DNA of 45,275 bases, taken from IMG/VR virus record IMGVR_UViG_3300028840_003477, positions 1 to 45,275 of that record. The stretch is one strand, 5' to 3'. The notes under the pieces are model-generated. The model ran no database searches. It saw only the letters and a list, made by a program, of their open reading frames with translations, and was not told the DNA's origin. Position numbers and translations under genes: made by a program. Positions 1 through 45,275 of the stretch are shown here, one piece after another (positions within the stretch are counted from its first letter, which is position 1; every line of letters starts with the position of its first letter). The stretch comes from a virus.

Positions 1-441
1 CGTTCTCTCGAAAAGCTAAAAGACATTTAATGCCATTCATTCTCTGGTCCTACAACATTTAAGCGTTCTCTCGAAAAGCTAAAAGACATTTAATGCCATT
101 CATTCTCTGGTCCTACAACATTTAAGCGTTCTCTCGAAAAGCTAAAAGACATTTAATGCCATTCATTCTCTGGTCCTACAACATTTAAGCGTTCTCTCAA
201 AAAGCTAAAAGACATTTAATGCCATTCATTCTCTGGTCCTACAACATTTAAGCGTTCGTTCAAATAGCTAAAAGACATTTAATGCCATTCATTCTCTGGT
301 CCTACAACATTTAAGCGTTCTCTCGAAAAGCTAAAAGACATTTGTTTACGGCAAACGGCTGTTCCTACGACATTTAAGCGCGCAATCAAATAGCTAAAAG
401 ACATTTAATGCCATTCATTCTCTGGTCCTACAACATTTAAG
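1..441. repeat. Seven tandem 63-bp repeats (iteron-like array)
   Basis: Seven consecutive units start at 1, 64, 127, 190, 253, 316 and 379, each exactly 63 bp. Units 1-4 are nearly identical, unit 5 differs in its first 15 bases, and unit 6 is diverged in its middle. Each unit carries the octamer ACATTTAA twice, about 31-32 bp apart, close to three DNA helix turns. All six frames are closed by stops, so the array is not coding. Iteron-type origins, partition sites or packaging sites are possible; the sequence does not choose between them. The array touches the window edge and may continue. Confidence 0.95.
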
Positions 442-481
442 GCGCGCAATTTGTATTTACCGGGACGGCCCAAGGGAGGTT

Positions 482-510
482 CATCGAGACGGTTCAAAAC
501 GAGATAGTAT
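482..510 (+). promoter_or_regulatory. Promoter, CATCGA-N17-TAGTAT class
   Basis: CATCGA at 482-487, a 17-bp spacer, and TAGTAT at 505-510. It belongs to a set of ten such sites in this window. The expected transcription start is near 517, which is the ATG of the first gene, so that mRNA may be leaderless. Confidence 0.6.
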
Positions 511-516
511 AGAGGG

Positions 517-708
517 ATGGCGGACAAGAAAAAATACCGATGTCCTTGGTGCGGGAAGCGAAACGAAACGGAGTATGAGACGATTACCGTCGATCATATC
601 GATTGCGACTGCGGCTACAAAACCGAATTTTGCACGAGGCGGAAGATGGTCATCTACACCCGTCGAAAGAGCGACGGGAAGGGAACAAAAGTGAGGTATC
701 TGAAATGA
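517..708 (+). CDS. Small zinc-ribbon protein
   Basis: A 63-residue basic protein. CPWC near residues 9-12 and a CDCGYKTEFC cluster near residues 30-39 give a four-cysteine zinc ribbon of the kind found in small nucleic-acid- or protein-binding phage proteins. It opens the first operon directly behind the 482-510 promoter. The only purine-rich sequence before the ATG (AGAGGG) is too close for a normal SD, which fits a leaderless start. Its stop overlaps the next ATG in an ATGA junction. The partner and exact role are unknown; the zinc-binding call rests on cysteine spacing only. Confidence 0.8.
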   Translation: MADKKKYRCPWCGKRNETEYETITVDHIDCDCGYKTEFCTRRKMVIYTRRKSDGKGTKVRYLK

Positions 709-1190
709 AAGAAATCGTGCTAGGCATTTTGGGAAATCTCTGGGCGCTACCTCTCAACGCGTTGGTATGGATTTACCTCCTCATCTTGAAGTTGAAAGGG
801 CAAATCGAAGAGATAAAGCGCGGACCGTATCTCACGTTGGTAGTGGACCTCCAGAACGACGCTTGGCTATGCCGCACTCAGTACGAAGAGAAAGGGTGGG
901 CGGGCAACGCGCTGGGCAACTGCGCCTTCGTAATCGATGACGACGGAGAACGGTGGGAACGAACGGTCAAACACGAGAACCGTCACTGCTTACAAACGTT
1001 GCTATTCGGAATCTTGATGCCCGTCCTATACTACGGCGCAAGCGTCTTCATTTGGGTATTCCTTCGGGCGCTCCATAGTTACTACGACAACCCTTTTGAA
1101 ACGGACGCTCGAAAAGCGGCCGGGCAACCGGCCAAGATACCGAAGGAGAAGTGGATGAGCGGTTCGAAGGACCGTTGGGCGTGGTGGTAA
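705..1190 (+). CDS. Membrane protein with HExxH metallopeptidase-like motif
   Basis: 161 residues, started at the ATG coupled to the previous stop. A hydrophobic segment spans about residues 3-29 and a second about 97-123. Between them is HENRH (residues 90-94), immediately before the second hydrophobic segment, and NPFETDAR follows at 129-136. HExxH with a downstream Glu/Asp is the zinc-ligand pattern of gluzincin-type peptidases. Small membrane proteins with HE..H followed by a hydrophobic stretch and an acidic third ligand occur in bacteria as unassigned putative peptidases. The catalytic assignment is inference: the motif is short and could be coincidental, and the substrate is unknown. 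Confidence 0.75.
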   Translation: MKEIVLGILGNLWALPLNALVWIYLLILKLKGQIEEIKRGPYLTLVVDLQNDAWLCRTQYEEKGWAGNALGNCAFVIDDDGERWERTVKHENRHCLQTLLFGILMPVLYYGASVFIWVFLRALHSYYDNPFETDARKAAGQPAKIPKEKWMSGSKDRWAWW

Positions 1191-1192
1191 CG

Positions 1193-1276
1193 ATGGAAGA
1201 GGTCGTAACGACGGCGGACAAAATCGCCTTCGCAATTTGCTTCGTCGTTCTCTTGCTAGCGATGAGGTGGAAGTAA
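1193..1276 (+). CDS. 27-residue membrane microprotein
   Basis: ATG at 1193, stop at 1274-1276. The product has an acidic N-terminus (MEEVVTTADK), one hydrophobic helix (about residues 10-24) and a basic end (MRWK). It begins two bases after the upstream stop, and its stop overlaps the next ATG as TAATG, so it fits precisely into the coupled operon. That fit, plus the transmembrane pattern, supports it as a real gene. No function can be assigned. Confidence 0.6.
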   Translation: MEEVVTTADKIAFAICFVVLLLAMRWK

Positions 1277-1530
1277 TGGGAGAAAAAAGACCGATAGACG
1301 GAGTCACGGTCAGTCCTTTCGCGGACAACGTAGCGTTCGCCGTCGATACAATCGTCAAGCAAACGATAAGTGCTATCAAAGCGAGTGACGAAGGTCAATT
1401 GATAGTGCGGACGTCGAAGGACGAAGAGATGTTGCGCGGCGCCGTGTACCTTCAAATCGGAAGGTATGCGATGAACGTAGCGAAAGCGGTGAACGAACGG
1501 TCGAAGAAAGAGGAGAGCGATGAAGGTTAG
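1276..1530 (+). CDS. Hypothetical protein, 84 aa
   Basis: The start at 1276 is chosen because it overlaps the preceding stop (TAATG) and has GAGGTGG just upstream; a longer reading frame from 1237 would overlap the microprotein completely. The sequence looks like a small alpha/beta protein followed by a helix and a charged tail (ERSKKEESDEG). I do not recognise a family. The 3' end, rich in GAAGAGGAGAG, doubles as the SD of the next gene, whose start lies 11 bases inside this one. Confidence 0.65.
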   Translation: MGEKRPIDGVTVSPFADNVAFAVDTIVKQTISAIKASDEGQLIVRTSKDEEMLRGAVYLQIGRYAMNVAKAVNERSKKEESDEG

Positions 1531-1717
1531 AGTCGTCTACACGGTCGAAGTCTCCGACGAATACCGACGTGCTTTGAACCTCCGATACGGAAAGCCGGGA
1601 CTCGCAACGCGAGACGAGTTGAAAGAACATCTTCGGACGCACGGCGATACAATCGATGAAGACCTCATGTACGAATACGATCAAGCCGTGAGGAACGGAG
1701 AAGAGGAGACGCGATGA
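1520..1717 (+). CDS. Hypothetical protein, 65 aa
   Basis: A small acidic protein. It starts with a beta-strand-like segment (KVRVVYTVEVSDEYRRAL), as in small DUF-type phage proteins that begin with a strand and then pack one or two helices. The SD AGGAGAG lies within the end of the upstream gene. It ends NGEEETR; the corresponding GAAGAGGAGACG provides the SD for the next gene at 1714, with an ATGA overlap. No cysteine clusters or membrane segments. Function unknown. Confidence 0.7.
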   Translation: MKVRVVYTVEVSDEYRRALNLRYGKPGLATRDELKEHLRTHGDTIDEDLMYEYDQAVRNGEEETR

Positions 1718-1980
1718 AGGGTAAAATGTCTTGGTGGAAGAGGCTGAGAGAGAAAGCCGCAACGACGAAGACGTTCAAAACGGCGGTCATCATCGAGCAG
1801 TTCAAAGCGATGACGCCTCCCCAGCAACGTCTCCTCTGGACGTTCCTCACCGCGATGAAAGCCTGCGAGAACATGGGCAAGACGGAGCAATTGGAAGACC
1901 AACTCGCTGAGTGGATACGAACGGACAGAGCGTTAGACATAGCGGAGAAGAGAGCAAGAATGGAGGACTACAAAAGATGA
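1714..1980 (+). CDS. Hypothetical helical protein, 88 aa
   Basis: Mostly helical and strongly charged, with a basic, Trp-containing start (MKGKMSWWKRLREKAATTK). A second ATG at 1726 (MSWWKRL) is possible, but the first ATG is coupled to the upstream stop and has the better SD (GAGGAGACG). It reads like a small soluble adaptor or peripheral-membrane protein. No family is recognised. Its stop overlaps the following start (ATGA), so it belongs to the same coupled operon. Confidence 0.7.
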   Translation: MKGKMSWWKRLREKAATTKTFKTAVIIEQFKAMTPPQQRLLWTFLTAMKACENMGKTEQLEDQLAEWIRTDRALDIAEKRARMEDYKR

Positions 1981-2171
1981 AAACCGATACCTCATTAGTG
2001 CTAGTTTTCAAAGTGTCGGAGGCGACGGAAGCGCTCATCGAGAAAGCACGTCAACTCGACAAGACGTTACCGACCGAAATGGAAGCACTCCATTTGAACG
2101 TCGATGGGAAGAAAGACGAAGTGCGCTTGACGGTCGCCGTCAAGATGCCCGATGCGGTCGGTAGTGCGTAG
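1977..2171 (+). CDS. Hypothetical protein, 64 aa
   Basis: Started at the ATG at 1977, which overlaps the preceding TGA; the frame extends upstream to 1911 but that part shadows the neighbour. The protein alternates strands and a helix: LVLVFKVSEATEALIEKA, then a strand pair with NVDGKKDEVRLTVAVKM. This resembles small dsDNA-phage accessory proteins with a beta-alpha-beta-beta outline. No catalytic motif is seen. Function unknown. Confidence 0.65.
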   Translation: MKTDTSLVLVFKVSEATEALIEKARQLDKTLPTEMEALHLNVDGKKDEVRLTVAVKMPDAVGSA

Positions 2172-2173
2172 CG

Positions 2174-2389
2174 GTGGGGAAGAAGAGTCGCAAGAAAAGA
2201 GAGTGTTGCGTCTGCGGAGAGACGAAACCGGGAAAGAAGCTCCGCAGCGGTTCGACGATCAACGGACGGCGCCCCAGAGTCTGCTACGACTGCGACGCAA
2301 AGAGCGAAGAGGACCATCGCTTGGACTATGAAGCGGCGTGCGAAGCGGACGGCATAGCGGCGTACCCTCCGTGTGGAAGAATTCGATGA
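2174..2389 (+). CDS. Zinc-finger protein (GTG start), 71 aa
   Basis: GTG start three bases after the upstream stop; no clear SD, so reinitiation is likely. A basic N-terminus (MGKKSRKKRE) leads into CCVCGETKP and then CYDCDAKSEED, a treble-clef-like pair of CxxC knuckles about 25 residues apart. Such small proteins usually bind nucleic acid or mediate protein contacts. It ends just before the next gene in an ATGA overlap. A weak point is the GTG start with no SD; the Cys pattern and tight packing support the gene. Confidence 0.7.
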   Translation: MGKKSRKKRECCVCGETKPGKKLRSGSTINGRRPRVCYDCDAKSEEDHRLDYEAACEADGIAAYPPCGRIR

Positions 2390-2958
2390 AGAAAATACCG
2401 GAGAAGATAGATGCGGAGATGGAGATTGATTTCTCAACTCATTTTCGGTCTGGTGTTCGGTCGATACTGCTTACACGTGAGTTTACGTCGTTCAATGATA
2501 TGACGATTGATTGGTGGGCGGACCTATTCACGGACGTCTTCGAAGAAGCGATGCGGACCTGGAACGACGGGGTGAAACGCTTCGAACACCGCCATCCAGA
2601 GCTTCAAGAAGACGACGATGAAGAGCTAGTTGAAAGCGGCGCCTTCGATAACGAGGCGGAAGAAGAGAACAAAGCGCTGAGGCTTGAAATCGAAGCGCTG
2701 GAAGAACAGTTGGGCGAAGCCCAAACGCTCTTGAGGGAAAGAGAAGAACACGTCCTCATCGTTCAGCAAACGGCGCGCAACGACGCTTACAGGGATACCA
2801 TCAACGGATTAAGAGCCATCTTGAAGGGTATCTCTACGAAGACGGACGATAATTTGATGAAACGGGAAGGACTCGGAAAGGCGTTGAAGCGCGTCAAACG
2901 GTTACTGAGAGACGGAGAAGAACGGCTCAAAGAGATGAAAGAAAAGGCAAAAGAATGA
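2386..2958 (+). CDS. Coiled-coil protein, 190 aa
   Basis: Started at the ATG coupled to the upstream stop (2386), not the earlier in-frame ATG at 2338. The N-terminal 65 residues look globular (IDFSTHFRSGVRSILLTREF and a Trp-rich WWADLF). Then comes an acidic linker (EDDDEELVESG) and a long heptad-rich region (about residues 88-135, ENKALRLEIEALEEQLGEAQ) followed by a basic helical tail. It likely oligomerises. It overlaps the large 573-residue gene by four bases and may work with it, since both carry coiled coils and charged segments. No enzymatic motif. Confidence 0.7.
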   Translation: MKKIPEKIDAEMEIDFSTHFRSGVRSILLTREFTSFNDMTIDWWADLFTDVFEEAMRTWNDGVKRFEHRHPELQEDDDEELVESGAFDNEAEEENKALRLEIEALEEQLGEAQTLLREREEHVLIVQQTARNDAYRDTINGLRAILKGISTKTDDNLMKREGLGKALKRVKRLLRDGEERLKEMKEKAKE

Positions 2959-4676
2959 GCGAAAAAATCGACGAAGGGAAGGCGCGTGAAGCAGAGCAAA
3001 ACGCCGTTCGGCTAGTGCGAGCGATTCGAGAGATGTTCGCTCCAGTTCTTGCCGTAGAGACGCGGCCGCATCGTGATCTCATATTCGTAGACGTAGATGC
3101 TCTTCAGGATCAGTCTCGCGATGATCTCCTCACGCTCTTGGATGTTTCCGAAGAGAGGCTTGCGGAGACGGAGCTGGAGAACGTCAGTTTGAAAGAGCGT
3201 CTTGAGACGGTTCGAAGCGAGACGATTGAAACGATGTTCGAGCTTGCGGAAGAGCGCATCGAGAAAGAGCGACGGGAACGAAGGCAACGGATGAGACGTT
3301 TTATCGAGTCGTTGAAAGGACATCGTGAGACGGCAAATCCTAGCTACGACGAAGTGGTACACGATTACGAGACGTCGCATCGTATCGGCTACTGCGCAGC
3401 GCTTGATATGGTGATCGAGATTTTGGGACTGGAGGAAGCGGGCCCATTGGACGAGCTATACGACTGGTTCAATCGTCATCAAGCCGCAACGCCTTCCGGA
3501 CCGGACGCGCCGCCCAAGCCGTTACCGTTCCCTCAACCCGAAGCAACTGTGAAAATCGCAAAGAAAGAGACGGAAGAAGAAGAGAAGAAGAATTGCCCGG
3601 CATGTCTTTCGGGATGGTTAGCGAATCACGGCCACGGTCCTCGATACGGATGCGAGAAGCACCTTGAGAAAGAACCGCTCACGCCCGCAATCGAGAAGAC
3701 GTTGGAAGAAGTCTCGGTGAGAGAGTTGATAGAAAAGGGCGTCACGGTTGAGGAGATGATCGCGCAAGACGTTGACTTGAAAGGTCTTTTAAGCCTCATC
3801 GCTATCATCGACGATTGGGGCATCGGTACGGACGTCAAAGAGCGTTGCCCGAACGAGCTTTATGACGAGTGGAAGGATATAGCTACATACGCAAAAGAGC
3901 TATTCCGAACGGACGAAGGCGACATCGTGAAAGAGTCGTTAGCGATACCGGCCGAACGGATTAAAGAGTTTGATTTGAAAACGGTTAGCCTCGTGAAGAA
4001 AGCTTGCCCTGGCGTCGGTGCTTACCCTATCCATCGCTCAATCGAAGAGACGTGTGAAGAATGCGATAAAATCGATGAATGCGCGTGGTGGCATCGCCGC
4101 AAAGAAGCGGAAGAGGCGAAAGAACTAGCGCGTGTAAGCGAAGAAGAGAAGACGCGCCTTGAAAAAGACCTCGAAACGCTAGAGAGGAACCTGGACGAAC
4201 CGATCAAATTAGGGGGTGAGACGGAAGTAGCGGACGAACGGCCGCTGATATCGCTACGGATAGAAGACCTCCCAGAAGAGAAGCGGGAAGAGATACAACG
4301 GTTGCTTACCGATGGGAGCTATCGAGGCTTTTCAATATCGTTAGGAGGGAAGGGACCAAGGGCTGAGCCTATCGTCAATCTCGATGAGGCGGACGCTATG
4401 ACGGGTATCGGTAGCTGGGGAGATATAGAACCGCAACCGGCGCCCGCCCCTTCAACGTATCGGCTAACCTTCCGGAAGGACGCCGATGGGAAAATCTTCC
4501 CGGTTCTAATCGATGAGGATTTCAACGTTTGGATAGGGATAGACCTGAGAGGGGAATCCGTTTCAAAAGGTGCCTTGATAGTAGCGACGGAAGGCGGGAA
4601 GTGGTGGAGCGAATCGATGGTAATTCCGTTTCAAGAGGAAGAAGAGACGGAAGAAAGCGGAACGGATGACGACTAG
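2955..4676 (+). CDS. Large multidomain coiled-coil/zinc protein, 573 aa
   Basis: Last and largest gene of the first operon. Residues 60-120 form a coiled coil. A proline-rich linker follows at 178-197. A first Cys/His cluster has C214, C217, C233 and H236; a second has C351, C367, C370, C376 and H380 (CEECDKIDECAWWH). Residues 383-412 are another charged helix. The C-terminal third (about 430-560) looks like two small beta-rich domains, the last with DFNVWIGIDLR. The tail is very acidic. The two metal-site candidates separated by helices suggest a scaffold or nucleic-acid-binding protein. I do not recognise the family. It is possibly a fusion of formerly separate modules. Confidence 0.75.
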   Translation: MSEKIDEGKAREAEQNAVRLVRAIREMFAPVLAVETRPHRDLIFVDVDALQDQSRDDLLTLLDVSEERLAETELENVSLKERLETVRSETIETMFELAEERIEKERRERRQRMRRFIESLKGHRETANPSYDEVVHDYETSHRIGYCAALDMVIEILGLEEAGPLDELYDWFNRHQAATPSGPDAPPKPLPFPQPEATVKIAKKETEEEEKKNCPACLSGWLANHGHGPRYGCEKHLEKEPLTPAIEKTLEEVSVRELIEKGVTVEEMIAQDVDLKGLLSLIAIIDDWGIGTDVKERCPNELYDEWKDIATYAKELFRTDEGDIVKESLAIPAERIKEFDLKTVSLVKKACPGVGAYPIHRSIEETCEECDKIDECAWWHRRKEAEEAKELARVSEEEKTRLEKDLETLERNLDEPIKLGGETEVADERPLISLRIEDLPEEKREEIQRLLTDGSYRGFSISLGGKGPRAEPIVNLDEADAMTGIGSWGDIEPQPAPAPSTYRLTFRKDADGKIFPVLIDEDFNVWIGIDLRGESVSKGALIVATEGGKWWSESMVIPFQEEEETEESGTDDD

Positions 4677-5698
4677 GAGAACGAGAGCATCCATCTAGCC
4701 TCTTCCCGACCGCTCCAACGGATACGAACCCTCATAAGCCCTTAATCAATTTAGAGATGCTATTAGGTATGCTCCTTTTTAGAGGATAACCGGGAGAAAC
4801 GCTTACACCATCTATAAACCGTTATCTCTTCCCCTACGTATAAGCCTTGAAATCCGCTAACAAAAAAATCTAACTAAACTAGGAGAAAACGCCCACTCTC
4901 CTTACGTCTTTAAAAATCCGCCCCTATCCCATCCACCCTGGGAACTAATCAAGAGCCATTCGAGTTGAAACGGAATCGATAATTCACCTATGAGAAAAAG
5001 AAAAAACCTGACGCTGTCCACTAACAAAGATAAGAGAGTAAAGCGGTATAGCCTACGGTAACATAGACCGATGTTCCCAGTCCTCCCTCCTATATACCCG
5101 TATAAGCGCAAACGATGGTGTATAGCGTATGGTAGCGAATAGAACGGACGTTGATGGGAAGCTATCGAGTTGAAAGCTTGGCGGTGTTGAAGTAGAGATA
5201 AAGGGAATTGAACGCTTTTGATGAACGTGGGTGGAGGAGGTGGAGCTTGAAACTTCCCGAGCGCTGCTTAGCTCACATCTGTGTGTTTTCAACCTAGTGC
5301 CTTGATGATGCCCTTGAGCGCAATTAATCCTCCCCGCAAGACGCCCATCAACTGCCTTCAAGACGTCCTATTGAAAGCCGGATAGCTAGTGGACTACAAT
5401 ACCGTTGGTTTATTCGGTGGCGTTTGCCTGGTGGCGCTAGATATTCGGCGCGGTATTCCGGGAAGAACGGGGAGAAGCCTTGATGGGGCAGTTGAAAGCT
5501 AGTCGGCTATGAGGAGGTGGAGGAGGCTGACCCCCTACTGCCCCCAAAATCTGGGCCACGAGAAAAAATGGCAATATGTCTGGGCGGCGGGGCATACACA
5601 ACTCGAAATTGAAACGGACAATTCCTTTTACCTCTAAATTAAAACCTCTCCCCAAGCGCCAAGCTCCACCTCCTACATAGCCTCAAAACGAAAAGAGT
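4677..5698. other. About 1.0 kb region without a convincing gene
   Basis: Between the stop at 4676 and the promoter at 5699 no frame has phage-like codon use plus an SD. The A+T content is higher than in the flanks. The region holds one copy of a repeated hairpin element (4876-4917) and an 8-bp complementary pair, CTGGGAAC (4938-4945) and GTTCCCAG (5073-5080), which could be chance. A 42-codon frame at 5509-5637 lacks an SD and family resemblance. I see no tRNA. The region may hold non-coding RNA, a cis-acting site or decayed genes. Confidence 0.6.
4876..4917 (+). repeat. Dispersed element copy 1 (AACTAGGAGAAA hairpin)
   Basis: One of three copies (also at 12014 and 17703) of TAAACTAGGAGAAA, about 22 variable bases, then TAAAA. 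Here AGGAGA pairs with TCTCCT across a 10-base loop. It lies 200 bp after the end of the first operon. Confidence 0.65.
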
Positions 5699-5727
5699 CA
5701 TCGACCCGTCGCCCGGTTCGATAGAAC
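5699..5727 (+). promoter_or_regulatory. Promoter, CATCGA-N17-TAGAAC class
   Basis: CATCGA at 5699-5704, a 17-bp spacer, TAGAAC at 5722-5727. It precedes the 5781 gene by about 50 bp. The leader carries GGGAAGGAG, also seen in front of the 8430 and 16907 genes behind the same promoter class. Confidence 0.6.
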
Positions 5728-5780
5728 CTAGTAGCACGGCGCCACGACGCCGCAAGTCACCAAACGGGAAGGAGCAAGAA

Positions 5781-6167
5781 ATGGAAACCGTCAAGAGCGA
5801 AGAGGAGGCAAGGAGTTGGTTCCTCATCCATTCGGAAGGGTTCGTCATCGTCGAACGGAGCGACGGCGCCACCAAAGAGGTATCGAGCTACCCAGAGGCA
5901 ATGGAATTCCTTCGGAGCGACGGTCCCAGCGACTTTCAGAAGGAGGTCGCCCGCAACGCGGTCGGAGCGCCAAGAGGCTACCCGCAAGACGACGTACCCA
6001 GCACAGAGCAGAATGGTCAGAACGCTGCCGCAGGGAAGTCGTCCAAAAATCCGGACGCGGACGACACCCCGCAAGGCGAGTGCCCGCCCATCATTCCGAA
6101 CGAGTTGAAAAGAGAGTACGTGATTCAGCTCGAAAAGGAACGCGACGAAGAGGAGACGGACGAATGA
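5781..6167 (+). CDS. Hypothetical protein, 128 aa
   Basis: First gene of the second operon, with a strong SD (GGGAAGGAG, eight bases before the ATG). Residues 1-50 form a small alpha/beta segment (SWFLIHSEGFVIVERSDG). Residues 50-100 are low-complexity and disordered. The C-terminus is a charged helix (LKREYVIQLEKERDEEE) ending EETDE, whose coding sequence supplies the SD of the next gene. ATGA overlap with the 6164 gene. No family recognised. Confidence 0.7.
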   Translation: METVKSEEEARSWFLIHSEGFVIVERSDGATKEVSSYPEAMEFLRSDGPSDFQKEVARNAVGAPRGYPQDDVPSTEQNGQNAAAGKSSKNPDADDTPQGECPPIIPNELKREYVIQLEKERDEEETDE

Positions 6168-6574
6168 TACGTTTCATCGATTTGCGCGGGCAGGGGACGG
6201 GAAGCCGGTTCGCATTCTACGATACCGTGCGCGATCATTTCTTGGAGTTGGAAGGCGAACAAGCATGGGACGTCTTTTTGGAGTTCGCAGAGGTCTGCGA
6301 CAACGCGAACCTGCGACAGCGTTGTAAGCGCCTCTGCCCGCCTTGGGCGTTTGAAAAAGAAGAATACCCGCACGTCAAGATAACGAATCCGCCCAAGCCC
6401 TGGACCCCAGGCTCACCGGACCTTCCCGAAGCACCGATCAAGCGACACGACCCGGAGGCCATCAAGGATGCGGTCCAGGAGGCGTGCGACCACGACTATG
6501 TAAGACGGACGGGGAGCGACTACTTCATCTGTTTGACGTGCGGACACGTGACCGACGATGGAGGAACGGGATGA
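6164..6574 (+). CDS. Hypothetical protein with C-terminal zinc ribbon, 136 aa
   Basis: Coupled start at 6164. The N-terminal part (RFIDLRGQGTGSRFAFYDTV) is followed by a helical segment with several cysteines. A proline-rich linker (NPPKPWTPGSPDLPEAP) leads to a C-terminal knuckle in which C and H of CDHDY and the CLTCGH motif form a probable zinc site. The layout suggests a small DNA- or protein-binding adaptor. The following gene starts in the ATGA overlap and is also cysteine-rich, so these two may act together. Confidence 0.65.
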   Translation: MIRFIDLRGQGTGSRFAFYDTVRDHFLELEGEQAWDVFLEFAEVCDNANLRQRCKRLCPPWAFEKEEYPHVKITNPPKPWTPGSPDLPEAPIKRHDPEAIKDAVQEACDHDYVRRTGSDYFICLTCGHVTDDGGTG

Positions 6575-7131
6575 GTTACAATCCGTGTAAAAACTGTGAG
6601 TGGTCGGCGGGCATAGAGAACCGTTGCGTGCTTCCGGACGAAGATGGACCGTGCGCTTATGACGTGGCGAAAGCTCTTGCGGTCGAGAAGAAAGCCATCG
6701 CATTCGATTTGGCGTGGAGGAAGGAGCACGACGGGGAGACGCTTTGCTGCGTCTGCGAAGTCCCCGGCCGATGGTTAGCATCGCACGACGGGAAAGCGTA
6801 TTGCGCGACGTGTTTGGCGAATCAACTCGCAGCGGAAGTCGCGGAACGAGACAACCAACTCACGCAACCAATCGAGCGCATCGAACAAGAACCGGCCGAA
6901 GACACGCTCACGCTCATCAGCAGCACGCCGTGGAGCGATCAGGGCGGGCACATCGCGTTCTACAGGACGCCGGGAACAACGAGCGTCTACATCCAGTTCC
7001 GGGAAAGCGAAGAGGCTCACAACGTCGTCTACCGCATCAACATCGAAGAGGCGGCGATCAAGATACTGGAGCATCATTCCGGTATCATCCAAACGTACGC
7101 AAGGGAGATATTGAAAGCGAGGCGCGCATGA
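6571..7131 (+). CDS. Cysteine-rich protein, 186 aa
   Basis: Coupled start at 6571. Two Cys clusters are visible: CKNC (residues 6-9) with C19 and C28, and CCVC (59-62) with CATC (78-81). The second pair looks like a zinc ribbon of the type found in small phage regulatory proteins; the first resembles ferredoxin-like or zinc knuckle spacing. Residues 105-186 form a separate alpha/beta domain (HIAFYRTPGTTSVYIQF, then two helices), similar in outline to small single-domain phage proteins. Function unknown. An ATGA overlap leads into a membrane microprotein. Confidence 0.7.
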   Translation: MSYNPCKNCEWSAGIENRCVLPDEDGPCAYDVAKALAVEKKAIAFDLAWRKEHDGETLCCVCEVPGRWLASHDGKAYCATCLANQLAAEVAERDNQLTQPIERIEQEPAEDTLTLISSTPWSDQGGHIAFYRTPGTTSVYIQFRESEEAHNVVYRINIEEAAIKILEHHSGIIQTYAREILKARRA

Positions 7132-7253
7132 CGCATACTCAAATTGTCGTCGCGATCATCGGCTTGGTCCTCGTTGTCGGGTTATCCTTCGTTTGGATAT
7201 TCACCATCGCCCATATCGGCGGATGGCGCCCGAAACGGAGAAAGAAGAAATGA
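7128..7253 (+). CDS. Single-span membrane protein, 41 aa
   Basis: ATGA-coupled on both sides. Residues 5-28 form one hydrophobic helix (IVVAIIGLVLVVGLSFVWIF), followed by a strongly basic cytoplasmic tail (RPKRRKKK). By the positive-inside rule the N-terminus is outside and the C-terminus inside. It could be a small membrane regulator or anchor; no evidence singles out a holin. The next gene also begins with a membrane segment. Confidence 0.65.
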   Translation: MTHTQIVVAIIGLVLVVGLSFVWIFTIAHIGGWRPKRRKKK

Positions 7254-7654
7254 AAGACGCTTTCAAAAATGCGATGAGGCCGTTCGTTCGATTCGCGGGA
7301 GACGTCTTGGAATCGATGTCTGAACCGTCCGTCTTTTTCCTAGTGATAGTGGTCGCGTTTCTATCGGCGCTCATCATCGGGACCGCAATGAGTCCGCCGC
7401 AAGGAGGAGAGATGACCGAAGCAATCTACTTCAGAATGGACGATGAAGAAATCCGATTCGAGAAAACCGGAGACGGCGTGCCGCGCATCGGGGAGAAAGT
7501 CAAAGTGCGCCATTGCGTCGTTGAAGGGAAAGGGTTCAACGACCGTTGGATGGAGGGACGCGTCAAAGACGTGTCGTGGTACTTCAGCAGCGGCAACGAC
7601 AGCAAGCCGGTCGTCTACATCGAGCTTGAAGGCTACCAGGGGAGGAAGAAATGA
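7250..7654 (+). CDS. Membrane-anchored hypothetical protein, 134 aa; internal start likely
   Basis: The coupled start at 7250 gives a basic amphipathic N-terminus, a transmembrane helix (about residues 27-47), then a soluble domain from residue 55 (MTEAIYFRMDDEEIRFEK) rich in strands. An internal ATG at 7412 starts exactly at that domain and has its own near-ideal SD (AAGGAGGAGAG). Two products, membrane-anchored and soluble, may therefore be made from one frame. The soluble part has the look of a small beta-barrel, with HCVVEGKGFNDRWMEGRV. No family recognised. Confidence 0.65.
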   Translation: MKDAFKNAMRPFVRFAGDVLESMSEPSVFFLVIVVAFLSALIIGTAMSPPQGGEMTEAIYFRMDDEEIRFEKTGDGVPRIGEKVKVRHCVVEGKGFNDRWMEGRVKDVSWYFSSGNDSKPVVYIELEGYQGRKK

Positions 7655-8037
7655 CCCAAGCTCTAACATTGCCGCTCAAGGCGCATCGCTTCAGACTCGC
7701 GTATCTCCTCCAGTGTACGGTTTACCTCGCCTATGAATACCGCAAGATGCTCGACCCGAAAGAGGGAGCGAAGAAGTTGCGCGAGGAATTGAAGTGCCTC
7801 TGCCATCGAGAACAGTTGTACGATTTTCAAGTGAGGTTCGACGAAACGCTTTGGCCGCCTTCGAACCCGGAGGATTACGAGCAGTTGATGGAGATCAACC
7901 TACGACCGGACGGCAGCGCAGAGTTCTTCCAAGTGCGTATCGACTTTCGCAAGAGTCGGCATCACGGCGTTTCGATACTGAGTGATGGGGCGGGATGGTT
8001 TCCCATCGACGTCTTCCACGTCCGATTTACCGAATAG
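7651..8037 (+). CDS. Hypothetical protein, 128 aa
   Basis: Last gene of the second operon, coupled by ATGA, with GGGGAGGAAG as SD. The N-terminal half is helical (LLQCTVYLAYEYRKMLDPKE, then a basic helix). The C-terminal half is strand-rich (FQVRFDETLWPP, EINLRPDGSAEFFQVRIDF). Two close cysteines (CLC near residue 49) could be structural. No membrane segment or active-site motif. It ends 16 bp before the promoter of the structured RNA. Confidence 0.7.
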   Translation: MTQALTLPLKAHRFRLAYLLQCTVYLAYEYRKMLDPKEGAKKLREELKCLCHREQLYDFQVRFDETLWPPSNPEDYEQLMEINLRPDGSAEFFQVRIDFRKSRHHGVSILSDGAGWFPIDVFHVRFTE

Positions 8038-8052
8038 CATCTTCAAAAAGTT

Positions 8053-8081
8053 CATCGATTCAACTCCGGTTCGGGTATACT
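8053..8081 (+). promoter_or_regulatory. Promoter of the 8088-8364 RNA, CATCGA-N17-TATACT
   Basis: CATCGA at 8053-8058, 17-bp spacer ending CGGG, TATACT at 8076-8081. The expected start is near 8088. No gene follows before the terminator at 8332, so this promoter appears dedicated to a non-coding RNA. Confidence 0.65.
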
Positions 8082-8087
8082 TCTTTA

Positions 8088-8364
8088 GCAGAGGGAGGAC
8101 TAAGCACAGTGCGCCTAGGAATCGCGAACGAACTACTCAAAAGGATGGCACGGCCGCTTCCTCCCACGGCCCCTTGCGAGCACGTTGGCGCTGGCGCAAC
8201 CCCAATGGTGGACTCCGGGCCACGGCGTATTACCCGGAGCACGCATGTCCGGTACCTGCTCAACGTACCGGACGATTAGCAACGTTGCGGCGCGGTGCGC
8301 GCGTCCCGTGTGCTAGGGGCAAGATGCGACGAAAGGGCCGGCACCGTGTCGGCCCTTTCTTTTT
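8088..8364 (+). ncRNA. Structured non-coding RNA, about 275 nt
   Basis: It is bounded by a promoter (8053-8081) and an intrinsic terminator (8332-8364). Several stems are directly visible: a closing stem AGCACA (8103-8108) with TGTGCT (8309-8314); CTCCGGG (8213-8219) with CCCGGAG (8233-8239); and a perfect 9-bp hairpin GTCCGGTAC (8247-8255) with GTACCGGAC (8265-8273). GGCCG/CGGCC (8152-8156, 8167-8171) presents CTTCCTCCCA in its loop. That loop is complementary to SD sequences and to GGGAGGA at 8093-8099 in the same RNA, so a pseudoknot or self-lock is possible. It does not match tmRNA, RNase P, SRP or tRNA features that I know. A regulatory or antisense role is inference. Confidence 0.7.
8332..8364 (+). 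terminator. Intrinsic terminator
   Basis: Perfect 9-bp stem AAAGGGCCG (8332-8340) and CGGCCCTTT (8350-8358) with a 9-base loop, followed by CTTTTTC. It ends the structured RNA and isolates it from the next promoter, which starts 13 bp later. Confidence 0.9.
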
Positions 8365-8376
8365 CAATTGGAGTTT

Positions 8377-8405
8377 CATCGACTCCGTTTTCAATCGGGT
8401 AGTAG
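8377..8405 (+). promoter_or_regulatory. Promoter, CATCGA-N17-TAGTAG class
   Basis: CATCGA at 8377-8382, 17-bp spacer ending CGGG, TAGTAG at 8400-8405, directly behind the terminator. It drives the 8430 operon, whose leader again carries GGGAAGGAG. Confidence 0.6.
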
Positions 8406-8429
8406 TAAGTAACACGGGAAGGAGTCCAA

Positions 8430-8723
8430 ATGATACTCGACATCCGCAGGGCGATAGTCGTCACCGGTCGGGAGCTAGACACGGTCTTCATCGACACGGG
8501 ACTAACTGAGGCGACGTTCCCTTACACGCGGCGCCTCCGCATGATGTTCGAAGCGGCGCCGGGAGAGGGAGTAGCATACGTCAAAGAGCATTTCGGACTC
8601 GACCCAGACGTCATCGAGATCAAGCGGGCATCGGCCTACACTCCCAAGAAGAAGAGGAAGAAAAAGTCAGCGGACGATACGCCCAAGAAGAAGAAGAGGA
8701 AGAAGCGCAAGGAGGCGGAATGA
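8430..8723 (+). CDS. Small protein with highly basic tail, 97 aa
   Basis: First gene of its operon, with SD GGAAGGAG. Residues 1-70 look folded (MILDIRRAIVVTGRELDTVF, EAAPGEGVAYVKEHFGLDPD). From residue 71 the chain becomes almost pure Lys/Arg with two KKK-type blocks separated by SADDTP. Such tails bind nucleic acid or ribosomes, or neutralise packaged DNA. The folded part is not recognised. ATGA overlap to the next gene. Confidence 0.7.
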   Translation: MILDIRRAIVVTGRELDTVFIDTGLTEATFPYTRRLRMMFEAAPGEGVAYVKEHFGLDPDVIEIKRASAYTPKKKRKKKSADDTPKKKKRKKRKEAE

Positions 8724-9130
8724 ACGACCAAAACAACGACGCGCCGGACATGCTCGACTTCACGAACGCGATGCCCAAATTCTGTAAGGGTTGCGACTAC
8801 AACGACGACACGGTCAATGACGGGCAAGGACCGGCTTGCGTCGCCGTCACCGATCAATACTGGGCTTGCGTTCGCGCCTTCCGCAGCGGCAAAGTCGAAC
8901 ACGGTCCGGTTTCCTATCACGAGGCGACGGGCGCACCCATCATCGAAGAGGACGAACCCGGCCCAGAGCGTTTCGAGGTGAAAGTGGTCGGGAACTATCT
9001 CAACGCCGTCGCCACCGTCATCGGTCCGGTCGATGAGGAGACGGCGATGGAGGTCGTGAAGGAATTGGTCAAGCACGAGGACTTCAACCCGATGAAGCAC
9101 TCCATCAAAATCGAACCCGTGGAGGAGTAG
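8720..9130 (+). CDS. Hypothetical cysteine-containing protein, 136 aa
   Basis: Coupled start. The N-terminal half holds FCKGCDY (residues 21-27) and two later cysteines (PACVAV, WACV), which may form a zinc knuckle. The C-terminal half (residues about 75-135) is an alpha/beta unit (ERFEVKVVGNYLNAVATVIG, then a helix VVKELVKHEDF). The stop lies three bases before the next ATG, and GGAGGAG at its end is that gene's SD. Function unknown. Confidence 0.7.
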   Translation: MNDQNNDAPDMLDFTNAMPKFCKGCDYNDDTVNDGQGPACVAVTDQYWACVRAFRSGKVEHGPVSYHEATGAPIIEEDEPGPERFEVKVVGNYLNAVATVIGPVDEETAMEVVKELVKHEDFNPMKHSIKIEPVEE

Positions 9131-9132
9131 TG

Positions 9133-9498
9133 ATGGGCGAAGAAGCGAAAGCGGAAGAGAAAGAATACACCCCGAAGACCGATGAGGAGCTGAAGCAAAT
9201 CGCGCAAGACCTTTGGGCGGGAAAAATCTACACCGACCGTCACATCCCGGAACAAGAGATGCCGTACGCATTGGCGACGGTCTTCATGCCCCTCGCTTTG
9301 ATGCATCCGGATGATCGGGAAAAGCTCTTCACCGGGGAGAACAAACCGACGCTCATATATGAGTACCTCGACAAAGCCGGTCCGCGCAGCGTCAACGGCA
9401 TGCCCGGCTTTTTCAGTTTCCATTGTCTCAACGAAGAGGAGACGGAGCGCATGTTCAGATACTACACCGCCATCCAAGAAGCGATGGACGCGCTATGA
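9133..9498 (+). CDS. Hypothetical protein, 121 aa
   Basis: The ATG at 9133 is preferred over the GTG at 9130, because GGAGGAG (9121-9127) is five bases from the ATG but only two from the GTG. Acidic, largely helical, with a conserved-looking core (MPYALATVFMPLALMHPDD and FFSFHCLNEEETERMF). No metal or catalytic motif. It overlaps the next gene by ATGA. No family recognised. Confidence 0.65.
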   Translation: MGEEAKAEEKEYTPKTDEELKQIAQDLWAGKIYTDRHIPEQEMPYALATVFMPLALMHPDDREKLFTGENKPTLIYEYLDKAGPRSVNGMPGFFSFHCLNEEETERMFRYYTAIQEAMDAL

Positions 9499-10265
9499 GC
9501 GACTCCGACGAAAAACTGATCCGCATTCGAGACGACCTCCGCAAGCAGCACGACGCGATGGAAGAAGAACGCGATGCGCTCATCTCCGAAAGGAAGAAGA
9601 TGGAAGAGCGCATCACGGCGCTCAACAAGAAGACGAACCAACTGAAGCACGCGATTCAATCGTTGGAGGTCGCTATCAACGGCGGGAAGAAGCCCGCAAC
9701 GGAACTTCCTCCACGCTCGCAAGTAGCATCGGTGAGCCCACGACGTCTCCGCATCATCGAGGTCTTGGAGAGGCGAGGTGATTGGACGGCGCCGGGAGAC
9801 ATCGCCAAAGAGATGGACGACGATTCGAGTATCATCGGCGGGTATCTCTTCCGGATGTTCAAAGCGGGGAAGGTCCAACGCAAGCAGCTGAGCGCTCGCA
9901 GGTTCCTTTACCGCGTTGGCGCGAAGTCGAAACCGGCGCCCGCAAAGCCCAAACCGAAACCGGCGCCGAAGAGGAAAGCGAAACTTCCACCGCGCAAAAA
10001 GGCGAAACCGAAACCGAAGAAGAAGCCGGTCAAGGAAAGGCTCGACAAGGGGACGGTGAAGCAGCTCGTGGAGATGGCTATCGAGGCGATGGAGGAAGAG
10101 GTTTGGTACACGGCGCAAGGGATACTCGAAGCAGCGGCGCGCAAGCGCATCATCTCTCGCAACGTGAGCTACGAACGCGCACCGGACCTGGAAGCGGCGC
10201 TCATCTCCAGCCAACGGTTCTATCAACGCGATGAAGACGGGCGGACGGAGTTCAAGAAGCTGTAG
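9495..10265 (+). CDS. Coiled-coil winged-helix DNA-binding-like protein, 256 aa
   Basis: Residues 5-60 are a coiled coil (KMEERITALNKKTNQLKH). Residues about 82-148 look like a winged helix: RRLRIIEVLERRGDWTAPGD, a second helix IAKEMDDDSSIIGGYLFRMF, and a wing KVQRKQLSARRFLYRVG. A Lys/Pro-rich linker (150-190) follows, then a second small helical domain (LVEMAIEAMEEEVWYTAQGI) ending FYQRDEDGRTEFKKL, itself reminiscent of another winged helix. A two-headed dimeric DNA-binding regulator is a reasonable inference. The target is unknown. It closes the 8430 operon. Confidence 0.65.
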   Translation: MSDSDEKLIRIRDDLRKQHDAMEEERDALISERKKMEERITALNKKTNQLKHAIQSLEVAINGGKKPATELPPRSQVASVSPRRLRIIEVLERRGDWTAPGDIAKEMDDDSSIIGGYLFRMFKAGKVQRKQLSARRFLYRVGAKSKPAPAKPKPKPAPKRKAKLPPRKKAKPKPKKKPVKERLDKGTVKQLVEMAIEAMEEEVWYTAQGILEAAARKRIISRNVSYERAPDLEAALISSQRFYQRDEDGRTEFKKL

Positions 10266-10270
10266 CGTTT

Positions 10271-10299
10271 CATCTTCCCGTCCTTCAACTCAGTAGGGT
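10271..10299 (+). promoter_or_regulatory. Promoter, CATCTT-N17-TAGGGT class
   Basis: CATCTT at 10271-10276 (preceded by GTTT), 17-bp spacer, TAGGGT at 10294-10299; a TATAAG overlaps at 10299-10304. It precedes the 10317 gene with room for a short leader carrying GAGGAG. Confidence 0.5.
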
Positions 10300-10316
10300 A
10301 TAAGAGGAGAACGGAA

Positions 10317-10607
10317 ATGGAGATCAACGAAGGAACCGCCAAAGATTCGTTCGCCTTGCGACTCTACGGAAGCAAGAGCCAAGAGCTAGTCACCATCGGA
10401 CGCGACGGGACGGTGACGATTCACGAAGAGGGTGCCGAGACGGAGGCAGCGCGTGTCTTCTATGAGGCGCTCGAATTCGAGGGCAAGGCGCTTCACAAGC
10501 GCATCGAGACGTTGGAGGAGGCAATCCGGGAAACGGAGCGTTGGCTGCGGGGGACCGGCCACGCGAAGATGGCCAAACGTCTCCGCAGAGCGCTGGAGGG
10601 AAAATGA
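10317..10607 (+). CDS. Hypothetical protein, 96 aa
   Basis: First gene of its operon, SD GAGGAG eight bases before the ATG. The N-terminal half is strand-rich (FALRLYGSKSQELVTIGRDG, TVTIHEEG), the C-terminal half helical (YEALEFEGKALHKRIETLEE and a basic helix). The second half of the outline recalls small phage proteins with a beta-hairpin plus coiled-coil end. No family recognised. ATGA overlap with the next gene. Confidence 0.7.
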   Translation: MEINEGTAKDSFALRLYGSKSQELVTIGRDGTVTIHEEGAETEAARVFYEALEFEGKALHKRIETLEEAIRETERWLRGTGHAKMAKRLRRALEGK

Positions 10608-11032
10608 AAAAGAGGCAATGGAGGCAATGGAAACTTTCGAAGGTTCCGAAGGAGTGGCGCCCGTGGGCGCTGCTGTTACGGAATGAAGTCCATACAAGCG
10701 CCGATTTCGCCAAGGCGATGCGACGCCAATCGGTCAACGTCCGCTGCGCCGTCATCGCCGCATTCGTCGTTGCGAATGAGCAGCTCAAGCGGAACGGTTA
10801 CACCTCCGCATACAGCTGCCCGGCGCATCGGCTTTCGGAGACGTATGATTTGAGTTTCGTCGGCGGGATTTGGAACGTCAGCTGCAAGAAATGCGTGTGC
10901 TTCCGTATCACGAAGATGGAGTGCCACGATCTCCGGGATAGCGCACGCACGGTTCTCCAAGCGGCGGAAGTCCTCTACACACGCGCATTCGCCCGTCTCA
11001 CGAAGGCGGAACGGGAGGTGCTGACGCGATGA
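10604..11032 (+). CDS. Hypothetical cysteine-containing protein, 142 aa
   Basis: Coupled start at 10604. A basic Trp-rich N-terminus (MKKRQWRQWKLSKVPKEWRP) precedes a helical region. Residues 66-105 carry SCPAHRLSET and SCKKCVCFRITKMEC, a cluster of Cys/His that may bind zinc. The C-terminus is helical (ARTVLQAAEVLYTRAFARL). Possibly nucleic-acid binding; function not assigned. It overlaps the next start by ATGA. Confidence 0.65.
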   Translation: MKKRQWRQWKLSKVPKEWRPWALLLRNEVHTSADFAKAMRRQSVNVRCAVIAAFVVANEQLKRNGYTSAYSCPAHRLSETYDLSFVGGIWNVSCKKCVCFRITKMECHDLRDSARTVLQAAEVLYTRAFARLTKAEREVLTR

Positions 11033-11211
11033 AGTCATCCACTACGCAAGAAGAGGCGAAAGAGCGACCGCCACAGATCATCGAGTGTACGGAAATCTCG
11101 TGCGAGGACTGGGACGAGTTCATTGAGCTACTCTCGCACGCAAACAATCGCTTGTTCCGCCTTTTCCCGGACGGGTATTGGCGGGCGAGCGACATCGTCG
11201 TGGAGATGTAG
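11029..11211 (+). CDS. Hypothetical protein, 60 aa
   Basis: Small acidic protein coupled on the 5' side (ATGA). It begins with a disordered charged stretch (SSTTQEEAKERPPQ), followed by a short alpha/beta unit (EISCEDWDEFIELLSHANNR, FRLFPDGYWRASDIVVEM). Its TAG is directly followed by the next ATG. The ending suggests one helix and a beta hairpin. No family recognised. Confidence 0.6.
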   Translation: MKSSTTQEEAKERPPQIIECTEISCEDWDEFIELLSHANNRLFRLFPDGYWRASDIVVEM

Positions 11212-11409
11212 ATGCGATACGAGATTCTCACCGGGACGTCCGAAACGTTGGAAGAGAAAGTCCAAAAATATTTGGATCACGGATGGGAGTTGTACGGCGC
11301 TCCGTTTCGCTTGGGTGCGAGAAGTCCCGATGCGATGATTATGGTCGGCCAAGCGGTCATCAAACGTTCGCGGCCGAAACCTCCATCGGTCAAAGAGGAG
11401 ACGGAATGA
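11212..11409 (+). CDS. DUF1737-like small protein, 65 aa
   Basis: MRYEILTGTSETLEEKVQ, then GWELYGAPFR and DAMIMVGQAVIK: this is the strand-helix-strand layout of the DUF1737 family, small proteins of about 60-70 residues in which a helix is followed by a GW-x-P/LYG turn and a final strand with QAM/QA. Their biochemical role is unknown. Length fits the family. It starts right after the upstream TAG. The end (VKEETE) codes for GAGGAGACGG, which is the SD for the next gene. Confidence 0.7.
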   Translation: MRYEILTGTSETLEEKVQKYLDHGWELYGAPFRLGARSPDAMIMVGQAVIKRSRPKPPSVKEETE

Positions 11410-11663
11410 GCGAGAAGCCCGAAGATTCAAAAGCGCCGGAAGGCGCGAAGCCGTTGGGGGCGGACCGTTGGCCCGATGAGCACGGCAACGCGATGGACCT
11501 CGAACAAGCGCGAAAGATTCTCCCAGGCGTCCATTGCGAGTGCGGTTGGGGAGGCGTGCTTTGCGAGCTGTTGATGGACGAAGAGGAGACGACCTTGTAC
11601 TGCCCCGAGTGTCGAACGACGAAATGGGCTTACAAGACCGGGAAGGACCAGGAGAAGAAATGA
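11406..11663 (+). CDS. Zinc-ribbon protein, 85 aa
   Basis: Coupled start at 11406. After a disordered N-terminus (SEKPEDSKAPEGAKPLGADR) it carries CECGWGG, a further cysteine (LCELL) and CPECRTTKW, i.e. a CxC plus CxxC ribbon about 20 residues apart. This is the fourth or fifth small zinc-binding protein of the left arm. Ends GKDQEKK, with AGGAGAAG as SD for the next coupled gene. Confidence 0.7.
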   Translation: MSEKPEDSKAPEGAKPLGADRWPDEHGNAMDLEQARKILPGVHCECGWGGVLCELLMDEEETTLYCPECRTTKWAYKTGKDQEKK

Positions 11664-11944
11664 TTTCAAAAAAGGACAAGCGACTGGTCGAAGACTTGGG
11701 GAAGGTCTGCTTACACGGGACGCCTCCGATGGAGACGATCATGAAGCTTCAAAGCATCGCGGCGAAGCTCATCGAGGAAAACGAACGCATCGAGGACGGC
11801 GTGCGCTTCCTACACGAGCAGTTCAAGGAGGGGCACGGCGCTCACGACATCGCGGCGTGGATTTTAGCGGGCGGAAACCCTCGCAAAATCATCAAGGGCG
11901 AAGAGCAAGTCCCAAGGTCGTGTTTGCGTAATCCACAGCCCTAA
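11660..11944 (+). CDS. Hypothetical helical protein, 94 aa
   Basis: Coupled start. Helices predominate (KRLVEDLGKVCLHGTPPMET, then IMKLQSIAAKLIEENERIED, then a third helix GAHDIAAWILAG). The sequence ends in a short basic tail. It is the last gene of the third accessory block; about 160 bp of intergenic DNA with a dispersed hairpin element follows. No family recognised. Confidence 0.65.
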   Translation: MISKKDKRLVEDLGKVCLHGTPPMETIMKLQSIAAKLIEENERIEDGVRFLHEQFKEGHGAHDIAAWILAGGNPRKIIKGEEQVPRSCLRNPQP

Positions 11945-12013
11945 CGCAGACGCTGTCGGCAAATGCGCAACGTGCCCCCTCCAATAGCAGTTAAGTCAAA
12001 ATGGAAAAGTCCG

Positions 12014-12056
12014 ATTAAACTAGGAGAAATGGTGCACTTTCTTCTCAACTCTAAAA
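12014..12056 (+). repeat. Dispersed element copy 2 (AACTAGGAGAAA hairpin)
   Basis: TTAAACTAGGAGAAA, 22 bases, TAAAAA; same architecture as at 4876 and 17703. Here AGAAA pairs with TTTCT. An AGGAG-spaced ATG at 12029 opens a frame of 17 codons starting MVHFLLNS, ending at 12082. The element sits between the end of the accessory block and the glycosyltransferase gene. Confidence 0.65.
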
Positions 12057-12108
12057 ACGCGCGCAACCGGCAGAAGTGGTGAGCGCATTACCGGCAAGGA
12101 GTTAGTCC

Positions 12109-13017
12109 ATGGGGTTTAGCATTTCGATGGAAAATTGGGATTCAAAAGCGCACTACGAATTTGGCATCGGATGCGGCTACTACTTCTCAGGGCTACGCAC
12201 GGTGATGAGGAAAGGAGAGATGGCCGAAATCCCCATCGCGCCCGAGAAGCAAACAGCCGTCTTCAAGGAGACGCTGGCCCAGTTCTCCGACCTCGCCCAA
12301 GCGGAAGGCGGGTTGCCGTTCCTAATCATCGATGATTGCTCCCCGGTATCGCTTCCCATCGAAGAGTTGAAAGAAATCGTCGGAGACAACCCGTTGCTCT
12401 TCATTCGACCGCCTCGCAACTTGGGAACGGCGGGGAAAGAGAACCTCATCCAGCGCGTTCTATCTGAGCGGTGTAAGTACGTCGTGCGGTTCGACGCGGA
12501 CGTGAAGTTTGATCCGTTTACACTGGACTATTTTCGAGACGCCTTCGCAGAGCTTCCGGACGCGTGGGCCATCACTCCGTGTATCACTTACTTCGCAAGG
12601 CTCGATGCGTCGAATCTCCCTGAGGACCAACGTTACTTCTCCGGATCAAACATCGCGGACCTTGCGGTGATGGACTCCGCCATCTTCGACGAAATCGGCT
12701 ATGCCGACCCGAAGGTCAAATGGAATGAGGATGGGGAATACCGGCTGCGGGCGAAAGCGATCACGGGGAAGCTATGTTATGTCGATAAGGAGATGACCGG
12801 GACGGCCAAGCCGACTGGGGGAGGCGGAAAGCCTCTTGAGTTCCGAGCAAAGGCGGGTCGCTACATCGACAAGACGCGGCCGTTCATCAAGGTCGTCTAT
12901 CCCAAGGGCAAGACGCCTCGCCTCATGCTCGACAAAAAGCGACTCGATGAGGTGAAGGAGTTCTACATCCCGGCGCATCCCATCGCGGAAAGGCTAGCGA
13001 ATCGCGTTTGGGACTAG
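12109..13017 (+). CDS. GT-A-type glycosyltransferase-like protein, 302 aa
   Basis: Shows the core of a family-2-like (GT-A) nucleotide-sugar transferase: a strand ending LIIDDCSP (about residues 72-80), NLGTAGKENLIQ (about 104-115), and a DxD motif in YVVRFDADVKFDP (about 125-137). A later WNEDGEYRLRAK matches the usual acceptor-side ED motif. The length is typical. Possible roles are decoration of virion proteins, of modified bases in phage DNA, or of host surface glycans. SD AAGGAG precedes the ATG at 12109; an internal ATG at 12220 also has a good SD but would lose the first segment. It stands alone as a one-gene unit between the accessory block and the sigma-like gene. Confidence 0.75.
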   Translation: MGFSISMENWDSKAHYEFGIGCGYYFSGLRTVMRKGEMAEIPIAPEKQTAVFKETLAQFSDLAQAEGGLPFLIIDDCSPVSLPIEELKEIVGDNPLLFIRPPRNLGTAGKENLIQRVLSERCKYVVRFDADVKFDPFTLDYFRDAFAELPDAWAITPCITYFARLDASNLPEDQRYFSGSNIADLAVMDSAIFDEIGYADPKVKWNEDGEYRLRAKAITGKLCYVDKEMTGTAKPTGGGGKPLEFRAKAGRYIDKTRPFIKVVYPKGKTPRLMLDKKRLDEVKEFYIPAHPIAERLANRVWD

Positions 13018-13028
13018 CACGAGAGTTT

Positions 13029-13057
13029 CATCCCCGCAAGGTCGAATCAGGTAGAAT
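13029..13057 (+). promoter_or_regulatory. Promoter, CATCCC-N17-TAGAAT class
   Basis: CATCCC at 13029-13034 (preceded by GTTT), 17-bp spacer ending CAGG, TAGAAT at 13052-13057. It drives the sigma-like gene after a leader of about 150 nt. Confidence 0.6.
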
Positions 13058-13175
13058 AGAGTAGTGATAACAGCTGGGGCCGCGTCGCATCCGCCTCAAA
13101 TCCGTCGCCGCCCAAACCCAGGTCTGTATCGGCGTTCCTTCCCGGCGCCGGTGGGGATAGGGAAAAGAGAACCGA

Positions 13176-13207
13176 GGCCATTGCCGCTGGAAGGATGGCC
13201 GCTTTTT
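13176..13207 (+). terminator. Attenuator-like terminator in the leader of the sigma-like gene
   Basis: GGCCAT (13176-13181) pairs with ATGGCC (13195-13200) across a 13-base loop and is followed by GCTTTTT. It sits 10 bases before the ATG at 13217 and about 110 nt into the transcript, so it could stop transcription before the gene (attenuation) or define a short leader RNA. Confidence 0.5.
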
Positions 13208-13216
13208 AGGGAAGAA

Positions 13217-13732
13217 ATGCCGAAGAGGAAACGCAACTACAGGCGGCAGAAGTTACTCCGGGACGGACGCATCCGACCAAGGACGATACCCGTCAAGAAA
13301 ATGACGAAAGAGCAGTTGCGGGTAGGTCGCTTGCTGTATCCATTTTTCGAGAACGAACCGATGCCGCGCACACGCGCCGAATGCCGTGAGGTTCCCCGGC
13401 CGTGTCCCTTCGTCCGGTGTAAGTACAACTTGTACCTCGATGTTGATCCGAGAACGGGAAGTCTCAAGCTCAATCATCCGGATAAGGAACCGGACGAACT
13501 GGAGGAGAGTTGCGCGCTGGACATCGCGGAAAGAGGCGGGATGACGCTTGAGGAAGTTGGTCTTGCGATCAATACGACTCGTGAGCGCGTTCGGCAAATC
13601 GAAAGCGCGGCCGAAGAACGCCTTCAGAATAGACCGGAAGCGAAGAAGATGCGCGAAGACGTGGACGAGATGACCAATGAAAAGGACCATTCGTTGAACG
13701 GTTCCTCCGTCACGAGTAGGTTCAAGGCATGA
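13217..13732 (+). CDS. Sigma-70 region 4-like regulator, 171 aa
   Basis: Residues 109-137 (MTLEEVGLAINTTRERVRQI, then ESAAEERL) match the helix-turn-helix of sigma-70 region 4.2, the part that reads the -35 element. Before it lies RPCPFVRCKYNLYLDVDP and a segment ending ELEESCALDIAERGG, an arrangement I know from small sigma-like regulators frequent in Myxococcota/deltaproteobacteria. There is no region 2, so it cannot act as a whole sigma factor. It could bind -35 DNA and/or RNA polymerase like a phage co-activator. ATG 13217 (SD GGGAAG) is preferred over a GTG at 13064: the intervening 51 codons are Pro/Arg-rich and contain a terminator. It is itself behind one of the promoters it may recognise. 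Confidence 0.8.
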   Translation: MPKRKRNYRRQKLLRDGRIRPRTIPVKKMTKEQLRVGRLLYPFFENEPMPRTRAECREVPRPCPFVRCKYNLYLDVDPRTGSLKLNHPDKEPDELEESCALDIAERGGMTLEEVGLAINTTRERVRQIESAAEERLQNRPEAKKMREDVDEMTNEKDHSLNGSSVTSRFKA

Positions 13733-14976
13733 GCGAAAGGGAACCAACTGTTGTCTTCGGTTTCTCGGAAACGGGAGATTTCAATATCAGCATTTCCGAT
13801 TCGGACGTTGACGAAAGCGTCCTTGCGGAACTGGCCGTTTGGATAGGGGAGCAAATCAAGTGCGACATCGTCGATCACGATTTGAAAGGGAAGGTGCGTT
13901 ATCTGATCGACGTGATGATGCGCTCTCAAGTTGAATCCGGCGCGTTGGTCTACAACCGTTTGACGAAGAAGTGGGTGCGCCCCGAATCACTCCCGGCACT
14001 CCCTTCCCTCCCATCGCTTCCTGGTATTCCCGAACTTCCCGCCATCGATGCGCCCGCAATCATAGCACCTCCAGGCTCGCCCATTTTCGAGCCTCCAGTT
14101 CACGGTCCGCCTCCTCACGAAGCGGGGACATTCGCCGGGATCAAAGTCATCTCTTCTCCTCACGTGAAGGAGGGAGAAATTTTGATGATATCTCCCAAGG
14201 GAGTAGAGACGATTGCGACGGGAATCGAGACGACCGGGAAGGCGATGGCCGAGGTTAGCAAAATGAAAGCGAAGGACCGCACACTACCACGGCCGGGAGT
14301 CTACATCGAAGAGGTCGCAACGCCGGGCATTGAGGCACTTCCGCCCGAAGCCACGATGACGTTCGAACGCGGCAAGAGCAAGGTGGAAGATTATGAGGCT
14401 CTCAAGGAGATAGTTGGGCGCAAAGGCGTCGTGATCGAACCGCCGCACCTTGCGTCAACGACCGATGTCGAACGATTGAAAGAATTTGCGACGCGGTTAG
14501 GCATCCCAGAAGAGGAAGTTCTCAAGGCAATGGACGAGTTCGGCTACACGCACGCCGGTCGCATCGATGAAGAAGAGGACGATGAGTGGGATTTGGAGTG
14601 CGGGGAGTTCGACGATTTGCCCGTGGAAGAAGCGGACGAAGAACCCGTGGAAGAGACGCCCGAAGATGAGGCGATGGTCGTCGCATTTTTGAAGGACTCC
14701 GACACGGGCGTTACAGTCGCTTTCAAGGACTTCAAATTCACGCAGGAGAGTAGTACAACGACGCCGCAAAAAGAATTCCAATTGAAGCTTGAAGTTTCCG
14801 ACGCAGAGATGGAACGTTTGAGGTTCTCTTTCAAGGTCGGAAACTGCTTCCGTTTCGCAACGTCCGATGATCGCATTTCGGCGCCGTTGATCGTCGCCTC
14901 CGTGAACTTCGATTACCGCAACGCATTGAGGCAGAATACGATCACTCTTGAGGGCGTCATCGGGGAGGGTACGTGA
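13729..14976 (+). CDS. Proline-rich multidomain hypothetical protein, 415 aa
   Basis: ATGA-coupled to the sigma-like gene. Residues 1-85 look like a small alpha/beta domain (PTVVFGFSETGDFNISISDS). A Pro/Leu/Ala repeat follows (LPALPSLPSLPGIPELPAID, residues about 92-130). A middle segment (HVKEGEILMISPKGVETIAT) has a beta-rich look reminiscent of major-capsid or sheath fragments, then a helical EEVLKAMDEFG, a very acidic stretch (DEEEDDEWDLECGEFDDLPV), and a C-terminal strand-rich domain (residues 320-415). No enzymatic motif. The architecture suggests an adaptor. The function is unknown. Confidence 0.7.
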   Translation: MSEREPTVVFGFSETGDFNISISDSDVDESVLAELAVWIGEQIKCDIVDHDLKGKVRYLIDVMMRSQVESGALVYNRLTKKWVRPESLPALPSLPSLPGIPELPAIDAPAIIAPPGSPIFEPPVHGPPPHEAGTFAGIKVISSPHVKEGEILMISPKGVETIATGIETTGKAMAEVSKMKAKDRTLPRPGVYIEEVATPGIEALPPEATMTFERGKSKVEDYEALKEIVGRKGVVIEPPHLASTTDVERLKEFATRLGIPEEEVLKAMDEFGYTHAGRIDEEEDDEWDLECGEFDDLPVEEADEEPVEETPEDEAMVVAFLKDSDTGVTVAFKDFKFTQESSTTTPQKEFQLKLEVSDAEMERLRFSFKVGNCFRFATSDDRISAPLIVASVNFDYRNALRQNTITLEGVIGEGT

Positions 14977-15197
14977 TGGCGTTCGCCGTGAGCGAAGAGT
15001 GGGTTGCGAAGCGCATTCGATTGAACTCGGAAGTGGTCGATGACGCCGCACGTTTGAGGATCAAATCCGGAGACGTGGAGACAGTAGCCGAATGGGTGGA
15101 ACGCCTCTTCGACGATGGGCCCTACATGGCCGCCTCCATCATGGAAATTAACTACGAAACCCTGCGAGAAAAGGTCGAAGGTCCGCAGGAAAAGTAG
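14976..15197 (+). CDS. Hypothetical protein, 73 aa
   Basis: The ATG at 14976 overlaps the preceding TGA (TGATG), with GGGAGGG upstream; a GTG at 14973 is an alternative. The chain is helical (SEEWVAKRIRLNSEVVDDAA, VAEWVERLFDDGPYMAASIM). It resembles short helical accessory proteins but matches no family I know. It is the last gene before a sharp change in base composition at 15198. Confidence 0.65.
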   Translation: MAFAVSEEWVAKRIRLNSEVVDDAARLRIKSGDVETVAEWVERLFDDGPYMAASIMEINYETLREKVEGPQEK

Positions 15198-15321
15198 CGA
15201 ATTTCCCATTTTTTTCAAAAAAAAATTCACGCAAAAAAGTAAGGATTCTAGGCACTTGAAAAAAAGTTTCAATTAGTTTGATAAATTCCCTTCCCTTTTA
15301 AATTGAAAAGCCCTATATTTA
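15198..15321 (+). promoter_or_regulatory. A+T-rich intergenic promoter region
   Basis: The most A+T-rich stretch of the window, with long A and T runs. It contains a perfect inverted repeat TTGAAA-AAAAG-TTTCAA (about 15256-15272), and a sigma-70-like pair TTGAAA with TGATAA 17 bp on. A second candidate (TATATTTAAT) lies nearer the gene. It lacks the CATCGA box found elsewhere, so the following genes may be under ordinary host control. Confidence 0.5.
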
Positions 15322-15372
15322 ATGTATGGAGAGGAACTCAAAAAAAACGGTTACGAAAAAAAGGAGTCCAAA

Positions 15373-15795
15373 ATGACAAAGGCGAAAAAAGACTACGCGA
15401 AAATGGGTGATGTAACTTTCTCGATTCGTTTCGAGGATTCTTACGACGTCCGGGGAGTCGAGGAGGGGCACCTGCGCACGAACGGGCGGACGGAATCGAC
15501 TTCGCTCGTTATCGGAAGCGGCGCCCCGGTCGTTATCCGCGTCCGGGGGATTAGCTATCTCGCCGCCTCCGTCGCCGCCTCGATCACGTGCGACGTCGCT
15601 TCTTCTTTCGCCGTTCCCGGCGCCGTTAAATTCGGTCCGGGCGGACGGCGTATCTATACCCCGATTACCGAGGGGCTAATAGACGAGCTTCTCAAGGTGA
15701 ACGGCTATTACGGGGAAGGCGACCGGAACGCCCGCGAAGCGCGAATCTCTTTCGAGCGTACCCGGTTTATCGAGGCGCTTTTAGAACTACTCTAG
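15373..15795 (+). CDS. Moron-like hypothetical protein, 140 aa
   Basis: ATG 15373 with SD AAGGAG seven bases before; the frame reaches back to 15322 but the upstream part lacks an SD. The protein is basic at the start, then strand-rich (DVTFSIRFEDSYDVRG, STSLVIGSGAPVVIRVRG), with an alanine-rich helix (SYLAASVAASITCDVASSFA) and a C-terminal helix ending EALLELL. Codon use (for example GCC, CTC and ATT preferences) differs from the surrounding phage genes, and an A+T-rich promoter region precedes it. These are signs of recent acquisition. The function is unknown. Confidence 0.65.
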   Translation: MTKAKKDYAKMGDVTFSIRFEDSYDVRGVEEGHLRTNGRTESTSLVIGSGAPVVIRVRGISYLAASVAASITCDVASSFAVPGAVKFGPGGRRIYTPITEGLIDELLKVNGYYGEGDRNAREARISFERTRFIEALLELL

Positions 15796-15808
15796 GCGAG
15801 GCGAAAAA

Positions 15809-15934
15809 ATGGCGGTTTTCAAGAGGGTAGTTTTAGCGGTTCTAGTCGCCGGAATTCTAGCGACCGGAAACGCATCGACTCGCACCCGGCGAAACCGGGA
15901 CGAAAACGCGGCGCCGGTGGCCGTGGAAGGGTAG
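15809..15934 (+). CDS. Small exported/membrane protein, 41 aa
   Basis: ATG 15809, stop 15932-15934, 13 bp behind the previous gene and sharing its composition. The N-terminus looks like a signal peptide: MAVFKR, then the hydrophobic VVLAVLVAGILATG, then NAS as a possible cleavage site. The remainder is Arg-rich and then acidic. No lipobox cysteine. It is likely co-transcribed with the 15373 gene as a two-gene cargo. The SD is weak (GGCGAAAAA), so expression is uncertain. Confidence 0.5.
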   Translation: MAVFKRVVLAVLVAGILATGNASTRTRRNRDENAAPVAVEG

Positions 15935-15940
15935 GAAAAA

Positions 15941-16123
15941 ATGGGGTCCCAAAAAGTGTGGATGACGGAAGAGTACCGGGAGCTGTTCCGTGAATACGAA
16001 GCGGCGGTGGAAGACTACCTCCACCAGCTCGAACACGGCGGCATAGGCGACATCGAAAGGGCCGCAGAACGCCGGGACGAAATCGGCGCAAAAATCGACG
16101 CGATGGAAAGGGGAGCAAAATGA
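15941..16123 (+). CDS. Hypothetical helical protein, 60 aa
   Basis: Starts 7 bp after the previous stop with a weak SD (TAGGAAAAA). Almost entirely helical: EEYRELFREYEAAVEDYLHQ, then IERAAERRDEIGAKIDAMER, a helical hairpin as in small dimeric regulators or toxin-antitoxin-like proteins; no partner is evident. Its stop overlaps the next start (ATGATG). No family recognised. Confidence 0.65.
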   Translation: MGSQKVWMTEEYRELFREYEAAVEDYLHQLEHGGIGDIERAAERRDEIGAKIDAMERGAK

Positions 16124-16440
16124 TGGTTTACAACGACACGGCGACGGACGCGATTTGCGCTGCGAAGACGAGCGCCGGATGGGACGATGGAGACGTGTGC
16201 GCGGCGATTCCGGATGGGTGCGTCGGGAACTGTTGGATGGTTCTCAATTTCGCGCGCAGCGAGGCCATCGTGCTCTGGCTCGACGGGACGCAAGACGAGA
16301 ACGGCTGGGTGAACTTCGAAGAGGCGGCGAACGCCGAATGGGACGAAGGCGAGTGGGTAGAGACCTGCCGCAACTTTCTCCTTTCGGGCGGGGAGATTCC
16401 CCAGGGCGCAAACTTCCCCCGGAAAGCCCTGTTGGGCTAG
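16120..16440 (+). CDS. Hypothetical protein, 106 aa
   Basis: Coupled start (a second ATG follows immediately at 16123). Acidic and Trp/Cys-rich: DAICAAKTSAGWDDGDVCAA, CVGNCWMVLNFARSEAIVLW, then helices with NAEWDEGEWVETCRNFLLSG. The five cysteines could bridge or bind metal, but the spacing matches no ribbon I know. The stop TAG overlaps AGGAGG, the SD of the next gene. Confidence 0.65.
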   Translation: MMVYNDTATDAICAAKTSAGWDDGDVCAAIPDGCVGNCWMVLNFARSEAIVLWLDGTQDENGWVNFEEAANAEWDEGEWVETCRNFLLSGGEIPQGANFPRKALLG

Positions 16441-16451
16441 GAGGCGCGAAG

Positions 16452-16832
16452 ATGGAATTGGGCGATTGTTACGCGGCCGCTGGAAAGCTCTTCATGGACT
16501 CAGGTCTTGGACTCCCTGAGTCCCCTCTCCCCGAAGAGTTGGGTGAGGTCGTTCTGGTACACGGACGGCCCACCCTCCAGCGCCCGCCTTTTTGTAAGTA
16601 CGGCCACGCCTGGTTAGAGATAGGCGACGTGATCTGCTATGACGCGGAACGCAAGTTGGCCGTCCCCAAGGCGCTATTCTACGCCGTGGGGAATATCGAC
16701 CCGGATGAATGCTACTATTACGACATGGAGACGTTCCGCAAGATGGTCTCCGAATACGGGCACTGGGGGCCGTGGGAAGGTCCGGAAGCGTGCCCGCCCG
16801 TCGATACATTCGAAGACGACGACGACGAGTGA
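16452..16832 (+). CDS. Papain-like-fold candidate (DCY...GHAW), 126 aa
   Basis: ATG 16452 with SD AGGAGG. The order of motifs is DCYAAAGKLF (Cys about residue 6), VLVHGRPT, then YGHAWLEIGDVICYD (His about residue 52, Asp about 60), LFYAVGNI, YYYDMETF and GHWGPWE. Proteins with this DCY-LVHG-GHAW-lPkalYyaxG-HxGPW outline recur, from memory, in phages and bacteria as hypothetical proteins. The Cys-His-Asp order fits a papain-like catalytic triad, but this is inference. The C-terminus is acidic (FEDDDDE). It ends its operon; a new promoter follows. Confidence 0.65.
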   Translation: MELGDCYAAAGKLFMDSGLGLPESPLPEELGEVVLVHGRPTLQRPPFCKYGHAWLEIGDVICYDAERKLAVPKALFYAVGNIDPDECYYYDMETFRKMVSEYGHWGPWEGPEACPPVDTFEDDDDE

Positions 16833-16852
16833 GGAGAGCACCACTCCCTCGT

Positions 16853-16881
16853 CATCGGGGCGGATAGGGAAGAGGTAGACT
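16853..16881 (+). promoter_or_regulatory. Promoter, CATCGG-N17-TAGACT class
   Basis: CATCGG at 16853-16858, 17-bp spacer ending GAGG, TAGACT at 16876-16881. It precedes the 16907 gene; the leader carries GGGAAGGAG as at 5781 and 8430. Confidence 0.6.
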
Positions 16882-16906
16882 AAAGAGGCGCGGGAAGGAG
16901 AAGACG

Positions 16907-17167
16907 ATGACGACGTTCGACGATTTCGCAAGACTGGTAGGGAAGCGATACGGGAACCCCAACGCCGTGTTCGCGTCCGGGAAGCTCACGGGGCAACAGA
17001 AGGTCCGGGTCATCACGTATGACGCGGAAGAAGAGGGAACGTTCATCGATGCGGTGGCGACCGGGAAGCGGGACCGGCGCGGCCACCATATCGTCCTCGC
17101 TACGGACGGAAGCGGGCGCAAGTACCGGCTTGCCGTGCGGGGAAGGAACGTGCTAGTCAAATGGTAA
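16907..17167 (+). CDS. Hypothetical protein, 86 aa
   Basis: SD GGAAGGAG. A short helix (DDFARLVGKRYG) is followed by strands (KVRVITYDAEEEGTFIDAVA, HHIVLATDGSGRKYRLAVRG, NVLVKW) that look like a small SH3-like beta-barrel, basic overall, and could bind nucleic acid. It overlaps the next gene by seven bases. No family recognised. Confidence 0.7.
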   Translation: MTTFDDFARLVGKRYGNPNAVFASGKLTGQQKVRVITYDAEEEGTFIDAVATGKRDRRGHHIVLATDGSGRKYRLAVRGRNVLVKW

Positions 17168-17580
17168 GGCGCAAAGCGAATCGGCGCCGCATCTCGCTTG
17201 GGCGCAATATCATTTGGACGACCGAACCCGCCGATTGGGTCATCGGCATTGAGAAGGACGGCGTGTGGTCGTTCCTTTGCCGCGCCTCCATCATCCAATT
17301 CGACCGGACGCGCCCGCAGGAATTCTCCATCGAACGGATGACCCGAGATCAAGCGCGTGAGCGCATCGATTTCATCCGGACCTGGGGAGACGGAATCCTC
17401 CAGGAGATGCGGCCGGTTCTCTTCTCCGAATTCCGACGTTCCATCGGTCCGGGCGCCCGGTTCCGGGAAATCACCTCTATAGAGGACGCCATCCAAGCCG
17501 ATAAGGTCGAAACGGACCGGATTCGGCAGGAGAAGCGCCAAGAGGCCATGCGTAGTTTGTTTTCAAGGCGTCCAAGGTAG
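17161..17580 (+). CDS. Basic hypothetical protein, 139 aa
   Basis: ATG 17161 inside the end of the previous gene. Very basic N-terminus (MVRRKANRRRISLGRN), then a strand-rich part (IIWTTEPADWVIGIEKDG) and a long helical C-terminal half ending MRSLFSRRPR. A nucleic-acid-binding role is plausible from charge alone. No known motif. It closes the 16907 operon and is followed by 220 bp of intergenic DNA. Confidence 0.65.
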   Translation: MVRRKANRRRISLGRNIIWTTEPADWVIGIEKDGVWSFLCRASIIQFDRTRPQEFSIERMTRDQARERIDFIRTWGDGILQEMRPVLFSEFRRSIGPGARFREITSIEDAIQADKVETDRIRQEKRQEAMRSLFSRRPR

Positions 17581-17608
17581 TTCTCCCCACAGACTTTTCA
17601 ACTGAGAT

Positions 17609-17623
17609 GTAAGGCATGCCTAC
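17609..17623. promoter_or_regulatory. Operator-like palindrome
   Basis: GTAAGGCATGCCTAC is an inverted repeat centred on GGCATGCC with one mismatched position on each side. It lies about 30 bp after a stop codon and 30 bp before a weak promoter-like pair (CAGCGT at 17644-17649, TATAGA at 17667-17672, 17 bp apart). Confidence 0.35.
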
Positions 17624-17702
17624 AGCAATCCGCGCTTTTTCGTCAGCGTTCGCAGCGGTTCTTCGGTATAGAGTAGCAGGAGGCGCCGTGCGAAAAAGCC
17701 TA

Positions 17703-17743
17703 TAGAACTAGGAGAAAATGATACAGTTTCTTTACTCCTAAAA
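17703..17743 (+). repeat. Dispersed element copy 3 (AACTAGGAGAAA hairpin)
   Basis: AGAACTAGGAGAAA, 21 bases, TAAAA. AGGAG pairs with CTCCT. AGGAG with an ATG at 17718 opens a seven-codon frame (MIQFLYS) that ends at 17741. A further five-codon frame with SD AGGAGG and GTG lies just upstream (17688-17705). Both sit in the leader of the 17801 gene. Confidence 0.65.
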
Positions 17744-17800
17744 TGAAAGCCTTAAAATATAGGTATCGGCTTGCTGGGTTCGAAACGTAGGAGGTGAGCT

Positions 17801-18022
17801 ATGATGGCCCGAGAAGAGACGCGAAAAACGGACGCCGTTTGGCTGCGACGAGCGTCCCCAGGTCGGCAACGGTATCGGTTCGTGTTCGACCTCGAAAGCC
17901 GTGACACTTTCGGGGACTCCTTCGAATGCGAAGCGCAAGATCAACGTTCGGCGTTCGACATCCTCAATTCCATCTTCCCCGGCGCGGATCATTACGTCAA
18001 AACCGTCGAAGTGGTCCACTAA
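17801..18022 (+). CDS. Hypothetical protein, 73 aa
   Basis: ATG 17801 with SD AGGAGG six bases before; a second ATG follows directly. A basic N-terminus leads to strands (RYRFVFDLESRDTFGDSFEC) and a helix with a final strand (SAFDILNSIF, HYVKTVEVVH): a small beta-beta-alpha-beta protein. Single gene between two intergenic regions. The leader contains the third dispersed element and two micro-frames, so it may be under translational control. No family recognised. Confidence 0.65.
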   Translation: MMAREETRKTDAVWLRRASPGRQRYRFVFDLESRDTFGDSFECEAQDQRSAFDILNSIFPGADHYVKTVEVVH

Positions 18023-18029
18023 TCTTTTT

Positions 18030-18059
18030 CATCGCTCCTATGCGGAAGTGCGGTAGAGT
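18030..18059 (+). promoter_or_regulatory. Promoter, CATCGC-N18-TAGAGT class
   Basis: CATCGC at 18030-18035 (preceded by TTTT), 18-bp spacer ending GCGG, TAGAGT at 18054-18059. The only member of the set with an 18-bp spacer. It precedes the 18082 gene. Confidence 0.5.
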
Positions 18060-18081
18060 TCTCCAAGCAGAAAGGACCGCT

Positions 18082-18411
18082 ATGGAGATCACAAACGTAC
18101 GCAAGGGAGAACGAACGCACTTGCCGCTTCATTTCATCGGGAAAGGCGGTGGGTACTCCAACCCGGAAGTCCCCGAAGATGGATTGCGGCTTACCCTCGA
18201 TGATCACGAGTGGATGACCGGTGGAATTTACCTTCGGGAGTCGGAGTTGGAAGCGGCCGGTTACGCTCGCGCAAAGCCTCTCACGCGCAAAGCGAAAGAG
18301 CTTGCGAAGGCGCTCAACAAAGACGAGCTACAATGGCTAGCAGAGAAGATGGGCTTGCCGATCAACGGAACGAAACTTCAGTTGGCGGCGCGCATCCTCA
18401 ACGGTTCTTGA
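18082..18411 (+). CDS. Hypothetical protein with SAP-like C-terminus, 109 aa
   Basis: ATG 18082 with AAAGGA as SD. The first 65 residues (LPLHFIGKGGGYSNPEVPED, then LTLDDHEWMTGGIYLRESEL) look beta-rich, as in small virion-associated proteins. Residues 72-109 (LAKALNKDELQWLAEKMGLP, KLQLAARIL) match a SAP/HeH-like helical pair, usually DNA- or protein-binding. A similar fold closes the 31467 gene next to the capsid gene, hinting at a structural role. Single-gene unit directly before the terminase block. Confidence 0.65.
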   Translation: MEITNVRKGERTHLPLHFIGKGGGYSNPEVPEDGLRLTLDDHEWMTGGIYLRESELEAAGYARAKPLTRKAKELAKALNKDELQWLAEKMGLPINGTKLQLAARILNGS

Positions 18412-18439
18412 AACGCCGTTTCGCCATCGCCGTGGAAAT

Positions 18440-18450
18440 TAGGGTATAAT
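18440..18450 (+). promoter_or_regulatory. Possible promoter -10 before the small-terminase candidate
   Basis: TAGGGTATAAT ends in a perfect TATAAT (18445-18450). CATCGC occurs at 18425 but only 14 bp away, so it does not fit the 17-bp class. The start would lie near 18457, about 24 bp before the ATG at 18481. Confidence 0.35.
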
Positions 18451-18480
18451 CGAATTCGCAACGCGCAACGGAGCGACGTG

Positions 18481-19152
18481 ATGAGACTCACGAAGGACCA
18501 ACTCAGGGAAGCGATAGAAACCATCTACGCGGCCCTGTGCGACGACAAGCCGGATAAGGAAATCATGGCGGAGATGGGGCTCACCGCCGAAGACTTCCAC
18601 GACCTAAAAAAGAAGATGTTCGATCACAAGGCGGACGCCATCCGGAAGAAGCCGAACGAACATGTGTACGTCGAATACCTAATCAACCAAACGGGGAACA
18701 TCCAGGCGCTCACCGATATGATCGCAGAGTTCAAAAGCTCGAAGCAGTACAACGCGATGGTGGGCGCCGTCAAAGCGCGGGCGGAAATCTACGACAAGCT
18801 AGTTGCGAAGGGCCAAGAGTTCGGTTTGATAGATAAGAAACCGGAGCGCAAAGAGATTGTGGCCGGCGTCTTAGTGGCGAACCTAACCAACAAGCAATTG
18901 AAGACGGAGATAACGCGCGCACTCGATAGTCTCAACGGTCTTCAAAAGCGTTTCGGTGAAGGCGACCTCCTTGCCCTCCCACCGCCCGAAAGCGTCCATC
19001 GCGGACCGGCGCTGGAAAAGGACGAAGGAGAAGCGGCGCCGATACTCGTGAAGCCGACGCACAAGAAATCGAAGGTGACGAAGTCGAAAGTGCGAAAAGG
19101 TCGAAGGCGAAAAGCCCCACCGCCTCCCCTCATAGACTTCGAAGCCAACTGA
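18481..19152 (+). CDS. Putative terminase small subunit, 223 aa
   Basis: ATG 18481 (GTG 18478 is an alternative; GGAG is seven bases from the ATG). The N-terminus has a helix-turn-helix-like segment (ETIYAALCDDKPDKEIMAEM, GLTAEDFHDL). A middle helical region (NAMVGAVKARAEIYDKLVAK) recalls the ring-forming domain of small terminases. The C-terminus is Lys/Pro-rich. Its position, 3 kb before the large terminase and with lysis-type genes in between, is compatible with a packaging-site recognition subunit. Identification rests on layout and position, not on a family match. Confidence 0.5.
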   Translation: MRLTKDQLREAIETIYAALCDDKPDKEIMAEMGLTAEDFHDLKKKMFDHKADAIRKKPNEHVYVEYLINQTGNIQALTDMIAEFKSSKQYNAMVGAVKARAEIYDKLVAKGQEFGLIDKKPERKEIVAGVLVANLTNKQLKTEITRALDSLNGLQKRFGEGDLLALPPPESVHRGPALEKDEGEAAPILVKPTHKKSKVTKSKVRKGRRRKAPPPPLIDFEAN

Positions 19153-19160
19153 GAGGCAAT

Positions 19161-19337
19161 TTGGTAGTACCGAACCCACGCCGGTCGTTTTGGAGTTATC
19201 TGCTCAATGAGTTCCTTGAGGCACTCGTCTTCGTCTTCATTTTTTTGATTGCGGCGAGTATGCTCGGCGCGATACTCGGATTTTGCGATTTACCCCCAAC
19301 ATTCGAAGGAGGGAGCGATGCAGGGGTTAGCAACTGA
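19161..19337 (+). CDS. Small membrane protein (TTG start), 58 aa
   Basis: TTG at 19161 with GAGAGG as SD, 8 bp behind the putative small terminase. Residues 19-40 form a hydrophobic helix (ALVFVFIFLIAASMLGAILG). The short end (FCDLPPTFEGGSDAGVSN) overlaps the first 20 bases of the caspase-like gene and contains that gene's SD. A basic N-terminus (PNPRRSFW) suggests N-in topology. One span in front of a lysis-type cluster could be a holin-like or accessory protein, but nothing proves this. Confidence 0.5.
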   Translation: MVVPNPRRSFWSYLLNEFLEALVFVFIFLIAASMLGAILGFCDLPPTFEGGSDAGVSN

Positions 19338-20073
19338 CAAAAACATTTTGGTATGCCATTCGGATACGAACGCGCACGGCAAGCACGATGCGACCGGCGC
19401 GTTCATCCCAGAGGCGGAAGCATTCGCAGAGCTTCACGAAATTCCCGAAGAGAACGTTGTGGGAATGAAGCTCGTGAGAACGGCGAAGTGGAGACGACGC
19501 GAGCAGACGCTGGACGCCATCGCAACGGCGGGCAAGGACCGACTTCTGGACGCCATCGCGCTATTCGGCCATGGGTGGCCGCAGGGCATCCAATTCGGTT
19601 TCAATCGCGAGCATATCCCGGCGCTGGTAGACCGCATGGCCCAGTACTGCCGACCGGACGTGAAGGTCACTTTATTCGCTTGCCTTGCGGCAGAGAACGA
19701 CGTGAGGGACCGGAACATCACCGGGTTAGGACCGGCGACTGACGGAGGTTTCGCGGACCTTCTGCGAGACGAGATGGTGCGACGCGGACTCGACCGGGGT
19801 TGGGTAGACGGGCACAAGACGGCGGGGCATACCTCGTGGAATCCGTTTCTCGTTCGGTTCCTCTGTATCGACGTCGATGACCCGGAAGTTGGCGCAGAAG
19901 GTGGCGCATGGCTCGTTGCGCCTCGTTCGGAGACGTGGAAGCATTGGTGCGCGAAACTCAAGGACCAAAAAAGCGGTATGCGCTACCGATTCCCCTTCAT
20001 GCAAGAGCTAATGGTGAAGGCGGAATTGATGGGCTTGCCTTGGGCGCCGATGTCGCCTCCGATACCTCTTTGA
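19318..20073 (+). CDS. Caspase-like (clan CD) cysteine peptidase candidate, 251 aa
   Basis: ATG 19318 with an excellent SD (AAGGAGGGAG). Two motifs in the clan CD order are visible: LFGHGWPQG (His 85) after a hydrophobic strand, and VTLFACLAAEN (Cys 122) after another. This is the HG...AC dyad of caspases, gingipains, C80 and CHAT-type peptidases. A third conserved-looking segment is WVDGHKTAGHTSWNP (residues 162-176). It lies between a membrane protein and an endolysin candidate. It might process virion or host proteins, or act in lysis; substrate and activity are inference. No signal peptide, so it is cytoplasmic. Confidence 0.65.
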   Translation: MQGLATDKNILVCHSDTNAHGKHDATGAFIPEAEAFAELHEIPEENVVGMKLVRTAKWRRREQTLDAIATAGKDRLLDAIALFGHGWPQGIQFGFNREHIPALVDRMAQYCRPDVKVTLFACLAAENDVRDRNITGLGPATDGGFADLLRDEMVRRGLDRGWVDGHKTAGHTSWNPFLVRFLCIDVDDPEVGAEGGAWLVAPRSETWKHWCAKLKDQKSGMRYRFPFMQELMVKAELMGLPWAPMSPPIPL

Positions 20074-20076
20074 GAG

Positions 20077-20316
20077 ATGGATGACGACGTCCAATTGACT
20101 CTCGATCATCTGAAGTTAGCGATGAGAGAGATAGCAAAGGTGAAAGGGATTACGCCGGAACGCGCCGTGTATGAGCATCTCTGCGAAGCTAGCACGGCAA
20201 CGACGGTAGATGACGAAGGTCGAGTGGTACCGGACTTAGTGACGCGCGCAACTGCGAGTCGCTTGATGGACGAGTTCGGTTTCACTTCGAATTTATCCGA
20301 AGGAGGGAGCAAATGA
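20077..20316 (+). CDS. Hypothetical protein, 79 aa
   Basis: Starts 3 bp after the caspase-like gene. Helical N-terminal half (LDHLKLAMREIAKVKGITPE) followed by a beta-turn region (TVDDEGRVVPDLVTRATASR). The end NLSEGGSK codes for GAAGGAGGGAGC, the SD of the endolysin candidate, whose ATG overlaps this stop (ATGA). It may be a small regulator of the lysis genes. No family recognised. Confidence 0.65.
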   Translation: MDDDVQLTLDHLKLAMREIAKVKGITPERAVYEHLCEASTATTVDDEGRVVPDLVTRATASRLMDEFGFTSNLSEGGSK

Positions 20317-20894
20317 GATTGCTTATAGCAATAGGGTTGATAGCGGTTGGGTTGATGGCGATGGGCGCAGCGGAAAGTACCGGAGTAAATAAGCCCATCC
20401 CTGCGAAGCAGTGGACGGAAAAAGCGAAGGTATGGACCGCCCGCAGCTGCGTCGGTGAAGCCGGTTTTGACGCCGTTGAAGAGTGTATGGCGATAGCTTG
20501 GGTGTACGCCACCAGGGCGAACGATACGAGCAGAACCTATCTGTGGATAGTGAAGAGGTATTCGTCCGCAATCAAGCGACATGACGAGCACGACCGGCCA
20601 TGGATATTCGAATTGAACGCGGACGGAGAAAAACCTGAGAATTGGCCGCCCGTTTTATCGTGGAAGCGCCACCGCCCGATGTGGTCCGAAATTCTTGAAG
20701 GGTTAGATGCTTGGGCGAAAGGGGACGTACCAAACCCGGTCCCAGGCGCGAACCATTACGGTTCAGTGGTAGATGCTCGCAGGGCGCTGTACGTAAGGAA
20801 GTGGACGAAGCTAGAAGCGCCTGGGCATTTTCGAAACTGGTTTTTCGATTCGAAAACGAAGGGAAAAGTGGTTTACCAGTTTCGACGAAACTAG
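20313..20894 (+). CDS. SleB-like cell wall hydrolase / endolysin candidate, 193 aa
   Basis: N-terminal hydrophobic segment (residues 2-20, LLIAIGLIAVGLMAMGAA) acts as a Sec signal or signal anchor. The catalytic-type segment is ARSCVGEAGFDAVEECMAIA (Glu 49), resembling the xxxGEA motif of SleB-like lytic transglycosylases. Later GANHYGS (residues 145-151) corresponds to the conserved His region of these hydrolases. Exported endolysins with such anchors are released to cleave peptidoglycan at lysis. Excellent SD (AAGGAGGGAG). It ends the lysis-type cluster 134 bp before the first virion gene. Confidence 0.7.
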   Translation: MRLLIAIGLIAVGLMAMGAAESTGVNKPIPAKQWTEKAKVWTARSCVGEAGFDAVEECMAIAWVYATRANDTSRTYLWIVKRYSSAIKRHDEHDRPWIFELNADGEKPENWPPVLSWKRHRPMWSEILEGLDAWAKGDVPNPVPGANHYGSVVDARRALYVRKWTKLEAPGHFRNWFFDSKTKGKVVYQFRRN

Positions 20895-21028
20895 ACGGCA
20901 ACGGTCTTTTACGCTACCATTCGAGTCGTGATGTCAACTTCGCTCCCAGTTCGTTTTTCAACGGACAGGCCATCGTCAAAGGACTCTGGCGAGACGCCGT
21001 CAAGGGGCAATTTCACAGGAGGTGAAAA

Positions 21029-21328
21029 ATGGGTTCTGGTGTAAACAGGATGATGACCGGCGCCGTGACCGGGACGGGAAGTGCTCTCAACGTTCGCACC
21101 GTGGGCTTCCGGCCCAGGGTCGTGGAACTCCTCAACGTGGGCGGGAACGTTACCGCCAAGTGGGTCGAAGGGATGGCCGACGCATCTGCGGTGAAGTACA
21201 TCACCGATGGTACGCAGTCGCTCATCACGAGCGACGGGATCACGCCGCTGTCGGACGGGTTCACCATCGGGGCGGACACCGACATCAACGTGGATACCGA
21301 ACTGGTCCGCTGGATCGCCCACGAGTAG
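21029..21328 (+). CDS. Virion-associated protein candidate, 99 aa
   Basis: Very strong SD (AGGAGGTGAAAA), as used by the capsid gene, suggesting high expression. Gly/Thr-rich N-terminus (GAVTGTGSALNVRTVGFRPR) with strands VVELLNVGGNV, KWVEGMAD, then DGTQSLITSDGITPLSDGFT and ending WIAHE. I associate this outline (fRPR.VelvN, GMA, TSdGIt...dGFTIG) with small virion proteins encoded near terminases in many phages. A minor structural or decoration role is likely; a hairpin follows it. Confidence 0.6.
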   Translation: MGSGVNRMMTGAVTGTGSALNVRTVGFRPRVVELLNVGGNVTAKWVEGMADASAVKYITDGTQSLITSDGITPLSDGFTIGADTDINVDTELVRWIAHE

Positions 21329-21354
21329 TCGGCGCACCGGGAGTCTCCAACTTG

Positions 21355-21391
21355 GGCCGAACCGGGCGGTGAGAACCGCCCGGTGTTGGCC
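21355..21391 (+). terminator. Strong GC hairpin without U-tract
   Basis: ACCGGGCGGT (21361-21370) and ACCGCCCGGT (21375-21384) close a GAGA tetraloop; GGCC on both flanks extends the stem. No T run follows, so it may tune read-through or protect mRNA ends rather than terminate fully. Confidence 0.6.
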
Positions 21392-21406
21392 GTTTCGAGG
21401 TGAGAG

Positions 21407-21787
21407 ATGACGCGCAAATATTCCCCGGCCAAGGCGCCTGACTACGTTATCCATCGAGAGAACGTCACCGCCGTCGATACCATCGCCAACTTCAAAGGGG
21501 GCGACGGTATCAACATGGCCAACTATCAGTACGCCCACGTCCAAGTAATCCCCAAACCCGCGTCCGACGCGGACCCAACCGTTGCGGTGTACTGGTGGTC
21601 GGAAGCCGCAGGAGAATTCGTTCAAGAAAATCCGGCGCTCACCAAGGCGGGAGTCGGAGCGAACGTCCCATACGAGTTCACCGTTGAGTGTCGCGGAAGA
21701 AAGATGTTCATCGCGGTGACCGTTTTGGCGACCGGCGAAGTGGAGAAGATTCTCGTGGGCGGTTTCGAACTCAACGACGCCGGTTGA
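21407..21787 (+). CDS. Structural protein paralogue A, 126 aa
   Basis: Shares YWWSEA.GEFVQE, GVGANVPYEFTVECRGRKM and a GE....VGGFELN.AG ending with the adjacent 21803 gene, so the two are tandem duplicates. All-beta, with a jelly-roll- or Ig-like outline expected for virion surface or decoration proteins. SD GAGGTGAGAG. It lies between the 21029 gene and the large terminase in the strongly translated structural block. Confidence 0.65.
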   Translation: MTRKYSPAKAPDYVIHRENVTAVDTIANFKGGDGINMANYQYAHVQVIPKPASDADPTVAVYWWSEAAGEFVQENPALTKAGVGANVPYEFTVECRGRKMFIAVTVLATGEVEKILVGGFELNDAG

Positions 21788-21802
21788 GAGCGGAGGTAGA
21801 TG

Positions 21803-22168
21803 ATGGAAAGCGGTCCGAAGAAAGCGCCAGAGTATGCGCACCATCGTTCCGGCGTAACGACTCCGGACGTGATTGCGACGACGCCGCAGACACAAGGGAT
21901 CAACTGCTCCAACTATCAGCACGCCCATATTCAGGTCGTCCCAAGCGGCGGGGCAAATCCGAACGTCGCCGTGTACTGGTGGTCGGAAGATGGTGGCGTA
22001 TGGGTACAAGAGCACACTCCCATCACGCGTTCCGGCGTTGGGGTGGACACCCCATACGAGTTCACTGTTGAGTGTCGTGGTCGGATCATGCTAGTCGCAG
22101 TGACGGCAATCGCGGCCGGGGAGTGCGACGTGTACGTGGCCGGTTTCGAATTGCAAAACGCCGGTTGA
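21803..22168 (+). CDS. Structural protein paralogue B, 121 aa
   Basis: Tandem duplicate of the 21407 gene (shared YWWSEDGGVWVQE, GVGVDTPYEFTVECRGRIM, ending GFELQNAG). ATG 21803 is preferred to the ATG at 21800, because GGAGG is six bases from the former and three from the latter. The N-terminus (KAPEYAHHRSGV) parallels APDYVIHRENV in the other copy. The two might form a mixed surface structure or serve alternative receptors. Followed after 7 bp by the terminase. Confidence 0.65.
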   Translation: MESGPKKAPEYAHHRSGVTTPDVIATTPQTQGINCSNYQHAHIQVVPSGGANPNVAVYWWSEDGGVWVQEHTPITRSGVGVDTPYEFTVECRGRIMLVAVTAIAAGECDVYVAGFELQNAG

Positions 22169-22175
22169 GGCCGGC

Positions 22176-23651
22176 ATGTCGGGCGCATCGATTTCATCGA
22201 TCATCGGGAAGGGCGCAAAGCGGTTAGACGCCGCAGAGCGTTCGGAGTTGGTAGAATGCTACGAGCACTTCCACGCGATGGGGAACGAGTGGCTGCGCCG
22301 ACAGATCATCGATAACAATCGCATCGACATCTTAGCGGTAGAGATATTGGGCTATCAAGTTGAGCCCTTTCATCTTGAGCTAATGCGCTACCAATTCGTT
22401 CACCCGGACAACATCCAGCTAGTCTTTCGCGGCGCCGGGAAATCAACGATTTGTACCGTCACGAAATCGATTCATTTGCTCCTCAAGAATCCCGACCTCC
22501 GCATCCTCATCGCGTCGAAGACGACCTCCAATGCGGAGGCGTTTTTGAAAGAGATCAAGGGGCACTTCGAATACAACGAACGCCTTGCGGAAGTTTTTGG
22601 ACTCTACTACGACCCACGGCGTGTAGCGAAGTGGGACAACAAAGAGATAGAAGTGCTCCCAAGAAAGACGCATACGAAGGAAGCGAGCATCACGTGCGTG
22701 GGCGTCGAAGGGACCATCGTTAGCAAGCACTACGACGTCATCATCGCGGATGACCTCGTTGATGAGGATAACTCTCGCACGCGGCATATGCGAGACAAGA
22801 CCAAGACTTGGTATTATCAAACGCTTGATCCGACCTTAGAACCGCCCGATGATACCGTGGAGCATCGAGGCGAGTATCACCGCCTGGGAACGCGCTACCA
22901 CTACGACGATTTGTATGGGCACCTCATCGCGAACGAATTGAGCGAGCATCATCACATTATTCCGTCGCTATCTCCGGAAGGCCGCAGCCCATGGCCCGAG
23001 AAATACCCGCCCGAATGGTTCGATGAGAAGCGCAAGAAGTCGGGACTCATCATCTTCAACGCGCAGTACCAATGCGACACGGAGGCGATGAAAGGCGAGG
23101 TGTTCCGCTACGACGATTGTCAGTTGATAGAACCGAGTAACATCCCAGGAGGTCTTCGCATCTTCATGGGAATCGATTTGGCGATTAGCCAACAGCAATC
23201 CGCCGATCATTTTTCCATCGTCGTTATCGGGATGGACGAGGACAAAAACCGTTACGTGCTAGACTACTACGATGACCAACTCCGGTTCGGGGACCAGACG
23301 AAAAAGATCATCGCATTTTACGAGAAGTGGGACCCGATTCGAGCGTGTATAGAGACGAACGCTTACCAGCAAGCGCAATATCAAAATTTGAAGGACGAAG
23401 ACAAGGACATCCGCCTCACGCCGGTTAACCAGGATAAGGACAAAGTGTCGCGGGCGTGGAAGTTAACGTCGTTGTTCGAAGAGGGAAAAATGTTTTTCAA
23501 AAAGGGAGGGAGCATCCATCTATTCATCGAACAGTTGGTGCTATTCCCTAGTTACCGATATGACGACCTCTTCGACGCCTTGGATTTGGCGGTGAGAGCT
23601 AGCAAGTTCAGGAAGCGAAAGAAGAGGCGCAAGGAACCGGGATTGATTTAG
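22176..23651 (+). CDS. terL: Terminase large subunit
   Basis: The DNA-packaging motor of the prohead: ATPase plus nuclease that cuts concatemeric DNA. Walker A is FRGAGKST (residues 84-91), preceded by the adenine-binding region EPFHLELMRY. Walker B is DVIIADD (187-193). The RNase-H-like nuclease begins with IFMGIDLAIS (Asp 334), with a second acidic position ACIETNAY and the C-terminal RYDDLFDALDLAV as third. At 491 residues it is a normal length. Weak SD (GAGG) before ATG 22176. Partners are the portal directly downstream and the putative small subunit at 18481. The terminase type (cos or headful) cannot be read from this sequence. Confidence 0.92.
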   Translation: MSGASISSIIGKGAKRLDAAERSELVECYEHFHAMGNEWLRRQIIDNNRIDILAVEILGYQVEPFHLELMRYQFVHPDNIQLVFRGAGKSTICTVTKSIHLLLKNPDLRILIASKTTSNAEAFLKEIKGHFEYNERLAEVFGLYYDPRRVAKWDNKEIEVLPRKTHTKEASITCVGVEGTIVSKHYDVIIADDLVDEDNSRTRHMRDKTKTWYYQTLDPTLEPPDDTVEHRGEYHRLGTRYHYDDLYGHLIANELSEHHHIIPSLSPEGRSPWPEKYPPEWFDEKRKKSGLIIFNAQYQCDTEAMKGEVFRYDDCQLIEPSNIPGGLRIFMGIDLAISQQQSADHFSIVVIGMDEDKNRYVLDYYDDQLRFGDQTKKIIAFYEKWDPIRACIETNAYQQAQYQNLKDEDKDIRLTPVNQDKDKVSRAWKLTSLFEEGKMFFKKGGSIHLFIEQLVLFPSYRYDDLFDALDLAVRASKFRKRKKRRKEPGLI

Positions 23652-23660
23652 GAGGGAGCC

Positions 23661-25511
23661 ATGGCGAGAAAAGCGAAACCGGCCGTTGCGAGGATGGCAG
23701 AGGAGACGGCGGCAAGCGGTTCCTCCACGAACCAAAAAGCAATGCGTACCATCGGTGCGAGGATCATCGAGATAGACGCGCGCAAAGCGGCGCAAGCGGA
23801 ACCGGGGAAGTCAACACGGATTCCCGATGATCCCATCTACGCTTTGACCGAAGAGGGGAAGCTCATTGAGCCGCCATACGACCTCTTCACGCTTGCGCTC
23901 CTTACCGAGAATAGCACGGAGTTGAATCAGTGCGTCGAAGCTATGGAGACGAACATCGAAGCGTTCGGCCATCGTTTCGTTCCTCGCGTCAAAGGAACGC
24001 CCGACAACCCGCTGCCGAAGGACGTCCAGAAAGCGGTCAACAAGGAATTCGTGAAGTTGGAAAACTTCTTCGCGTACGCAACGCGGGAATCCTTCGTCAA
24101 ATTCCGTCGCAAGCTCCGGAAGGATTTGGAGACGACCGGCACCGGCTATTTCGAGGTGGTTCGGAACGCGGCCGGGGACATCCAATCCTTCGCTCATCTC
24201 CCCAGCTATCAAATGCGGTTATCTCGTCTTGAAGATAAGTTGGTGAAGACGAAGAGGAAGATTCTGGAGCTTCAAGAGGACGGCAGCGTGAAGGTCGTGG
24301 AGATTTCGGAATGGAGGCGGTTCCGAAAGTACGCCCAGTCCAGGACGGCGAGACGGCGCAACTTGGAAATCTCGCAAGGCTACAAGGGCATCCGGTGGTA
24401 CAAAGAATTCGGAGATGAACGCATCTACGATAACACGACCGGAGACTTGGCGAAGGAAGGCGAAACGCTACCCATCGACCGCCAAGCAAATGAGGTCATC
24501 TATCTCGATTTGTACTCCCCGCGTACTCCATACGGACTTCCCCGGTTTGTCGGAAACTTGCTTAGCATTTTCGGTGATCGCGCCTCCGAAGAAATCAACT
24601 ACATCACCTTCCGCAATAACAATATTCCGTCGATGGTCATCGCGGTTTCGAACGGGCAGCTGACGGAAGGAACGATTGAGCGCATCGAGAGTTTCGTTGA
24701 GTCGCAAATTCAAGGGTCGGACAACTATAGCAAATTCCTAATCCTGGAAGCGGAAGGGATGGTGGAAGGCGAGGACGGGTCGCAGATCAAAATCGACATC
24801 AAGCCTTTAACCGAAGAGCAACATCACGACGCGCTATTCCAAAAGTACAGTTCCAATAATCAAGACAAAATCCGTCGCGCATTTCGGTTGCCGCCCATCT
24901 TTGTCGGTCGGAGCGACGATTACACGAGGGCAACGGCCGAATCTAGCCGGCAGTTGGCCGATGAGCAGGTCTTCGCTCCGGAGCGTGACGAATTCGACTC
25001 CATCATCAATCGTTTCCTCTTCCCGGATATGGGAATCATTTACCACAAGTTCCGTTCGAATTCTCCCAACACTACCGATAACCAAGAGTTGGTAAAAATC
25101 CTCGCAGGAGCTGAGAAGACGGGCGGGATGACGCCCCGAATCGCCCGCTTGCTGTTGGAGGATATTCTAGGCATGCCTCTTCCCGAGTTCCAGGAAGGGT
25201 ATGACCCGGACGTCCCGTTCAGTCTAACGATGGCGGAGGCGGTGAAGAACAAAGCCGACGCATCGGAACCGGGACAGCAGGTCACGGCGCTCAAATCCCT
25301 CTTCCGGGAGCTATATGACGACGAAGAAGAAGCCGATGCGATGTACGAAGCCGCATGCGAGAAATGCGGGAACCTCGTCCACGTTTCGAAGCTGGATACC
25401 AGCGGTGATCCGTTGGTCGATCATCTCCTGGAAGTACACAAGCGCATCGAGTCGAAGTGGGCCGAAGAAGTCGGTGGCGAAGAAGACGACGATCACTCCC
25501 ACGAAGGCTAA
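23661..25511 (+). CDS. Portal protein (PBSX-like) with C-terminal zinc finger
   Basis: The dodecameric head vertex through which DNA passes. Residues about 250-480 show the PBSX/SPP1-like portal core: VGNLLSIFGDRASEEINYIT, FRNNNIPSMVIAVSNGQLTE, and KIRRAFRLPPIFVGRSDDYT, then ATAESSRQLADEQVF. SD GGAGGGAG. Length 616. Unusual is the C-terminal extension: C566, C569, H588 and H593 (CEKC...HLLEVH) form a C2H2-like zinc finger, followed by an acidic and His tail. It may contact the next protein or DNA during assembly. The preceding gene is the terminase. Confidence 0.88.
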   Translation: MARKAKPAVARMAEETAASGSSTNQKAMRTIGARIIEIDARKAAQAEPGKSTRIPDDPIYALTEEGKLIEPPYDLFTLALLTENSTELNQCVEAMETNIEAFGHRFVPRVKGTPDNPLPKDVQKAVNKEFVKLENFFAYATRESFVKFRRKLRKDLETTGTGYFEVVRNAAGDIQSFAHLPSYQMRLSRLEDKLVKTKRKILELQEDGSVKVVEISEWRRFRKYAQSRTARRRNLEISQGYKGIRWYKEFGDERIYDNTTGDLAKEGETLPIDRQANEVIYLDLYSPRTPYGLPRFVGNLLSIFGDRASEEINYITFRNNNIPSMVIAVSNGQLTEGTIERIESFVESQIQGSDNYSKFLILEAEGMVEGEDGSQIKIDIKPLTEEQHHDALFQKYSSNNQDKIRRAFRLPPIFVGRSDDYTRATAESSRQLADEQVFAPERDEFDSIINRFLFPDMGIIYHKFRSNSPNTTDNQELVKILAGAEKTGGMTPRIARLLLEDILGMPLPEFQEGYDPDVPFSLTMAEAVKNKADASEPGQQVTALKSLFRELYDDEEEADAMYEAACEKCGNLVHVSKLDTSGDPLVDHLLEVHKRIESKWAEEVGGEEDDDHSHEG

Positions 25512-25517
25512 CCGGCG

Positions 25518-28193
25518 TTGTCGCTTGAGCGCACATACGCTGGTCTCGTACTAGCAGACTCCATCATCGCGAAAGCGGCGCGCATCTCCGAAGTCTCGCA
25601 GATGGGAAGAGTCGAGAAGCGCGCACGCGAGTTCATCACGGCCGCTTGGGAACGTCGCGCAAAGCAAGCGACGAAGAAAGCCGCAGCGATGGCGCGGCAG
25701 CTGAAACCGGCTTCGCAAATTGCCGCTGCGGTCAACAAGATCATGGGCGGATGGGCGAAGGAAATTGAGCCGGTGTTCTTGAAGGAGTTTGCGAGCGTCT
25801 ATCGCCTGGGAAGAATCGCGGCGTGGAAGAAAGCAACGCGCCAAACGAAAGCGGAGTTGCGCTACAACACGCCCAAATTCGAAGAGGTGAAGAAAGCGGA
25901 CGTTGCGCAACTGCTCCCAAGTTTCGACCTCATCGACGATGCGGCGGTCGAAGCGTTGGAGAACCAGCAAGTGTTCTGGATAGGAGAGCACTACAAGGAC
26001 AACGTCTCCCCAAGCATCGCCGGTGTAACGAAGGAGACGATGGCGCAAGCCGGTCGCGATGCGCGAGCAGCGGGCAAGGCGATGTCCGAAAAGGTCGCCG
26101 CATCGCTATCGAAAGTGCGAGTGCCGGGCGGGTTCAACGGGAGCGCAAAGCAGTACTTTGAAGGACTCACGGCGAACGCGATGACCGTGGCGAGGGTCCA
26201 CGGCCAGATGCGTAGCTTTATGGACATTGGGATCACGCGCTATTCGATTAGCAATCCCAGCGATCATCGGACCTGTAAGCGTTGCGCCCATATGGAGGGG
26301 AAGGTCTTCACGACGAAGCAGGGCGCCGAGCAGATGGGGAAAGAGCTTGCGGCCGATAGTCCGGAAGAAGTGAAAGCCGCTCATCCGTGGCTAACCGAAA
26401 AGCAAATCAAGGACATCTCCCCGAAAGCAGGACCACAAAAAGGCGCAGCAGGAGCGAAGGACGCAAAAGCGCTCGCAGCGAAGGGCCAAGCACTACCTCC
26501 CTACCACTACCGTTGTCGATGTACCGTCGATATCAGCGATGAGGTAGGGTCGTATGAAAGCCTTGCGCCGTTCGTTGCGCCGAAACCGGGCAAACCGCCC
26601 GTGATGATTCCGCCTATCGAAGCGGTGCGCATAGCCACACCATCGCTGTGGGCCAAAGGATTGGATGCGGCGGAAAAAGAAGCATTCGGCGCTTGGAGTG
26701 GCCAGGATTATTTCTCGATCAAGCTCGTGGATCAGGGCGGCAAGGAAGCCGCCAAGAAATATCCACAGGCCGCCAAACGGTTAAAAGCGATGCGCGAAGC
26801 GTTAGACCGGGCGCCCATTCACCAAGGCAAGGTCTATCGCGGAATGTACGCGATGGACGACGAAGCCATCGCGCCGTTCATCAAAAAGGGAAACATCGTC
26901 CAGCAGGATTCATTGAGCAGTTGGTCGCAGAGTAAAACCGTGGCAAAGGGCGCAGGGGAATTGGCTACGGAAAAGGGCCAGAACTTCCTGATAATGGAAG
27001 TGAAAACTAGCAAGGGCGCCTATGATATTACTCCGGCAACAATCGGCCACGAAAAGGAAGTGCTATTAGAAAAAGGAAAAAAACTGCGCGTCCAAAAAGT
27101 GGTAAAGATCGTTGGCGAAAATTCGATGGGTGAAAAAGTCTCCGGGTATCGCGTTCTGTTTCAAGAAGTCGATGACGCGGCGTTGCCGAAGCTCAAACCG
27201 AAGCCCAAGCCGAAACCGAAGAAGAAACCGAAACCGAAGTTGACCGGCGACGACAAAGTGCTGTTCGATTTGAAAAAGGGCAGCGTGGTCTCTCAACGGA
27301 GAATCGGGCAAGGCGTTAACGGCGCCGAAAGAATGGTTTTGGAAACACCGGACGGCGCAAAGATAGACGCTGTTTGGAAAGCCGCAAAGAACGAAGAGAA
27401 AAAATTGAGGCAGGGAATCAAAGCTGGGTCCTATTATCGGCGTGAGGCCGCTTACTATCGGTTGGATGTAGAGCTAGGAGGGAAGCCGGTTACACCTCCA
27501 ACAATTGCGCGCAACCCTAAGACCGGACAAGGCAGGGGAAGTCTTCAAGCATGGGACAAGAAAGCAAAAGGAATGGACGACGCATTCGGCGGTCCTATTT
27601 ACTTGGATTTGTCGGACGCGCCAAGCGTGCGTCGAACATTTTTGATGGACGTAATTGCGGCGAACGATGATCGACACGGCGGGAATATTCTGTTCAAAGT
27701 AGCGGGCCAAGGGAAGAAAAGAACAATCAAAGTAGTCGCAATTGATAACGGTCTTTCGTTCCCGAAGGGGAACGTGTCGAGATTCCTTTTCCCGCCATCC
27801 ACGGCGGGAGAGAAGTTGATGGCGTTAGACGACGTCAGCATCAAGCAAGTGAAGAAGTTGAAGTTGGAAAACGTGGCCAAGATATTGAAGAAAGAAGGCA
27901 TCGACGAATTGGCCGCGAAGCAAACGTTGATAAGAATAAAAGCGTTACAGAAAAATCCGGAAGTGTTGACAGACGCGCTCAAAAAGAAATTGTTTGATCC
28001 ATTTACGGGTCAGCAAAGGAGCCTGGACAAACTCGACGCTTTCCAGCGAAGGACCAGGGTGAGAGAAACCATGGAAGGATTTTTCAAGGACGCCGCGATG
28101 AGACCGGGCAAAATAGGCGTCATGCCGGATGATCGAAAAGCCATTGATGGAATACTCGACAAGGTTTACAAAAAGTCATCGAAGAGGAATTGA
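25518..28193 (+). CDS. MuF head protein fused to ADP-ribosyltransferase and kinase-like domain
   Basis: Three modules. (1) Residues about 1-345: a MuF/SPP1 gp7-like head morphogenesis domain, with SNPSDHRTCKRCAHMEGKVF and the YHYRCRCTVD end motif; such proteins sit at the portal and can be injected. (2) About 372-552: an R-S-E class ADP-ribosyltransferase, with KVYRGMY (Arg 441), DSLSSWSQS (465-472) and GHEKEVLL (Glu 512, Glu 514). (3) After a Lys/Pro linker (555-575): a PI3/4-kinase or HipA-like fold, with VWKAA (Lys 621), REAAYYRLD (Glu 643), NDDRHGGN (Asp 718, Asn 723) and AIDNGLSF (Asp 743). TTG start at 25518 with a distant AAGG. The 3' half appears lower in G+C than the 5' half, suggesting module gain. 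MuF-ART fusions are known; the added kinase makes this one notable. Whether both domains are active is inference. Confidence 0.85.
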   Translation: MSLERTYAGLVLADSIIAKAARISEVSQMGRVEKRAREFITAAWERRAKQATKKAAAMARQLKPASQIAAAVNKIMGGWAKEIEPVFLKEFASVYRLGRIAAWKKATRQTKAELRYNTPKFEEVKKADVAQLLPSFDLIDDAAVEALENQQVFWIGEHYKDNVSPSIAGVTKETMAQAGRDARAAGKAMSEKVAASLSKVRVPGGFNGSAKQYFEGLTANAMTVARVHGQMRSFMDIGITRYSISNPSDHRTCKRCAHMEGKVFTTKQGAEQMGKELAADSPEEVKAAHPWLTEKQIKDISPKAGPQKGAAGAKDAKALAAKGQALPPYHYRCRCTVDISDEVGSYESLAPFVAPKPGKPPVMIPPIEAVRIATPSLWAKGLDAAEKEAFGAWSGQDYFSIKLVDQGGKEAAKKYPQAAKRLKAMREALDRAPIHQGKVYRGMYAMDDEAIAPFIKKGNIVQQDSLSSWSQSKTVAKGAGELATEKGQNFLIMEVKTSKGAYDITPATIGHEKEVLLEKGKKLRVQKVVKIVGENSMGEKVSGYRVLFQEVDDAALPKLKPKPKPKPKKKPKPKLTGDDKVLFDLKKGSVVSQRRIGQGVNGAERMVLETPDGAKIDAVWKAAKNEEKKLRQGIKAGSYYRREAAYYRLDVELGGKPVTPPTIARNPKTGQGRGSLQAWDKKAKGMDDAFGGPIYLDLSDAPSVRRTFLMDVIAANDDRHGGNILFKVAGQGKKRTIKVVAIDNGLSFPKGNVSRFLFPPSTAGEKLMALDDVSIKQVKKLKLENVAKILKKEGIDELAAKQTLIRIKALQKNPEVLTDALKKKLFDPFTGQQRSLDKLDAFQRRTRVRETMEGFFKDAAMRPGKIGVMPDDRKAIDGILDKVYKKSSKRN

Positions 28194-28205
28194 ATTCAGT
28201 AGGTA
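28177..28205 (+). promoter_or_regulatory. Promoter, CATCGA-N17-TAGGTA class
   Basis: CATCGA at 28177-28182 lies in the last codons of the MuF fusion; 17-bp spacer; TAGGTA at 28200-28205 (TATAAA overlaps at 28204). The expected start falls at the ATG at 28213, so that mRNA may be leaderless. Confidence 0.4.
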
Positions 28206-28212
28206 TAAAAAG

Positions 28213-28542
28213 ATGCTATTAAAAGTCTCCCAATTTAATCGCGCCGATGGAAGCTACACTCTCCTGGTAACCTTCAATTTGAAAGGCGGGAAAGTGAAAG
28301 CCGATTGGCAAGCCGGTTCCGGCTGGTTCAAAGAGGACTTGGAGCACAACGGCATCGTGACAGCCGATGGGCAGTTCTTCCCGAAGGATGGAAAGAAATT
28401 CTTCGATGCGCTTCCACTCGCTTTCTCCAACTCCAGCGTCATCATCGTCCACGAGGGAACGATGCCGCCCAAGTTCGCAGATTCCGGTTTCGATTTCATG
28501 ACCGTGTATGACGAGAACGGAAAGCAAATCGAGCCCAAATAA
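28213..28542 (+). CDS. Hypothetical protein adjacent to the MuF fusion, 109 aa
   Basis: Starts 19 bp after the effector-like gene. Pattern: LKVSQFNRADGSYTLLVTFN, KADWQAGSGWFKEDLEHNGI, DGQFFPKDGKKFFDALPLAF, then SNSSVIIVHEG. I recall short proteins with this DGIV...G..F.P.DG..F..AL outline next to portal/MuF genes in many phages, so a head-related role is plausible. An immunity function toward the ART or kinase domain is an alternative suggested only by position. Only AGG lies at SD distance, and the promoter at 28177 would give a leaderless mRNA. No cysteine or membrane segment. Confidence 0.6.
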   Translation: MLLKVSQFNRADGSYTLLVTFNLKGGKVKADWQAGSGWFKEDLEHNGIVTADGQFFPKDGKKFFDALPLAFSNSSVIIVHEGTMPPKFADSGFDFMTVYDENGKQIEPK

Positions 28543-28652
28543 TTTTCTCCGACTTCTAAAAATTCCCCTCTTACACGAACGTCAAATAACTTTCCTATCC
28601 TAACGCAGCAGGGTTATCCTAGTCATCGTACCGTTCCTTGAAAGGGACATCG

Positions 28653-29138
28653 ATGACGAACGCAAAGCGCAGGGCTTTTCCACCGTCCGAAAAAGGCAAA
28701 CCACGGAAGCAGCCCGCATCCGAATCGGCCGCGCCAGCGGAAGACACGGAAAGCAAACTCTACATTCCCATCGCGAAGGCAAATGCGGAGGAGCAGACGG
28801 TCACCGGAGTAGTCCTCCAGCCGGAAGTTACCGACGCACAAGGCGACATCTACTCCGCTGACGTCATCCGCAAGGCGGCGCACAAGTTCCTTTCTAACTA
28901 CAACAAAGCCACGAAGCTAGGCTTACAACACAAGAATTTCAAAAAGCAATTCGACCTCGTGGAATGCTACACGGCGCCTCAATCCCTTATCATCAATGGC
29001 AAAACGATCAAAGAGGGTTCATGGATTATGACCGTCAAGGTCTTGAGCGCCGCTATCTGGAAGAAAGTTAAGAAAGGCGAAATCACCGGCTTTTCCATCG
29101 GCGGAAAAGCGAAGGTGCGGAAGTTAACGCCGCAGTGA
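28653..29138 (+). CDS. Prohead protease-like protein (XkdF family), 161 aa
   Basis: After a basic disordered N-terminus, residues about 45-155 match the XkdF putative serine-protease domain: VTGVVLQPEVTDAQGDIYSA, then GLQHKNF, then GSWIMTVKVLSAAIWKKVKK and GEITGFSIGGKA. Members act in capsid maturation and lie next to scaffold and capsid genes, as here. ATG 28653 has AAAGGGA as SD; the TTG five codons earlier is less likely. It may be a split version, because the scaffold gene that follows begins with a segment (VSLVDSPANEEEF) usual in the same protease family. Confidence 0.8.
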   Translation: MTNAKRRAFPPSEKGKPRKQPASESAAPAEDTESKLYIPIAKANAEEQTVTGVVLQPEVTDAQGDIYSADVIRKAAHKFLSNYNKATKLGLQHKNFKKQFDLVECYTAPQSLIINGKTIKEGSWIMTVKVLSAAIWKKVKKGEITGFSIGGKAKVRKLTPQ

Positions 29139-29151
29139 AAGAGGACGGAGA

Positions 29152-30144
29152 ATGCCGCGCACACCGGTGAGAAGATTCGTGGAATTGAACGTGGACGAGG
29201 TATCATTGGTGGATAGTCCGGCGAATGAAGAGGAATTCGCCGTGATCAAAAGCCTGACAGCCCAGGAGGAAGAAATGTCCGACGATAAGACCAAGGACGC
29301 GGGAACGGAAGCCGCAGAGGAGAAACCCGAAGAGGGAACCGAGCCCAAGGCCGAAGAGAGCACCGAAGAGGCGACCGGGGACGGGGACGCCGAAAAGGTG
29401 GAGACGGAAGTGGACGCGCCCGACGATGAGGGCGTGAAGAAGGCGTTGGACAAGGTCGCAAGCCTGGTCGAAGACATCGCCAAGGCCACCGGCGCCTCCA
29501 CCGACTCCGAAGAGGAGACGGACGAAGAAGAGGAGACGGAGAAAGGCGCGATGTTCGGCGCATCCGGGATTCGGGAGCTGATGGAGAAGACGCTCAAGAA
29601 AGCCGGGATCAAGGGCGATGCTCTCAAGGCGGCGATGGCCGACTTCGACAAGAAGATGAAGGCCACCAAGGGGAAGAAGCAGATGCCGGAGGAAGAGGAA
29701 GAGGACGCGAAGGCCAAAAAGTCCTCCACGCCGGATGACGCCGAAGAGGAGACGGACGCGGACGAAGAGGTCAACAAGACCTTGGACGTGATCGAGGACG
29801 CCATCCAGAAAGCGAAGCGGTTCACCCCGAAGCGCGAAGAGGCGCTCAAGACGGTCGTGGACCAACTCTCGACTCTCCTCAAGGAGCTCACCGGCACGGC
29901 CAAGGCGACGGCGCCCAGCGGCACCTCGTTCGGCGCAAGCGGAATCCAGGACTTGACCGTGGCGGTCAAGAAGCTGGCCGAGGCGTTCGGCAAGCACACC
30001 GAGGAAACCGCGAAGACGACGAAAGCGCTCAACGAAAAGGTCGAGGCAATCGAGAAAGAGCGTGCGCCGTCCACGTCCATCGACGGGGACGACACCGACA
30101 AGGAAGAGAAAGCGGAGAAGAGTTTTTGGGCGGGCGTCCTGTAG
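29152..30144 (+). CDS. Acidic scaffold-like protein ending FWAGVL, 330 aa
   Basis: The N-terminal 30 residues (ELNVDEVSLVDSPANEEEFA) look like the end of an XkdF-type protease. The rest is highly acidic and helical, as in capsid scaffolds (TEEATGDGDAEKVETEVDAP, EEETDEEEETEKGAMFGASG) with a coiled coil at about 278-305 (LAEAFGKHTEETAKTTKALN). It ends KSFWAGVL. A very similar ending, KDFWRGVL, closes the 35285 protein. SD GAGGACGGAG. It lies between the protease and the major capsid protein, the normal position of a scaffold. Confidence 0.75.
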   Translation: MPRTPVRRFVELNVDEVSLVDSPANEEEFAVIKSLTAQEEEMSDDKTKDAGTEAAEEKPEEGTEPKAEESTEEATGDGDAEKVETEVDAPDDEGVKKALDKVASLVEDIAKATGASTDSEEETDEEEETEKGAMFGASGIRELMEKTLKKAGIKGDALKAAMADFDKKMKATKGKKQMPEEEEEDAKAKKSSTPDDAEEETDADEEVNKTLDVIEDAIQKAKRFTPKREEALKTVVDQLSTLLKELTGTAKATAPSGTSFGASGIQDLTVAVKKLAEAFGKHTEETAKTTKALNEKVEAIEKERAPSTSIDGDDTDKEEKAEKSFWAGVL

Positions 30145-30183
30145 GACGGGTTCGACCAAAGTGATTACCATCAGGAGGTAAAA

Positions 30184-31380
30184 ATGTCCGGTATTTCAAA
30201 TGAGGAACTGGTCGAGAAAGCCGTCATCGTGGCGGATGATCTCGCCAGCGCAGGCAAGCTGAACCCGGCGCAGTCCGACAAGTTCATCGACTATGTCGTG
30301 GACGAGACGGTGCTGAAGAACAACGCCCGTGTCGTGCGGTTCCGTAACGAGTCGCTGGAAATCGACAAAATCGGAATCGGCGCCCGTGCGGCGGTTCCGA
30401 AGTCGGAAGCGGTGGACCCGGGCATCCGGCGCGGGATCAACACGAGCAAGGTCACGCTCACTCCGAGTGAGGTCATGGTTCCCTTCGAAATCGGGGATAA
30501 CTTCCGTGAGCTCAACATCGAAGGCGAGGCGGTGGAGGATCACATCGTTCAGATGTTCGCGAAGCAGATGGCGAACGACGGTGAAGAACTCTTCATCACC
30601 GGGAACAAGCTGGGACCGGCCGTGCTCGAAGGCGACATCCTGGACGGCGGGAGCACGACCCAGTACATCAAGGACTCGTACCTGGCCCTTCAGGACGGGT
30701 GGCAGCTCCTGGGAGACGGCGGGCACATCGTGGACGCGGCGGGCGCGAACATCGGCCTGAGCATCTTCGGGAAGGCGCTGAGGGCGATGCCGACCAAGTT
30801 CCGGAGAAACAAGAAGGCACTCCGCTTCTTCTGCTCTCCCGACCTCGCCCAGCTCTACATGGAGAAACTCTCCACGCGCGCAACGAACGCGGGCGACAAC
30901 GCCGTGGCCGGGATGGGCGTGGCGCCGTTCGGCGTTCCCATCGTCGAAGTTCCTCTCTGGGACTTCCAGTCGAAGGTCGTGGAGCACATCGTCCTGACCG
31001 GAACCGACGTCATCCCGCTGAAGAACGCTCCGGTGTCGAGCGTGGTCGTTCTCCCGAGCAATCTCGGTTCGACTCCCACCACCCCCTACGTGGAAGGGAC
31101 GGACTATCACGAAGACCTCGCCAACGGTACCATCCAGAGGGACGCGGGCGGGTCCATCGGCGCCGGTGCGACGGTGAAGGTCACCTACAGCGCGAATCCG
31201 CAACTGATCCTGACCCACATGAACAACTTCATCGTGGGCATCGGTCGGGACGTTCGCATCGAGAAAGACCGCGACATCTTCAAGGGCGTGAACCAGTACG
31301 CGATCACGGCCAAATGGGCGGTCGAGTTCGAAGAGGACGACGCAATCGTCAAGGTCCGGAACATCGGGACCGGCGTCTGA
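30184..31380 (+). CDS. Major capsid protein (HK97 fold)
   Basis: 398 residues. Start with a very strong SD (CAGGAGGTAAAA). The order of segments fits an HK97-fold capsid protein: NARVVRFRNESLEIDKIGIG (E-loop region), VPFEIGDNFRELNIEGEAVE, ITGNKLGP, ALRAMPTKFRRNKKALRFFC (P-domain helix region), and a C-terminal HMNNFIVGIGRDVRIEKDRD. An insertion at about 285-340 (VSSVVVLPSNLGSTPTTPYV and GTVKV-like repeats of an Ig-like domain) could be surface exposed. A GC hairpin follows. The partners are the scaffold upstream and decoration-like proteins downstream. Confidence 0.9.
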   Translation: MSGISNEELVEKAVIVADDLASAGKLNPAQSDKFIDYVVDETVLKNNARVVRFRNESLEIDKIGIGARAAVPKSEAVDPGIRRGINTSKVTLTPSEVMVPFEIGDNFRELNIEGEAVEDHIVQMFAKQMANDGEELFITGNKLGPAVLEGDILDGGSTTQYIKDSYLALQDGWQLLGDGGHIVDAAGANIGLSIFGKALRAMPTKFRRNKKALRFFCSPDLAQLYMEKLSTRATNAGDNAVAGMGVAPFGVPIVEVPLWDFQSKVVEHIVLTGTDVIPLKNAPVSSVVVLPSNLGSTPTTPYVEGTDYHEDLANGTIQRDAGGSIGAGATVKVTYSANPQLILTHMNNFIVGIGRDVRIEKDRDIFKGVNQYAITAKWAVEFEEDDAIVKVRNIGTGV

Positions 31381-31401
31381 TCTCTTCGGTGAATCGGTAG
31401 C

Positions 31402-31431
31402 GTAGCGGACCGGCCCAGGTCGGTCCGCTAC
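31402..31431 (+). terminator. GC-rich hairpin after the capsid gene, no U-tract
   Basis: GTAGCGGACCG (31402-31412) and CGGTCCGCTAC (31421-31431) form a perfect 11-bp stem with an 8-base loop. No T run follows, so partial termination or mRNA stabilisation is more likely than full termination. Confidence 0.6.
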
Positions 31432-31466
31432 CTCCAAAACGAAAGCCATTGCTTGGAGGTTCAAAG

Positions 31467-31823
31467 ATGGCACGAGCAAGAGTAGAATTAATGGGTAGCC
31501 TGAGCCACACTCGTGGCGGGCGAAAGTTCGAAAGGGGCAAGCCCCAAGTCCTCACCAACGCGGCCGAAATTCTGTACTACCAGAACCAGTCGGATTTCGC
31601 CGTGACGATGGAGGAGGCGCCCAAGAAGAAAGCGAAAGCGGCGCCGCCGACACCGCCCGCAGAGGAAGCGAAAGGGGATGGCGACGATTACACCGAAGAG
31701 CAGCTCAAGAAGATGAAGAAGAACGAGCTGTTGGAGGTGGCCGATGAACTCGAACTACTCCTGGAGGGTAGTGAGAAGAAGTCGGAGATGATCGAAGCCA
31801 TTCTGGAAGCCCAGAAAGGATAA
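31467..31823 (+). CDS. Head-associated protein with SAP-like tail, 118 aa
   Basis: Directly after the capsid gene, SD TTGGAGGT. The N-terminal half (ELMGSLSHTRGGRKFERGKP, then QVLTNAAEILYYQNQSDFAV) resembles the small proteins found after capsid genes in related phages. An Ala/Lys/Pro linker leads to residues 74-118 with YTEEQLKKMKKNELLEVADE and EMIEAILEAQ, a SAP/HeH-like pair of helices. It may be a head protein binding DNA or a partner. ATG 31467 is preferred over the TTG at 31449 because of the SD. Confidence 0.65.
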   Translation: MARARVELMGSLSHTRGGRKFERGKPQVLTNAAEILYYQNQSDFAVTMEEAPKKKAKAAPPTPPAEEAKGDGDDYTEEQLKKMKKNELLEVADELELLLEGSEKKSEMIEAILEAQKG

Positions 31824-31829
31824 CGCGAG

Positions 31830-32138
31830 ATGGTCATCGTCCAAATCGCAAGAGGAGTACAGCCGTTCCAACTGGAGGATTTCCCCAAGGACGCGAAACG
31901 CTCCGTGGAGAAAGGCGCACTCCACTTCAAGCCGGGAACGAAGGTCATCACCGATGACGAGTGGGACCGGCTTCAGAAGCTCCTCAGCAAAGAGCGCAAA
32001 GACCTGGCGAACAAGGTCATCGTCGTCTCGAAATCGCCGGACAAAAAAGCGTCGAAAGCGAAGCCGAAACCGGACGCAGAAGACGCTGGGAAGGACGGCG
32101 GCAAGAGCGGCAAGGGCAAGGGCGGCAAAAACAAGTAG
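31830..32138 (+). CDS. Head-associated hypothetical protein with basic tail, 102 aa
   Basis: Starts 6 bp after the previous gene. Residues 1-65 look folded (QIARGVQPFQLEDFPKDAKR, FKPGTKVITDDEWDRLQKLL). From residue 67 it is a Lys/Gly/Ala low-complexity tail (KASKAKPKPDAEDAGKDGGK). The tail could contact packaged DNA. Weak SD (ACGCGAG). Its position next to the capsid block suggests a virion role; no family recognised. Confidence 0.65.
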   Translation: MVIVQIARGVQPFQLEDFPKDAKRSVEKGALHFKPGTKVITDDEWDRLQKLLSKERKDLANKVIVVSKSPDKKASKAKPKPDAEDAGKDGGKSGKGKGGKNK

Positions 32139-32189
32139 TCGCCCGCCACCGTTTCGAACCTTGCTTGGGTTTTCCAATGAGGTGCCTAT

Positions 32190-32645
32190 TTGTTCAAGAT
32201 CAATACCCGTGACGGACTTACCATCAAAGCAGACCTCTCCGACGAAGAGCAAGCACGCGAAATAATCCGACGTCTCAAGGACCGAAAATATCAAGAGGGC
32301 ATCACCGGGATTTCGGTGGTTAGGAACTGTACCGGGAAGTTCCGTTGCCCCTCTTGTAATAAGGCGACGGAGTTTGTTTGTAGTCGTTGTGGAAACGCCA
32401 CTAGGGATGCGGTTTGCGGTATCGGCGCCCAGTACTCTATCTCTCGACCCATCGGCATCCCTGGAGTGTTCTACCAAATCGAGGCGGTGGCGCCCGATAG
32501 GGAGGCGCGGATCAGGGGCGGTGAGAAGATAATCTGCTTTGCGGGAGACATCAAGATGGTATTGATGTCGCATATCGCGCAACCGGCCGCGCGCATAACC
32601 TTATCGAAAACCGGAAAGAGGCGTTATAATCCCTTTGTAGATTAG
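32190..32645 (+). CDS. Hypothetical zinc-ribbon protein (TTG start), 151 aa
   Basis: TTG 32190 with GAGGTG as SD. A short strand-helix segment (INTRDGLTIKADLSDEEQ) precedes CPSCNKATEFVCSRCG (residues 54-69), a two-CxxC zinc ribbon, followed by a strand-rich domain (AVCGIGAQYSISRPIGIPGV, EKIICFAGDIKMVLMSHIA). The last 14 codons overlap the promoter that drives the 32668 gene. Function unknown; the virion block suggests assembly or structure. Confidence 0.65.
   Translation: MFKINTRDGLTIKADLSDEEQAREIIRRLKDRKYQEGITGISVVRNCTGKFRCPSCNKATEFVCSRCGNATRDAVCGIGAQYSISRPIGIPGVFYQIEAVAPDREARIRGGEKIICFAGDIKMVLMSHIAQPAARITLSKTGKRRYNPFVD
32603..32631 (+). promoter_or_regulatory. Promoter, TATCGA-N17-TATAAT class
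   Basis: TATCGA at 32603-32608 and a perfect TATAAT at 32626-32631, 17 bp apart, inside the 3' end of the 32190 gene. The start near 32638 gives a 30-base leader for the 32668 gene, which carries GGAGG. Confidence 0.6.
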
Positions 32646-32667
32646 AGAATCGAACGGTGGAGGTACC

Positions 32668-33225
32668 ATGCCCATCGAAAAAGTGACGAACGATGATGCG
32701 TCGGGAACCTGCTTGGGAGGCGACCACGGCGCAACGGACGTCGGCCCAATCCTCGCAAAAGTCAACGAGATGATCGATGAGTTGAACGCCTTGCGCGCTC
32801 TCACAGGAGGCGGGGACGCTCGAATCACCGATGAGGGAGGCGTTGCGGTCAAGTTCACCAACAAGACCGGCTCACCTTCCGTGAAGGGAGAAATCGTTGA
32901 GGCGTCCGACACGACGGACCGGGCGGTGAGAGTCGCAATTGCGGACGCTCTTGATCCCATCGGCGTGATGTACGAAGACGGCGTTGCGGACGGTGAAGAT
33001 GTCTGGGTCGTGATATCCGGAATCGCGGACGTGCTCTTGAAAGATGGGACCGCTTCAACGCGTGAGCACTGGGTCGGAGTAAGTGACGCGGCCGGTCGTG
33101 CGGATGCGACAACGGCGACTCCTCCAGGCGCGGTGCTCGCCCACTTCCGAGAAATCGGCCATGCGCTCGAAACGAAGGGAAGCGGAACCGACGTGCTCTG
33201 CCGAATCGCGATGCACTTCAATTAG
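32668..33225 (+). CDS. Decoration-like virion protein A, 185 aa
   Basis: SD GGAGGT. Residues 5-38 (NDDASGTCLGGDHGATDVGP, then a helix ending IDELN) are almost identical to the start of the following gene, so both share an N-terminal module. The rest (AVKFTNKTGSPSVKGEIVEA, IGVMYEDGVADGEDVWVVIS, GIADVLLKDGTASTREHWVG) looks like the beta-rich capsid decoration/Hoc-like proteins of tailed phages. The N-module probably anchors both proteins to the same binding site. Driven by a promoter in the end of the upstream gene. Confidence 0.65.
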   Translation: MPIEKVTNDDASGTCLGGDHGATDVGPILAKVNEMIDELNALRALTGGGDARITDEGGVAVKFTNKTGSPSVKGEIVEASDTTDRAVRVAIADALDPIGVMYEDGVADGEDVWVVISGIADVLLKDGTASTREHWVGVSDAAGRADATTATPPGAVLAHFREIGHALETKGSGTDVLCRIAMHFN

Positions 33226-33234
33226 GAGGCAACG

Positions 33235-33717
33235 TTGGCCATACGAAATATCACGAACGACGACGCATCCGGAACTTGTTTAGGAGGCGACCACGGTACC
33301 ACCGATGTCGGTCCGATTCTTTCGAAGATCAACGAAGCTATCGATCAATTGAACCTTCAAAAGAACGACATCCATTTCAGTTTCGAACCGTCGCTGGAAA
33401 CCGACCGGCAAAACTATCGGGTTGGATCACGTTTCATCTTCCGTGGTTCGGCCGTGCTCGGCACTCCGTCCGCTATCAAAGCGATCATAGAGATAGCAAG
33501 CGCACTCGCCCCAGGCGACATCCGCATCTACGACAAGACCAACGACAATCAGATATGCGAGCTGACGGGCATCGACGTTGAGGACGTCTTGATCTACGAT
33601 TTGGGACCGCTGTCGAACATTTCGGAGGGTGAAGCGATTTGGGAGATTCAAATACGAGTCCCGTCGCAAGGCGACATCATCGAGGTAAAAGCGCTGAACG
33701 TTCATTGGCCGGTGTAA
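33235..33717 (+). CDS. Virion protein B sharing the N-terminal module, 160 aa
   Basis: TTG start at 33235 with AGGAGG five bases upstream. N-terminal module as in the preceding gene (NDDASGTCLGGDHGTTDVGP, helix to IDQLN). The C-terminal part differs: strands (FSFEPSLETDRQNYRVGSRF, IFRGSAVLGTPSAIKAIIEI, DIRIYDKTNDNQICELTGID) suggest a beta-sandwich surface domain. The pair looks like one anchor attached to two different surface domains by recombination. Receptor or decoration role inferred. Confidence 0.6.
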   Translation: MAIRNITNDDASGTCLGGDHGTTDVGPILSKINEAIDQLNLQKNDIHFSFEPSLETDRQNYRVGSRFIFRGSAVLGTPSAIKAIIEIASALAPGDIRIYDKTNDNQICELTGIDVEDVLIYDLGPLSNISEGEAIWEIQIRVPSQGDIIEVKALNVHWPV

Positions 33718-33727
33718 GGAGGCGCGC

Positions 33728-34270
33728 ATGGACTTGGAGATTCGGAAATATCGAGTTTGGTGCGAGACGGAAGAAGCGAACAAGTTTGTTTGGGGACTCA
33801 CCGCTCCGACCGAATGCCCGGACAATCCCGCCCACACTATCGACCCGACCAAAACCGCCATCGTGAGGGAGTGCTACTGTAGAAACCCGGGCAACTACGA
33901 CCCGAACAATTTCACCCTCGCAGAAGCGAAGATATGTAAATGCGCCGGCATCGACCATCGAACGCTCGAATTGATCGCGCAAGGGTTCGTGTTCGCCGGT
34001 AAGACGTTCAGCCTCAGCCAAGCGGCGCAATCGAGACTACTGGGGATCAACCAAGTACGAGATAACCCTGCGGTGACGTATCCCATCAACTGGAATACCA
34101 TCGATGATAGCGACGTGTACCCGGTTCCGGACTCAGCGACGTTGTTCTCATTCTACCTCACAGCGATGGGAACGTACCGGGCGCACGTCGATTCCGGAAC
34201 CACGTTGAAGGATCAAGTGAGGGCCGCAACGACCAAGGCGGAAGTCGAAGCGATCATTGATCCGCGATAG
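33728..34270 (+). CDS. DUF4376-like / tail-fibre-assembly-type protein, 180 aa
   Basis: SD AGGAGG. A Cys/Trp-containing N-terminal part (VWCETEEANKFVWGLTAPTE) is followed by a helical region and then FVFAGKTFSLSQAAQSRLLG with a late NTIDDSDVYPV and a helical tail (KDQVRAATTKAEVEAIID). The C-terminal segment matches, from memory, the DUF4376 module often found next to tail-fibre or assembly genes. It probably supports tail or appendage assembly. Exact role unproven. Confidence 0.55.
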   Translation: MDLEIRKYRVWCETEEANKFVWGLTAPTECPDNPAHTIDPTKTAIVRECYCRNPGNYDPNNFTLAEAKICKCAGIDHRTLELIAQGFVFAGKTFSLSQAAQSRLLGINQVRDNPAVTYPINWNTIDDSDVYPVPDSATLFSFYLTAMGTYRAHVDSGTTLKDQVRAATTKAEVEAIIDPR

Positions 34271-34281
34271 GAGAAAAACGC

Positions 34282-34812
34282 GTGTCGGATGAGCCTCGAA
34301 TCCTCTGCTGCTTGACCGCTACCAAGAAGTGGTACGGGCGCCTCATCAGGTGGGCGTCGGATTCGAAGGTGAATCATTCATTCCTCAAACACGAGGACTC
34401 GTTTTGGGACGATTGGCGAGCGACGGAGATCAACGAAATTGGACCGCACGATTGCGACGTCGATAGGCTCCAGCGAATCGACTACATCGAGCATTGGGAG
34501 TCGGATATTTCCCTTCTCAAAGGGATGAGGGCGGTTCGCAAGGTCGTGGGAGGCTCGAAATACGATTGGCGCGGTTTGCTGTTCGGGATATTGCGTCTGA
34601 TTTGGATCAAAGCGACGGGACGCAAGGTCACCAAGGCGGTACACTCGGACAATCGGTGGTTCTGTTCGGAGTTCGTTGCCCGCGTCATCAAGGAATCTGG
34701 CGTGCCGGGAACGGAGGATTGGGAACCGGAAAACATCGCGCCTGGAATGCTGCGAGAGTTCTTTCTGGATAGCCCGCATTTTCACCTAGTGGAAGACCCA
34801 ACGGGAGGGTAG
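34282..34812 (+). CDS. YiiX-like permuted NlpC/P60-type hydrolase candidate, 176 aa
   Basis: GTG start with GGAG upstream. The order is VNHSFLK (His 32) first and RWFCSEFVARVIKESG (Cys 128, Glu 130) later, the circularly permuted papain-like arrangement of YiiX/YebB-type NlpC/P60 proteins. A hydrophobic stretch (RGLLFGILRLIWI) between them may bind membrane or lipid. In a phage such a protein could cut peptidoglycan or acyl groups, or just be a virion component. Its neighbour is a membrane protein. Activity unproven. Confidence 0.65.
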   Translation: MSDEPRILCCLTATKKWYGRLIRWASDSKVNHSFLKHEDSFWDDWRATEINEIGPHDCDVDRLQRIDYIEHWESDISLLKGMRAVRKVVGGSKYDWRGLLFGILRLIWIKATGRKVTKAVHSDNRWFCSEFVARVIKESGVPGTEDWEPENIAPGMLREFFLDSPHFHLVEDPTGG

Positions 34813-34814
34813 GT

Positions 34815-35273
34815 ATGGGAAGGAAGACGAGCGCATCTGAAGTACCGGACGTGGAGATCAAGGGAAAGAAAATTTCTCTCAGCTTGAGAGCTATCTTCAT
34901 CGTGCTGGGCGCGTTGGGCGTAACCGGGGGAACATTCGGCGCCGTTCGTCTAGCAACCGTGGGAGACGTCGAAGCCGCAGAGAAGCGCGTTGAGAAAAAA
35001 GTCCACAAAGAGAAGAAAGCGCGTGAGGCCGGGTTCGTGACGTTCGATGCGCGGTTAGTCGTTCAAGAAGAAGCGACGAACGATTTGAAAGATACGGTCC
35101 AAGAAGTCCAAGAGGTCCAACATTGGCAAGTAGCCGATCAAGCGGCGGAACGGACTTCCCAGGAGGCGCCGAAGCACAAGCGCAAGGACGCCTACAAACG
35201 ACTCTTCAAGCGCAATTTGAATCGCTTGAAAAGCAAACGTCCGCCGTGCGCTAACCTAGAGTGCACGAATTGA
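34815..35273 (+). CDS. Single-span membrane protein with coiled-coil tail, 152 aa
   Basis: A hydrophobic segment at about residues 24-47 (AIFIVLGALGVTGGTFGAVR) is followed by a long charged coiled coil (EAAEKRVEKKVHKEKKAREA to about residue 115) and a basic end (RKDAYKRLFKRNLNRLKSKR). One-span membrane proteins with a periplasmic or cytoplasmic coiled coil include holins, inner spanins and tape-like virion membrane proteins; the sequence does not distinguish them. SD GGGAGGGTAGGT. It follows the YiiX-like gene directly, and the two may form a pair. Confidence 0.6.
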   Translation: MGRKTSASEVPDVEIKGKKISLSLRAIFIVLGALGVTGGTFGAVRLATVGDVEAAEKRVEKKVHKEKKAREAGFVTFDARLVVQEEATNDLKDTVQEVQEVQHWQVADQAAERTSQEAPKHKRKDAYKRLFKRNLNRLKSKRPPCANLECTN

Positions 35274-35284
35274 AGGAGAGGAAA

Positions 35285-36007
35285 ATGCCCGAGCAGAAAA
35301 CCGTAAAGATGGACGTGGTAGTCCACAAGGCGAATATCCCGTTGCTGGCCGGGGAGTCGTTGTACGACTTCACCACGAATCTTTCGCGGGCGGGAAGCGA
35401 GCACCTGAAGTCGAGTCTCAGCATCGCGAAGGGCAAAGGCCACGCGTGGATGATGGAGGCTTTCGCGGACACCGCCATCTACTCCACGTACAAGAACGAC
35501 GAACCCACCAAGTATTACGCGATGACCTACAAGCGCGACAAGAACGGTGATTTCGAATTCGGCAAGGCGTTGGAGGTGAGGCGCAAGACGGTCTTCACGC
35601 CCAAGACGGAGACGATGCCGCTCACGAAATCGAAAGAGGAAGAGACGGTCATCAAGGCGGAAGGCGCGTGGGACGTCGTCAACAAGCCGTTTCCGAACGA
35701 GCACGCCGCAAGGCAGACCGACCCCAAGCAATACGATCAGTTCAGGCGCGGCGCACCCAAGGGTTTCCCGGCCGGTGTGAGTGTTATCTGGGGCGTGAAG
35801 CTCAAGCCCAAGCGGACGGTCGAAATCCAGTCCATCCGATTCGACGCCAAGAAGTTCACGCCGGCAGAGGCGAAAGCGTGGCTCAAGGAACGCGATTTCA
35901 AAACGGGTATCGAGGCGGCGGCAAAGCCCAAGAAGACTCAGAAGCGCCTCTTCCAGATAGGCGACTGGGAGCAGACCGAAAAGGACTTTTGGAGAGGCGT
36001 TCTGTAG
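35285..36007 (+). CDS. Capsid-associated protein ending FWRGVL, 240 aa
   Basis: ATG 35285 with AAGGAGAGG as SD. Residues about 149-215 (EHAARQTDPKQYDQFRRGAP, SVIWGVKL, IQSIRFDAKKFTPAEAKAWL) match a module frequent in phage head-protease/capsid-maturation proteins, here without a protease core. The C-terminus is KDFWRGVL, nearly the same as the ending of the scaffold-like protein (KSFWAGVL). A short shared C-terminal peptide suggests both bind the same partner, such as capsid or portal. Length is normal for such accessories. Function inferred. Confidence 0.65.
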   Translation: MPEQKTVKMDVVVHKANIPLLAGESLYDFTTNLSRAGSEHLKSSLSIAKGKGHAWMMEAFADTAIYSTYKNDEPTKYYAMTYKRDKNGDFEFGKALEVRRKTVFTPKTETMPLTKSKEEETVIKAEGAWDVVNKPFPNEHAARQTDPKQYDQFRRGAPKGFPAGVSVIWGVKLKPKRTVEIQSIRFDAKKFTPAEAKAWLKERDFKTGIEAAAKPKKTQKRLFQIGDWEQTEKDFWRGVL

Positions 36008-36016
36008 GAGGTAGCC

Positions 36017-36766
36017 GTGACGGACTACATCACCATCGCGGACGTGCGAGCCGAAGGACTCGACGCAACTGAGTACCCGGACGCGGAAGTCCAAGCGGCC
36101 ATCGAAACGTGGCAAGCCTTTCTCATCAGGGCATGCCGGCAATGGTTCGAACCTATCGACCTAACATTGGAGGTCGATGGGACGAATTCGGATACCATCC
36201 ATACCGGCGTCCCCATCATCTCGATTGAGTACGTGAAGCTCAACGGCGACAGCGCCAACTTGGATACCGATTACTACAAGGTGTATAACTCGCGCAGCTA
36301 TCCGGATGACCGTCGAAACCCCAGGATCAAACTCGTAATGGCCGATGAGGAGGGTTCAATCTACACGCGGCCGTGGGCATACGGTCGTGGCGGTCGGATG
36401 ATCTTTCGGAAGGGAAGGAAGAATCAAACCATCAAGGGCGTTTTCGGCTTCACGGAACCGGACGGAAGCGTGCCCAAACTGATCCAACGGGCGTTGCTGA
36501 AGCTCGTGATCGAGAAGCTCACAACGCCGTTGTACACCGCTGCCGGGTCGCCACCGCCCGGTGGGAGCGTTCCTCCGTTGCTCGGCCCAATCATCGAGGA
36601 ACGGACCGATGGGCACCAGCGGAAGTTCGGTCAAGCAGGAGGCGAGTTGAAGCCGCGTGCGCCCGGTCTCAGCGGCATAACGAGTGACCAAGAAATCCTC
36701 GACATCATCCGACTCTACAAGGCGCCTATCGGATGCGCGACACCGGCGAATCCGAGTTACAGCTGA
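36017..36766 (+). CDS. Head-tail connector protein candidate, 249 aa
   Basis: GTG start with AGGAGGTAG. The N-terminus (DYITIADVRAEGLDATEYPD) resembles the helical gp6-like connectors with a start of the type 'ITIADVRaeG'. A beta-rich middle (ITLEVDGTNSDTIHTGVPII) with later helical LIQRALLKLVIEKL fits a ring-forming adaptor. Its position between the capsid genes and the neck/tail genes supports a connector that seals the portal. The next gene starts in TGATG. Confidence 0.65.
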   Translation: MTDYITIADVRAEGLDATEYPDAEVQAAIETWQAFLIRACRQWFEPIDLTLEVDGTNSDTIHTGVPIISIEYVKLNGDSANLDTDYYKVYNSRSYPDDRRNPRIKLVMADEEGSIYTRPWAYGRGGRMIFRKGRKNQTIKGVFGFTEPDGSVPKLIQRALLKLVIEKLTTPLYTAAGSPPPGGSVPPLLGPIIEERTDGHQRKFGQAGGELKPRAPGLSGITSDQEILDIIRLYKAPIGCATPANPSYS

Positions 36767-37173
36767 TGACGCTTCCGAACCTCCTTCATCCCGTCCCTAT
36801 CGTCATCACGCAATTGGATAAAACCAACACCGTGTACGATGACGACTATCGCGAACCCGTAATGCAAGCGGCGCACGAGACTTCCAAGACGTTACCGGGG
36901 CAAGTGAAGTGGGGACTCGATGACGAGCTGGCGATGTCGGTCGGAGGCCCATCGGAAAAGGCGGATGGGTACGTGCTCTTCAGGTACGTCGATTTGAACG
37001 CGCAATCGGTCGTGCTTAAGCAAAACGACCGCTTCACGAAAATCGGGAACGTTGAGACGGACGTTTACATCGTGAGCCTCAAACCCATCGGCCATTACCC
37101 GGAAGCGGGCGGTGCGACGATGGTGAAGGCGTTTTTCTCGGACAGGCAACCGTCTCGCCAAGGGCTACAATAG
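36766..37173 (+). CDS. Neck / head-closure protein candidate, 135 aa
   Basis: The ATG 36766 overlaps the upstream stop as TGATG; an earlier ATG at 36733 is less likely. Beta-rich with a conserved-looking core (LHPVPIVITQLDKTNTVYDD, GQVKWGLDDELAMSVGGPSE, DGYVLFRYVDLN). Between a connector and the tail-completion protein, this size and fold outline match head-closure or stopper proteins. Its stop overlaps the next GTG (TAGTG). No catalytic motif. Confidence 0.6.
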   Translation: MTLPNLLHPVPIVITQLDKTNTVYDDDYREPVMQAAHETSKTLPGQVKWGLDDELAMSVGGPSEKADGYVLFRYVDLNAQSVVLKQNDRFTKIGNVETDVYIVSLKPIGHYPEAGGATMVKAFFSDRQPSRQGLQ

Positions 37174-37793
37174 TGCCGGTCGCTTTCAAACGGGATAAGG
37201 GATGGAAGAAACTCCAACAGGCGTTGGAGCCGGGGAAGGCGAACAAGATCATCCGCAAGCATATGAGACGCGCAACGCGCCTCAACGGGAAGATAGCGGA
37301 GAAGCAGATCAGGGACTCGATCAAATCGGGAAGGTACGTTGGGAACGCGCCGCTCACCGTCGCGATTAAAGGCGGCGACAAACCGTTGGTCGATACCGGG
37401 AACCTATTTCAAGCGGTGACTTCGAAAGCTGTTACTGATCTATCCGTTTTCATCGGTATTCTTCGAACATCCGAGGTCTTTAACATCGGCGTGGCTATAC
37501 ACCAGGGAGTAGCCATAAAGGTCACGAAGAAGATGCGTGGGCTTTTCTACGTCCTTTGGCTCGCTAGCACTGGAGCAATCGCTCCCTCATCGCTAACTGG
37601 AAGGGCCGCAGAGCTTTGGGAGCGGATGCCGGGCGGATGGCTCCCTCTCAAAGCGGGAACGAAGGTCATCACCATCCCGTCTCGACCGTTCATCAAGCAA
37701 GCGTTCGATGATCCGAGTCTCCGAACCCAAGCGAAGAAGAATTGGCAAGCGGGATTGCGGATGGCGTTCAAAGAAATTAGGGAGACGTCATGA
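37173..37793 (+). CDS. Tail completion / virion morphogenesis protein, 206 aa
   Basis: GTG at 37173 overlaps the previous TAG. It shows the outline of HK97 gp10/Mu gpG-type proteins: a basic N-terminal helix region, KPLVDTGNLFQAVTSKAV, and TIPSRPFIKQAFDD. These act as neck or tail-terminator proteins that join head and tail. The length fits. Coupled to the next gene by ATGA. Reasonably secure as a family-level call. Confidence 0.7.
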   Translation: MPVAFKRDKGWKKLQQALEPGKANKIIRKHMRRATRLNGKIAEKQIRDSIKSGRYVGNAPLTVAIKGGDKPLVDTGNLFQAVTSKAVTDLSVFIGILRTSEVFNIGVAIHQGVAIKVTKKMRGLFYVLWLASTGAIAPSSLTGRAAELWERMPGGWLPLKAGTKVITIPSRPFIKQAFDDPSLRTQAKKNWQAGLRMAFKEIRETS

Positions 37794-39037
37794 GGCTTTG
37801 GAAGCTCATCAAGCGGTTCCGTTTCCTGGAAGAGTATCGAGCGAAGATCACGTTGGGAACGAATGCGCGTCTCAATCCGAAAACGAACCGCATCCAGCTT
37901 CAGGAGGATAGCGCAGGCGAGTATCCCACGAGTGCAAATATCTACGCAAAGACTTGGGTAACAAATCCGAATACGGTAAAGCAGTGGCTCAACTTCCAAG
38001 TTTTCGACACTCAGGTGTACGACGATTCTGGAAATGCGCTCACGAGTTTGGGTTTCAGATTGGGCGATGGGACCGACGAATACTACTGGACGGGAAGTGC
38101 GTGGGCGGTAAGCACGAGCAATTGGAATACGGAAGCGGATATTGCGAACAACATCGGTTCCTTCCCGGTCACCGAGAAGAAAATCCAAGTCATCGTGAAC
38201 CTCGTCACGACCGACAAACGCTACACACCGACCGTCGAAGAAGTCCGCTTGCTATATTCCTCCGATGTAGAGTTTCAAGAGGATTTGATCGTCAGGTCGC
38301 TCATCCCGAAGTTGCGAGAGGAAATTCAAGTCATCGCGGACTATCCGTTGCCGGCGCTTTCGGCGCCCGCTTCGACCCTCGATTTGGACGACTATCCGTT
38401 GGGGACGCCTTACAACATTGTGGGTATCGATTCCGTTTTCAACCATACCGATGACCCCGATCACTTCACCGATTTATTTCAATCCTACGACCCGAACACG
38501 CGCGTGATAACGTTGAGCGCCTCAATCGACGCGGGGAAGGTTCCTTGGGTACGATTCTTGTGGACTCCGGAGGTCGCTATCTCCACGTCGCAAGAGTACA
38601 ACGAGCTTGAAAAAGTCCCCGCAATTGAACTAATCGACTTCGCATTTACCAACAAGCGCCAAGTGGGGCAAGACACCGGCGTACTCAATAAGGATTCCGG
38701 CGCAGGAACGTTGCTTCCAGGACCACGACAGACGGACATCGAAATCTCCATGCGCGGTGTTACCGATTCGGCAAGAGACCACGAGCGATTAGCCGATGAG
38801 ATGCGAGACTTTTTCTTTAATAATCCCGTCATAGTATCGAGAGGAATGGACGAAGAATACCGCTTACACCTCCTCAACGAGTACACCGACCAAACCGGAC
38901 CGAACCGGGGAGACATCCACGCAGGATTCCTTCGTTTTCGAATAGCAGGAGCGTTATTCTATCAAAAGCAAACGAAAGACGTGTACGCAGTCAAGCGAAT
39001 GGTGCTGACCGGCGACATGGACGTAACCATCGATTAG
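37790..39037 (+). CDS. Neck/tail structural protein, 415 aa
   Basis: Coupled start, GGGAGACG as SD. Two beta-rich segments (SANIYAKTWVTNPNTVKQWL and VFDTQVYDDSGNALTSLGFR) suggest jelly-roll-like domains, followed by IDFAFTNKRQVGQDTGVLNK and a DFFFNNPVIVSRGMDEEYRL region. Its position directly before the sheath gene fits a tail terminator or adaptor. No known enzyme motif. The function at protein level is inference. Confidence 0.6.
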   Translation: MRLWKLIKRFRFLEEYRAKITLGTNARLNPKTNRIQLQEDSAGEYPTSANIYAKTWVTNPNTVKQWLNFQVFDTQVYDDSGNALTSLGFRLGDGTDEYYWTGSAWAVSTSNWNTEADIANNIGSFPVTEKKIQVIVNLVTTDKRYTPTVEEVRLLYSSDVEFQEDLIVRSLIPKLREEIQVIADYPLPALSAPASTLDLDDYPLGTPYNIVGIDSVFNHTDDPDHFTDLFQSYDPNTRVITLSASIDAGKVPWVRFLWTPEVAISTSQEYNELEKVPAIELIDFAFTNKRQVGQDTGVLNKDSGAGTLLPGPRQTDIEISMRGVTDSARDHERLADEMRDFFFNNPVIVSRGMDEEYRLHLLNEYTDQTGPNRGDIHAGFLRFRIAGALFYQKQTKDVYAVKRMVLTGDMDVTID

Positions 39038-39047
39038 GAGGCTAGCA

Positions 39048-41354
39048 ATGGCGCAACGACGATACGGACCAACCCGTGGAGCTGGCGTCACCATCACGGA
39101 GTTAGAGGGTGACAAGACCATCGAACCGGCGGCACTCGGTTTCGCTGGGTACGGGGGCATCCTCGAAAAAGGACCGGTGGGTGAGCTCATCGAGGCGACC
39201 AACAAAGCGCAGTTCGGGAAGAAGTGCGGGAGCTACATCGATGACTCCCTGCTTCCCGACGCAGCGTTGGGATACTACGACCTCGCCAACGGCGCCGGTG
39301 GGTTGCTCTTGGTCCGCGTGACGGACGGGAACGAAGAGCAAGCGGCTCACACCTTGTACGCCCGCAGAGGAGACGTTCTCACGCCGATGGGGACTCTCAA
39401 GGCGCACAACGGCGGAAGATGGGGCGGGAAGGAGTTGCGCTTCACGAAGGACTTGAGCGCAATCGGGAAGCTCACCGAGACGACCCTTGACACCGAAGAG
39501 ACGACCGCATTCGCAACCGACCAATGGAAGGGAGGTTACATCGAGCTTGCGGCCGTCGCCAACAAGCGATACGACATCGTGGGAAACACTTCGGCGGGCG
39601 TCATCACCGTCGCATCGGACGCGACGATGCTAACCGATCACGGAGGCGGCGCTGACCTGCGTTACTACCTCGTGCTAGAGAACGAAGCCAAGGCGGTGAG
39701 CTTCATGATCCAGGACGGGGAGGACAACCCCGATTCCGAGTTCAGCGTTTCAATCTACGTCGATGGGGCGTTCGTCAAAAAGTATCCGAACCTTTCGACC
39801 GACCCGACCAGCCCCAGGTATTGGGTGGACGTCATCAACGACGATTCGTCCAACTTCGAAGTCGAAGCCGTGGACCTCTGGACGGGCGCGCATACCGCCG
39901 ATGTCCGACCGGCGAATCACTACGGCAAGACGGCGACCGTGACGGCCACGGTCCTTACCGCCGACATCCACGACTTCGCGATCAACTCCCCCGGTGGCGG
40001 CAACCCAACGTTGACGTTGGGGTCCACGACCGATGCGATGGTCGCGCAGAAGATCACGATCACGATGACGGCCGCAACGACCGGCACGGCGGTTTCGGAC
40101 AAGTTCGGCGCCCTGGGCACGGTGACGCTGGGAACCCTCTTCAACCCTCCAGGTGCGGCAGGAGGTGCGCTCAAGAACAAGTGGGCACCTCCGTTCACGG
40201 TAACAGCGGGCGCAAGCCCGTTGGTTGCTACGGACACGCTCGTCATCAACTACAAGCCGTTCATCCTGGATAGCCTCATCGACGGGCGCCTGTACCCGAA
40301 TAAGCCCGAGTCCAAGCTGGAATACTACCGCATCGTGGACAACAACCACAGCTCGATTACCGTCGCAGACGGTTCGGACCTCACGATGAGCGGCGCAACT
40401 GGAAAATACTTCCTCGTGGAAGCGCCGCAAGAGTTGACGAACGGAAGAGACGGAAACGCAGACCTCGTGGACGCCGATTACACCCAGCAAGTCTGGGATA
40501 CCTCGAACAGCCCATTCAACCGAATCGTGAACCGCAACTTGGGTCTGGTGAAGTTCGCAACGCCGGGGATCACCTCAACGGCGGTCCAGAAGGCGGGCAT
40601 CGCTTACGCAGAAGCGAAGAACCACCAGTACAGGTACGAAGCGGCGTCCAACGTTCTCACCGAATCGGCCGCCATCACGCTCGTCAACGACACGCTTGGG
40701 CGCAACGACTTCGCGGTGATGAGTTTCCCAAGCTACGCATACGTGGCCGACCCGGAAGGAGGCGCGGAAGGGAAGCGCAAGCTCATCTCCTGTACCGGGA
40801 TGATCCACGGGCGGGAAGCGCGCATCGCGGCGGACTATACCGGGTACCACAAAGCTGAGGCCGGTATCGAAGCGACCCTGCCGGCGATTCTCGCGTTGCC
40901 GACCGGTGAAACGATTCTGGACGAAGAGTCGCTCAACCCGGTCGGAATCGGCGTCATCAAAAAGGTGAAGGGCAACTTCATCCTCTGGGGCGACCGCACG
41001 TTGTACCTCGATTCGAACTGGAAATGGAAGCATCAACGCGAGCAGATGAGCTACTACGAACACGTGCTCCAGGAGAACTTCGATTGGATCATCTTCGCGA
41101 TCAACGACCCGGTGGAGGAGAAGAAAGCCATCGTTTCCTTCCAGACCTACTTCTATCCGGAGTGGACGAAGCGGGCGCTGCGCGGCGATACCTTCGAAGA
41201 TTCGACCATCATCAAAATCGACGCTGAGAACAACACGGACGCGACCCGTGCGAGCGGTGACATGAACGCCGAAATCAAACTGCGGCTGGCCGATACGGTG
41301 GAGAGGTTCAATATCTTCATCGGCAAGCAGGGCATCTTCGAATCGGTGGGATAA
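39048..41354 (+). CDS. Contractile tail sheath protein, 768 aa
   Basis: SD AGGAGG. Opens GAGVTITELEGDKTIEPAAL, like other sheath proteins with an N-terminal strand that swaps into the neighbouring subunit. The middle (residues about 110-460) includes inserted beta-rich domains, typical of large sheaths. The C-terminal part has PFNRIVNRNLGLVKFATPGI, EATLPAILALPTGETILDEE, VGIGVIKKVKGNFILWGDRT and ends with a strand-forming VERFNIFIGKQGIFESVG, as in T4/PBSX-like sheaths. It makes the contractile outer cylinder around the tube encoded at 41884. The length is within the range of myovirus sheaths. Confidence 0.88.
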   Translation: MAQRRYGPTRGAGVTITELEGDKTIEPAALGFAGYGGILEKGPVGELIEATNKAQFGKKCGSYIDDSLLPDAALGYYDLANGAGGLLLVRVTDGNEEQAAHTLYARRGDVLTPMGTLKAHNGGRWGGKELRFTKDLSAIGKLTETTLDTEETTAFATDQWKGGYIELAAVANKRYDIVGNTSAGVITVASDATMLTDHGGGADLRYYLVLENEAKAVSFMIQDGEDNPDSEFSVSIYVDGAFVKKYPNLSTDPTSPRYWVDVINDDSSNFEVEAVDLWTGAHTADVRPANHYGKTATVTATVLTADIHDFAINSPGGGNPTLTLGSTTDAMVAQKITITMTAATTGTAVSDKFGALGTVTLGTLFNPPGAAGGALKNKWAPPFTVTAGASPLVATDTLVINYKPFILDSLIDGRLYPNKPESKLEYYRIVDNNHSSITVADGSDLTMSGATGKYFLVEAPQELTNGRDGNADLVDADYTQQVWDTSNSPFNRIVNRNLGLVKFATPGITSTAVQKAGIAYAEAKNHQYRYEAASNVLTESAAITLVNDTLGRNDFAVMSFPSYAYVADPEGGAEGKRKLISCTGMIHGREARIAADYTGYHKAEAGIEATLPAILALPTGETILDEESLNPVGIGVIKKVKGNFILWGDRTLYLDSNWKWKHQREQMSYYEHVLQENFDWIIFAINDPVEEKKAIVSFQTYFYPEWTKRALRGDTFEDSTIIKIDAENNTDATRASGDMNAEIKLRLADTVERFNIFIGKQGIFESVG

Positions 41355-41392
41355 TACAAGGCGCTGCCTTGAGACGAGAAAAGGAGTAAGCA

Positions 41393-41833
41393 ATGAAGGT
41401 TCTGAAGAAACTACTCGGCATCGCTGGCGCCGGAATCGACGAGTCATACGAGGATATCAATCAGCTGTACGATGTCCTCAAGGCGCTCGTGCAGGGGAAA
41501 TCCCCGGCCGCATCCGCGTACCAAGCGACAATCGCCACGGCGACCATCGGCGCGTTCATCGTCGATGACGATGAGAGCAAGCTCACCGGCTTGCGGACGT
41601 CCGTGGGCACGACCGGCACGGCCGGAAGCACCACGGTACAGGTCCACAAGAACGGCGCGTCGCAGGGCGAGTTGACGACGGCAAACACGGAGGATGACGG
41701 CACGAAGAAGTCGCTGGCCCTGGACATCTCGTTGGCGGCGGGTGACCTCGTGGAAATCGTCGTCTCAGCGGCGCCCACGGCCGGTGCGGACTTGGTCGCG
41801 TCCGTCCAGGCGAACGCGGTGACGGTGGAGTAG
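41393..41833 (+). CDS. Small virion protein, 146 aa
   Basis: SD AAGGAG before ATG 41393. A helical N-terminus (KVLKKLLGIAGAGIDESYED) is followed by an Ala/Thr/Val-rich beta domain (LRTSVGTTGTAGSTTVQVHK, SLALDISLAAGDLVEIVVSA). The second part resembles an Ig-like or jelly-roll domain in a collar, tail or sheath decoration. It lies between the sheath and tube genes, an unusual place for an accessory, so it may decorate the tail. No family recognised. Confidence 0.6.
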   Translation: MKVLKKLLGIAGAGIDESYEDINQLYDVLKALVQGKSPAASAYQATIATATIGAFIVDDDESKLTGLRTSVGTTGTAGSTTVQVHKNGASQGELTTANTEDDGTKKSLALDISLAAGDLVEIVVSAAPTAGADLVASVQANAVTVE

Positions 41834-41883
41834 CAACGTAGCTAAGACCGCAAAAGCGGATTCTTTGGCTCAAGGAGGATAGA

Positions 41884-42321
41884 ATGAAAGGCGCAATCCT
41901 GCCGGACCATATCCCGGTAAACAACTTCGAACTACTCGTCATCGGCCTTCCGCCTCTCACGCCGACTGAGGTCAGCGGAATCGAGGACGAACTGGTCACG
42001 ACGGACCTGCCCGACCGGACGAAGGCATCGGGCGGCGAGCGCAACCCAGGCGAGTTCACGATCATGCTCCCGATGCACCACACCGTGGAGCAAGCGGCGA
42101 TGGAGGTATGGTTCAAGGAAGGCCAACACCCCATCAGTCCCGGCTACAAGAAGCCGGGGACGCTCATCCACAAGTCGGGAAGCGGGAATGTCCTCAGGAC
42201 GTTCAGCTTGCTGGGCGCATTCGCGTCGAAGCGGGTACTGCCCGACCTGGAGATGGTGAACGAAGGAGAGATGGCGACCGTCGAGTGGACGATTTCATAC
42301 GACGATATTCTGCCCATCTAG
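41884..42321 (+). CDS. Tail tube protein
   Basis: SD AAGGAG. 145 residues with an N-terminal ILPDHIPVNNFELLVIGLPP and GEFTIMLPMHHTVEQAAMEV, ending with TVEWTISYDDILPI: the beta-barrel layout of contractile-tail tube proteins of the T4 gp19/XkdM type. The strand-rich ends stack ring to ring. Placed after the sheath gene and before the chaperone and tape measure genes, as in most myoviruses. The size is typical. Confidence 0.85.
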   Translation: MKGAILPDHIPVNNFELLVIGLPPLTPTEVSGIEDELVTTDLPDRTKASGGERNPGEFTIMLPMHHTVEQAAMEVWFKEGQHPISPGYKKPGTLIHKSGSGNVLRTFSLLGAFASKRVLPDLEMVNEGEMATVEWTISYDDILPI

Positions 42322-42376
42322 TGAACCCAAATACACGGTTGGGCCTATCATGGCTCCAAGCAAATGGAGGTGAACC

Positions 42377-43222
42377 GTGAACGATTCCGAGAAGACCGAA
42401 AGAGACCCAACAAAACCGAACTACGTGGTCACCACTCTTCAAGAGCAGGGACCCAAGCTCCCATTGGCCGTCGTGGACTCGAAAGGCGCCGCAGGAGACG
42501 CCATCGAGACCAAGCGATGGAACATGAGGGAGGAACGAGCGTTGGGGCAGTTGCGCGCCGAACATCCCGACCTCAACATGGCGCAGTACGCAAGCATGGT
42601 GATCGGTCGGATGTGCCCGAAGCTGGGTCCGCATACGTTCGACGAAAACACCAAGGCGGAAGTGAAGAACGTCCACATCGGGCAGATGCCGGCCGGGGAC
42701 GTTTTTTATGTGTACGTTTGGTTGCGGACGAAGGCGCTGGGTAACATCCTTCAACTGCGACCCAAATGCGGTGGGTGCAAAAACGAATTCGACTTCAAAG
42801 CGGACCTCAACACGCTAGAAATCCACATCGCGAAAACTCCCGAGGACGTGTTGTGGGAATACGAGTTGAAGGAACCGTTCCCAGCGCACGGCAAGGAGGT
42901 AAAGAAGCTCAAGTTGGGGGCGCCGATTTGGAACAGTTACGAGATGATGACCCACGGCGGTGATATCAACGTCGGAGAAACGAAGATGGAACTCATCAAG
43001 GGGAGTATCATTGGCGTGAACGACGGTCCGAACATCCTCGTGACGGACGCCGATTTGGACGAGATGGGGAAGCTGGACCTTGAGACTCTCACCGACCTTC
43101 TGGACCTCCACTTCTTAGGACCGAATATGATGGTGGAAGGAGACTGCCCGAAGTGTAGAACGGGTTTCAAGAAATCGATACCGTGGACATACGATGATTT
43201 TTTCGGCGTTTCTTCCCGATAG
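42377..43222 (+). CDS. Tail assembly chaperone, zero-frame product, 281 aa
   Basis: GTG start with GGAGGTG. The second half contains KALGNILQLRPKCGGCKNEF and later CPKCRTGFKKSIPWTYDDFF, two CxxC knuckles, in a T4 gp26-like baseplate/tail-chaperone outline (the 'R.KaLG..y.L...C..C' pattern). It lies between tube and tape measure, the place where tail chaperones with a -1 frameshift are coded in many phages. The zero frame stops at 43220-43222, only 18 nt after a slippery heptamer (43198-43204). Binds and shields the tape measure during tail assembly (family role). Confidence 0.8.
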   Translation: MNDSEKTERDPTKPNYVVTTLQEQGPKLPLAVVDSKGAAGDAIETKRWNMREERALGQLRAEHPDLNMAQYASMVIGRMCPKLGPHTFDENTKAEVKNVHIGQMPAGDVFYVYVWLRTKALGNILQLRPKCGGCKNEFDFKADLNTLEIHIAKTPEDVLWEYELKEPFPAHGKEVKKLKLGAPIWNSYEMMTHGGDINVGETKMELIKGSIIGVNDGPNILVTDADLDEMGKLDLETLTDLLDLHFLGPNMMVEGDCPKCRTGFKKSIPWTYDDFFGVSSR

Positions 43223-43243
43223 GTAAACCGGATGACCTTCGGG
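43198..43243 (+). promoter_or_regulatory. Programmed -1 ribosomal frameshift signal
   Basis: T TTT TTC in the zero frame at 43198-43204, exactly the X XXY YYZ pattern. A 10-nt spacer follows, then a stem-loop: CCCGATAGGT (43215-43224) with ACCTTCGGG (43235-43243), nine base pairs with one bulged T and a 10-base loop. The stem encloses the zero-frame stop codon. Confidence 0.75.
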
Positions 43244-43404
43244 AAGTAATGTTTTTGCTTACTTACTATATGAAGGGATGGAGTTACGACGAAATAATGG
43301 AGATGCCGACCGAAGAAAGAAAATGGTACATGAAGCGCCTCTATCAACAACTGAAGATGGAGGCGAACGCTTTGAAGGGGAAGGGAAAGCCCGGCACGAG
43401 GTAG
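43204..43404 (+). CDS. Tail chaperone -1 frame extension
   Basis: From 43204 the -1 frame is open into the chaperone gene and runs 66 codons to TAG (43402-43404): RRFFPIGKPDDLREVMFLLT and then YYMKGWSYDEIMEMPTEERK, a helical segment ending KGKGKPGTR. The outline 'll...mgWsYdEimeMp..ER..yl..L..Q' matches small proteins found just before tape measure genes in many myophages. Predicted fusion: 342 residues. A separate start at ATG 43249 has only a poor SD, so frameshifting is the better explanation. Confidence 0.7.
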   Translation, partial: RRFFPIGKPDDLREVMFLLTYYMKGWSYDEIMEMPTEERKWYMKRLYQQLKMEANALKGKGKPGTR

Positions 43405-43407
43405 ACG

Positions 43408-45275
43408 ATGGCGCTTGAGCGAGTAGGATTGGGCGGAAGGCTTGAGGTAGACACCCGGCAGGGCGTCAAGGCTTTTAGCCAAGCACGCGATGAGTTGGGC
43501 CGGTTTATCTCCTCCGCAAATCGTTTTGAGAGGCGTTTCGGTCGAATGGGCGCCGTGATGGATAAGATGTTCGCCAAATTCCAGATGGTGGGGCAAGGGA
43601 TCAAGCGCCTCAGCTCAGGCTTAATGAACTTAGGTTTCGCAATGGCGCCGTTGGGACTTGTGATGGGCGGCGCCATCAAGAAAGCGGCCGACTTCGAACA
43701 CCAGATGTCCGCCGTGGGCGCCATTGCGCGCGCAACGGGCGAAGAACTTGTCTTGATGACCCAAAAGGCCGAGCAGATGGGTATCAAGACCGCATTCACC
43801 GCTACGCAATCGGCCGAAGCAATGGAGCTACTCGCGATTGCCGGCGCGGACGTTACCCAGATCATGGCGGGCGTCGAAGGTGTTACCGACCTCGCTGCGG
43901 CGTCCGGAACCGACCTTGCGCGGTCCGCCGACATCGTCGCTCAGGCCGTCAAGATCATGCGCTTGGAATGGGAGGATACGTCCCATGTTGCGGACGTTTT
44001 CTCACTCGCTTCGGTGAGTGCGAATACGACCGTCCACGAGCTTGGTGAAGGTATGAAGTTCGTGGGTACGAAAGCGCGGTCAATGGGCGTGGGACTGGAA
44101 GAAACGGTCGCAACGCTTTCTCGACTCGCAGACGCCGGTTTGAAGGGCAGCATGGGCGGTACTGCGATGATGAATATGCTCGTCAAGCTCTCCAAGCCGC
44201 AAAGCAAATCGCGCAAGCTCATGGAGAAATGGGGGATTGAGCTAGACAACGCCGATGGGAGTCTCCGGAAAATCAGCGCGATTGTAGACGACTTCAATCA
44301 AAAAATTTCGCAAATCCCGAAAGCGTCCGAACGGGCGCGTGTCGCAAGTGAAATCTTCGGCATTCGAGGCGAACGCGCCTACAACGCTTTGGCTGCGGCC
44401 GGCAAGACGTCCGTACAGGAGCTGGAAAAGGCTCTCGTGGAGAGTACCGGCACGGCTACAGAGATGGCGTCCAAACGCCTCGATAACTTCCTGGGCAAGA
44501 TGACCCTCTTCAAGTCTTCGTTGGAGTCGCTCGCCATCGGAATCTTCACGCCGCTGTTCGCGGATATGAGCGGCACGGTAGGAGATATCACCGACGCGCT
44601 CAACGGCGTCCTCTTCGCTTTGAAGATTCTCAAGGACTCAGCGGAAGGAACCGGCACTAGCATCGGAGACGTCATCGAGGAAGTGGGAAAGAAATTCGAC
44701 GTGGAGATTGGCAATACCACGGTCGAAATAGCGAAGGGACTTTTGGACGGAATCAACATCGTCAAAGGCGCGATGTTAGGACTCATCCAGACCATCAAGG
44801 ATATGGGAGCCGGTTTGCGAGATACGATAGGCGAAAGTGGCGTGCGAGCGATGTTCAAGTTCATCGTCTCAATCGGTCTAATCGCCGGTGCGCTCACGCC
44901 GGTGATCTTGAGCCTCTTCATTTTCAAATTCGCCATCACCGGGATCATCGGGTTGGTTTCCGGATTGGGAACGATTCTGGCGGGACTCTTCTGGCCGCTC
45001 ACCATCGCTATCGGCGCCGCATCGGTCGCTATCATCGCGCTGAGAAATGAAAACCAAAACTTCTTCGAATCGGCGCGCACGGCGTACAACAAGATCAAAA
45101 TCGCGCTCACCGACCTACACGAGAACGTTCTCAAGCCTATTTGGGAAGGCATCAAGAGCATTTGGATTCCGCTTGCGCCTCAGCTGCGCGACATTTGGGT
45201 AACGACTATCGGTGAGATGAAATCGGACATCACCGAGTTATTCGATGATATGGACTTAGGAATCGAGACGACGAA
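43408..45275 (+). CDS. Tail tape measure protein (partial)
   Basis: ATG 43408, three bases after the -1-frame stop; it runs off the window after 622 full codons. The N-terminus is helical with KAADFEHQMSAVGAIARATG and MGIKTAFTATQSAEAMELLA, then GLEETVATLSRLADAGLKGS, which is the TP901-type tape-measure core. A hydrophobic, membrane-like region lies at about residues 488-540 (FIVSIGLIAGALTPVILSLF). It sets tail length and is a candidate for insertion into the host membrane. Its chaperone is the gene upstream. Confidence 0.9.
   Translation, partial: MALERVGLGGRLEVDTRQGVKAFSQARDELGRFISSANRFERRFGRMGAVMDKMFAKFQMVGQGIKRLSSGLMNLGFAMAPLGLVMGGAIKKAADFEHQMSAVGAIARATGEELVLMTQKAEQMGIKTAFTATQSAEAMELLAIAGADVTQIMAGVEGVTDLAAASGTDLARSADIVAQAVKIMRLEWEDTSHVADVFSLASVSANTTVHELGEGMKFVGTKARSMGVGLEETVATLSRLADAGLKGSMGGTAMMNMLVKLSKPQSKSRKLMEKWGIELDNADGSLRKISAIVDDFNQKISQIPKASERARVASEIFGIRGERAYNALAAAGKTSVQELEKALVESTGTATEMASKRLDNFLGKMTLFKSSLESLAIGIFTPLFADMSGTVGDITDALNGVLFALKILKDSAEGTGTSIGDVIEEVGKKFDVEIGNTTVEIAKGLLDGINIVKGAMLGLIQTIKDMGAGLRDTIGESGVRAMFKFIVSIGLIAGALTPVILSLFIFKFAITGIIGLVSGLGTILAGLFWPLTIAIGAASVAIIALRNENQNFFESARTAYNKIKIALTDLHENVLKPIWEGIKSIWIPLAPQLRDIWVTTIGEMKSDITELFDDMDLGIETT

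Follow-up and report, generated by a model that had tools for sequence, protein, structure and literature searches.

Noncoding RNAs of phages are often abundant during infection, and their role is rarely known. Among bacterial RNAs, the closest described systems are small RNAs (sRNAs) with C-rich motifs that pair with Shine-Dalgarno (SD) sites, such as RNAIII and IsrR in Staphylococcus, and FsrA (PMC9410917). Intergenic noncoding RNAs (ncRNAs) expressed by phages have been detected by RNA-seq in phage K (PMC9241854) as well as in ICP1 and the satellite PLE (PMC7567579), and antisense RNAs complementary to gene leaders are cited in PMC7567579 for phages P1, P7, N15, and P4. The locus examined here most likely encodes an orphan phage ncRNA whose function can only be inferred.

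Phage record and genomic context

The window, i.e., the whole stretch of DNA analysed, is a virus record of 45,275 bases with genes for terminase, portal, head maturation, and tail sheath proteins, and these genes mark it as a fragment of a phage with a contractile tail. Related viral records reach up to about 100 kb. The terminase shares no more than 39% identity with its relatives in bacterial genomes, which are too distant to name the host. Genes on the + strand of the window are tightly packed. Across 18 large related phage records, protein homologues are missing for nearly the whole early region (1-17500), and the structural half matches well. No relatives were found for the proteins neighboring the ncRNA locus, which were used as search anchors.

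A 63-bp A+T-rich repeat occurs in about seven tandem copies at the contig end (1-440), directly before a perfect promoter site at 480, and the gene at 517 that follows this site is possibly leaderless. The gap at 4677-5780 (1,104 nt) has no called genes, a lower G+C content (0.49), and a fold that is not unusual (z +0.5); it carries GGTGGAGGAGGTGGAGCTTG near 5230, a near-perfect complement of it near 5660, and a promoter-like site (5697) near its end. A 58-nt repeat occurs in two copies that are 71% identical (4864-4921 and 12005-12062), each in a noncoding gap.

Transcription unit

Between the + strand genes 7651-8037 and 8430-8723 in the early region lies a gap of 392 nt (8038-8429), in which every frame has a coding score below those of the phage's own genes. 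This agrees with an earlier description made from the letters of the DNA (the sequence-only reading), which had reported about 275 nt without a convincing gene. The following elements were recognized in and around this unit:

8051-8081, + strand: promoter of the phage's own class, with TTCATCGA at 8051-8058, a 17-nt spacer, and TATACT at 8076-8081
8088-8364, + strand: predicted noncoding RNA of about 275 nt, between promoter and terminator, with an inferred start
8331-8364, + strand: intrinsic terminator, with a hairpin at 8331-8359 (13-bp stem, 3-nt loop) and then T5
8375-8405, + strand: another promoter of this class (TTCATCGA-N17-TAGTAG), for gene 8430-8723

A generic sigma-70 scan found no promoter in the gap 8038-8429. 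The phage-specific motif TTCATCGA-N17-TAKNNT was derived by eye from a comparison of gaps (sites 480, 5697, 8051, and 8375); it is matched perfectly at 480, just upstream of the first gene, and at 8051, and with one mismatch at 8375, and there are weaker intergenic sites on the + strand besides. When up to two mismatches were allowed, 7 of the 11 + strand matches and 1 of the 5 minus-strand matches were intergenic, where the intergenic share is 9.8%; four of the 11 + strand sites had defined the motif, and the independent evidence is three intergenic sites out of seven. Through this motif, the promoter that had been placed ahead of the RNA was recovered at 8051-8081, with a predicted start at approximately 8087-8089. 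The protein encoded at 13064-13732 shows a weak match to sigma-70 region 4 (Pfam PF04545, E 4e-6) and may be a candidate reader of such promoters.

The strong terminator of the sequence-only reading was confirmed as well, its hairpin having a folding energy of -22.2 kcal/mol. Considering that the second promoter lies past this terminator, transcription would restart for gene 8430-8723. The arrangement of promoter and terminator at 8051-8364 is beyond chance. Among gaps of at least 220 nt in the window, 8038-8429 is the only one with a strong terminator deep inside, units resembling it are rare in 18 related records, and similar-sized gaps in related records show no resemblance to the RNA. Because the unit has its own promoter, no convincing gene, and a strong terminator, and the next gene has a separate promoter, the unit is best read as a free-standing transcript of about 275 nt, and the stand-alone noncoding transcript proposed earlier is well supported by this anatomy. 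Judged from these sequence signals, the transcript 8088-8364 quite probably exists.

Homologue searches

No match to Rfam was obtained for the whole window at the gathering threshold, and at a permissive threshold the best weak matches of the gap (E 0.18 to 2.4) were far below thresholds, so that no family of riboswitches or leaders scored high enough. Homologues of the RNA were likewise not detected in phage and plasmid collections, in viral contigs searched with the exact loop pattern, by blastn in 9 and then 47 related viral records, or in 2.2 Mb of related records searched with a covariance model built from the single RNA sequence. Absence of the RNA from relatives says little about its reality, because the early region is nearly all lineage-specific relative to the 18 large records.

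Predicted fold of the RNA

The predicted fold contains a 5' domain closed by a helix and a long rod with two hairpins, followed by the terminator:

8093-8099, + strand: GGGAGGA, 5' strand of the lock helix, pairing with 8159-8165
8159-8165, + strand: TCCTCCC, anti-SD-like strand, sequestered by the 5' end of the RNA in the predicted fold
8169-8320, + strand: rod domain, with a basal stem (8169-8174/8315-8320), internal loops, and two apical hairpins

Both apical hairpins of the rod (8213-8219/8233-8239 and 8247-8255/8265-8273) are GC-rich; the latter is the perfect 9-bp hairpin described earlier, and the closing P1-like stem of that description corresponds to the basal stem of the rod. For 8168-8322, the MFE structure is identical to the centroid (-76.4 kcal/mol, z -2.42), and 5 of 200 shuffles were as good. 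This stretch has the lowest absolute fold energy in the window, and its z is attained by 5.6% of equal windows (n=571 across the sequence). The z value is -2.1 for the RNA including the terminator and only -1.1 for the core 8088-8330. The modelled rod fold is therefore best described as well defined and plausible, statistically modest against shuffles rather than extraordinary. An exact search for the 9-bp hairpin (AGTCCGGTAC...GTACCGGACT) returned four unrelated phages, in at least two of which the stem is followed by a T run and appears terminator-like; terminator-like copies are found at L196:4060-4088 and L197:7453-7476.

The sequence-only reading had placed an anti-SD sequence in a hairpin loop and joined it to GGGAGGA in a pseudoknot. 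The C-rich segment is CTTCCTCCCA at 8157-8166. In the predicted fold, however, GGGAGGA and TCCTCCC form a plain nested 7-bp helix with pair probabilities of 0.85-0.999, whereas the rival hairpin GGCCG-CTTCCTCCCA-CGGCC (8152-8171) has a probability of about 0. A fold constrained to contain this hairpin is 8.8 kcal/mol less stable, a figure that leaves out whatever a pseudoknot might contribute, and it loses the rod's basal stem. On average, CTTCCTCCCA is unpaired with a probability of 0.14, and for TCCTCCC this value is near 0. The proposed loop is accordingly not borne out, its strand being buried in the nested helix, and a pseudoknot between the two strands appears disfavoured, with the reservation that nested folding cannot score pseudoknots. 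The idea of self-locking fits the GGGAGGA/TCCTCCC closure, in the form of an ordinary helix rather than a pseudoknot. CCTCC was present in 22% of shuffles, 7.6% of them had both GGAGG and CCTCC, and in 13% some hairpin loop found a 7-nt complement outside itself; since CCTCC and such a loop arise this often, the combination of loop and 7-mer complementarity is not beyond chance.

A candidate target in the adjacent gene

One site outside the RNA deserves consideration as a partner of its C-rich stretch CTTCCTCCC:

7640-7648, + strand: GGGAGGAAG, ribosome-binding site of gene 7651-8037, a possible target

Outside the RNA, the window offers no other exact 9-nt complement of CTTCCTCCC, and among 61 ribosome sites the adjacent gene 7651 provides the best complement (-18.2 kcal/mol; next -14.9). 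Random 10-mers bearing CCTCC have an exact match of at least 9 nt to some ribosome site in 9.7% of cases, reach an energy as low in 13%, and have an adjacent gene as best target in 4%. Pairing between CTTCCTCCC and 7640-7648 may thus be regarded as a suggestive lead whose strength is within chance. Mean pairing with the ribosome sites of the phage is approximately that of the standard bacterial anti-SD, which was assumed for the host. Target prediction for the CCTCC loop, which the sequence-only reading had proposed, delivered one standout (gene 7651) and no broad target set, and the claim that the RNA could pair with many mRNAs is not supported.

Proposed function and alternative explanations

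On balance we favor a stand-alone phage ncRNA gene at 8088-8364, with a predicted fold and a putative regulatory role. The phage-type promoter would start the transcript near 8088 and the intrinsic terminator would end it near 8364, and the RNA could then act in trans as a regulator whose C-rich strand is held closed by its own 5' end. A competing GGGAGGAAG site might free this strand, whose pairing with the ribosome-binding site would prevent translation; the mRNA of the adjacent gene 7651-8037 is the best candidate. The base-pairing mechanism itself is doubtful, and the burial of the pairing strand in the modelled fold counts against it. It is very unlikely that the RNA is regulatory through an SD/anti-SD lock in which its 5' end, as a mimic of a ribosome site, keeps the anti-SD strand closed; a matching mRNA (e.g., that of gene 7651) or a ribosome would open such a lock, and phage translation would thereby be tuned.

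Should base pairing not be the mechanism, protein binding by the rod is the most likely alternative. The RNA would then be a structural element recognized by a phage or host protein, with the SD/anti-SD helix simply a part of the fold, and we give this explanation an appreciable, though clearly minority, chance. The rod is the best-defined part of the RNA and the most stable fold of the window in absolute terms, and the SD/anti-SD complementarity is both near chance level and buried; however, no homologue is available to show conservation of the rod, its z of only -2.4 is matched by 5.6% of other windows, and it has no known protein partner. A short mRNA, in which GGGAGGA is a true SD sequence for a GTG at 8109 and a 56-aa protein extends to 8279 before the terminator ends the message, is unlikely. 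Its frame (8109-8279) is indeed open and preceded at 9-10 nt by an SD-like motif, and the codon score beats nearly all wrong-frame windows, but that score is under 99.5% of true gene windows and, after correction for composition, is equalled by 32% of wrong-frame windows. Moreover, the spacing of 9-10 nt is atypical (the phage mode is 6), in the predicted fold the SD lies paired to codons of its own frame, no match to the frame was found in phage genomes or Pfam, and long open frames are expected at the G+C content of 64%.

It is quite unlikely that the region is a leader whose conditional terminator (attenuator) controls the operon from 8430. Attenuation would suit a promoter, a structured leader, and a terminator that precede a gene in the same orientation, but a separate promoter of this class at 8375-8405, past the terminator, belongs to the operon, and Rfam offered no riboswitch or leader family at threshold. 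A test for an antiterminator in the leader found none: the best pairing (-16.4) is weaker than the terminator hairpin (-22.2), is reached by 45% of shuffled leaders, and is no better than these. An element acting at the DNA level, for instance as a binding site or an origin of replication, with inverted repeats that merely resemble RNA stems, seems highly improbable. Such an element might account for the perfect inverted repeats at 8247-8273 and 8213-8239 and for the location of the gap in the early region, whereas promoter, terminator, and nested rod suit a transcript better, and a search of the gap for tandem repeats was negative.

Comparison with known systems

If real, the ncRNA of 8088-8364 would be a phage ncRNA with a specific and testable target next door, and its restriction to one lineage would mainly show that structured RNA genes can change as fast as phage early proteins. 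It differs from GOLLD and ROOL RNAs (several hundred nt) in its length of about 275 nt and in not being near tRNA genes; no Rfam match to these families and no tRNA were found in the window. Like the C-rich-motif sRNAs, it has a C-rich stretch, CTTCCTCCC, that is complementary to SD sites (at a strength compatible with chance), together with its own promoter and terminator. Unlike them, however, it shares no homology with those RNAs, and its strand is sealed by its own 5' end, whereas their motif is predicted to be single-stranded; the RNA is classed only as an orphan phage ncRNA. It resembles the ncRNAs of phage K, ICP1, and PLE in being an intergenic phage RNA; theirs are expressed in infection and mostly of unknown function, whereas its expression is a prediction. 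From the antisense RNAs of P1, P7, N15, and P4, the RNA here differs in lying downstream of its candidate target, on the same strand and with its own promoter, and in offering only 9 nt for pairing; it is like them in being encoded beside a gene whose ribosome site could pair.

Follow-up and report, generated by a model that had tools for sequence, protein, structure and literature searches.

Why might a phage attach two different enzymes to what appears to be a component of its own head? The question is raised by one gene of a 45,275-base IMG/VR virus record, a single uncultivated contig that we analysed at its full length and refer to as the window. A sequence-only reading of this DNA had proposed that the gene encodes a virion MuF protein continued by an ADP-ribosyltransferase (ART) and by a PI3/4K/HipA-like kinase. 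Profile matches to each module bear out all three and their order (Table 1), the gene is a single uninterrupted frame free of stops, and the residues that had been singled out are numbered correctly: R441, SLSS at 465-468, E512/E514, NDDRHGGN at 716-723, and IDNG at 742-745. The position between the portal and prohead protease genes fits the expectation for a virion MuF gene, and the order TerL, portal, MuF fusion, prohead protease, head protein is common to the window and to L001, with the last of these in the window probably being the major head protein. A contractile tail sheath gene is also present on the window contig, and no tRNA genes were found there. Ten ORFs of its left half, scanned against PHROG, gave no clue to the host. 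Tandem units of about 60 bases (AAAGCTAAAAGACATTTAATGCC...) open the contig, at positions 1-460.

Table 1. The MuF fusion gene of the window, its modules, and neighbouring genes
Feature	Residues	Coordinates	Strand	Evidence or remark
Whole gene, MuF - ADP-ribosyltransferase - PI4KII-like kinase	891 aa	25518..28193	+	TTG start
MuF minor head (portal-associated) domain	1-345	25518..26552	+	TIGR01641; PHROG head proteins
ADP-ribosyltransferase, R-S-E type, Alt/Vip2 group	about 373-545	26634..27152	+	PF03496 over cut-off; Vip2, Vis in PDB
Pro/Lys linker (KPKPKPKPKKKPKPK)		27180..27242	+	alignment
PI4KII-like kinase with C-terminal helical lobe	576-891	27243..28190	+	PF00454 over cut-off; TIGR03843; AF2 and Foldseek
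Small partner protein, candidate immunity protein or inhibitor of the kinase	109 aa	28213..28542	+	homologues beside kinases; reverse search; AF2
Terminase large subunit (TerL; context)		22176..23651	+	phrog_38 E 5.7e-83
Portal protein (context)		23661..25511	+	PF04860 E 4.5e-17; phrog_12
Prohead protease, XkdF/S78_2 type (context)		28638..29138	+	PF14550 E 1.5e-33
Probable major head protein (context)		30184..31380	+	phrog_1623 virion structural protein E 1e-73

The MuF part is matched by NCBIfam TIGR01641 (SPP1 gp7; E 9.5e-9) and by PHROG head families down to E 1.8e-16, with Pfam PF04233 alone remaining under its cut-off. It contains the motifs CxxC, which is conserved (253-256), and YHYRCRC (329-335), and it is about 53-54% identical to the MuF of L001 and 41% identical to that of L002.

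In the ART, the arginine R441 lies within VYRG (439-442), SLSS follows, and the glutamates of E512-x-E514 fall within EKEV. When the domain was excised, PF03496 matched it above the curated cut-off (E 3.4e-6), and a two-sequence ART profile searched against the PDB returned Vip2 (E 7.6e-9) and Vis (E 7.4e-6). The AlphaFold2 model of this part, which was computed from the single sequence and has pLDDT values mostly below 60, is too poor to judge the fold. In an alignment with L001, which is devoid of an ART, a similar Pro/Lys stretch directly follows MuF. Because the window ART sits between MuF and the linker, which adjoins MuF directly in L001, the ART reads as a module that was inserted at this Lys/Pro linker.

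The kinase carries the predicted catalytic residues K621 (beta-3 Lys), E643 (alpha-C Glu), D718 and N723 (DRHxxN), and D743 (DNG), which are invariant in an alignment of 14 relatives, some rows of which were found by searching for the NDDRH..N loop and IDNG. The active sites of both enzymes are intact in relatives, where degeneration would have spoken against the sequence-only reading. PF00454 exceeds its cut-off on the excised domain (E 1.7e-6), and TIGR03843 matches residues 585-810, spanning both lobes (E 9e-9), at a score of 35 bits that is well under the SCO1664 equivalog cut-off of 172.4. A kinase profile searched against the PDB found PI4K2A/2B (E 4e-7). AlphaFold gave a confident kinase fold, with pLDDT above 90 over most of the domain and a helical C-lobe that is likewise predicted at high confidence, and the best Foldseek match of this model is PI4KIIalpha (4hnd, E 2.5e-9). 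Of the PI3/4K/HipA-like label, the PI4K portion thus stands on fold and profile, and the HipA portion does not, as Pfam returned no HipA family for the window protein. From these profiles and the predicted structure, the most fitting description of the kinase is PI4KII-like, with a weaker kinship to HipA.

Is this protein an isolated curiosity? DNA-pattern scans for the catalytic loop, together with an alignment-seeded scan, yielded 18 distinct phages in IMG/VR, the window included, that carry a full-strength family kinase, and these kinases are joined to at least three mutually unlike MuF types. MuF-kinase fusion is a recurrent family. The ART is absent from 16 of the 18, and the pairing of ART with kinase is to that extent dispensable. 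In L001, MuF is followed directly by a kinase that is 42% identical to that of the window; L002 has a MuF of the window type whose C-terminus is not a kinase, and L005, L006, and L008 have MuF alone. On window-type MuF, the C-terminal part therefore varies from none (L005) through peptidase-like (L002), kinase (L001), and ART plus kinase (window) to kinase plus ART (L044). The C-terminus of the L002 protein (L002:4983-6956) bears HEVVHG and looks like a zinc peptidase by eye, with Pfam support absent. The same locus has a terminase ORF of 867 aa (L002:649-3252) with an apparent intein-like insert between QYQC and SGNCDTEAMKGEIF.

A second protein that combines both enzymes is encoded by G020 and G021, where the modules of a 938-aa protein are permuted to MuF-kinase-ART. 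The two records are identical over 5.2 kb and were counted as one phage; they come from two metagenome datasets, and 100% identity in two independent datasets argues against an assembly artefact. The ART of this protein (L044) passes the PF03496 cut-off, is 42% identical to the window ART, and retains the R, S, and ExE residues. In the kinase tree, L056 groups with L067 and not with the window, but the data do not reject a single clade of ART carriers (p-AU 0.17); the ART may have been acquired in one event or in two. Between the end of the ART and the partner gene of L044 lies an ORF of 51 aa that has a good ribosome-binding site (L044:3963-4115), which is possibly linked to the ART. We also considered this ORF as a counterpart of the C-terminal tail of the window partner and set the idea aside, the shuffling result (p 0.035) being too weak.

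The sequence-only reading had taken a lower G+C content in the 3′ half of the window gene as support for later gain of the effector part. The drop is real, from 58.3% in MuF to 52.7% in the ART and 49.5% in the kinase, but it makes no case for late gain, since the kinase, where G+C is lowest, is what stays constant in the lineage. As evidence for late gain of the kinase, the G+C content was rejected on these grounds: the kinase is common to those window-type MuF relatives that have a full-strength family kinase, and the neighbouring TerL has a similar G+C content (51.9%). Judged by comparison of these relatives, MuF-kinase is the old architecture of the window lineage, with the ART as its varying part.

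The window gene is followed after 19 bases by a small gene, outside the coordinates of the fusion, whose homologues adjoin the family kinase wherever the flank is visible, mostly within a few tens of bases and, in L017/L064, on the opposite strand. No such homologue was found beside L002 or beside the bare MuF genes. When the partner itself was used to seed a search, nine loci were recovered, and all nine lie on contigs already known as kinase carriers. By this distribution, the small gene belongs to the kinase. Between the close pair L016 and L028, dN/dS is 0.11 for MuF, 0.10 for the kinase, and 0.06 for the partner; kinase and partner are under purifying selection in this pair. The predicted partner fold (bbb-a-bb-a-b) is confident over about residues 1-80 and is unmatched in the PDB and BFVD, the protein has no Pfam or NCBIfam match, and PADLOC gave no match.

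Outside phages, two bacterial chromosomal loci (L036 and L039) encode a PI4K-like kinase with an unrelated N-terminus, directly followed by a partner homologue whose homology is weak (E about 1e-4) and is supported by its position. The occurrence of the pair across phages and in these two bacterial loci resembles a mobile effector-immunity cassette. The MuF-ART toxin Bxa is antibacterial, and two immunity proteins encoded next to it, Bsi and BAH, neutralise it (PMC11699363); by analogy the pattern of kinase and partner would correspond to an effector with its immunity protein. Next to the window gene we identified no separate immunity gene for the ART, such as one for an ADP-ribosyl hydrolase. 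In L036:5236-9224 and L039:5227-8766, the kinase and partner are followed by a further 422-aa gene and by one or more small genes arranged in a similar way, which may represent an array of effector-immunity pairs.

Comparison with known systems places this protein nearest to the MuF polymorphic toxins (PMC5576092), which likewise begin with a MuF domain, encoded beside portal and terminase in the packaging module, and have a C-terminal enzyme (an ART in Bxa) that varies between relatives of one MuF type and a small gene directly downstream. The window differs in adding a PI4KII-like kinase, which is absent from the text of that study, in having two enzymes in one protein with a partner that tracks the kinase and not the ART, and in belonging to phages with no integrase match. 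T4 Alt and the MuF-fused Alt/Vip2 ARTs (PMC9503650; phrog_595) share a virion-associated R-S-E ART, and fusion of MuF with ART is known from them, whereas the window family combines ART and kinase, in two orders. Polyvalent proteins (PMC5512222) similarly assemble several effector domains, kinases and ARTs included, in one virion or injected protein, as we presume for the delivery of the window protein; their kinase, however, is a Ser/Thr/Tyr kinase that lacks a C-terminal lobe, whereas that of the window is PI4KII-like with a helical C-lobe. PI4KII and SCO1664 (TIGR03843) kinases have the fold and catalytic motifs of the window kinase but neither the fusion to a phage head protein nor the linked small partner. 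HipA shares the DRHxxN catalytic loop of an atypical kinase; its partner HipB is an HTH protein encoded upstream, whereas the window partner is encoded downstream and matches no Pfam or NCBIfam family, and a HipB-type HTH partner is thus not what is found here.

Tblastn searches of INPHARED, run with the complete protein, with its modules one by one, and with three relatives, gave matches to MuF parts only, apart from one weak kinase match in MT835969, which was set aside because the surrounding ORFs look like an actinobacterial chromosome. A full-text literature search, with most subscription journals lying outside its coverage, found no paper that links MuF to a PI4-kinase or a phosphatidylinositol kinase. 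Already published are fusions of MuF with ART, the small ORFs that follow MuF toxins, and phage proteins with several effectors (PMC5576092, PMC9503650, PMC5512222, PMC11699363). As far as could be seen, what is new is a family of PI4KII-like kinases linked to MuF, the partner gene that constantly accompanies it, and the pair of permuted architectures with ART and kinase.

What, then, might the fusion protein do? We consider it reasonably probable that it is a virion-delivered effector with two enzymes that acts early in infection; for the window protein, virion location, delivery, substrates, and inhibition by the partner are what we infer. A portal location for MuF is established in the case of SPP1 gp7, and by extension from it the MuF domain would put the fusion protein at the portal, from which the C-terminal enzymes may enter the cell along with DNA ejection. 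The ART would then modify arginines of host proteins using NAD, like its Vip2 and T4 Alt relatives, and the kinase would phosphorylate a host component with ATP, both enzymes shifting host transcription or translation, or blocking a defence, before phage gene expression. Until virions are released, the small partner may hold the kinase in an inactive state or shield the producing cell.

A protein is a more probable target of the kinase than a lipid, since phosphatidylinositol is seldom present in bacteria and most of them are without it. That the kinase acts instead on phosphoinositides or other lipids of the host membrane would accord with PI4K type II enzymes being the closest solved structures; this seems unlikely to us given that scarcity, and also because proteins of the same PI4KII-like fold, bacterial HipA and plant PI4Kgamma, phosphorylate proteins. 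A different partition of roles has the kinase working in the producing cell, on the head itself, with phosphorylation of head or portal during assembly, the small gene as an assembly factor, and the ART as a later addition with its own role. The location of the kinase-partner pair inside the head gene cluster and the strong conservation of both genes agree with this, yet the bare-MuF phages and the MuF-peptidase phage L002 manage with neither kinase nor partner, and the kinase also turns up joined to unrelated MuF types and, away from phage heads, in bacterial loci, which makes an assembly role decidedly improbable. The idea that the gene is decaying, or is a chimera of metagenome assembly, is conceivable for any single uncultivated contig but deserves next to no credence in view of the uninterrupted frame, the intact active sites, the permuted MuF-kinase-ART protein found identical in two independent datasets, and a partner that stands directly downstream, as in relatives.

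The way of life of the phages bears on a further possibility, that the protein is a MuF polymorphic toxin for bacterial competition, in which the enzymes would kill non-lysogens and the small gene would render lysogens immune. The published MuF toxins belong mainly to temperate phages, and have even been described as restricted to them, with a small ORF next in 89.4% (PMC5576092), and kinase records with other MuF types mostly have an integrase and/or a resolvase match (G004, G007, G009, and G024). However, seven window-type records (G000, G001, G006, G019, G020, G021, and G023), which span 45-107 kb and are possibly fragments, yielded neither a tyrosine integrase nor a serine resolvase, and this suggests, as a lean, that the window-type phages are lytic. 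If so, early takeover of the host or anti-defence activity fits better than competition among lysogens, and we regard the competition toxin as rather unlikely for the window protein.

We retain early action by a virion-delivered two-enzyme effector as the preferred reading. Beyond the window, it is conceivable, and we put it forward tentatively, that a broad set of phages, lytic ones included, delivers a PI4KII-like protein kinase that has a dedicated partner gene, that some lineages add an ART in the same polypeptide, such that host proteins would be both phosphorylated and ADP-ribosylated at DNA entry, and that the cassette is shared with bacterial toxin-like loci. To our knowledge, virion-delivered ARTs are known and virion-delivered kinases have hardly been described. 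If the proposal is true, the MuF-linked kinase and its partner would represent a second post-translational tool for phages at infection, and phage action before the first gene is read would become testable by phosphoproteomics. The permuted proteins, MuF-ART-kinase versus MuF-kinase-ART, amount to a natural test of cooperation between the two enzymes.

Several other arrangements were noted along the way. Very large phage proteins encoded at L023:3883-7410 and L024:6216-12017 have a divergent kinase of the window type; ART-like stretches seen in them by eye lack Pfam support and were not counted. The MuF-kinase protein of L013:6082-8685 contains a methyltransferase-like stretch (PF13489 E 2.6e-4) inside its MuF part, and that of L021:1690-4104 (minus strand) has a P-loop (AAA_18-like) insert in its N-terminal part. 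At L018:7162-8814 (minus strand) the order is reversed, with the PI4K-like kinase N-terminal and MuF C-terminal. A phage protein of 1693 aa (L079:80-5158) bears two PI4K-like kinase stretches together with a HExxH-like stretch.

Follow-up and report, generated by a model that had tools for sequence, protein, structure and literature searches.

Putative -1 frameshift site in a tail assembly chaperone gene of the T4 gp26/gp51 family, conserved across a clade of uncultured phages

The window analysed here is the whole 45,275-nucleotide stretch of virus record IMGVR_UViG_3300028840_003477 from IMG/VR. This 45 kb sequence has a contractile-tail gene block at its end. The features relevant to the present analysis are as follows.

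39048-41354, + strand: contractile tail sheath gene (phrog_23 tail sheath, E 9e-21)
41884-42321, + strand: tail tube protein gene, just 5' of the chaperone gene (weak Phage_T4_gp19 match, E 0.13; position after the sheath gene)
42366-42373, + strand: Shine-Dalgarno-like GGAGGTGA, 5' of the GTG start of the chaperone gene, read from the sequence
42377-43222, + strand: zero-frame short chaperone (TAC-N, G-like), 281 aa, T4_baseplate family, two CxxC pairs
43198-43204, + strand: candidate slippery heptamer T TTT TTC, in zero-frame phase
43204-43404, + strand: -1 frame extension (T-like domain), 66 codons plus stop, predicted three-helix
43212-43246, + strand: predicted downstream hairpin, 12 pairs with a 1-nt bulge, after a 7-nt spacer, enclosing the zero-frame stop
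43220-43222, + strand: zero-frame stop TAG
43408-45275, + strand: tape measure protein gene, extending beyond the window (PhageMin_Tail, E 1.7e-42; phrog_1533, tail length tape measure, E 1.2e-88)

The gene order is thus tail tube (41884-42321), chaperone (42377-43404) and tape measure (from 43408), and this order is shared by the relatives described below. It is the order expected of a G/GT-type locus, with the chaperone gene between those of the major tail protein and the tape measure. The sheath protein (39048-41354) is unusually long at 768 residues; its match to the 496-position phrog_23 model covers residues 12-754, which suggests that large domains have been inserted.

The zero-frame protein belongs to the T4_baseplate family, PF12322 (E 1.7e-9, 38.1 bits against a Pfam cut-off of 24.5), as do 26 of 29 aligned members of its own family. 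The Phage_TAC_7 model (P2 gpE / Mu gp41 type) gave no match to the window protein, and matched five of the 29 members, with E values no higher than 0.1 and 8.5e-4 as the best. Two CxxC pairs, C131/C134 and C257/C260, are conserved in the family. AlphaFold2 generates a confident model (pLDDT 90.8), whose matches among viral models are T4-like baseplate hub assembly proteins. The PDB entry closest in structure is 2ob9, the HK97 tail assembly chaperone, with a weak Z of 5.8 over 94 residues, which is under the level that stands alone as proof; the next, unrelated entry is at 2.9. A search of the PDB with a sequence profile gave nothing credible.

The original prediction for this gene was a G/GT-type -1 frameshift, with T TTT TTC in zero-frame phase and a -1 frame open for 66 codons up to the tape measure gene. 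Both of these elements are present. The heptamer at 43198-43204 lies within GAT TTT TTC, base 43198 being the third base of GAT as read in the ORF at 42377-43222. The open stretch of the -1 frame covers 43198-43404, the 66 codons after the putative shift occupy 43204-43401, and the -1 ORF ends 3 bases before the ATG of the tape measure ORF at 43408. The window has just two TTTTTTC on its + strand.

Searches of viral, genome and cultured-phage collections with the zero-frame protein as a single query gave no relative. Relatives were obtained through the neighbouring tube protein, which gave 13 loci with the same neighbourhood, all 13 having a chaperone gene with the heptamer adjoining the tube gene. 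An alignment of these tube-linked chaperones then gave 38 loci, and removal of duplicates and of one truncated locus left 31 distinct junctions, namely the window and 30 IMG/VR relatives, with GC contents of 32-67%. The chaperone alignment found no relative among genome contigs, and the proteins of three relatives found no match among cultured phages.

Each of the 31 distinct loci has an in-phase NNT TTT TT(C/T), beyond which a homologous domain is encoded in the -1 frame. This bears directly on the reading that a sequencing or assembly error in the homopolymer has split a single gene. A single contig with a run of T could contain such an indel, but the 31 distinct loci, which come from many samples, share the frame relation, and each has a zero-frame stop and lacks a correcting indel; the probability of an artefact is negligible, and the reading was rejected as refuted by the relatives.

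The pattern of conservation is also striking. Across the 253 codon columns of the alignment, a third base that is T in every locus is found only in two columns, both in the heptamer; the next best column has 58%. The codon before TTT encodes six different residues across the loci (N, S, G, D, V, R), and yet its third base is always T. Given each gene's own codon usage, the probability of NNT TTT in representatives with less than 50% identity has a log10 of -25; this figure of about 10^-25 assumes that the representatives are independent and serves as a guide only. By these comparisons, conservation of the heptamer is well above chance expectation. It is worth adding that in one distant relative (L048:3268-3397) the heptamer is kept and the zero frame continues for 120 nt beyond it, giving a short form with a long alternative C-terminus.

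Two other routes to a -1 product have to be considered. The -1 ORF could be a separate gene, translated from an internal start such as the ATG at 43249 and coupled to the zero-frame stop. This ATG is preceded by GGGAAG, and T4-like phages do encode short and long forms separately. However, in the relatives the corresponding codon is GTG, ATT, TCG, ACC, ACG or GCG, and, as expected of a G/GT-type locus, no start codon in the -1 frame is conserved across them. In one locus (L036) the first ATG, GTG or TTG comes only 231 nt downstream of the heptamer. Two separate genes would also leave the invariant wobble T of the heptamer unexplained, and we consider this arrangement very unlikely.

Equally improbable, in our judgement, is transcriptional slippage at the six-T run, which would create a mixed mRNA population and would involve no shift by the ribosome. 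The run is certainly present, and slippage on it would likewise yield -1 products; but six T is short for slippage, and the run is not extended, the third codon of the heptamer being TTC in 29 of the 31 loci. A hairpin at a spacing typical for ribosomal shifting also counts against it.

This hairpin had been placed at 43215-43243 as a nine-pair stem starting 10 nt after the heptamer. A hairpin enclosing the zero-frame stop is indeed predicted, but the proposed stem is only the inner part of a 12-pair structure at 43212-43246, and the minimum-energy form (-16.2 kcal/mol, z = -2.5) begins after a spacer of 7 nt. When the 21 aligned loci were analysed with RNAalifold, no consensus structure was obtained, probably because the position of the 3' arm differs between loci, and per-sequence folding was therefore used instead. 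Folding of the 44 nt 3' of the site in all 31 loci gave a mean z of -2.1, with 20 loci below -1 and 11 at or above it. In the same 21-sequence alignment, 75% of the stem cells are paired, as against 57.5% at best when the stem is slid along the alignment, and there are 12 double-change cells compared with 4.9 after shuffling (a number reached by none of 500 shuffles) and at most 7 in the slid controls; both frames are coding at the hairpin, and the proteins could account for part of this pairing. The hairpin is thus likely, with a certainty below that of the heptamer. It also appears to be less constant than the heptamer, as judged from the RNAalifold result and from the 11 loci with z at or above -1.

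The domain encoded in the -1 frame is predicted by AlphaFold2 to consist of helices at residues 11-24, 30-34 and 38-61 (pLDDT 81.5). The predicted fold has no significant viral match. Its sequence profile links it to phage T4. The profile scores 37.4 against the C-terminus of gp51, where the maximum of 200 column shuffles is 17.5; against other segments of gp51 and gp26 it reaches up to 26.6, and only where these overlap the gp51 C-terminus. Independently, phrog_634 (gp51-type, baseplate hub assembly catalyst) matches the -1 domains, the best member being a relative with E 1.2e-5. The long form would therefore carry the gp51-type C-terminal extension that distinguishes gp51 from gp26 within PF12322. 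The extension in the window also has a weak match, at 43237-43335, to DUF6760 (E 0.0041, under the cut-off). DUF6760 occurs in extracellular contractile injection systems.

Both gp26 and gp51 of T4 match PF12322 over the full model. When they are aligned to a fused profile of the window clade, gp26 aligns to the shift site only, and gp51 aligns through the C-terminus. Taken with the score that the -1 domain reaches at the C-terminus of gp51 and with the phrog_634 matches, this alignment indicates that the T4 counterpart of the short form is gp26 and that of the long form gp51. The two genes diverge in T4. In RB43 (L068:901-2194) and Klebsiella phage KLB15 (L069:901-2195), gp51-type and gp26-type genes are in tandem, overlapping and on the same strand, an arrangement that fits an origin by tandem duplication.

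On the basis of these observations we conclude, with high confidence, that one gene gives rise to a short and a long tail assembly chaperone by a -1 frameshift at T TTT TTC. The G/GT-type reading of the original prediction is borne out by the 31 loci, the lack of a conserved -1 start and the gene order; the membership of PF12322 and the domain correspondence with gp26 and gp51 place the predicted frameshift within the gp26/gp51 family, and comparative support for it is very strong. Direct observation covers the site and how well it is conserved, the homologies, and the order of the genes. That shifting occurs, with what efficiency, and that the products act as chaperones, we infer from systems studied elsewhere. 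The majority of ribosomes would make the 281-residue zero-frame protein, stopping at 43220 (the short form, compare lambda gpG and T4 gp26). A minority would pause at the hairpin 7 nt downstream, and both tRNA-Phe would move back by one base on T TTT TTC; reading in the -1 frame would then add the 66-residue helical domain (the long form, compare gpGT and T4 gp51). Following the lambda model, many short and few long copies would coat the tape measure protein, the extension would recruit tail tube subunits, and both forms would depart before the tail is completed.

Other members of the protein family have a different junction. In Streptomyces phages Alone3, GiJojo, pSt2308 and BRock and their IMG/VR relatives, the second domain is in the +1 (equivalently -2) frame, and the same is true of most members of a clade that includes the megaphage record LR756508 (L060). 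In two loci (L087 and L088) the +1 frame is closed after 4 codons, and in another (L090) it has a stop after 26 codons. The junction has TTT followed by TGG in 9 of 10 loci of the L060 clade, and TTT followed by CGN or CAG in 12 of 12 of the BRock clade. Many of these loci have no ATG, GTG or TTG before the second domain. By profile comparison, homology to the -1 domain is clear for the extension of the L060 clade (60.6, shuffled maximum 20.3) and less firm for that of the BRock clade (24.8, shuffled maximum 19.4). We therefore put forward +1/-2 recoding in these sister clades as a prediction.

Some details of these loci may be noted. In the BRock group (L058:2043, L057:2046, L059:2046, L015:8148 and IMG/VR L094-L107) the junction is CTN TTT CRN GAA CTC TRA in most, and several loci are without a standard start before the second domain. 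The BRock annotation treats the second part as a separate gene; the annotated small genes BRock gp135, Alone3 gp93 and GiJojo gp83 are probably part of a fusion. In the large-phage clade (L060 and L073-L089) the +1/-2 domain pair is at a conserved TTY TTT TGG CCT in most. In Streptococcus phage vB_SagM-GXN1 (L061:2480-3229) the PF12322 gene ends in TTC TTT CGT CCC CGA TTT GAC TAA, and 3' of it lies a +1-frame ORF that is not annotated and has a similar helical domain.

The PF12322 junction may thus be expressed in three ways: by -1 shifting at NNT TTT TTC in the window clade, by +1 (or -2) shifting at TTT TGG or TTT CRN in the L060 and BRock clades, and by two paralogous genes in T4. We lean slightly towards this reading, under which the direction of recoding would have switched in evolution with the short and long forms kept. 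These are other solutions found elsewhere, and so do not run counter to -1 shifting in the window clade. Along with the original prediction, relatives encoding the two parts from separate starts and without the heptamer had been proposed as the contrary outcome; neither was found in the window clade, where all 31 loci keep the in-phase heptamer.

A large clade of previously uncultured phages gains a firmly supported recoding site from this analysis, and domain homology connects gp26 and gp51 of T4 with frameshift chaperones encoded by a single gene. The frameshift trick itself is well known, and the mechanism proposed here would follow established lambda work; the +1/-2 junction in two sister clades is the less expected part. 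If it is confirmed, the family would offer a natural series on how a recoding site changes direction, and on how recoding is replaced by gene duplication with both products kept. The results also suggest that a small ORF lying 5' of a tape measure gene, BRock gp135 for example, is probably no gene in its own right.

The -1 frameshift of tail assembly chaperones is conserved in long-tailed phages (Xu, Hendrix and Duda 2004; PMC5009743), with T4 listed as an exception (PMC5009743), and the G/GT model has been reviewed (Atkins et al. 2016, PMC5009743). Compared with lambda gpG/gpGT, the zero-frame protein of the window is a PF12322 protein with two CxxC pairs and not a member of the lambda gpG family, and its site has a predicted hairpin 3' of it.

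The resemblance to T4 is in the proteins. Like the window protein, gp26 and gp51 belong to PF12322; gp26 ends where the window zero frame ends, and gp51 resembles the putative long form in that its C-terminal domain is a homologue of the -1 extension. Gene organisation differs: T4 has two paralogous genes on opposite strands, the window one gene with a predicted frameshift. Vladimirov, Gautam and Davidson (2022) reportedly described how T4-like phages make the chaperones of their TAC genes without frameshifting. Given this prior publication, the reading of gp26/gp51 is not presented as novel.

The HF1-group haloviruses have chaperones with a proposed +1 frameshift at TTT CGC (PMC7230728). They share with the window a two-part chaperone gene 5' of the tape measure gene, and differ in the direction of the shift; the TTT CGN-type motif is also found in the BRock-group relatives of the window's family. 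The haloviral chaperones of HF2 gave no match when tested against PF12322.

Phage Adele has a -1 frameshift chaperone locus of a type found in Vandenendeviridae and Andersonviridae myoviruses (PMC12846349). Its motif is GTTTTT and not TTTTTTC, and the phage lineages are different, but it resembles the window in having a contractile tail, a poly-T slippery motif ending the first ORF, and a -1 frame that is uninterrupted in all relatives.
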